The notes beneath the pieces were generated by a model. It made no database searches. It saw nothing but the letters and a program-made list of their open reading frames with translations, and was not told the DNA's origin. From a virus: a stretch of DNA of 21,006 nt. The stretch covers positions 1-21,006 of the IMG/VR virus record IMGVR_UViG_3300042549_005146, one strand, 5' to 3'. This document shows positions 1 to 21,006 of the stretch, piece after piece (position 1 is the first letter of the stretch; every line of letters starts with the position of its first letter). The position numbers and the translations under genes were made by a program.

Positions 1-18
1 TGAGAAATTCAGCCTTCG

Positions 19-29
19 TTTTTTTTTTA
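19..29 (+). terminator. T-run, probable 3' end of a terminator cut by the window edge
   Basis: A run of about ten T follows TTCG near the window start. It is probably the end of a terminator whose stem lies partly outside the window. It is followed by ATGTCGCAGA, which also follows the terminator at 3854-3878. Confidence 0.4.
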
Positions 30-56
30 TGTCGCAGATTTTTTTCCGAAAAGGTC

Positions 57-82
57 GGGTGAAAAAACCACCACCCCTTGTT
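57..82 (+). repeat. GGGTGAAAAA hairpin repeat, copy 1
   Basis: GGGTGAAAAA, six variable bases, then CACCCCTTGTT. The ends can pair as a short stem around an A-rich loop. First of 12 dispersed intergenic copies; it lies between the upstream T-run and the promoter at 109-137. Confidence 0.75.
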
Positions 83-108
83 CCGAATAAAAAAAGTTGC
101 CGACACGC

Positions 109-137
109 TTGACTTTTGATTGGGATTGTGGTTCAAT
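109..137 (+). promoter_or_regulatory. promoter, TTGACT-17-TTCAAT
   Basis: TTGACT (109-114), a 17-base spacer and TTCAAT (132-137), about 20 bases before the ATG at 157. The element lies upstream of the ribosome site, which argues against any start before 157. Confidence 0.65.
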
Positions 138-156
138 AGAAGTGGAGGAGATAAAA

Positions 157-453
157 ATGAAACTAATGACAAAAGAGATTCAAAAGAAATTCGAGACTAA
201 GCCAATTGGTTCGGGCGAATCACTAGGTCTGGATTCCGAAGTGGTAGTGAAGTTCTTTACCCCTTGGGCTAACTGGACTTGGTATGCCACAGAATTTGAT
301 GGCAAAGACGAATTCTTTGGGCTTGTAGATGGATTTGAAAAAGAACTTGGGTATTTCTATCTAAGTGAATTGGAATCCCTCTCTGGACCTTTCGGTATGA
401 AAGTCGAACGAGACCTTCATTTCGGGAACAAAAAACTTTCGGAACTTTACTAA
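157..453 (+). CDS. hypothetical phage protein (98 aa)
   Basis: Open frame with a strong AGTGGAGGAG ribosome site eight bases before ATG 157. The frame can be extended upstream to 97, but that would run through the promoter at 109-137, so 157 is preferred. The product is rich in charged and aromatic residues (FFTPWANWTWYATEF, then DEFFGLVDGFEKELGYFYLSELE), a pattern of short phage proteins built around a beta sheet. No signal peptide, membrane segment or metal motif is visible, and I do not recognise a family. Monocistronic: its own promoter lies before it and another promoter starts 18 bases after its stop. Confidence 0.75.
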   Translation: MKLMTKEIQKKFETKPIGSGESLGLDSEVVVKFFTPWANWTWYATEFDGKDEFFGLVDGFEKELGYFYLSELESLSGPFGMKVERDLHFGNKKLSELY

Positions 454-471
454 AAAAAGTGCCGAATGAAC

Positions 472-500
472 TTGACACCAGTTGCCAAGTTTGGTATCCT
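472..500 (+). promoter_or_regulatory. promoter, TTGACA-17-TATCCT
   Basis: Consensus TTGACA (472-477), a 17-base spacer and TATCCT (495-500). The gene starts at 552 after a leader of about 45 bases ending in AAAGAGGTAGTGAG. Confidence 0.75.
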
Positions 501-551
501 AAAAGAGTGGCAGGAGTTGCCACGAAACGACAAAAAGAAAGAGGTAGTGAG

Positions 552-875
552 ATGTCAAAGACTATCACCCCAACAGAGTTCGGAACTAGCGTTGAAGTTG
601 GATTCGACAAAGAGACACGAAAAGCATTGGCAGATTTTGTCGAGGCTAGTAATGCCGAAAAGATTGCCAAGGAACAGAAGGCTAGTGCCGAAGTTATCTT
701 GCGAGCAAAGTTAGGCGTTCACGAGGTAGCAACAATTGGAGGCGTTCCAGCGTTCAAGATTGCTCACCGAAATCGCACAGACATAAAGCGAGATGTTTTG
801 AAGGATTCGTTCCCAGAAGTCTTTGCCGAGGTCTCATACAGCAATCCTTACGACTTTATCTCGGCTGTAAAGTAG
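552..875 (+). CDS. small protein resembling the C-terminal segment of YqaJ-type phage exonucleases
   Basis: 107 aa from ATG 552, chosen because an upstream extension to 459 would cross the promoter. The N-terminal half is helical and charged (VEVGFDKETRKALADFVEAS, then EKIAKEQKASAEVILRAKLG). The C-terminal half reads EVATIGGVPAFKIAHRNRTD, then LKDSFPEVFAEVS. From memory of the family, this order (LKxxLGxxEVAxxGGxxxxxx, then a D-x-L-pE segment) resembles the tail that follows the nuclease core of some YqaJ exonucleases; no nuclease residues are present here. The product at 3207-3500 is a clear paralogue. The family assignment is tentative; the paralogy is visible directly. The gene ends before two strong hairpins. 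Confidence 0.75.
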   Translation: MSKTITPTEFGTSVEVGFDKETRKALADFVEASNAEKIAKEQKASAEVILRAKLGVHEVATIGGVPAFKIAHRNRTDIKRDVLKDSFPEVFAEVSYSNPYDFISAVK

Positions 876-883
876 AGATAAAA

Positions 884-924
884 GTGGTGGCTAGTTCTTG
901 CCTCTCAATTCTCCTAGCCACCCA
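884..924 (+). terminator. hairpin after the 552-875 gene
   Basis: GTGGCTAG (887-894) pairs with CTAGCCAC (914-921) around a 19-base loop. No T-run follows, so it may act together with the next hairpin. Confidence 0.45.
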
Positions 925-929
925 CCGAG

Positions 930-968
930 ACCCTACCGAAAAATTCCCTCACGAAAATTCGGTAGGGT
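930..968 (+). terminator. perfect 11-bp hairpin
   Basis: ACCCTACCGAA (930-940) pairs perfectly with TTCGGTAGGGT (958-968). The next promoter begins ten bases later. Terminator or processed RNA end; only a weak T-run follows. Confidence 0.55.
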
Positions 969-977
969 TTCCCATTA

Positions 978-999
978 TGTCTGATAGTTGTGATACAAT
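978..999 (+). promoter_or_regulatory. promoter with TGTC element spaced as in PafBC promoters (weak match)
   Basis: TGTCTGAT (978-985), eight bases, then TACAAT (994-999). The TGTC-to--10 spacing equals that of the RecA-independent DNA-damage motif, but the RGTG part does not match. Confidence 0.5.
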
Positions 1000-1020
1000 A
1001 GAACTAGGAGGAAATAAAAA

Positions 1021-1197
1021 ATGCGAAAACTAGACAGAGCAAATAAAGCGAGGCGAGATTTAGAATCTCTGAAACTTGCGATTCTTATGCGTGAACGCAA
1101 TCGTTCGGGTGCTAATGGAACACACGCAGATAAAAGAGAAAAGCGAATCCGAACTCGCCAGTCCAAAAAACTTCAAGCCCTGAAAGACTGGGCTTGA
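1021..1197 (+). CDS. small highly basic protein (58 aa)
   Basis: ATG 1021 follows a near-ideal ribosome site (CTAGGAGGAAATAAAAA). The protein starts MRKLDRANKARRDLE and is full of Arg and Lys, with KREKRIRTRQSKKLQ near the end. It has no cysteines or hydrophobic segment. The charge suggests nucleic acid binding, but no fold is recognisable. It is a single-gene unit between the promoter at 978 and the terminator at 1226. Confidence 0.7.
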   Translation: MRKLDRANKARRDLESLKLAILMRERNRSGANGTHADKREKRIRTRQSKKLQALKDWA

Positions 1198-1204
1198 TTT
1201 TTTT

Positions 1205-1229
1205 ACAGGGGTAGCCCCTTTTTCACCCC
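1205..1229 (-). repeat. GGGTGAAAAA hairpin repeat, copy 2 (reverse)
   Basis: Reads ACAGGGGTAGCCCC, then TTTTTCACCCC on the plus strand, the reverse complement of the family. Its end merges with the terminator hairpin at 1226. Confidence 0.7.
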
Positions 1230-1257
1230 GACATTTCTGTTGGGGCTTTTGTTTTTG
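1226..1257 (+). terminator. terminator of the 1021 gene
   Basis: CCCCGACA pairs with TGTTGGGG around TTTC (one G-T pair), followed by CTTTTGTTTTTG. The left arm shares CACCCC with repeat copy 2. Confidence 0.7.
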
Positions 1258-1297
1258 TTCCGTAAGATAGTGCTGGACTGGGCTGGGCTGGGCTAAA

Positions 1298-1319
1298 TGT
1301 CAGAGGTTGCCGATAGTCT
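1298..1319 (+). promoter_or_regulatory. PafBC-type (RecA-independent DNA damage) promoter
   Basis: TGTCAGAG (1298-1305), N8 GTTGCCGA, TAGTCT (1314-1319). It matches TGTCRGTG-N8-TANNNT at every position but one. A triple GGGCT tandem repeat (1280-1294) lies immediately upstream. Confidence 0.7.
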
Positions 1320-1338
1320 AATAGTGAAGGGAGTTCCA

Positions 1339-1506
1339 ATGAATAAGTATCTGTGCTTTTACAGGAATCGCCAAGTAGAGATTATGGCTGAAAGTTCCGA
1401 GCAAGCAAGGCAAAAGGCTTTGTCGAGATTTCAAAAGAAGGCTGGAGGTCGCAAGGTAAAGCCAAGCGAAGTCTTTGTCGCAGTAGTGAGCCTCGCAAGT
1501 TTGTAA
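1339..1506 (+). CDS. small hypothetical protein (55 aa)
   Basis: Starts at ATG 1339 after GAAGGGAG. The frame is open back to 1297, but that ATG lies inside the PafBC-type promoter, so it cannot be the start of that transcript. The protein reads MNKYLCFYRNRQVEIMAESS, then EQARQKALSRFQKK, and ends in a short beta strand (EVFVAVVSLA). This pattern, a beta strand, then AxSSxxAxxKAxxxF, then V-rich end, recurs in tiny phage proteins of unknown role. Single-gene unit with a strong terminator. Confidence 0.75.
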   Translation: MNKYLCFYRNRQVEIMAESSEQARQKALSRFQKKAGGRKVKPSEVFVAVVSLASL

Positions 1507-1524
1507 AGAATCCGAGCAGTCAGA

Positions 1525-1549
1525 GCCGAGAGAAATCTCGGCTTTTTTC
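1525..1549 (+). terminator. terminator of the 1339 gene
   Basis: GCCGAGA pairs with TCTCGGC around a GAAA-type loop, followed by TTTTTTCTT. A canonical Rho-independent terminator. Confidence 0.85.
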
Positions 1550-1579
1550 TTATGCTGGGAGGGCAGAAGTTCGTTTGGT

Positions 1580-1606
1580 GGGGTGAAAAAAGTAGCACCC
1601 CTTGTT
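1580..1606 (+). repeat. GGGTGAAAAA hairpin repeat, copy 3
   Basis: GGGGTGAAAAAAGTAG then CACCCCTTGTT; GGGGTG and CACCCC form a perfect 6-bp stem. It lies between the terminator at 1525 and the promoter at 1665. Confidence 0.75.
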
Positions 1607-1664
1607 TTTGGCTTTGCCGAGACTTTTGCCGAAAAAAGATTTTGTAATAAATAGTGTTTTCCTC

Positions 1665-1693
1665 TTGACAAATCACCCTAAAACTGTAATACT
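1665..1693 (+). promoter_or_regulatory. promoter, TTGACA-17-AATACT
   Basis: TTGACA (1665-1670), 17 bases, AATACT (1688-1693), followed by a GTGGAGGAGG ribosome site for the ATG at 1716. Confidence 0.75.
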
Positions 1694-1715
1694 ATAAGTG
1701 GAGGAGGTGATTGAG

Positions 1716-1853
1716 ATGGCAGATTGGTTTTCAGCAGAGGCAATAGCCGAGCGTAAGGCTCTTTACGAGGCGAAGGTTGCTCGCGACAAGAAGGCAGAGG
1801 AAGTTCGAGAGAAGTTCTTTGGTGTGTTCAAAAAAGTTTTCAAGTTCGCTTAG
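1716..1853 (+). CDS. very small basic helical protein (45 aa)
   Basis: ATG 1716 follows a very strong GGAGGAGGTGATTGAG ribosome site. The protein begins MADWFSAEAIAERKALYEAK, continues as one long charged helix, and ends with FFGVFKKVFKFA, which would form an amphipathic basic helix. No family recognised. The amphipathic tail could touch a membrane or nucleic acid, but that is inference only. The strong promoter and ribosome site argue that it is expressed despite its size. Confidence 0.7.
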   Translation: MADWFSAEAIAERKALYEAKVARDKKAEEVREKFFGVFKKVFKFA

Positions 1854-1860
1854 ATTCAAA

Positions 1861-1882
1861 TGTCGGTGGTTGCCGATAGTCT
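1861..1882 (+). promoter_or_regulatory. PafBC-type promoter, perfect match
   Basis: TGTCGGTG (1861-1868), N8 GTTGCCGA, TAGTCT (1877-1882). It fits the mycobacterial RecA-NDp motif TGTCRGTG-N8-TANNNT at all defined positions and lies 24 bases before the ATG at 1906. Confidence 0.8.
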
Positions 1883-1905
1883 AAAAATGAAAGAGAGGAA
1901 AACAA

Positions 1906-2073
1906 ATGGAAAGTTATTCAGTTCGAGTTTGGATTGCCAACGAGGATAACAGGGTAGATAAGATTCTGTTGAAAATGAAAAGTTGGGAATCTGCCATTGC
2001 TTTTGTTCAGAGATTCAACGCTGATGAAATGAACAAAGAGGCAAAACTGTTTGCCTTCGTGGAGGCAGAGTAA
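1906..2073 (+). CDS. small hypothetical protein (55 aa)
   Basis: ATG 1906 follows AAGAGAGGAAAACAA. The sequence (MESYSVRVWIANEDNRVDKI, then SWESAIAFVQRFNAD, then KLFAFVEAE) suggests strand-helix-strand, the common layout of tiny phage accessory proteins. No active-site or metal motif is visible. It is a single gene between two PafBC-type promoters, so it may be transcribed both from 1861 and by readthrough. No function can be assigned. Confidence 0.7.
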   Translation: MESYSVRVWIANEDNRVDKILLKMKSWESAIAFVQRFNADEMNKEAKLFAFVEAE

Positions 2074-2080
2074 ATCTAAA

Positions 2081-2102
2081 TGTCGGTGGTTGCCGATAAT
2101 CT
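2081..2102 (+). promoter_or_regulatory. PafBC-type promoter, perfect match
   Basis: TGTCGGTG (2081-2088), N8 GTTGCCGA, TAATCT (2097-2102). It is identical to the promoter at 1861 over 20 of 22 positions or better, including the non-conserved spacer, which suggests recent duplication. Confidence 0.8.
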
Positions 2103-2128
2103 AAAATTGTAAAGAGAGAGGAATCAAA

Positions 2129-2344
2129 ATGGCTAGACCAAGTGTGAAGTTAGTTCGAGACTGGCAGGTAGTTTATTCAAGTGCCGAAGTCGAAGTTGGA
2201 GTAGGTAGTGCTGTGTTTCATTGCGACTACTGGTATGTGATAGATAAGAAGTCTAAAAAGAAAAAGTATTTCTACGGAGAAATGGCTCATTCAGACGCTC
2301 GGAGAATCGCAAGCGACTTTGACTTTGGGGCGTGGAGAATCTAA
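2129..2344 (+). CDS. small hypothetical protein (71 aa)
   Basis: ATG 2129 follows AAAGAGAGAGGAATCAAA. The protein has a strand-rich start (VKLVRDWQVVYSSAEVEVG), an aromatic centre (FHCDYWYVIDKKSKKKKYFY) and an acidic end with ARRIASDFDFGAWRI. Its stop overlaps the ATG of the next gene (TAATG), so the two are probably translationally coupled. First gene of a four-gene unit driven by the PafBC-type promoter at 2081. No recognised family. Confidence 0.75.
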   Translation: MARPSVKLVRDWQVVYSSAEVEVGVGSAVFHCDYWYVIDKKSKKKKYFYGEMAHSDARRIASDFDFGAWRI

Positions 2345-2550
2345 TGTTCCAAGAGCGTAAGGGCGACCAAGAGCGAGCAGAAATGTTTGCTCTTGGATTA
2401 CTCAAAGATGAATTTTCGGAACTCACTTTAGTTCCGTGTCGCAATAAAGTATTCTGCCGAACTCACGGAACTTTTTGGATTAGAAAAAAGTTTTGGATAC
2501 GGGGAATAAATCCTAAACAAAAACTGTTGTATCTAATGAGGAGGAAATAA
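2344..2550 (+). CDS. small hypothetical protein with CxnCxxH (68 aa)
   Basis: Starts at ATG 2344, sharing TAATG with the previous stop, with GGGGCGTGGAG as ribosome site inside the upstream gene. The frame is open a little further upstream, but the coupled start has the better ribosome site. The protein contains ALGLLKDEFSELTLVPCRNK, then VFCRTHGTFWIRKKF. The C-x5-C-x2-H cluster could bind a metal but is incomplete for a zinc ribbon. The C-terminus is strongly basic. No family recognised. Confidence 0.7.
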   Translation: MFQERKGDQERAEMFALGLLKDEFSELTLVPCRNKVFCRTHGTFWIRKKFWIRGINPKQKLLYLMRRK

Positions 2551-2552
2551 AA

Positions 2553-2699
2553 ATGGCGTATGAAAATCCAATCGACCCAAAAGTAAATCTAAAGACACAA
2601 GAAGGAATCCGAGAATTCTTGGAGTGGATTTACGACCCCGAAGTTGATAAAGCGTTTGAAAAGTTCAACAAGGAAAATGGAGATAGCAATGAGGAATAA
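2553..2699 (+). CDS. small acidic protein (48 aa)
   Basis: ATG 2553 follows AATGAGGAGGAAATAAAA, an excellent ribosome site. The protein is short and acidic (MAYENPIDPKVNLKTQEGIR, then EFLEWIYDPEVDKAFEKF). The gene starts two bases after the previous stop and overlaps the next gene by 11 bases, which supports it as a real member of the operon. Function unknown. Confidence 0.65.
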   Translation: MAYENPIDPKVNLKTQEGIREFLEWIYDPEVDKAFEKFNKENGDSNEE

Positions 2700-2850
2700 A
2701 CTAACCCCCGAACGAATTGCCGAACTGGATAAGTTCCAACTAAACAAGACCTTTGAGTTGATTAGGTTTGGTATGTTGGTTGGAATTATTCCGTGGCAGA
2801 ATCGCATAACTATCACTCGCAAGGTTCGCAGATTGAAATCTGAAATCTAG
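2689..2850 (+). CDS. small basic helical protein (53 aa)
   Basis: ATG 2689 lies inside the end of the previous gene, after AAATGGAGATAGCA. An upstream in-frame ATG at 2644 is deep inside that gene and lacks a ribosome site. The protein is LTPERIAELDKFQLNKTFEL, then IRFGMLVGIIPWQNR, and ends ITITRKVRRLKSEI, giving a short hydrophobic patch and a basic tail. Last gene of the 2129-2850 unit, followed by a clear terminator. No known family. Confidence 0.65.
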   Translation: MRNKLTPERIAELDKFQLNKTFELIRFGMLVGIIPWQNRITITRKVRRLKSEI

Positions 2851-2866
2851 AATCTAAAATCTAAAA
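2834..2866. repeat. short tandem AAATCT-like repeat
   Basis: Four to five imperfect copies of AAATCT at the end of the operon, partly coding, just before the terminator. Probably slippage; no function proposed. Confidence 0.5.
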
Positions 2867-2872
2867 CATAAG

Positions 2873-2899
2873 AATCCCAAGTTCGCTTGGGATTTTTTT
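2873..2899 (+). terminator. terminator of the 2129-2850 operon
   Basis: ATCCCAAG pairs with CTTGGGAT around TTCG, followed by seven T. A canonical intrinsic terminator. Confidence 0.9.
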
Positions 2900-2908
2900 G
2901 TATCCGAC

Positions 2909-2936
2909 TTGACAAATAAAAGTTTTCTTGTATAAA
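2909..2936 (+). promoter_or_regulatory. strong promoter with no gene directly after it
   Basis: TTGACA (2909-2914), 16 bases, TATAAA (2931-2936). The next gene starts at 3207, so transcription from here would first produce about 265 bases of non-coding leader containing two GGGTGAAAAA hairpins. Confidence 0.65.
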
Positions 2937-2946
2937 TAAAAATGTC

Positions 2947-2970
2947 GGGTGAAAAACTAGCCACCCCTGT
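2947..2970 (+). repeat. GGGTGAAAAA hairpin repeat, copy 4
   Basis: GGGTGAAAAACTAGCC then ACCCCTGT, preceded by AATGTC. It is in tandem with copy 5, two bases downstream. Confidence 0.75.
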
Positions 2971-2971
2971 A

Positions 2972-3000
2972 AGTGTGAAAAACCAGCCGCCCCTGTTGTT
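2972..3000 (+). repeat. GGGTGAAAAA hairpin repeat, copy 5 (degenerate start)
   Basis: AGTGTGAAAAACCAGCC then GCCCCTGTTGTT. The 3' half matches copy 6 exactly; the GGG of the left arm is changed. The only tandem pair in the window. Confidence 0.7.
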
Positions 3001-3066
3001 TGCCTGGCTGACTGCCGTTTGCGTTTATCACATAAGCCTTATGTTCCAGTTTTGATGAGCCGAAAA

Positions 3067-3088
3067 TGTCAGGGGTCTATGGTAAGAG
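3067..3088 (+). promoter_or_regulatory. degenerate PafBC-type site
   Basis: TGTCAGGG, N8 GTCTATGG, TAAGAG. The last T of TANNNT is missing. N8 plus TAAG is shared with a minus-strand site at 13026-13047, so these form a subclass. Confidence 0.45.
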
Positions 3089-3149
3089 ATTGCCGATTTC
3101 TCTGTTATGAAACTGTTATAATAAACTTTCATAATTTATTCAAATAACC

Positions 3150-3177
3150 TTGCTATGTCAGTCCACCCTGCTATACT
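3150..3177 (+). promoter_or_regulatory. promoter TTGCTA-16-TATACT with TGTC element
   Basis: TTGCTA (3150-3155), 16 bases, TATACT (3172-3177) with extended TGC. TGTCAGTC starts at 3156 and ends exactly eight bases before TATACT, so it may be a hybrid of a standard and a PafBC-type promoter. Confidence 0.7.
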
Positions 3178-3206
3178 AAAGATGTGAGGGAAAGAGAGGT
3201 GATGTT

Positions 3207-3500
3207 ATGAGTGAGTTTGTTGAGGTCGGCTTCAATGCCGAAGTTCGCAAGGCTCTTGCTGATTTTGTTGCTGGCAAGCAACTAGAGGCAGAGGGCAAGG
3301 CGAAAAAGGCAGAGGCAGAGGTTATCCTTCGTTCTGCTCTTGGTGAGGCAAAGGTCGCCAAGATTGGTGGTTCTGTTGCTTTCAAGTTGGTAAATGGTTC
3401 TAATCGTTCTGCTGATTTGAAATCTCTTGCCGAGAACTTTCCAGAGGCGTATGAGGCAGTAGTTCGTGTTGCCAATTATGACTTCGTTCGGGCTGTCTAA
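3207..3500 (+). CDS. paralogue of the 552-875 protein (YqaJ C-terminal-like)
   Basis: ATG 3207 follows GAAAGAGAGGTGATGTT. The 97-aa protein aligns along its length with the product of 552-875: VEVGFNAEVRKALADFV, then AEAEVILRSALGEAKVAKIG, then a FPEAYEAVVRVANYDFVRAV end. The shared blocks are VEVGF, RKALADFV, AEVILR, LG, VA-IGG, FK, and NYDF or NPYDF near the C-terminus. This copy lacks the first ten residues of the other. Resemblance to the tail of YqaJ-type exonucleases is from memory and weak. G+T-rich codon choice here differs slightly from the first paralogue. Single-gene unit. Confidence 0.8.
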   Translation: MSEFVEVGFNAEVRKALADFVAGKQLEAEGKAKKAEAEVILRSALGEAKVAKIGGSVAFKLVNGSNRSADLKSLAENFPEAYEAVVRVANYDFVRAV

Positions 3501-3510
3501 GTTCGTTCCC

Positions 3511-3541
3511 CGATTCCCCAGCCGAGAGGCTGGGGGATTCC
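3511..3541 (+). terminator. strong hairpin after the 3207 gene
   Basis: CCCCAGCC (3516-3523) pairs with GGCTGGGG (3528-3535) around GAGA. No T-run follows, and the next promoter starts four bases later, so it may be an insulator or RNA end rather than a classical terminator. Confidence 0.6.
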
Positions 3542-3544
3542 AAA

Positions 3545-3566
3545 TGTCAGTGGTGGCTGTTAGTAT
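3545..3566 (+). promoter_or_regulatory. PafBC-type promoter, perfect match
   Basis: TGTCAGTG (3545-3552), N8 GTGGCTGT, TAGTAT (3561-3566). All defined positions of TGTCRGTG-N8-TANNNT match. Drives the gene at 3592. Confidence 0.8.
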
Positions 3567-3591
3567 AAAAGAGTAGAGAGAGGAGATTCAA

Positions 3592-3801
3592 ATGGCTAAG
3601 GTCAATTATGTTTATGTGTTTGATTGTGTTGAGTGCTACGGATTCTATGGAGAGCAAAGTTTGACAAAGGAGGGCAAGTTGGTTTGTCCGAATTGCTTAG
3701 GTGAGCAATGGAAGGATTCTCCGTATGTCGAGAAGGTCAGGGTTCTCTATCAGGTTAGACCATTTCAACCAGCAGAACTTGAGGGGGGCTGGGTGATGTA
3801 A
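3592..3801 (+). CDS. small zinc-ribbon protein (69 aa)
   Basis: ATG 3592 follows AGAGAGAGGAGATTCAA. Two cysteine pairs, CVEC near residue 12 and CPNC near residue 32, are spaced as in a zinc ribbon; such folds in small phage proteins commonly bind DNA, RNA or polymerase. The rest is beta-rich with VEKVRVLYQVRPFQP. Metal binding is inferred from the spacing; the partner is unknown. Its transcription from a PafBC-type promoter links it to possible damage-induced expression. Confidence 0.75.
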   Translation: MAKVNYVYVFDCVECYGFYGEQSLTKEGKLVCPNCLGEQWKDSPYVEKVRVLYQVRPFQPAELEGGWVM

Positions 3802-3814
3802 TCCAGTCCACCAA

Positions 3815-3836
3815 TGTCAGAGGTCGCTGATAGAAT
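3815..3836 (+). promoter_or_regulatory. PafBC-type promoter with no gene (orphan)
   Basis: TGTCAGAG (3815-3822), N8 GTCGCTGA, TAGAAT (3831-3836), followed by CTGGAGAGAGA, which looks like a ribosome site, and then directly by a terminator. No open frame lies between, as if a gene cassette had been lost. Confidence 0.65.
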
Positions 3837-3853
3837 AAAACTGGAGAGAGACT

Positions 3854-3878
3854 CCGTGCGAAAGCACGGGGTTTTTTT
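3854..3878 (+). terminator. terminator directly after the orphan promoter
   Basis: CCGTGC pairs with GCACGG around GAAA, followed by GG and seven T. Transcripts from 3815 would end after roughly 35 bases. Confidence 0.9.
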
Positions 3879-3907
3879 ATGTCGCAGAAAAAAATTCTGG
3901 TTTTGCT

Positions 3908-3935
3908 GGGTGAAAAAAGAGCCGCCCCTGTTGTT
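3908..3935 (+). repeat. GGGTGAAAAA hairpin repeat, copy 6
   Basis: GGGTGAAAAAAGAGCC then GCCCCTGTTGTT, placed between the terminator at 3854 and the promoter at 3969. It shares the upstream ATGTCGCAGA with copy 1. Confidence 0.75.
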
Positions 3936-3968
3936 CCAAAAGATTTTCAAGAAACTTTCGGATTGGGG

Positions 3969-3996
3969 TTGTTTTGTCTGACTAACCTGCTATACT
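3969..3996 (+). promoter_or_regulatory. promoter TTGTTT-16-TATACT with TGTC element
   Basis: TATACT (3991-3996) with extended TGC; a weak TTGTTT at -35. TGTCTGAC (3975-3982) lies exactly eight bases before the -10, the PafBC spacing. Confidence 0.65.
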
Positions 3997-4020
3997 AGAA
4001 ATGTAAGAGAGAGGAAAAAA

Positions 4021-4488
4021 ATGGCAGTTTCAATTTGGTATCGAGAAGATGTTTCAGAACAAGAGTGGGCAGACTACGCTAACGCTTGCGAGAAGAGGGT
4101 CGAAGAAATTTACGAGGACAAGCACCGAATCCTTCAAGATGACGGATACGCCTTCTATCACGAACAAATGGCTAGTAGCAAGAGGCGTGAGGCTGACTTG
4201 GCACGAAACCACGGAATAGACTACGAGGTCGGCTTAGTGGACTTAGAGGGCAACTTGGTCGAGGCTAAAATGGTCGAAGGCAAGTATGGTTCAGTCTGGC
4301 GAGTTCAGGTTGGCGAAGGGGTCGAGTGGGTCAATGTCTCACAGGCACAAAAGTTAGAACGCAGACAGGCTTTCTATCGTAGCAAGGGCTACCAGTTAGC
4401 AAATGTTTTCTATCACTTCGCAGAAGGTAAGCACGGATTCTATCCAATCAAACAGCGTGGAGTGGTCGAGGTTCAGATTATTTCGTAG
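4021..4488 (+). CDS. hypothetical phage protein (155 aa)
   Basis: ATG 4021 follows AAGAGAGAGGAAAAAA. The N-terminal third is helical and charged (SEQEWADYANACEKRVEEIY, then YHEQMASSKRREADLARNHG). The central part looks beta-rich (YEVGLVDLEGNLVEAKMVEG, then GSVWRVQ). The end contains WVNVSQAQKLERRQAFYRSK then GYQLANVFYHFAEGKHGFYP. I recall similar N/S-A-x-K, FYxxKGY patterns in actinophage hypothetical proteins but know no function. Single-gene unit with its own promoter and a terminator. Confidence 0.85.
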   Translation: MAVSIWYREDVSEQEWADYANACEKRVEEIYEDKHRILQDDGYAFYHEQMASSKRREADLARNHGIDYEVGLVDLEGNLVEAKMVEGKYGSVWRVQVGEGVEWVNVSQAQKLERRQAFYRSKGYQLANVFYHFAEGKHGFYPIKQRGVVEVQIIS

Positions 4489-4497
4489 TTCAAAAAT

Positions 4498-4519
4498 TAC
4501 ATAACACATACCACCGACA
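4498..4519 (-). promoter_or_regulatory. minus-strand PafBC-like site inside a terminator
   Basis: CACCGACA (4512-4519) on the plus strand is TGTCGGTG on the minus strand; eight bases on comes TATGTA. It forms the left arm of the terminator hairpin, so the match may partly reflect that role. Confidence 0.35.
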
Positions 4520-4540
4520 TTGCGTTCGGTGGTATTTTTT
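4509..4540 (+). terminator. terminator of the 4021 gene
   Basis: ATACCACCGA pairs with TCGGTGGTAT around a short loop, followed by TTTTTT. The stem sequence is the same TGTCGGTGGT word used in the promoters. Confidence 0.85.
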
Positions 4541-4565
4541 ACAGGGGTATAGGTTTTTTCACCCC
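4541..4565 (-). repeat. GGGTGAAAAA hairpin repeat, copy 7 (reverse)
   Basis: ACAGGGGTATAGG then TTTTTTCACCCC, directly after the terminator T-run. Confidence 0.75.
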
Positions 4566-4639
4566 ATCTTTTTTTATTTACCCACACTCTAGCAAATTTG
4601 TCAAGCACGGAAATAAATAAAAATAATTGTCTTTTATGC

Positions 4640-4667
4640 TTGCTTTCTCTCTAATCTTTGGTATACT
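4640..4667 (+). promoter_or_regulatory. promoter TTGCTT-16-TATACT
   Basis: TTGCTT (4640-4645), 16 bases, TATACT (4662-4667), about 24 bases before the ATG at 4691. Confidence 0.7.
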
Positions 4668-4690
4668 GAAATTGAAAGAGAGGAAAAAAA

Positions 4691-5059
4691 ATGGATAACA
4701 AAATGACCGAAAAGCAATGGAAGTTTCTTGGGCGTTTGAAGAACGAGCGATACGCACCGAATCTGGTTGCGAAGTATGACGAGTTCCTTGCGACAGACCT
4801 AAGCAGTAAAGGTGCTAGTGAACTAATCGAGCAGTATCTAAACTCACCGAAGAAGAGTGAGAGTTTGGAATACAAAGCGATACTTGCTGAAGAGCAGAGA
4901 CAGATTGAATTGTCGAGACAGAGAATCGAAGACAAGCGAAGGGCTGAAGAGGCAAACTGTGAAATTTGTAAGAGTGGAAATCCAATCCCACACTTCAACT
5001 GTAATTTCGAGGGCAGAGTTGGACACGGAAGACATTGTTCGGCTGACTTGTGTTTTTAG
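4691..5059 (+). CDS. phage protein: Q-xx-FL helical module plus C-terminal Cys/His cluster (122 aa)
   Basis: ATG 4691 follows AAAGAGAGGAAAAAAA. The N-terminal 60 residues (TEKQWKFLGRLKNERYAP, then SSKGASELIEQYLNSPKK) share a layout with the N-terminus of the 11122 protein (SERQIGFIESLLTERIWD, then SSKEASDLISNLLKAP): T/S-x-x-Q-x-x-F-I/L, LL-x-x-R, then SSKxASxLI. A charged helix follows. The last 35 residues hold CEIC, then HFNC, GRVGHGRHCSADLCF, a likely zinc-binding cluster seen with variations in actinophage proteins. Role unknown; the zinc cluster suggests nucleic acid binding. Confidence 0.85.
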   Translation: MDNKMTEKQWKFLGRLKNERYAPNLVAKYDEFLATDLSSKGASELIEQYLNSPKKSESLEYKAILAEEQRQIELSRQRIEDKRRAEEANCEICKSGNPIPHFNCNFEGRVGHGRHCSADLCF

Positions 5060-5077
5060 AAATTTGTTTGGTATACT
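5048..5077 (+). promoter_or_regulatory. promoter TTGTGT-18-TATACT
   Basis: TATACT (5072-5077) in the context TTTGGTATACTGAAA, nearly the same as the promoter at 4662. The -35 overlaps the end of the 4691 gene. Confidence 0.6.
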
Positions 5078-5101
5078 GAAAATGAAAGAGGAGAAATAAA
5101 A

Positions 5102-5377
5102 ATGGAAATAAAATTTGTAGACCCATCAGAAATTCGTAAAGGTGGAAGTGTTCTACCAGTAGTAAGAGAACTGACCGAGGCTTTGAAGGCACACCCGAAT
5201 CGCTGGGCAGAGTTGCCGATAAAAGTTTCAACTGGAACTTCGGCTATGCGTTGGAGGACATTGTTCCCCGACTTTGAGTTCAAAGGAAGTGGTGGAAACA
5301 ATCTTTCTACTGGACACCCAGATAAAAAACTTTGGACAATTTATGTTCGATACTCACCTAAGTCAGAAGGAGAATAA
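5102..5377 (+). CDS. hypothetical phage protein (91 aa)
   Basis: ATG 5102 follows AAAGAGGAGAAATAAAA. The protein begins with IKFVDPSEIRKGG and has a conserved-looking core LTEALKAHPNRWAELPIKVS, then TSAMRWRTLFPDFEFKGSGG, and ends in KKLWTIYVRYSPK. Strands around a single helix are likely. I recall similar HPNRWAEL-type proteins in actinophages but no assigned function. First of three tightly packed genes (5102, 5379, 5544). Confidence 0.8.
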   Translation: MEIKFVDPSEIRKGGSVLPVVRELTEALKAHPNRWAELPIKVSTGTSAMRWRTLFPDFEFKGSGGNNLSTGHPDKKLWTIYVRYSPKSEGE

Positions 5378-5378
5378 A

Positions 5379-5543
5379 GTGAAGGTAATTTACTTAGTAG
5401 AAATTCAAGGTCAGGGGTTCGCCCCATTTGAATTCGCAAATAGAAAGTTGGCGAACGATTACGGAATTGGAATCGTATCTTGGTCTGGTCGTAAGTGGCG
5501 TGTTGTGCCGAAGAGAGTAAAAGTAGAAAAGGTGGAGGAGTAA
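5379..5543 (+). CDS. small hypothetical protein, GTG start (54 aa)
   Basis: GTG 5379 is preferred: it follows AGAAGGAGAATAAA and lies one base after the previous stop, whereas the upstream ATG at 5274 is deep inside the 5102 gene. The protein is KVIYLVEIQGQGFAPFEFAN, then GIGIVSWSGRKWRVVPKRVK, with an all-beta look and a basic end. No family recognised. The next gene begins immediately after its stop. Confidence 0.7.
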   Translation: MKVIYLVEIQGQGFAPFEFANRKLANDYGIGIVSWSGRKWRVVPKRVKVEKVEE

Positions 5544-5798
5544 ATGGAAAGAGTAGTTTGGGTAGATTACATCTGGAAAGATGAAGAAGTGTCTGGCGAT
5601 ACAGACGCGATGGTAATTATCCTCAATGACCCTAAGTTGATGGAGAAGATGGTCGCAGACGAAAGTTTCGACCAGCGTGTCTGGTTTTATTTTCAAGACG
5701 AGGCAGAGTATCAGCGAGCCTTCGACCCGAATGATGAAGAGTTCGACTTTACAATCGTTCGAGAAATTCAAGAAGATAAACTTGACTCGGGTGAATAA
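5544..5798 (+). CDS. acidic hypothetical protein (84 aa)
   Basis: ATG 5544 directly follows the previous TAA, with GGTGGAGGAG as ribosome site. The product is strongly acidic (KDEEVSGDTDAMVIILNDPK, then FQDEAEYQRAFDPNDEEFDF). No motif is recognised. A promoter for the next operon overlaps its last codons. The acidity is shared with the operon that follows. Confidence 0.8.
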   Translation: MERVVWVDYIWKDEEVSGDTDAMVIILNDPKLMEKMVADESFDQRVWFYFQDEAEYQRAFDPNDEEFDFTIVREIQEDKLDSGE

Positions 5799-5809
5799 AT
5801 CTGTATAAT
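5782..5809 (+). promoter_or_regulatory. promoter of the nine-gene operon, TTGACT-16-TATAAT
   Basis: TTGACT (5782-5787), 16 bases, consensus TATAAT (5804-5809). The -35 lies within the end of the 5544 gene. The first downstream start is 5845. Confidence 0.8.
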
Positions 5810-5844
5810 AGAAATGTAAGAAGTTTTCTTGAAAGGGGAACTAA

Positions 5845-5973
5845 ATGAATCTTTACATTTCACCAGAAGTGGCAAGCCTTATGGAAGAGGCAAGGGAGTT
5901 CCACTTGGAAAATCCTTGTAGCAATGTTGATTGCGATTGCCGAGATAAAAACGAAGAAGAAGGAGATAACTAA
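5845..5973 (+). CDS. very small protein with Cys cluster (42 aa)
   Basis: ATG 5845 follows TTGAAAGGGGAACTAA. The protein (MNLYISPEVASLMEEAREFH, then NPCSNVDCDCRD) has three cysteines in CSNVDCDC, then an acidic KNEEEGDN tail. The cluster could bind a metal. Its stop overlaps the next ATG (TAATG). First gene of the nine-gene operon under the promoter at 5782; function unknown. Confidence 0.65.
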   Translation: MNLYISPEVASLMEEAREFHLENPCSNVDCDCRDKNEEEGDN

Positions 5974-6224
5974 TGGCTACAACAGTAAAAGAATTTATCG
6001 CAGAACTGTCCAAGATTGAAAATCAAGACCAACCAATCTTTTCTGTTTGGTGGGTAGCAGAAGATTTTGAGTATGGCGACGATACAGCAACACCGACACC
6101 AGAACAGTTTGCCGAGATACTAAACAACAACAGTTTTGATTGGACAGAACTTGGCGAGCAAGTAAACGATTCTGTTTATTACTTTATGTCAAAACTAAAC
6201 AACGAGGAAGAAGAGGAAGACTAA
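5973..6224 (+). CDS. acidic hypothetical protein (83 aa)
   Basis: Coupled to the previous gene by TAATG, with AGAAGGAGATAAC as ribosome site. The sequence is MATTVKEFIAELSKIENQDQ, then FSVWWVAEDFEYGD, then FAEILNNNSFDWTELGEQV and an EEEEED tail. Very acidic, as many anti-restriction or other DNA-mimic proteins are, but that is only a possibility. No recognised domain. Confidence 0.8.
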   Translation: MATTVKEFIAELSKIENQDQPIFSVWWVAEDFEYGDDTATPTPEQFAEILNNNSFDWTELGEQVNDSVYYFMSKLNNEEEEED

Positions 6225-6225
6225 G

Positions 6226-6411
6226 ATGGATAAATTTTACGAAGACAGAGAAAGAGATTTTTTTGTTTGGTTTGATAAGGCACAAGCCATAGCAGACAAA
6301 CACGAAGTTTCAATCTACACAGTTTACAACGCCAGACAAATCTGGGACTTTGCTTACACAGCAGGGGCTTTACAAAACGCTAAAGAAGAAAAGGTGGACA
6401 GCAATGAGTGA
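6226..6411 (+). CDS. small acidic helical protein (61 aa)
   Basis: ATG 6226 lies one base after the previous stop. The product (MDKFYEDRERDFFVWFDKAQ, then IADKHEVSIYTVYNARQIWD) looks all-helical. Its ribosome site is weak (GAGGAAGAAGAGGAAGAC within the upstream gene). Its end overlaps the next start by eight bases. No function known. Confidence 0.75.
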   Translation: MDKFYEDRERDFFVWFDKAQAIADKHEVSIYTVYNARQIWDFAYTAGALQNAKEEKVDSNE

Positions 6412-6574
6412 GAGACAAATACTTACAGACGAACTAAATAGTTTCTACGAAAATGTAATCGTAGACTTGCTCGATTCAATTCAAGAAATGCGTGAGACAG
6501 GGGATTACGATGAATCAACCCTAGAGGCGTTAGAGTGGCGAATCTCTCCACCAGTAGAAGTGGAGGGCGTGTAA
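6404..6574 (+). CDS. small acidic helical protein (56 aa)
   Basis: ATG 6404 follows AAAGGTGGACAGCA and overlaps the end of the previous gene. The upstream in-frame ATG at 6350 lies far inside that gene. Sequence: MSERQILTDELNSFYENVIV, then DLLDSIQEMRETGDYDESTL, then EWRISPPVEVEGV. Acidic and helical. TAATG overlap with the next gene. Confidence 0.7.
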   Translation: MSERQILTDELNSFYENVIVDLLDSIQEMRETGDYDESTLEALEWRISPPVEVEGV

Positions 6575-6684
6575 TGTCAGAAACAGAAAAAAAGTTATTC
6601 AACATTCTCTCGGAATTAGTTTCGAGTAATGCGATAGACCCAGTAGTTGCCGAAGAAGTTTGGGAAGGAGTAGTAAATGTCTAA
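6574..6684 (+). CDS. tiny protein (36 aa)
   Basis: ATG 6574 shares TAATG with the previous stop; the ribosome site is GTGGAGGGCG. The protein is MSETEKKLFNILSELVSSNA, then IDPVVAEEVWEGVVNV. It is helical and acidic, overlaps the next gene by eight bases, and fits the coupled-gene pattern of the operon. Short enough that it could also serve mainly as a translation coupler. Confidence 0.6.
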   Translation: MSETEKKLFNILSELVSSNAIDPVVAEEVWEGVVNV

Positions 6685-6961
6685 GTCAGTTGAAGATGTA
6701 GTCGAGCGTTTTGGTCAGTATGTCAATGGTCAGATAGTTATCACTTGGAACACGGAACAGACAGCAGGACAGTTTCTAGAGATACGAAGTCAGGGTGGCG
6801 TAGATGATAACCCAGAGTTCACTATCGAGGAGTTTGTCGAGTATGTTCGTAGCAATACTTCAGATGTCATTCAAAACATTTTGGAGTCGTTCGGACAGGC
6901 TGGACTGGAGAAGGAAATTTTTATTCTTACGGAAGATGGAGAGGTTGTCGAAGATGAGTGA
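6677..6961 (+). CDS. acidic hypothetical protein (94 aa)
   Basis: ATG 6677 follows TGGGAAGGAGTAGTAA. The protein contains DVVERFGQYVNGQIVITWNT, then EQTAGQFLEIRSQGGVDD, then IEEFVEYVRSNTSDVIQNIL and an acidic end. Helix-strand-helix is likely. No known family. It overlaps the next start by eight bases. Confidence 0.8.
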   Translation: MSKSVEDVVERFGQYVNGQIVITWNTEQTAGQFLEIRSQGGVDDNPEFTIEEFVEYVRSNTSDVIQNILESFGQAGLEKEIFILTEDGEVVEDE

Positions 6962-7106
6962 AGTTTGTCCTTGTAGTAAGCACGAATGTTCCAAGTCAGA
7001 TAATTATGTCGAGCAAGGATTTCATTGCGAAGATTGTTTTCGTGATTGTGTTGAAATTGAAAATGAAAATGAAAATGAAAAGGAGATAAAAAATGACCAG
7101 AGATAA
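6954..7106 (+). CDS. small Cys-rich, probably zinc-binding protein (50 aa)
   Basis: ATG 6954 lies within the end of the previous gene, after GGAAGATGGAGAGGTTGTCGAAG. The sequence MSEVCPCSKHECSKSDNYVE, then GFHCEDCFRDCVEIENENEN has CPC, H, C, then H-C-x2-C-x3-C: enough ligands for one or two zinc ions. Upstream extension to 6804 would lie wholly inside the 6677 gene. Four copies of GAAAAT near its end give the ENENEN run and lead into the next gene's ribosome site AAGGAG. Confidence 0.7.
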   Translation: MSEVCPCSKHECSKSDNYVEQGFHCEDCFRDCVEIENENENEKEIKNDQR

Positions 7107-7320
7107 ACTAATCGAGTTTCTAACGGAAACTTATGAGCCAGATACAGAACTTATTTGGCAGACAATCGAGTTCGATGATGTTGTCGAAGACGAGACTGTC
7201 CCTTATGAACTTTGGCAAGCGTTTATTAGTTCGCAAGAACGCTACCCAAGTCTTGCCGATTCATTCAGCAGAGATGTTGCCGATGAGTTCAGAACTTTTG
7301 TGGAGGAGAACAATGAGTAA
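7093..7320 (+). CDS. acidic hypothetical protein (75 aa)
   Basis: ATG 7093 follows AAAAGGAGATAAAAA, a strong ribosome site inside the end of the previous gene. Sequence: MTRDKLIEFLTETYEPDTEL, then IWQTIEFDDVVEDETVPYEL, then FSRDVADEFRTFVEENNE. Strongly acidic. No family recognised. Overlaps the next gene by eight bases. Confidence 0.8.
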   Translation: MTRDKLIEFLTETYEPDTELIWQTIEFDDVVEDETVPYELWQAFISSQERYPSLADSFSRDVADEFRTFVEENNE

Positions 7321-7531
7321 AGCAAAACAGTATCACTTTGTAGTTATGTATGACACCGAGACCAAGAGTTGGTCTACCAGTCCAGATGTTTCAATCAACT
7401 TTGATAATGGAGATGTTTGGAATGAGGAAACGCAAGAGTGGGAATTCAACATTCTTGAAACCGAAGAGGCAGACGAAATCACAAACGCAATTGGAAAAAT
7501 AATGAGTGAATCGCCTTCGGTAGATTACTGA
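7313..7531 (+). CDS. acidic hypothetical protein (72 aa)
   Basis: ATG 7313 follows TTGTGGAGGAGAACA. The long open frame back to 7133 lies inside the upstream gene and is not the product. Protein: KAKQYHFVVMYDTETKSWST, then VSINFDNGDVWNEETQEWEF, then ITNAIGKIMSESPS. A beta sheet followed by one helix is likely. Last gene of the operon, followed by a terminator. Confidence 0.8.
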   Translation: MSKAKQYHFVVMYDTETKSWSTSPDVSINFDNGDVWNEETQEWEFNILETEEADEITNAIGKIMSESPSVDY

Positions 7532-7543
7532 ACTCGGTAAATA

Positions 7544-7577
7544 AAAATGCCTAGACTTCGGTCTGGGCATTTCTCTT
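7544..7577 (+). terminator. terminator of the nine-gene operon
   Basis: AAATGCC-T-AGAC pairs with GTCT-G-GGCATTT around TTCG, followed by CTCTT. Moderate T-run. Confidence 0.75.
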
Positions 7578-7625
7578 ATCACGAACCACCGACATTCGAC
7601 TTTTGACTATCACGAACCACCGACA
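7573..7625 (-). promoter_or_regulatory. two tandem minus-strand PafBC-like sites
   Basis: Minus-strand reading: TGTCGGTG, GTTCGTGA, TAGTCA (7625 to 7604) and TGTCGGTG, GTTCGTGA, TAAGAG (7594 to 7573), 31 bases apart. TGTCGGTG-N8-TA is kept but the final T is not. No minus-strand gene follows; transcription would be antisense to the operon. Confidence 0.5.
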
Positions 7626-7638
7626 TTGGACTTTTTCA

Positions 7639-7662
7639 TAGGGGGCGGCGTTTTTTCACCCC
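7639..7662 (-). repeat. GGGTGAAAAA hairpin repeat, copy 8 (reverse)
   Basis: TAGGGGGCGGCG then TTTTTTCACCCC, just right of the two minus-strand PafBC-like sites. Confidence 0.75.
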
Positions 7663-7677
7663 ACAATAATTATTTAG

Positions 7678-7683
7678 TAGACT
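7678..7683 (+). promoter_or_regulatory. possible -10 of a leaderless transcript
   Basis: TAGACT ends seven bases before ATG 7691, and no ribosome site precedes that ATG. This spacing would put the transcript start on the A of ATG. The -35 would fall in repeat copy 8 (TTCACC). Confidence 0.4.
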
Positions 7684-7690
7684 CTGGTCT

Positions 7691-7942
7691 ATGTATGTAG
7701 CAGAACTGGTCAAGATGATTTACGCTGAACCCGACAGGATTGGGTTTGTGTTTGGTCTGAAGACTGGCGAGTTTGTTGCTGTCTTATGTCAGAACATAAC
7801 TGGAAGAGAGGAAACTTCGGTCTTCTTATGTGATAGAGATGGCAAAGAAATAGACTTTTCCAAATCACTTGCCTCAATCAAGATGGTTGATGTCGAACAC
7901 GCCCTAAACCTGCTAGGACACACCAAAACGCTTGACAAATGA
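7691..7942 (+). CDS. hypothetical protein, probably leaderless (83 aa)
   Basis: ATG 7691 has no ribosome site but sits seven bases after a -10-like TAGACT, consistent with leaderless translation, which is common in actinobacteria. The protein (MYVAELVKMIYAEPDRIGFV, then LKTGEFVAVLCQNITGREET, then VEHALNLLGHTKTLDK) seems to be a strand-rich core between two helices. No family recognised. The promoter at 7932 for the next gene overlaps its end. Confidence 0.65.
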   Translation: MYVAELVKMIYAEPDRIGFVFGLKTGEFVAVLCQNITGREETSVFLCDRDGKEIDFSKSLASIKMVDVEHALNLLGHTKTLDK

Positions 7943-7959
7943 GGCACAGAGGCTATACA
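7932..7959 (+). promoter_or_regulatory. promoter TTGACA-16-TATACA
   Basis: TTGACA (7932-7937), 16 bases, TATACA (7954-7959). It drives the lipoprotein peptidase through a leader of about 110 bases. Confidence 0.75.
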
Positions 7960-7965
7960 ATTGTT

Positions 7966-8075
7966 AGTGTGGATACGGATAGATGGTATCCTGTAAAGAC
8001 AACTGAATAAGTATTGGGAGAACCAAAACAAACAACGACCCTAGAACTAAACGAATGTGAAAGGTAGGTCGCCTA
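7966..8075 (+). promoter_or_regulatory. long structured leader; possible degenerate c-di-AMP (ydaO-type) element
   Basis: The leader holds a GGATAC/GTATCC hairpin and a CGACC/GGTCG pairing that encloses the ribosome site region. Fragments GGGAGAACC, GACCCTAGAACTAAAC and GGTAGG recall conserved parts of the ydaO riboswitch, which in actinobacteria often precedes cell-wall hydrolases. The order is right, but the P2 region is not visible, so the assignment is speculative. Confidence 0.25.
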
Positions 8076-8633
8076 ATGAAATGGTTGATAGCAATCATAA
8101 CGACTGCGATTCTTGGAGGATGCGTATCATCTTCTTCGGTAGCAGTTCCGTCAGCAATTAGTAGTAGTAATAAAACAGTTGAGAGTTTGGAAACTCAAAC
8201 GCTGGTCTTCTCTGCGAAAGAATTACAGAGACAAGACAAACTGAAAAACAATAAGAAAAAAATAACTCAAGCAGTAAAAAAGTTGCTAAACCGAGTTGGC
8301 AAAACTCGCTATGTATTCTCTGGCTCTACTCCTTACGGATGGGATTGCTCTGGGATGGTCAAGTGGGCTTATGGTCAGATGGGCAAGGAACTTCCCCATT
8401 CAGCCACAGAACAGTCCTACGCTGGTCGTAGAGTCGCTCAAAAGGATAGGAAGGTAGGCGACATCGTAATCTTTGGATACAGGGGCTACAAGTCGTTCTA
8501 CCACTCTGCCATCTACATCGGCAAGGGCAAGATAGTAAATGCCAATCGAGGATTCGGTGGCACACACATCCAACACATTACGGAATTCGGAGACAACCGA
8601 ATAGTTTATGTTCGGGTGCTTGAAACTCCATAG
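8076..8633 (+). CDS. NlpC/P60-family peptidase lipoprotein
   Basis: A peptidoglycan endopeptidase of 185 aa. Residues 1-16 form a lipoprotein signal (MKWLIAIITTAILGGC) with lipobox LGGC and Cys16. A Ser-rich linker and a Lys/Gln-rich helix follow. The NlpC/P60 domain (about 75-185) has WDCSGMVKWAYGQMG with catalytic Cys91, PHSATEQS, VGDIVIFG, and YHSAIYIGKGKIV with His143; the third polar residue is probably Asn155. Family members cut stem-peptide bonds. A membrane anchor is unusual for a phage lysin. It could act in lysis after export, in wall remodelling, or in superinfection exclusion. Translated from ATG 8076 after GAAAGGTAGGTCGCCTA. Single-gene unit with long leader and strong terminator. 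Confidence 0.92.
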   Translation: MKWLIAIITTAILGGCVSSSSVAVPSAISSSNKTVESLETQTLVFSAKELQRQDKLKNNKKKITQAVKKLLNRVGKTRYVFSGSTPYGWDCSGMVKWAYGQMGKELPHSATEQSYAGRRVAQKDRKVGDIVIFGYRGYKSFYHSAIYIGKGKIVNANRGFGGTHIQHITEFGDNRIVYVRVLETP

Positions 8634-8653
8634 CACTCAAACGAAAGTAAAGA

Positions 8654-8683
8654 GCCGGGCACTCAAAGTGCCTGGCTTTTTTC
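8654..8683 (+). terminator. terminator of the NlpC/P60 gene
   Basis: GCCGGGCACT pairs with AGTGCCTGGC around CAA, followed by six T. Confidence 0.92.
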
Positions 8684-8699
8684 GTATTTTTGATTTGCT

Positions 8700-8727
8700 G
8701 GGTGAAAAAGGTGATACCCCTGTTATT
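8700..8727 (+). repeat. GGGTGAAAAA hairpin repeat, copy 9
   Basis: GGGTGAAAAAGGTGAT then ACCCCTGTTATT. Its 3' end abuts the TTGACA of the next promoter. Confidence 0.78.
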
Positions 8728-8755
8728 TGACATAAGGTTCTATGAGTGCTAACCT
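8727..8755 (+). promoter_or_regulatory. promoter TTGACA-17-TAACCT
   Basis: TTGACA (8727-8732), 17 bases, TAACCT (8750-8755). The same unusual -10 is used at 14165-14193; both promoters touch a GGGTGAAAAA repeat. Confidence 0.6.
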
Positions 8756-8820
8756 AGATTTATGGTGCTAATCACCTACACCGAAAAAGTGTAAAATAAT
8801 AAAGAAAGCAGGTATAACAA

Positions 8821-9030
8821 ATGGCAGAAACAATGAAAGTCCGTGTATCACTAGACTTCGAGGTAGACAAGTCTTCGATAACTAATGATGAGGCTCAAAC
8901 ACTAGAGTTCGTTAGAGAGAGTCTGGTCGAGGTAGTTGGGCATTATGCCGAACTTGTAGCCAGTCCTACTTACCTCGGTCCGAAGGTAGTCGTATCCATT
9001 GGTGAAGATTCTATAAACAAGATTGACTAG
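8821..9030 (+). CDS. small hypothetical protein (69 aa)
   Basis: ATG 8821 follows AAGAAAGCAGGTATAACAA. The sequence MAETMKVRVSLDFEVDKSSI, then EAQTLEFVRESLVEVVGHYA, then LGPKVVVSIGEDSINKID suggests a beta-alpha-beta domain. No motif or family recognised. The promoter of the next gene overlaps its stop. Confidence 0.8.
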   Translation: MAETMKVRVSLDFEVDKSSITNDEAQTLEFVRESLVEVVGHYAELVASPTYLGPKVVVSIGEDSINKID

Positions 9031-9051
9031 ACTGGCTACATCTGTTATACT
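9023..9051 (+). promoter_or_regulatory. promoter TTGACT-17-TATACT
   Basis: TTGACT (9023-9028), 17 bases, TATACT (9046-9051) with extended TGT. Confidence 0.82.
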
Positions 9052-9089
9052 GATAGTGTAAGAGTGTAAGACGAAAGGACAATTACGAA

Positions 9090-9377
9090 ATGGGAATACA
9101 AAATCTATTAGGAATCCTAGATTCCGATTTATCATTTGAAGACAAGATAAGACTTCACTTGACTAGCAATGTCTATCCTCCTGTTCCAAAAGAAATGCTA
9201 CAAGCGTGCGTGCTTGCTGTTTACTTATGTTCAGATGGAGAGGCAAACACCGATGTATCTTTACCTGATGGGGCGACCTATCAAGGAAGAGACTCTGCCC
9301 CGGCTGGAAAGATAGTGGAGAACTTCCACCTCAACCTGTTTGTGAACTACGGAGACGAAGGGGATGAAGATGGCTAG
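9090..9377 (+). CDS. hypothetical phage protein (95 aa)
   Basis: ATG 9090 follows GACGAAAGGACAATTACGAA. The N-terminal part is helical (MGIQNLLGILDSDLSFEDKI, then LHLTSNVYPPVPKEMLQACV); the second half has DVSLPDGATYQGRDSAPAGK and an acidic end DEGDEDG. The LTSNVYPPVP element recalls other actinophage hypothetical proteins. Function unknown. Its end overlaps the next start by 14 bases. Confidence 0.82.
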   Translation: MGIQNLLGILDSDLSFEDKIRLHLTSNVYPPVPKEMLQACVLAVYLCSDGEANTDVSLPDGATYQGRDSAPAGKIVENFHLNLFVNYGDEGDEDG

Positions 9378-9555
9378 TGTTTACCGATACGAAATCTATG
9401 GGCTAGAGCCAGTAAAGGTTGTAGACATTGTCGCTAACTCAAAGAGGCACGCAGAGAAGAAACTTGAAAATGTGTTTCCAGAATACACAGGCAGAAAACT
9501 TGAAGGCTGGAAATTCATAGAAGAGGAAAACATTGACGACTACTTAGTCGCCTAA
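9364..9555 (+). CDS. small hypothetical protein (63 aa)
   Basis: ATG 9364 (or Met at 9370) lies inside the end of the previous gene after GAAGGGG. The protein reads MASVYRYEIYGLEPVKVVDI, then ANSKRHAEKKLENVFPEY and a C-terminal LEGWKFIEEENIDDYLVA. The strand, AxSxxxAxKKxxxxF helix, strand layout is like that of the 1339 protein. Function unknown. Confidence 0.75.
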   Translation: MKMASVYRYEIYGLEPVKVVDIVANSKRHAEKKLENVFPEYTGRKLEGWKFIEEENIDDYLVA

Positions 9556-9588
9556 CAAAAAACACAAAGACGAAAGACAAGGAAAGTT

Positions 9589-9873
9589 ATGGAATTCAAA
9601 GTAGCGTTTGGAGATGTAGTAAGAGAGTTGCGAACGGAAAGACACCTAACGCTTAGAGCGTTGAGTAAGAAAGCCAATGTTGCTCTGGGATACATTTCCG
9701 AAGTCGAGCGTGGTCATAAAGACGCGTCTTCGGCAGTAATGAAATCTCTGGCTCGAGGTCTAGATGTTCCTATCCACCAAATCGTAATCGAAACTGGTTA
9801 TCGTATGGGCGTTTGGGAAAGTGAAGACCTGACACTCGAAGAGATGGTAATTGACAAACCGATTTTAGTTTGA
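9589..9873 (+). CDS. ClgR-like XRE-family transcription regulator
   Basis: A 94-aa DNA-binding protein with an XRE helix-turn-helix at residues 8-66: GDVVRELRTERHLTLRALSK, then KANVALGYISEVERGHKDAS. The TLR-x-LS, VxLGYxSEVERGxKxASS pattern is the signature of actinobacterial ClgR, the activator of clp protease genes and, in corynebacteria, of some DNA-repair genes. It is at the short end for ClgR and has its own C-terminal tail (LTLEEMVIDKPILV). ATG 9589 follows ACAAGGAAAGTT. It is followed by two small membrane proteins. The regulon is unknown. It may mimic or compete with host ClgR, or be the phage's own switch protein. Confidence 0.88.
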   Translation: MEFKVAFGDVVRELRTERHLTLRALSKKANVALGYISEVERGHKDASSAVMKSLARGLDVPIHQIVIETGYRMGVWESEDLTLEEMVIDKPILV

Positions 9874-9899
9874 TACTCTGGGATTGAAGGGAAGTATAA

Positions 9900-10109
9900 A
9901 TGAAGTATGTGTTTAGAAGAGCGTTAGTTGGAATCATAATAATTCCTGTGGTCGCTATGGTCTGGGTTCTGTTTAGTGCCATTCTTGGAATGGTATTTGC
10001 TTTACCGATGTCAAGTGTCAATCGAGTTTGGAATGACGGATTGTGGCTAGGATTGCTAGCAACAATTATGTTCGCCATCACCCCCCTATTGAACGGAAAG
10101 AGACGATGA
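9900..10109 (+). CDS. small membrane protein, two TM segments (69 aa)
   Basis: ATG 9900 follows GGGATTGAAGGGAAGTATAA. Two hydrophobic segments: VGIIIIPVVAMVWVLFSAIL, continuing to GMVFALP, and LWLGLLATIMFAITPLL near the C-terminus, with a basic end GKRR. A short loop lies between them. Its stop overlaps the next start (ATGA). It could be a holin-like or inner-membrane accessory protein, but a holin role is not supported by position next to a clear endolysin. Confidence 0.8.
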   Translation: MKYVFRRALVGIIIIPVVAMVWVLFSAILGMVFALPMSSVNRVWNDGLWLGLLATIMFAITPLLNGKRR

Positions 10110-10276
10110 AGTATTTTCTAATGGGGCTTGGTGCTTATTCAGTAGGAATGGGCTGGTTCTTTATGGAACAGAATGACTCTGCTGTTTCGTGGGCTATCGG
10201 TTCATTTTTAGGACTGATACTAATCTTCGGTGCTATCGTATTGGCAATTTCCGATTTATTCAAAGAAAGAAAGTAG
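10106..10276 (+). CDS. small membrane protein, two TM segments (56 aa)
   Basis: ATG 10106 overlaps the previous stop by four bases (ATGA) after GGAAAGAGACG. The frame is open back to 10043, but that region belongs to the previous gene. Hydrophobic segments: YFLMGLGAYSVGMGWFFM and AIGSFLGLILIFGAIVLAIS, then a basic KERK end. With 9900-10109 it forms a membrane pair, possibly a two-component membrane factor. Confidence 0.78.
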   Translation: MKYFLMGLGAYSVGMGWFFMEQNDSAVSWAIGSFLGLILIFGAIVLAISDLFKERK

Positions 10277-10283
10277 GAAACAA

Positions 10284-10526
10284 ATGGAAACAAAAATGTA
10301 TCAACCTTTTATAGATGAGATTCAGTCTCTAGGTTCTATTCAAGCAACCTTGGCTATTGTCGAGACAACTAAGGCACTCCAACAGTTGCTAAGCATCATT
10401 GAGGACAATGCCGAACTAATTGCTACAAACTCTAGGGCTGTTGAACTGGCTAACCAAAACATCCAAGGCTTGAACGAAGTTTTCGAGGCTTTGAACGCCA
10501 GACTCGATGAGTTGAATAAGGCTTAG
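10284..10526 (+). CDS. coiled-coil hypothetical protein (80 aa)
   Basis: ATG 10284 follows AAGTAGGAAACAA. The protein is METKMYQPFIDEIQSLGSIQ, then ATLAIVETTKALQQLLSIIE, then ELANQNIQGLNEVFEALNAR: almost all helix with heptad-like hydrophobic spacing. It probably forms a coiled coil. Last gene of the ClgR-like unit, followed by a terminator. No family recognised. Confidence 0.78.
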   Translation: METKMYQPFIDEIQSLGSIQATLAIVETTKALQQLLSIIEDNAELIATNSRAVELANQNIQGLNEVFEALNARLDELNKA

Positions 10527-10547
10527 GTCTTAGAACACCCAGGAAAG

Positions 10548-10573
10548 TCAGCCTCCGGGCTGGCTTTTTTTTT
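10548..10573 (+). terminator. terminator of the 9090-10526 region
   Basis: GTCAGCC and GGCTGGC pair around a short TCCG-type loop, followed by nine T. Confidence 0.88.
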
Positions 10574-10590
10574 ATTATTCGGGAAAGTTC

Positions 10591-10618
10591 GGGTGAAAAA
10601 GGTCATACCCCCTGTAAT
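10591..10618 (+). repeat. GGGTGAAAAA hairpin repeat, copy 10
   Basis: GGGTGAAAAAGGTCAT then ACCCCCTGTAATT, between terminator and promoter; closest to copy 9. Confidence 0.78.
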
Positions 10619-10639
10619 TTGCGACATACGGAAATGGTA

Positions 10640-10667
10640 TTGACATTTGCTGGGTATCTGTTATACT
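10640..10667 (+). promoter_or_regulatory. promoter TTGACA-16-TATACT
   Basis: TTGACA (10640-10645), 16 bases, TATACT (10662-10667) with extended TGT. Confidence 0.85.
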
Positions 10668-10687
10668 GGAGATGGAAGGAGAGGTAA

Positions 10688-11122
10688 ATGGTCGAGCAAG
10701 TAATGAGGTCTGGGATGAAGGTCTATCAGTCCGAGCCACAACCGATAAGAATCAAGTTGTTTGATGCCGAGCAGGTTCGATTCAAGTTTGTCTTTGATTC
10801 TGAAGAGGGGCGAGACGAGTTCGTTCAGTCAGCCCCGAAATTCGCACAAGCATTATTCTTCAAAGAGAATGCTTATGGTAGCAATGTCTGGGAGATTGAA
10901 GGCGAAAAAGTTGGATGGTTCGGTATGAAACTTTCAGAGGACAGTTTCAAGTGGAGCGTTATAGTCAAGGTAAATGTGAACTGGAAAGATGCCAGAGGCG
11001 AAAAGCCAAACGATTCTTCATTGAGCGTTTACCGAAACAAAGGTGAATACCAGAATGCTTTGAAACTTGAAAAATGGTTGAGCCAGTTTTCATCTATCGC
11101 AATAAAGAAAGAGGAGAAATAA
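10688..11122 (+). CDS. hypothetical phage protein (144 aa)
   Basis: ATG 10688 follows TGGAAGGAGAGGTAA. The product looks beta-rich with few cysteines: IRIKLFDAEQVRFKFVFDSE, then KFAQALFFKENAYGSNVWEI, then WSVIVKVNVNWKDARGEKPN, then a helical C-terminus LKLEKWLSQFSSIAIKKEEK. I do not recognise it. Coupled by TAATG overlap to the DUF6011 gene downstream, so the two may act together. Confidence 0.85.
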   Translation: MVEQVMRSGMKVYQSEPQPIRIKLFDAEQVRFKFVFDSEEGRDEFVQSAPKFAQALFFKENAYGSNVWEIEGEKVGWFGMKLSEDSFKWSVIVKVNVNWKDARGEKPNDSSLSVYRNKGEYQNALKLEKWLSQFSSIAIKKEEK

Positions 11123-11556
11123 TGAATAAAGCAAGCGAGAGACAAATCGGATTCATTGAGAGTCTATTGACAGAGCGTATCTGGGATAAGGCTGTTGATG
11201 TAGCAAGTCTGTCAAGTAAAGAGGCGAGCGACCTAATCAGCAATTTACTAAAAGCACCGACAAGCATTGTAAACAAGATTGGAATTTACCAAACTGAAGA
11301 TGGCAACATCTACCGAGTCCAACCAAGTAAGAGTTATCGAGACAGACTTTACGCTAAGAAATTAGTTTTCTCTGGAGGATGGGAGTATGAGTCTGGAGCA
11401 ATCTATCGCCTAAAGGAAAGTCAGCGAATGACTTTGGAAGAGGCTAAAGCGTTCGGGATGGCTACTGGTCTTTGTTGTGTCTGTGGAGTTTTCCTAACAG
11501 ACCCTAAGAGTGTCGAGCAGGGTATCGGTCCAGTCTGTATAAAAAACTTTAGATAA
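11122..11556 (+). CDS. DUF6011-type zinc-binding protein
   Basis: ATG 11122 overlaps the previous stop (TAATG) after AAGAGGAGAAA. The N-terminus (SERQIGFIESLLTERIWDKA, then SSKEASDLISNLL) is the same module as in the 4691 protein. A beta-rich middle follows (GNIYRVQPSKS, then LYAKKLVFSGGWEY). The last 27 residues are CCVCGVFLTDPKSVEQGIGP then VC, the hallmark of DUF6011: C-x-x-CG-x-x-LTDPxSVxxGIGPxC, a zinc site. DUF6011 proteins are frequent in actinophages; their role is unknown, probably nucleic acid binding. Confidence 0.88.
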   Translation: MNKASERQIGFIESLLTERIWDKAVDVASLSSKEASDLISNLLKAPTSIVNKIGIYQTEDGNIYRVQPSKSYRDRLYAKKLVFSGGWEYESGAIYRLKESQRMTLEEAKAFGMATGLCCVCGVFLTDPKSVEQGIGPVCIKNFR

Positions 11557-11560
11557 ATAC

Positions 11561-11588
11561 TTGCTATTTAGTATTTGTCTGTTATACT
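11561..11588 (+). promoter_or_regulatory. promoter TTGCTA-16-TATACT
   Basis: TTGCTA (11561-11566), 16 bases, TATACT (11583-11588) with extended TGT. Same -35 word as at 3150. Confidence 0.78.
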
Positions 11589-11606
11589 GGAACTGAAGGA
11601 GAAGTT

Positions 11607-12506
11607 ATGTTTGATGATTTGAAAACCCCTGTCGAGATTGACACTAAACTTGCCGAATTCTATTACGAGCAAGATGGATTGACATTCGACATTACAAATC
11701 TTCGTAGCCGAATTGAAGGCTATGCCGAGCGTGAATACTACGCGGGCAGTAAGGCTAAGGCAGAGGCTAAACTTGAAGAGTTGCTAGAGCGATACTCGAT
11801 TGTGTTCGCTAGCGTTCAGATACTAAATAAAAAATACACAGGCTGGTCTCGTGCCTTCCTAGTGAAAAATTCAAACGGACACATCCACGCCTCGATGAAT
11901 TGTGGAACTTGTTTTCCAACTACTCAATACATCTGGCTTACTGATTTATCTGGACAAGACAGATTAGAGATTGCTGGTCTTGCTGGAGAGAAGGCTTGCT
12001 CTGTTTGTTATCCCGATGCTCCTAGTGAATACTTTTTACGGAAGTGCCAACTTGAAGACCCTTCAGTAGTGAAGGCTCGAGAAGAGCGTGCGATTGCTAA
12101 AGCCGAGCGTGAGGCAAAAAGAATTGCTGTCGGTATCTCAAATCCAGATGGTTCGGAGTTGCGTGTCGCATCTTGGTCTGGGTCTCACAAAGAGACACTA
12201 AAGACAGAGAGAACTGCTCGCATCTGGGCTAAAGACCAAATGGTTTGGGTTGCCTCTTCTAGTTCTAAAAAAGATTACAGACTAGAAAAAAGAGCAGAGA
12301 CAATTGTTGAAATCGAAAAAGTTTTAGTTGCGATTGCGAATAAAACAGGACAGGATTTAGAATTAGTCCGTGCCGAGATTTCAAACAAAGCAAATAAAGA
12401 CATTGTGAAAATTCAGCGTGAGCAGAGAGAGTGGGCTAAGTTGAATCCACAATACGATAATCCAGAGTTCAGAGAACAATACGAAATAATAAACGGAGGT
12501 AAGTAA
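11607..12506 (+). CDS. actinophage conserved protein with HxxxxxC-C and CxxC zinc-like motif (299 aa)
   Basis: ATG 11607 follows AACTGAAGGAGAAGTT. The N-terminal 70 residues form a charged helix. A central block (about 75-140) has GWSRAFLVKNSNGHIHASMN, then CGTCFPTTQYIWLTDLSG, then GEKACSVCYPDAPSEYF. The GWSR-F-LV, HIH-S-MxC-TC, C-VC-PxAP pattern recurs in many actinophages and looks like a zinc-binding domain (HxxxxxCxxC, then CxxC). A helix-rich C-terminal half follows, with KAREERAIAKAEREAKRIAV and VEIEKVLVAIANKTGQDLEL. Function unknown. The stop overlaps the next start (TAATG). Confidence 0.85.
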   Translation: MFDDLKTPVEIDTKLAEFYYEQDGLTFDITNLRSRIEGYAEREYYAGSKAKAEAKLEELLERYSIVFASVQILNKKYTGWSRAFLVKNSNGHIHASMNCGTCFPTTQYIWLTDLSGQDRLEIAGLAGEKACSVCYPDAPSEYFLRKCQLEDPSVVKAREERAIAKAEREAKRIAVGISNPDGSELRVASWSGSHKETLKTERTARIWAKDQMVWVASSSSKKDYRLEKRAETIVEIEKVLVAIANKTGQDLELVRAEISNKANKDIVKIQREQREWAKLNPQYDNPEFREQYEIINGGK

Positions 12507-12712
12507 TGAGTTATGACATTGGTGGAGGATACGATGGCTGGAAAACAGCAACGCCCTGGGATGATGAGCGAGAGATAACTGTTTGGTTCGAGTGTGGTGA
12601 GTGTGAAGTCGAAAACGAAACTGAAGTTATGGTCGGAGGTCGCTCTGGCGATGTCGATGTTGAATGTGCCGAGTGTGGCAAGAATAACAATGTAGGTTTT
12701 GGCGATGACTAA
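12506..12712 (+). CDS. small acidic zinc-ribbon protein (68 aa)
   Basis: ATG 12506 overlaps the previous stop after AACGGAGGTAAG. The sequence has WFECGECEVENETEVMVGGR, then VDVECAECGKNNNVGFG: two C-x-x-C knuckles about 20 residues apart, a zinc-ribbon arrangement. Strongly acidic otherwise. Function unknown; ribbon proteins of this size often modify RNA polymerase or bind nucleic acid. Confidence 0.82.
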   Translation: MSYDIGGGYDGWKTATPWDDEREITVWFECGECEVENETEVMVGGRSGDVDVECAECGKNNNVGFGDD

Positions 12713-13037
12713 AATTCCTAATCACAAAATAGAAAAAGAAATCTTGGCACTTAGACCATTCGAAAACTACAACGGAACTATTGTTGCCACTATCGAAAAT
12801 GGGTTCTATGCTATTCGCCATTGGGAAACACAAATCCTGATGTATGACACACTCAACTCGGAGATTATCTATCTAACCCCCGGAGTAATCTCTCAAACAA
12901 CAGGGAGACTGGTTGGGCGTATCCTTCGGAGTCTGCCTCGTAAAGCGATAGAGAACTATCTACTGGCTAGCAACCTAACTGGCTACGAGCGAAGTCGAAT
13001 CGTTCGGATGGCTGGGCTGGAAGTTCACTTACCATAG
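12705..13037 (+). CDS. hypothetical phage protein (110 aa)
   Basis: ATG 12705 overlaps the previous gene by eight bases; a TTG two codons upstream is possible but less likely. Sequence: KIPNHKIEKEILALRPFENY, then GTIVATIENGFYAIRHWETQ, then SEIIYLTPGVISQTTGRLVG and RILRSLPRKAIENYLLASNL. A small beta domain is followed by a basic helical half. No known function. Last gene of the 11607-13037 unit; no clear terminator follows, only minus-strand PafBC-like sites and a repeat. Confidence 0.82.
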   Translation: MTKIPNHKIEKEILALRPFENYNGTIVATIENGFYAIRHWETQILMYDTLNSEIIYLTPGVISQTTGRLVGRILRSLPRKAIENYLLASNLTGYERSRIVRMAGLEVHLP

Positions 13038-13078
13038 ACCACCGACATTACAAAAACTGGTAGCACAAACCACCGACA
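13026..13078 (-). promoter_or_regulatory. two tandem minus-strand PafBC-like sites
   Basis: Minus-strand reading: TGTCGGTG, GTTTGTGC, TACCAG (13078 to 13057) and TGTCGGTG, GTCTATGG, TAAGTG (13047 to 13026), 31 bases apart, the same spacing as the pair at 7573-7625. The first -10 overlaps the end of the 12705 gene. Confidence 0.5.
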
Positions 13079-13080
13079 TT

Positions 13081-13107
13081 ACAGGGGGCGGCCATTATTT
13101 CACCCCC
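13081..13107 (-). repeat. GGGTGAAAAA hairpin repeat, copy 11 (reverse, variant)
   Basis: ACAGGGGGCGGCC then ATTATTTCACCCCC. The A5 loop is altered to AAATAAT. It stands in the same relation to two minus-strand PafBC-like sites as copy 8. Confidence 0.7.
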
Positions 13108-13125
13108 ATCTTATGTAATTATTTC

Positions 13126-13134
13126 TGCTACAAT
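13126..13134 (+). promoter_or_regulatory. extended -10 promoter TGCTACAAT
   Basis: TGC-TACAAT about 27 bases before ATG 13162; no good -35 is visible at 16-18 bases. Confidence 0.5.
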
Positions 13135-13161
13135 AAATACAACTAGAGAAAGAGTTATGCT

Positions 13162-13425
13162 ATGAAAAAATCTATCGAAGGATTGACTGATTCCGAGATT
13201 GTTGATTTCCTAAACCAATACAACAAAGGCGTAGAGAACAAGATTCTCGATTTCGACAACGAGTATGACTTTACGGATGAGGCTCTGTTCAACATAGTTG
13301 TAGCAGTCGAGTATCTTATGGTGTCTGGGCTAAATGAGAACGCAGACCAACTATTTTCAGAACTCTATAAGAGGTCTCAAATTGAACTGGTAAATCGCCT
13401 AGGGTCATTGACTGAACTAGAATAG
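13162..13425 (+). CDS. acidic helical protein (87 aa)
   Basis: ATG 13162 follows AGAGAAAGAGTTATGCT. All-helical acidic protein: KSIEGLTDSEIVDFLNQYNK, then FTDEALFNIVVAVEYLMVSG, then NADQLFSELYKRSQIELVNR. It resembles many small unannotated phage proteins; no family recognised. The next promoter overlaps its end. Confidence 0.8.
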   Translation: MKKSIEGLTDSEIVDFLNQYNKGVENKILDFDNEYDFTDEALFNIVVAVEYLMVSGLNENADQLFSELYKRSQIELVNRLGSLTELE

Positions 13426-13436
13426 TCTGCTATACT
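13408..13436 (+). promoter_or_regulatory. promoter TTGACT-17-TATACT
   Basis: TTGACT (13408-13413), 17 bases, TATACT (13431-13436) with extended TGC. Confidence 0.82.
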
Positions 13437-13487
13437 GGAGTAGTGGAGATAGTTCCACTCATACAACTACGGAAAGATGGGAACAAA

Positions 13488-13718
13488 ATGAAAACAATGA
13501 TTGGTCTTACTAAAGAACAACTGGCGTTCGCTGTATCTCTAGCAGATTACGCTACTGCTAAGTTGAAGATACAACAGAAAGAAAGCCACTCTGGGGTCGA
13601 TAGGTTGATACTTGGAGACTGGATTATTTCAGCCGAAGAGTTGGCTAACGAATTTAGGTCTTATGTCGAGGTCGAGTCTGTATCCGATGACTCTGACTTA
13701 GTTAGACCTGAAGCCTAA
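13488..13718 (+). CDS. hypothetical helical protein (76 aa)
   Basis: ATG 13488 (MKTMIGLTKEQLAFAVSLAD, then YATAKLKIQQKESHSG) is preferred over the upstream in-frame ATG at 13443, which lies next to the -10 element. Ribosome site GGAAAGATGGGAACAAA. Helical first half, acidic C-terminus (YVEVESVSDDSDLVRPEA). Function unknown. Confidence 0.75.
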   Translation: MKTMIGLTKEQLAFAVSLADYATAKLKIQQKESHSGVDRLILGDWIISAEELANEFRSYVEVESVSDDSDLVRPEA

Positions 13719-13734
13719 GCACTAAAACTACCTG

Positions 13735-13766
13735 CTTATACTGGCTTGACAAAAGTCAGTATAGGT
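13735..13766. promoter_or_regulatory. inverted repeat TATACTG ... CAGTATA over a promoter
   Basis: TATACTG and CAGTATA form a dyad that includes TTGACA of the promoter at 13746. It could be an operator for a dimeric repressor; HTH proteins at 9589 and 15401 are candidates. Confidence 0.4.
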
Positions 13767-13774
13767 AGTATTAT
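13746..13774 (+). promoter_or_regulatory. promoter TTGACA-17-TATTAT
   Basis: TTGACA (13746-13751), 17 bases, TATTAT (13769-13774). Confidence 0.75.
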
Positions 13775-13796
13775 TGAAGAGACGAAAGGAATAAAA

Positions 13797-13961
13797 ATGG
13801 TCGCATTATGGGCAGTTATACCTGCGATGGTCTGTATGTTCATTGCTGGGCGTAAAAGCAAAAGGAAAATCAAGTTTGTGAACAACACGGACTACGGAGT
13901 GGACATAGTAGTCTCTCCTAACCAATCAGTCGTAGTAATTCGAGGGATTGAGCCTAAGTGA
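13797..13961 (+). CDS. small membrane-anchored protein (54 aa)
   Basis: ATG 13797 follows GACGAAAGGAATAAAA. One N-terminal TM segment (MVALWAVIPAMVCMFIAG) is followed by a basic stop-transfer RKSKRKIK and a small beta-like domain (VDIVVSPNQSVVVIRGIEPK). Upstream in-frame ATG 13746 is inside the promoter. Overlaps the next GTG start by four bases. Confidence 0.75.
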   Translation: MVALWAVIPAMVCMFIAGRKSKRKIKFVNNTDYGVDIVVSPNQSVVVIRGIEPK

Positions 13962-14116
13962 AACTTTTCTACCAATCGCTTTACTGGGCTGTTAGAAGGC
14001 TCGCCTTCGGTCTTTACGGACTATCAAAGAGACTGGACTGGCTATGCTACAAACTTTATGACAAGGCAGAGTTCAAAGGCTCTGTCGGTCGCAGACAAAA
14101 AGGCAAAATCTTCTAA
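13958..14116 (+). CDS. small basic protein, GTG start (52 aa)
   Basis: GTG 13958 overlaps the previous TGA (GTGA), the coupled arrangement used elsewhere here; GAGGGATTGAG upstream is the ribosome site. Protein: KLFYQSLYWAVRRLAFGLYG, then LSKRLDWLCYKLYDKAEFKG, then GRRQKGKIF. An amphipathic, aromatic-rich N-terminal helix and a basic tail. No family recognised. Coding is supported by the overlap and absence of internal stops over 52 codons. Confidence 0.65.
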   Translation: MKLFYQSLYWAVRRLAFGLYGLSKRLDWLCYKLYDKAEFKGSVGRRQKGKIF

Positions 14117-14135
14117 CAGAATCGTAAACTTTTTT

Positions 14136-14162
14136 ACAGGGGTGCTGCATTTTTCACCCCTG
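14136..14162 (-). repeat. GGGTGAAAAA hairpin repeat, copy 12 (reverse)
   Basis: CAGGGGTG and CACCCCTG form a perfect 8-bp stem, the longest in the family, around a loop with five T. It abuts TTGACT of the next promoter. Confidence 0.78.
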
Positions 14163-14164
14163 AT

Positions 14165-14193
14165 TTGACTTATCGGTCAATAACAGATAACCT
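14165..14193 (+). promoter_or_regulatory. promoter TTGACT-17-TAACCT
   Basis: TTGACT (14165-14170), 17 bases, TAACCT (14188-14193); same type as 8727-8755. It lies inside an upstream extension of the deacetylase frame, arguing for the start at 14222. Confidence 0.6.
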
Positions 14194-14221
14194 AAATAAC
14201 AACAAGAAAGAAAGAAAACAA

Positions 14222-15205
14222 ATGACAAACCAAAAAGACAAATTACACATAGCCTACGGAGATGATTATCTCAAGTGGCTACTGGGCAATGGGGATGGAA
14301 ACCATCCTACAAAGCCAATCAGAGCCAAGATTGCTACGGATTACCTAGTTTCCGAACTGGGTGCTGACAATGTGGTCGTAATCGAGCCTGAAGTCGATGC
14401 TGGAGATAGAGAACGCTTGGAGAGTATTCACTCACCTGCTTATGTATCAGAGGTGCTGGACTTGGGTAGAACTTATGACTGGACTGGCGACAAACCTGAA
14501 ATGGGGCAAGTTGCTCTTCAGATGTTCGCTGGAACTGCTCGCCTAGTAGAGAAGATGATTGCTGGAGAGATTCTTGTAGGGTTCAACCCTCAAGGTGCTA
14601 AGCATCACGCTCAATACGGATGGTCGGAGGGATTCTGCGTATTCAATGACCACGCTTGGGCTGCCTTGGAGTTTCAGAAGGCTGGATTGAGACCTGTATA
14701 CATTGACTGGGATGTGAACGCTGGAGATGGTGTTCAGAACATTCTAGAGGATTCTGGTATTCCAACCTTCTCGATTCACGGACACGGAATCTATCCAACA
14801 CATTCTGACACTTGGGTTCGAGGACAGAATGAGCAGAACTATCTTTATCAGAACACGGATAAGCAATTCTATAACTACGCTCTTCAACAGGGCGAAGGTG
14901 ATGATGCTCTAGCGTGGGCTATTGACGACATTGCCGATAAGTTGGAAGACTACAAGCCTGATGTGATTCTGCTAGCAACTGGAGCAGATGGACACGAAGG
15001 CGAGACTTGGGGTCTGAAGTATACCTATGATGGTTATCACTATGCCTCAAAGGTAGTTGCTGAACTGGCTAACAAGTTCACTGGTGGTCGAGTGCTTATC
15101 GGTGGTGCTGGTGGCTATCAAGCAACCACACACACTCCTCGTATCTGGGCTAATGTGGTGTCTGACATTTACAACGGAGTAGTAAAGAAAGAAGTAATCA
15201 ACTAA
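14222..15205 (+). CDS. AcuC/HDAC-superfamily deacetylase-like protein with H-to-N change at a zinc ligand
   Basis: 327 aa, the usual size of bacterial histone deacetylase-like amidohydrolases, which remove acetyl groups from lysine side chains or polyamines. Visible motifs: the HH dyad at 128-129 (PQGAKHHAQYGWSEGFCVFN), zinc site D162-x-D164-x-N166 (YIDWDVNAGDGVQ), GADGH with Asp256, and GGAGGY with Tyr299. The family motif is DxDxHHGDG; here the zinc-binding His is Asn and the next His is Ala. Other catalytic residues are kept, so activity may be altered rather than lost. First gene of a six-gene rightward block ending in terminase. The substrate could be an acetylated host protein or polyamine. 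The ribosome site is weak (AACAAGAAAGAAAG). Confidence 0.9.
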   Translation: MTNQKDKLHIAYGDDYLKWLLGNGDGNHPTKPIRAKIATDYLVSELGADNVVVIEPEVDAGDRERLESIHSPAYVSEVLDLGRTYDWTGDKPEMGQVALQMFAGTARLVEKMIAGEILVGFNPQGAKHHAQYGWSEGFCVFNDHAWAALEFQKAGLRPVYIDWDVNAGDGVQNILEDSGIPTFSIHGHGIYPTHSDTWVRGQNEQNYLYQNTDKQFYNYALQQGEGDDALAWAIDDIADKLEDYKPDVILLATGADGHEGETWGLKYTYDGYHYASKVVAELANKFTGGRVLIGGAGGYQATTHTPRIWANVVSDIYNGVVKKEVIN

Positions 15206-15408
15206 TGGAAATAATTATTTTCGGATTGCTAGGAGTCCTAGCAATAGTTGGGATTATCTTTGTGCTGTCTTTTATTGACAGTAAGTTAGATGATTCAAAT
15301 GAAGTTTGGGGAGACACATTTCCCGAAGACAAAAAACTAGGTCCACTACTGGGCGTAGTAAAACCAAATAACAAAAACGATAAAGACAAGGAAAATACAA
15401 ATGAATAA
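15205..15408 (+). CDS. small membrane protein (67 aa)
   Basis: ATG 15205 overlaps the deacetylase stop (TAATG). One N-terminal TM segment (IIIFGLLGVLAIVGIIFVLS), then an acidic stretch and a hydrophilic tail rich in Asn, Lys and Asp. Orientation and role are unknown. Overlaps the next start by eight bases. Confidence 0.78.
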   Translation: MEIIIFGLLGVLAIVGIIFVLSFIDSKLDDSNEVWGDTFPEDKKLGPLLGVVKPNNKNDKDKENTNE

Positions 15409-15640
15409 CAAAGACAATCAGCAATCAGAAATGACTTGGAACTGGTTTGTTGCTCGCTACCAAAAAATGGGCTACCCTTCACTAAATCAGTTTGCTAACG
15501 CTCACGGATTACAGAAGTCGAGCCTAAGTCGCTATTTCCACACACAGAGACAGATTCCTTCTGGAACTATGTCAATCTTGTGCGAATCACTGAAGGTGAG
15601 TCCTAATGAAATGATGAAGGCTCTAGGAGTGTGGAAGTAA
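15401..15640 (+). CDS. XRE/Cro-like helix-turn-helix protein (79 aa)
   Basis: ATG 15401 follows AAAGACAAGGAAAATACAA. A compact helix-turn-helix: WFVARYQKMGYPSLNQFANA, then HGLQKSSLSRYFHTQRQIPS, then MSILCESLKVSPNEMMKALG. The SLNQFANAHGLQKSSLSRYF stretch is the DNA-reading unit. It is a candidate repressor or late-gene switch; its position between deacetylase and terminase suggests regulation of this block. Overlap with the next gene (TAATG). Confidence 0.85.
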   Translation: MNNKDNQQSEMTWNWFVARYQKMGYPSLNQFANAHGLQKSSLSRYFHTQRQIPSGTMSILCESLKVSPNEMMKALGVWK

Positions 15641-15810
15641 TGCCTAGTTGGATTATTAGTCTGCGTAATGTCGTATGGTCTTCGGTCTTATCAGTAGTCC
15701 TATCTGGCATCGCTGTATTAGTTGCTCTATCTAACCCTCAAGCAATCGCTCTGGTTATTGCTCTGGGTTTGTCTGCTGTTGTGCTTGCTCTACTGGCTCA
15801 AAAAGTCTAG
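15640..15810 (+). CDS. small membrane protein, two TM segments (56 aa)
   Basis: ATG 15640 overlaps the previous stop by TAATG. The product is nearly all hydrophobic: VVWSSVLSVVLSGIAVLVAL, a short SNPQ turn, then AIALVIALGLSAVVLALLAQ. A helical hairpin. Holin is one possibility by size and topology, but no endolysin lies next to it. Confidence 0.75.
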   Translation: MPSWIISLRNVVWSSVLSVVLSGIAVLVALSNPQAIALVIALGLSAVVLALLAQKV

Positions 15811-15818
15811 GGAGCATA

Positions 15819-16379
15819 ATGAGACAAGTAAAGAAACTAATTCACCTTCCTGCCGAAGTAAGAAAGAAATTTCTTGTGCTAGATGATGTGGATGATAGAA
15901 ACCAATACATAAAGAATCTTCGTAATGCTGGCTGGACACTGACTAGCATCTCGGATGCTTGTGGAATGACTCGCGAAAGAGTTAGACAGATTGTTTTGGA
16001 GTCTGACTCTCTAGCCGAGATTGAATTGAATGATTCTTTTATTATTCCACCTCCACCCTTCTATCCTGAAAAAGTAAAGAAAGAGTATGTCGAGCCTTCA
16101 CCTGAAACGCTGGCTCGCTTGCTTGAACTACAACCCTTGGCTCAACAGGTTCGCTCTAACGCTGTTAGGTTCAGAGCAGAGGCTGAAGAGTATGTTCGGT
16201 TGCTAAATCACGCTCACGCTGTTGAGGGAGTGCCACTCTATCGCTTAGGTAAAAGATTAGGGTTATCTCACTCTGCTATTCGTTTCCGTCTTGCTCGCTA
16301 TGGATACAAGACAAGCGAAAACGGATTGAGCAAGGTCTACAAACCTATCTCCGAGAAGAATAGGGTATCCATCAAGTAG
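15819..16379 (+). CDS. two-HTH DNA-binding protein, candidate small terminase subunit
   Basis: 186 aa starting at ATG 15819 after GTCTAGGGAGCATA. First HTH around 34-60: NAGWTLTSISDACGMTRERV, then RQIV, sigma-region-4-like. A Pro-rich linker (FIIPPPPFYPEKVKK) follows, then a helix LARLLELQPLAQQVRSNAVR and a second HTH near 140-165: GVPLYRLGKRLGLSHSAIRF, RLARYGYK. Small terminases bind packaging sites and lie directly before the large subunit, as here (13 bases between). The product of 19175-19684 has the same architecture. Small terminase is the best guess; a transcription factor is the alternative. Confidence 0.82.
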   Translation: MRQVKKLIHLPAEVRKKFLVLDDVDDRNQYIKNLRNAGWTLTSISDACGMTRERVRQIVLESDSLAEIELNDSFIIPPPPFYPEKVKKEYVEPSPETLARLLELQPLAQQVRSNAVRFRAEAEEYVRLLNHAHAVEGVPLYRLGKRLGLSHSAIRFRLARYGYKTSENGLSKVYKPISEKNRVSIK

Positions 16380-16380
16380 A

Positions 16381-16386
16381 TACAAT
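16381..16386 (+). promoter_or_regulatory. possible -10 for leaderless terminase mRNA
   Basis: TACAAT ends six bases before ATG 16393, and the ATG has no ribosome site. The -35 region shows no match, so this is tentative. Confidence 0.35.
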
Positions 16387-16392
16387 AGCCTT

Positions 16393-17784
16393 ATGGCTAA
16401 ATCTATTATGGAACAAATCGCTCTCTTGCCTGATGACGAGAGGGCGATTATCCTATCTGGATTCGATGCTGATGCTCTTATGTGGGATTGGTCTGTATGG
16501 GGTAGACCTGAACAGCAATCACCTCAAGGAGACTGGGCAATCTGGATGTATCTCGCTGGGCGTGGTGCTGGTAAGACAAGGGCAGCAGCCGAGTGGGTTC
16601 GAGAAGAGGCTAAGCACACAACTACTGGGCAGAGGCGTTTCGCTCTCGTAGCAAGAACAGCAGCCGATGTGCGAGATGTTATTGTCGAAGGTGAATCTGG
16701 GATTATGAATGTGTCGCCTCCAAGCGAGAGACCATTGTATGAGCCATCGAAGAGAAGACTGACCTGGCCAAATGGCAACACTGCTACTTGCTTTACAGCC
16801 GATGAGCCTGACTCTTTGCGTGGTCCACAATTCACACACGCTTGGGGTGATGAGGTCGCTGCTTGGAGGCAGACACCCGATGCTGCGGGTATGACTGCGT
16901 TCGACAACTTGAGAGTTGGAACTCGTTTAGGTGCTAACCCTAAGATTATGATTACTACTACACCTAAGAGAGTGCCACTACTTTATAAGTTGCTAGATGA
17001 GGCTAAGACTACTGGTCGAGTTGTAATCAGTAGAGGTTCAACGATGGACAACTCTGGAAACTTATCTAACGCTTATCTTGATGCGATTACTGGAGTTTAC
17101 GCTGGAACTAGACTTGCTCAACAAGAACTTTACGGTGAGATGTTGGATTCGGTTGAAGGTGCTTTGTGGGTTGATGAACTTATCGAGCAACATAGACAAT
17201 CAGCGTTCCCGATGAACACACCTCTTCGTATCATTGGGGTAGACCCTTCGGTAGCCGAAAACCCTAGAGATGAATGTGGGATTGTTGTTGTCTCTTCAAG
17301 TGGTGAGCGTGATTTGTATAAGCGTAATGCTTGGGTGCTTGAAGATGCTAGCGTGTTAGGTTCACCTGATGTCTGGGCTAATCGAGTAGTTGCGATGGCT
17401 CGCAAATGGGGTTGTCCTGTTGTTGCTGAAGTAAACCAAGGTGGAGCGATGGTTCGTAATGCTATCAACACCATTGACCCTAGTATCAAGGTGCTAGAGG
17501 TTCATAGCAAATACGGAAAGGCTCTAAGAGCCGAGCCAATTACTTTGGCTTATGAGCAAGGTCGAGTCCATCACATTGGTTATCTTGCCGATTTAGAATC
17601 TCAAATGGTCTCGTGGGTTCCGGGTGAGGGTAAGTCTCCCGATAGAGTCGATGCTTTAGTCCACGCTCTTACTGCTCTACTAATCAAGCCACCTGCTGGA
17701 TTTACTGGAGGAAAAATTACTGCTAAGTCGATGGGGTCTAGAAGATTACCTGACTCAAAGAGTAGCCTGTTTCGTATTCGTTAG
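16393..17784 (+). CDS. terL: terminase large subunit
   Basis: The DNA-packaging motor, with ATPase and nuclease domains, 463 aa. Walker A is GRGAGKT (56-62); Walker B with catalytic Glu is HAWGDE (149-154); the coupling motif is ITTTPKR (187-193). The nuclease domain has IIGVDPS with Asp284, PVVAEVNQGG with Glu345, and SPDRVDALVHAL with Asp420, the three-acid RNase H-like site. Length is normal for siphovirus TerL. It acts with the portal, whose gene begins at 20366, and a small subunit. The gene starts without a ribosome site; a TACAAT six bases upstream would fit a leaderless message. Its stop overlaps the convergent phosphatase gene by four bases, with no terminator between. Confidence 0.96.
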   Translation: MAKSIMEQIALLPDDERAIILSGFDADALMWDWSVWGRPEQQSPQGDWAIWMYLAGRGAGKTRAAAEWVREEAKHTTTGQRRFALVARTAADVRDVIVEGESGIMNVSPPSERPLYEPSKRRLTWPNGNTATCFTADEPDSLRGPQFTHAWGDEVAAWRQTPDAAGMTAFDNLRVGTRLGANPKIMITTTPKRVPLLYKLLDEAKTTGRVVISRGSTMDNSGNLSNAYLDAITGVYAGTRLAQQELYGEMLDSVEGALWVDELIEQHRQSAFPMNTPLRIIGVDPSVAENPRDECGIVVVSSSGERDLYKRNAWVLEDASVLGSPDVWANRVVAMARKWGCPVVAEVNQGGAMVRNAINTIDPSIKVLEVHSKYGKALRAEPITLAYEQGRVHHIGYLADLESQMVSWVPGEGKSPDRVDALVHALTALLIKPPAGFTGGKITAKSMGSRRLPDSKSSLFRIR

Positions 17785-18308
17785 TCTCTCCAAAACTCAA
17801 CTGGTTGATTGACTAACCAATCTTCAAATGCTTTGTTGAATAAAACATAATCGTGTCTGGTCTCTCGCATTAGGTCGATTGCCTCTCTTGCTGAATAGCC
17901 ATCTCTAATCAACACTAGGGCAGTAATGATACCTGACCTGTTTAGTCCTGCTTGACAACGAATGAGAATCTTCTCGCCTCTCTTCCAATCAGAGTGAGCC
18001 ATCTCAACTATTCTTCTAAACTCTTCAACTGGGAAGTCTGTGTCTGGTGAATCGTAATAGCCATACCGATACTCTTTGACTTGCCAATCAACTGGATTAG
18101 CGAAGGCATAGAATGTGTAGACACTATCGAAGTCTCTAACGGTAATCGCTGGTAAGTCGAACTGATGTGAACGGTCTCCAACTCTGTCATTGTCTGAAGT
18201 TCCACCTTGCCATAGGTTAGGAAGAATCTCTGACCATAGAGGTAGGTCTATCTTGTCCCCTGCGAATGGGTCTTTGGCTACGGACTCTCTGTAATCTGGT
18301 TCGTTCAT
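17781..18308 (-). CDS. dual-specificity/tyrosine phosphatase-like protein
   Basis: 175 aa on the minus strand. The catalytic P-loop is IRCQAGLNRSGIITA: Cys118 and Arg124 of the CX5R signature. The usual preceding His is Arg. The family removes phosphate from Tyr, Ser or Thr; YDSPDTDFP (85-93) may hold the general acid Asp. An N-terminal LWSEILPNLWQGGTSD matches the start of DSP domains. After the loop, ALVLIRDGYSAREAIDLMRE resembles homologues common in actinophages. It is convergent with terminase and has its own strong promoter. ATG 18308 lacks an obvious strong ribosome site; GAGAGACTACCGA lies upstream. Probably modifies host signalling or metabolism; target unknown. Confidence 0.9.
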   Translation of the reverse strand: MNEPDYRESVAKDPFAGDKIDLPLWSEILPNLWQGGTSDNDRVGDRSHQFDLPAITVRDFDSVYTFYAFANPVDWQVKEYRYGYYDSPDTDFPVEEFRRIVEMAHSDWKRGEKILIRCQAGLNRSGIITALVLIRDGYSAREAIDLMRETRHDYVLFNKAFEDWLVNQPVEFWRD

Positions 18309-18348
18309 TCGGTAGTCTCTCTGTCTGTTATGTATGTATTACATTACT

Positions 18349-18377
18349 ATACTACCAATGTTTACCGATAATGTCAA
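18349..18377 (-). promoter_or_regulatory. promoter of the phosphatase gene, TTGACA-17-TAGTAT
   Basis: On the minus strand: TTGACA (18377-18372), 17 bases, TAGTAT (18354-18349), about 40 bases before ATG 18308. A TGTCGGTGG word (18395-18387) lies just upstream but is not at PafBC spacing from this -10. Confidence 0.82.
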
Positions 18378-18659
18378 GTCTACGGACCACCGACACTTAG
18401 CAAATTTTATGGATGTTATCAATCACTGGGCTAAGCAATGTCTGACAATCACTAACGCTTAGCATCGACATTAGTGAAGGGGACATAAGTATTTATTAGT
18501 GTGGTCCGTTATGTAATAACTTATCGAATGCTAACGCTTCCACTCAACTTATGATGTCTGACATTATACAAACTTAGATGAGTAGATGAGAGATGGTTAT
18601 TTGATTGACTTGCTATGTAATAGTTATGTTGCTCTGCTCTGCTTCAGATGTGTATCTCT

Positions 18660-18720
18660 ATTTGTGCTTATGTCTATGTGTGTTATGTGTATGTGTGTTA
18701 TGTGTATGTGTATCTCTAAT
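18660..18720. repeat. low-complexity TATGTGTGTTATG stretch
   Basis: Alternating GTGTATGTG and GTTATGTGTATG units make up about 60 bases of purine/pyrimidine-alternating sequence. Easily melted or slippage-prone; no coding frame. Confidence 0.7.
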
Positions 18721-18750
18721 GTTCAAAACATTTTTTATGTCAAGTAAGTT

Positions 18751-18771
18751 CGTTCGGAAACAAACGATTTT
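18751..18771 (+). repeat. isolated copy of the 21-bp iteron
   Basis: CGTTCGGAAACAAACGATTTT matches the tandem units at CGTTCG, then CAAACGAT, with the same internal TCGTT/AACGA dyad. Confidence 0.6.
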
Positions 18772-18912
18772 TATTACTTAGTGTGTGGCTCTGTGATTAG
18801 CAAATGATTCCTAGACATAGAAATAGAAATAAAAAATAAATGTATGTGTGATTGCTCTTTTATTTTGATTGCGTGGCTGTGGATGTTGAGGAGTGAGATG
18901 TCTGATGTAAAT

Positions 18913-18996
18913 CGTTCGTATCCAAACGATAGTCGTTAGGTAGCAAACAATAGTCATTCGTATCCAAACAATAATCATTCGCATCCAAACGATTGG
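18913..18996 (+). repeat. four tandem 21-bp repeats (iteron-like)
   Basis: Units start at 18913, 18934, 18955 and 18976. Consensus CRTTCGTATCCAAACRATARt; unit 2 is the most diverged (CGTTAGGTAGCAAACAATAGT). Units hold a short dyad (CGTT ... AACG). A 21-bp period places each site on the same DNA face, as for binding arrays of replication initiators, terminases or repressors. Confidence 0.85.
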
Positions 18997-19158
18997 TAGC
19001 AGGGCAAGTCAGATGAAAATCAGGAAACGATTTGAAAAGCAGCAAAATACTACGACTTCCAACTCATAGGCCAAAGGCAAATATCGTTAATGTATCATTC
19101 TTAGTCGTCAGTACAGAAGACTCCAGACGCCCCTATGGATATAACCTTCGGACATTGG

Positions 19159-19167
19159 TGCTAAAGT
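19159..19167 (+). promoter_or_regulatory. extended -10 TGCTAAAGT, possible leaderless start
   Basis: TGC-TAAAGT ends seven bases before ATG 19175, with no ribosome site before that ATG. Confidence 0.4.
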
Positions 19168-19174
19168 GTACTTT

Positions 19175-19684
19175 ATGGAAGACCGTCGACGTTATGCAAG
19201 AGAAGAAGACCTCCCCCAAAGCGAAATAGACCTTCTACGTTCGTTTGGGAAGGCAAAAAAGGCTCTCTACTGTCGAGCAAGGCAACTTTTCGAGGCTGGA
19301 TGGACACTTCAGGCCATCGGAAACGCATTTTCTACCCCTGTTGGGCGTTCCACAGTCCAGTATTGGGTCAAAATGGGGGATTTGAGCCACAAAACTGACC
19401 AAAAACTCCCTTTTCCACCTAATTTCACTCCAAAACGTGGCTATCAACGTAAAAAGCCTCTATCTCCCGGCATTTCCGATGAAAATACCCAACGTCTACG
19501 CTATCTAGCCCCCCTAGCACGTAATTATCGCTCTGGAATGGGTTTAGCCTCGCTTCAAGGCTCTGCAAACACCGAATTAACCGAACTAGCAACAAATTTA
19601 CACTTAGAAGGCGTCTCCATTGCCGAATTAGCAAGAGCGTCGGGCGTAACGTTCCGTGCGATGGCTCGAAGATTAGGAAAATAA
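19175..19684 (+). CDS. second two-HTH DNA-binding protein, paralogue of the 15819 product
   Basis: 169 aa from ATG 19175; GTG 19166 would add three residues. Architecture matches the 15819 protein: first HTH (ARQLFEAGWTLQAIGNAFST, then RSTVQYWVK), a Pro/Lys-rich linker (LPFPPNFTPKRGYQRKKPLS), helix QRLRYLAPLARNYRSG (compare ARLLELQPLAQQVRSN) and a second HTH (LHLEGVSIAELARASGVTFR, then AMARRLGK). Sequence identity looks low outside these blocks. It opens the late module before portal, where small terminases or late regulators are found. It is also the first gene in the ACGT-containing sequence, so it may be the small terminase belonging to a different lineage of late genes. Confidence 0.83.
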   Translation: MEDRRRYAREEDLPQSEIDLLRSFGKAKKALYCRARQLFEAGWTLQAIGNAFSTPVGRSTVQYWVKMGDLSHKTDQKLPFPPNFTPKRGYQRKKPLSPGISDENTQRLRYLAPLARNYRSGMGLASLQGSANTELTELATNLHLEGVSIAELARASGVTFRAMARRLGK

Positions 19685-19685
19685 C

Positions 19686-20045
19686 GTGCAAATAACATTA
19701 GACCTCTTTCCTTGCAACGTTGTTGCTGCTCCAGCAGGTTTTGTCGACAGTATTGAAGACCTCAAGTCACGTCCACCACATGAAGGTGCAACTTATCTCG
19801 AAGTTTGCCGTGTTTTGGTTGTCGACGACGTTCTGGTTATCGCAATGGACGCTCCTGAAGGTGCCCAAATAATTTTCCAAGAAAAAATAGCGGAGTTATA
19901 TAATGGAACTAAGCCAGAGTTTCTAACCAAGGTAGTTACTGTCCAAGGAAAGATGCTAGTTTTCTATAAAGACAACGGATGTGGATGTTCTTCACGTCTA
20001 CGTTCTTGGAATCCGTTCAAAACTCTAATGTCTACCAAAGGATAA
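19686..20045 (+). CDS. hypothetical protein, GTG start (119 aa)
   Basis: GTG 19686 lies one base after the previous stop in the context AGGAAAATAACGTGCAA. Sequence: VQITLDLFPCNVVAAPAGFV, then LKSRPPHEGATYLEVCRVLV, then VDDVLVIAMDAPEGAQIIFQ, then CGCSSRLRSWNPFKTLM near the end. Mostly beta with a C-terminal CGCSSR cluster. No family recognised. The same TAACGTGCAA junction begins the next gene. Confidence 0.8.
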   Translation: MQITLDLFPCNVVAAPAGFVDSIEDLKSRPPHEGATYLEVCRVLVVDDVLVIAMDAPEGAQIIFQEKIAELYNGTKPEFLTKVVTVQGKMLVFYKDNGCGCSSRLRSWNPFKTLMSTKG

Positions 20046-20046
20046 C

Positions 20047-20349
20047 GTGCAAGCACTATTTGATATTTCCCCATTCCATTTCATCATTCTTGCGTTAGCG
20101 ACGTACAGACTCTCACGTCTACTCGTTATCGACAACATCTTTGAGTGGCTACGTAATTTAGTTTGGAAACGTTTTCCACCCTCAACGGCGTTTGGATATT
20201 TCTTCACTTGTATTTGGTGTACGTCGGTTTGGACAGCATCAGCCGTTGCGATTTGCTATACAATAGTTCCTATAGCAACTGTGGTCGTTGCTTCGATTTT
20301 TGCATTATCCGCAGTCGCAGGATTAATTTCTATGCGACTAGATAACTGA
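20047..20349 (+). CDS. DUF1360-like membrane protein, GTG start (100 aa)
   Basis: GTG 20047 follows CAAAGGATAAC. The protein begins VQALFDISPFHFIILALATY, then RLSRLLVIDNIFEWLRNLVW. FGYFFTCIWCTSVWTASAVA carries the C-x-x-C of the DUF1360 family (ATYRLxRLxxxDxxxxxxR, then GYxxxCxWCxSxW). It ends in a hydrophobic segment VPIATVVVASIFALSAVAGL. DUF1360 proteins are common in phages and Gram-positive genomes; function unknown, membrane location likely. Placed directly before portal, as in many actinophages. Confidence 0.87.
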   Translation: MQALFDISPFHFIILALATYRLSRLLVIDNIFEWLRNLVWKRFPPSTAFGYFFTCIWCTSVWTASAVAICYTIVPIATVVVASIFALSAVAGLISMRLDN

Positions 20350-20365
20350 TTGACAGGAGTCCCTT

Positions 20366-21006
20366 TTGGGCATCTTTAACAAGAGAGAGCAAGCACCAAG
20401 ACAGGTGGCCCCACCTTCTGGTCGCATCTCCGCTTCAGTTCCTAGAACCAACAACACTGGCTTACCAGCAAACTCAGTTTTCCTGAACGTCAAGCCTAAT
20501 AGTGCACCAGTAGCCCCTTACGATATCTCAAGACCACTTACCGCTGCTGCTACACAAATTAAAGTTGGCGATAGAGGAGAGGCCGACCAGTTTAAGGCTC
20601 GTCGTGCCGCTGCCTCTAGTAGTTGGCAGAGTGAAGCGTGGGAATACTACGACGCAATCGGTGAAATTAAATATGCTTTCAACCTTGTTGCTTCTGTTGT
20701 TTCTCGTGTACGTCTTTACGCTGCAGTTGTTTCAAACCCATCAGAAACTCCTTCTCCTATTCGTAACTCGGAGGGAGATGACGAACGTCTGGTTGAAGTT
20801 GCAGAACGTGCGTTGGCCAGACTTGACTCTGCTTACGGAGGTCAAGCAGGTTTGCTACGTGACGCTGCACTTAACTTGCAAGTTACAGGTGAGTGCTATC
20901 TAACTCAGATTCCTGCTCGCATTGGTTCTGGAATTCCAGAGTCTTGGGATATCCGTTCTATCGACGAACTAAACACAGATGGTAAGGGTAACTACGTTAT
21001 TTCTCC
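20366..21006 (+). CDS. portal protein, N-terminal part (runs off window)
   Basis: Starts at TTG 20366 after GACAGGAGTCCCTT; no ATG or GTG in this frame gives a better start. The first residues are MGIFNKREQAPRQVAPPSGR. A long linker leads to AWEYYDAIGEIKYAFNLVAS, then VVSRVRLYAAVV, then LLRDAALNLQVTGECYLTQI, then PESWDIRSIDEL. These blocks are those of actinophage portal proteins: the EIKYAFNLVAS helix, the GECYL strand and the PESWxxRSxDEL motif. The portal ring sits at one capsid vertex, and TerL docks on it to pump DNA. At least 213 codons are present; the C-terminal half lies beyond the window. Position after terminase supports the call. Confidence 0.9.
   Translation, partial: MGIFNKREQAPRQVAPPSGRISASVPRTNNTGLPANSVFLNVKPNSAPVAPYDISRPLTAAATQIKVGDRGEADQFKARRAAASSSWQSEAWEYYDAIGEIKYAFNLVASVVSRVRLYAAVVSNPSETPSPIRNSEGDDERLVEVAERALARLDSAYGGQAGLLRDAALNLQVTGECYLTQIPARIGSGIPESWDIRSIDELNTDGKGNYVIS

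Follow-up and report, generated by a model that had tools for sequence, protein, structure and literature searches.

Under-representation of restriction sites across whole genomes is a phage anti-restriction strategy, with site elimination in ∼7.5% of phage-site cases (Rusinov et al. 2018, PMC6286503), and the leading region of conjugative plasmids, which is the first DNA to enter, carries anti-defence genes (PMC11602122). In Escherichia phage T5, the left terminal repeat (10.2 kb) forms the first-step-transfer (FST) DNA; its annotation has it enter first and places a noncoding injection-stop region of 1 kb at the right (inner) end. The resistance of this phage to restriction is credited to functions of the early-injected region whose identity is not known (PMC8594841). 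Against these known cases, namely whole-genome avoidance and plasmid leading-region anti-defence, the avoidance by genome position described here is apparently new, and we found no report in the open-access literature of multi-site avoidance confined to a terminal segment of a phage.

The window analyzed here is a linear fragment of 21,006 bp, an IMG/VR virus record. Its terminase, HTH, and portal genes are homologous to those of the Microbacterium phages Zooman, Cece, and Pumpernickel, with which it also shares a motif found at the right end of their terminal repeats (DTRs).

Results

Four-base palindromes are missing from 19 kb of the window

The original prediction held that ACGT is absent up to 19189 and recurs 25 times thereafter, and exact counting agrees: all 25 copies lie at 19189-20994, with none before, where 69 would be expected from base composition and 30 from a second-order Markov model. 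GTAC likewise occurs five times, as had been read by eye, the earliest copy being at 19111 and none lying to the left of the switch, while TGCA, described as rare on the left and frequent on the right, has one left-hand copy (14146) and 12 from 19195 onward. CATG had correctly been seen as a late word, although its single copy in the window is at 19779 and not at ∼19786. Counts of all 4-mers on either side showed the effect to be wider than originally stated, with eight of the 16 four-base palindromes (ACGT, AGCT, ATAT, CATG, GATC, GCGC, GTAC, and TTAA) at zero in 1-19080, where their Markov expectations are 23-80 each and sum to ∼440. Four further palindromes are almost gone from this part (TGCA, 1 copy; GGCC, 3; CCGG, 5; and CGCG, 5), and TATA stands at one quarter of its expectation; CTAG (68), TCGA (98), and AATT (89) are spared. 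The switch is real, but its true edge lies at 19081-19111, ∼110 bp before the 19189 first given for it: ATAT returns at 19081, TTAA at 19087 (0 copies of either before 19081 and 8 of each after), and GTAC at 19111. The first of these positions sits within a gene-free region, just ahead of an HTH gene. AGCT, GATC, and GCGC are also missing to the right of the switch. The features of the window are as follows.

1-19055, no strand: site-free island, right-hand portion, with eight 4-base palindromes at zero; predicted part of a long DTR, whose left end would lie beyond the record
15819-16379, plus strand: HTH DNA-binding protein, homologue of Zooman gene 40 (tblastn, 49% identity; weak Sigma70_r4/HTH Pfam matches)
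16393-17784, plus strand: terminase large subunit, TerL (PF03237, E 1.6e-18; PF17289, E 1.6e-10; phrog_979)
17781-18308, minus strand: dual-specificity-phosphatase-like protein (PF00782, E 6e-11; phrog_10650)
18309-19165, no strand: gene-free region at the right edge of the island (from the ORF lists)
18750-18781: more diverged iteron copy (repeat search)
18912-18993, plus strand: iterons with 21-bp spacing, TCGTTCGTATCCAAACGATAG-like (repeat search, families D1 and D2)
19023-19115, plus strand: conserved terminus motif, GGAAACnATT...CTCnnnnGCCAAAGnCAAA...CGTTAATGTATC...CAGTACAG (alignment over 17 relatives)
19081-21006, no strand: normal DNA (unique region) begins; ACGT, GTAC, TGCA, ATAT, TTAA, and GGCC reappear
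19166-19684, plus strand: HTH DNA-binding protein, homologue of Zooman gene 61 (tblastn, 41% identity)
20047-20349, plus strand: DUF1360 protein (PF07098, E 1.6e-16; phrog_781)
20366-21006, plus strand: portal protein, truncated by the record end (phrog_776, E 1.1e-24)

Zooman gene 40 is the last gene in the DTR of that phage. The homologue of Zooman gene 61, which is annotated as a DNA binding protein, is the first gene beyond the island and has an alternative ATG start at 19175. An Rfam scan of the window and of pieces of two relatives (G004 and G014) gave zero matches. Also inside the island, at 14165-15205, is a histone-deacetylase-fold protein (PF00850, E 1.7e-43) that is kept in many relatives. 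Highly acidic, Ocr-like small proteins are encoded at 5544-5798, 5973-6224, and 6677-6961; they are barely conserved, and we make no claim for them.

The island recurs in related phages

Relatives of the window TerL include that of the Actinomycetia lake phage DSL-LC01 (77%), those of Microbacterium, Gordonia, and Arthrobacter phages, and hundreds of environmental contigs; a search for a host with TerL against bacterial genomes found no relative. Among the relatives' contigs examined (31-154 kb; designated by G numbers), the site-free zone is an island of 14-32 kb within large phage contigs, mostly of 80-154 kb, from many metagenomes. In G004 (48.6 kb), ACGT, GTAC, TGCA, ATAT, TTAA, and CATG are all absent from 20,864 to 48,148 (27.3 kb), giving 0 sites versus the 502 predicted from the density elsewhere, with normal density on each flank. 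Comparable islands are present in G009, G011, G013, G014, G015, G018, and G024; that of G003 is partial, with ACGT and TGCA present, that of G016 is weak, and those of G008 and G011 are purged of GTAC and ATAT in their left parts only. No island was found in G019, G020, GodonK, Zooman, or DSL-LC01. We also surveyed 69 loci in which the right-edge motif is flanked by enough sequence to its left and right: at least one palindrome is strongly depleted to the left of the cut in 52, three or more in 18, and none has a palindrome depleted on the right side only, counts that are not independent because many of these loci are related or overlapping. The conservation of the avoidance is directly observed.

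Several further features of these contigs were noted. The HTH proteins just inside (15819-16379) and just outside (19166-19684) the island of the window look like distant paralogues, and Zooman's outside HTH protein matches the inside HTH gene of G009; one of the two window proteins may act in end recognition. GATC and AGCT are absent from the entire 100-135 kb contigs of G008, G009, G011, and G016, which belong to the window clade, and G008 and G011 lack ACGT almost throughout, so that two layers of avoidance can be distinguished, one genome-wide and one restricted to the island. Further, a site-rich patch of 3.5-4 kb lies within the purged island of G013 (45.8-50.5 kb, oriented) and of G014 (46.3-50.5 kb, oriented); it extends into TerL, is without the usual HTH gene, and resembles recently gained DNA that is not yet purged.

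The missing words have the character of restriction sites

When the 136 strand-collapsed 4-mers were compared between the island and the rest, only the palindromes and a few asymmetric words differed strongly, the palindromes being outliers at log2 -4 to -9 where the standard deviation is ∼0.5. The depleted asymmetric words include CCTC in G004 (10 in the island, 89 in the rest), CCGC in G014 (4 and 327, respectively), and GAAGA in G009 (0, with at least 25 expected), and GTAAC, GCAGC, GAGAC, and GACGC are depleted as well. We take these to be type IIS-style sites, with CCTC being that of MnlI, CCGC of AciI, GAAGA of MboII, GACGC of HgaI, GCAGC of BbvI, and GAGAC of BsmAI. Gapped words, namely GANTC, GTNAC, ACNGT, GCNGC, and GGNCC, are purged in one or another lineage, GANTC in G013 falling from 321 copies in the rest to 0 in the island. 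Moreover, the avoided set varies by lineage: it includes AATT, GTAC, and ATAT in G008, TCGA and GANTC in G013, in which GATC and AGCT occur freely and often, and nine words in G024. Because the asymmetric type IIS-like sites are also lost, and because the avoided set is lineage-specific, the positional purge is restriction-site avoidance; of the causes originally proposed, a different restriction pressure on the two segments is the one that gains support. In a TerL codon alignment, the window has kept 0 of the 33-50 avoided sites of its unpurged relatives, compared with 19-26% of control 4-mers. In each comparison, roughly half or more of these losses are synonymous.

The right edge coincides with the predicted end of the terminal repeat

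In the island phages, a noncoding block of ∼94 bp is conserved at the edge. Exact DTRs are available for the isolates Zooman (17,079 bp), Cece (18,079 bp), Pumpernickel (19,963 bp), GodonK (7,581 bp), Sixama (1,702 bp), and Forza (1,605 bp). A profile of the motif, made from environmental relatives only and from no isolate, was searched against the whole genome of Zooman, the first 40 kb of Cece, and the first 28 kb of Pumpernickel. The best match spans the DTR end in each, namely (i) 17061-17138 in Zooman (E 0.0026; DTR end at 17079), (ii) 18063-18139 in Cece (E 1.5e-4; DTR end at 18079), and (iii) 19930-20023 in Pumpernickel (E 0.44; DTR end at 19963), and the cut falls at model positions 32-35 in all three alike. 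The motif predicts a terminase cut in the window at ∼19055/19056. In all 12 genomes checked, the first depleted site returns +26 to +46 bp past the predicted cut, and the few sites immediately ahead of the cut lie mostly within the conserved block itself. At both of its ends, moreover, the island has its genes in the same order as the DTR of Zooman, from the z5 homologue to HTH gene 40. Judged by this homology, the right edge of the island is the DTR end.

G024 separates the motif from its usual neighbors, for here it is found at 22,590 and precedes both the HTH gene (23,575) and TerL (27,477). The island terminates at the displaced motif, and TerL abounds in the words that the island lacks, so the boundary tracks the motif and not the genes. 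A terminus might also show itself in contig ends clustered at the boundary; inspection of the TerL-relative contigs by eye brought out no such pattern. Near the DTR-end motif, G015 (39-42 kb) and G018 (33-39 kb, oriented) have an excess of AGCT or GATC (79 AGCT in 3 kb or 64 GATC in 3 kb), possibly as tandem repeats beside the predicted genome end.

The left edge is less precise

Relative to the z5 homologue, the left edge varies between about -230 and +1010 bp; it falls 2-4 kb to the inside of the point equivalent to the left end of Zooman. In a long DTR of the Zooman, Cece, and Pumpernickel type, the left terminus would be expected just upstream of the TerS (z1) gene; the left-end sequence of the isolates is not clearly conserved in the island phages. 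This edge is fuzzy, the island starting near z5, and the island and the DTR may not coincide on the left. Were the left end upstream of TerS, as it is in Zooman, entry would have to begin with the right end. No copy of the right-edge motif core was found at the left edge. A candidate left-end motif, CCAAATCAC, occurs upstream of z1 or z5 in G004, G009, G013, and G014 only and is suggestive; ACATAACGG repeats, considered as a marker of both edges, proved weak and were set aside.

A conserved, pseudoknot-like element is present upstream of the TerS (z1) homologue in G004 (∼18.24-18.34 kb, oriented), as well as in G008, G009, G011, G014, G015, and G016. Within it, GGGaAGAGAC pairs with GTCTCTCCCC in the loop closed by a 15-bp stem (GGGTCAGGCGGGAAG/CTTCCCGTCTGACTC), and its stems seem to covary between lineages, with compensating changes noted by eye. 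The G004 and G014 pieces gave no Rfam match for this element, which may be a regulatory or packaging RNA.

Discussion

A probable purged entry segment

We judge it likely that the 19-kb stretch is the right-hand part of a DTR that enters the cell first and has been purged of sites by restriction-modification selection, with the remainder of the genome shielded by DTR products. The DTR would reach the host cytoplasm before any phage protein could protect the DNA, and would do so unprotected whichever end leads; many host restriction-modification systems would then select away their recognition sites, largely via synonymous changes. The remainder would enter later, shielded by repeat-encoded products, whether an anti-restriction protein or a plain inactivation of the host, and it is this shielding that could explain why only some sites (GATC, AGCT, and GCGC in the window lineage) are avoided there. 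The boundary would correspond to the terminase cut at ∼19055. While the avoidance is seen directly, three points are inferred: the possession of such a DTR by the window phage, its entry ahead of the other DNA, and the shielding of the remainder by an early product. By analogy with T5, the island is probably the first DNA into the host cell.

With regard to these predictions, metagenome assemblies collapse the terminal repeat, giving circular assemblies with an overlap of 103-119 bp. The isolates with known DTRs that we tested, namely Zooman, GodonK, and Sixama, show no purge of the DTR, and family scans of the island ORFs identified no anti-restriction gene and named no T5-type A1 or A2. Extended to the group, we hold it reasonably probable that widespread large phages related to those of Actinobacteria would have a restriction-naive DTR, purged for >15 specificities, and a site-bearing remainder, so that entry order and restriction history could be read from their genomes; the edge would fall within ∼30 bp of the terminase cut, and the purged words would amount to a record of the restriction systems that each lineage has encountered.

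Alternative explanations

The main alternative is that the DTR copy made by late packaging synthesis stays unmodified while the remainder is base-modified, which would make entry order irrelevant. It, too, would place the edges exactly at the DTR ends, and an N6/N4 DNA methyltransferase is encoded in G004, G008, G009, G011, G016, and G020, as are a dNMP kinase and PolA in G014. However, G014 (a closed 137-kb assembly), G013, G015, G018, and G024 have islands without the tested modification families, none giving a match to PF01555, PF00145, PF02086, or the thymidylate-synthase-like or adenylosuccinate-synthase families, and one methyltransferase could not cover >15 different specificities. We therefore consider this alternative improbable. 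Phage base modification as the shield of the remainder was a candidate that we rejected, the picture given by PurZ, thymidylate synthase, and three methyltransferase-type Pfam families being inconsistent. In this small sample, it is the large contigs free of the methyltransferase (among G013, G014, G015, G018, and G024) that have GATC and AGCT at normal density outside the island.

Less probable still is an island recently gained as a foreign segment from a strongly site-avoiding phage or plasmid, with the boundary as a recombination joint. Islands do accept foreign patches, as the site-rich DNA in G013 and G014 illustrates, and the G008 island resembles two blocks with differing avoided sets; yet the edge is kept across lineages with TerL just 77-84% identical to that of the window, and avoided sets have shifted inside the clade, ACGT and TGCA being present in the G003 island. 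Nucleotide identity to the nearer relatives is, moreover, similar to the left and right of the switch, which leaves the two segments of different history that were originally suggested without support, as does the position of the switch at a functional site, the predicted end of the terminal repeat.

Avoidance of palindromes or hairpins as structures in the DNA (near its ends, for instance) or a mutational bias would fit with palindromes being the most affected words, but we regard either as very unlikely, since the window clade spares CTAG, TCGA, and AATT and other lineages purge AATT or TCGA, the edges are sharp, and the purge reaches gapped and asymmetric recognition-type words; this specificity also disfavors the mutational bias raised in the original prediction. 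An artefact of assembly or binning that fused unrelated contigs, including the assembly join that had been proposed, might be suspected in a 21-kb linear fragment but is refuted as a join and has a negligible probability overall, as many independently assembled contigs from different metagenomes share its gene order and show this switch at an equivalent motif.

Implications and comparison with known systems

If the reading as a purged, first-entering DTR is true, sequence alone would reveal the unprotected entry segment of a phage, its DTR end, and the restriction systems of unknown hosts, and the site-free boundary could locate the physical genome ends of metagenomic phages. The protection of later-entering DNA in T5-like phages, a long-standing question, would become testable, and the islands direct attention to small early genes as a possible source of a broad anti-restriction factor.

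The predicted repeat would resemble the T5 FST DNA in being a long direct repeat, and the 0.86-kb gene-free region of the window, with its iterons, has a position comparable to that of the T5 injection-stop region; the parallel is an analogy, and no sequence relation is claimed. All 6 EcoRI sites of T5 lie beyond 30 kb, but the FST repeat shows no general purge, with only GTAC and AGCT about halved, whereas >15 specificities are removed over 14-32 kb in the island phages. The DTRs of Zooman, Cece, and Pumpernickel end upstream of TerL, whereas TerL of the window lies within the island, and the Zooman DTR, unlike this island, is not purged. Conjugative plasmids differ in entering single-stranded, and we found no report of complete site loss from their leading region. 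Finally, while Rusinov et al. (2018) relied on whole-genome counts, the avoidance found here concerns one functional segment and affects most 4-bp specificities at once.
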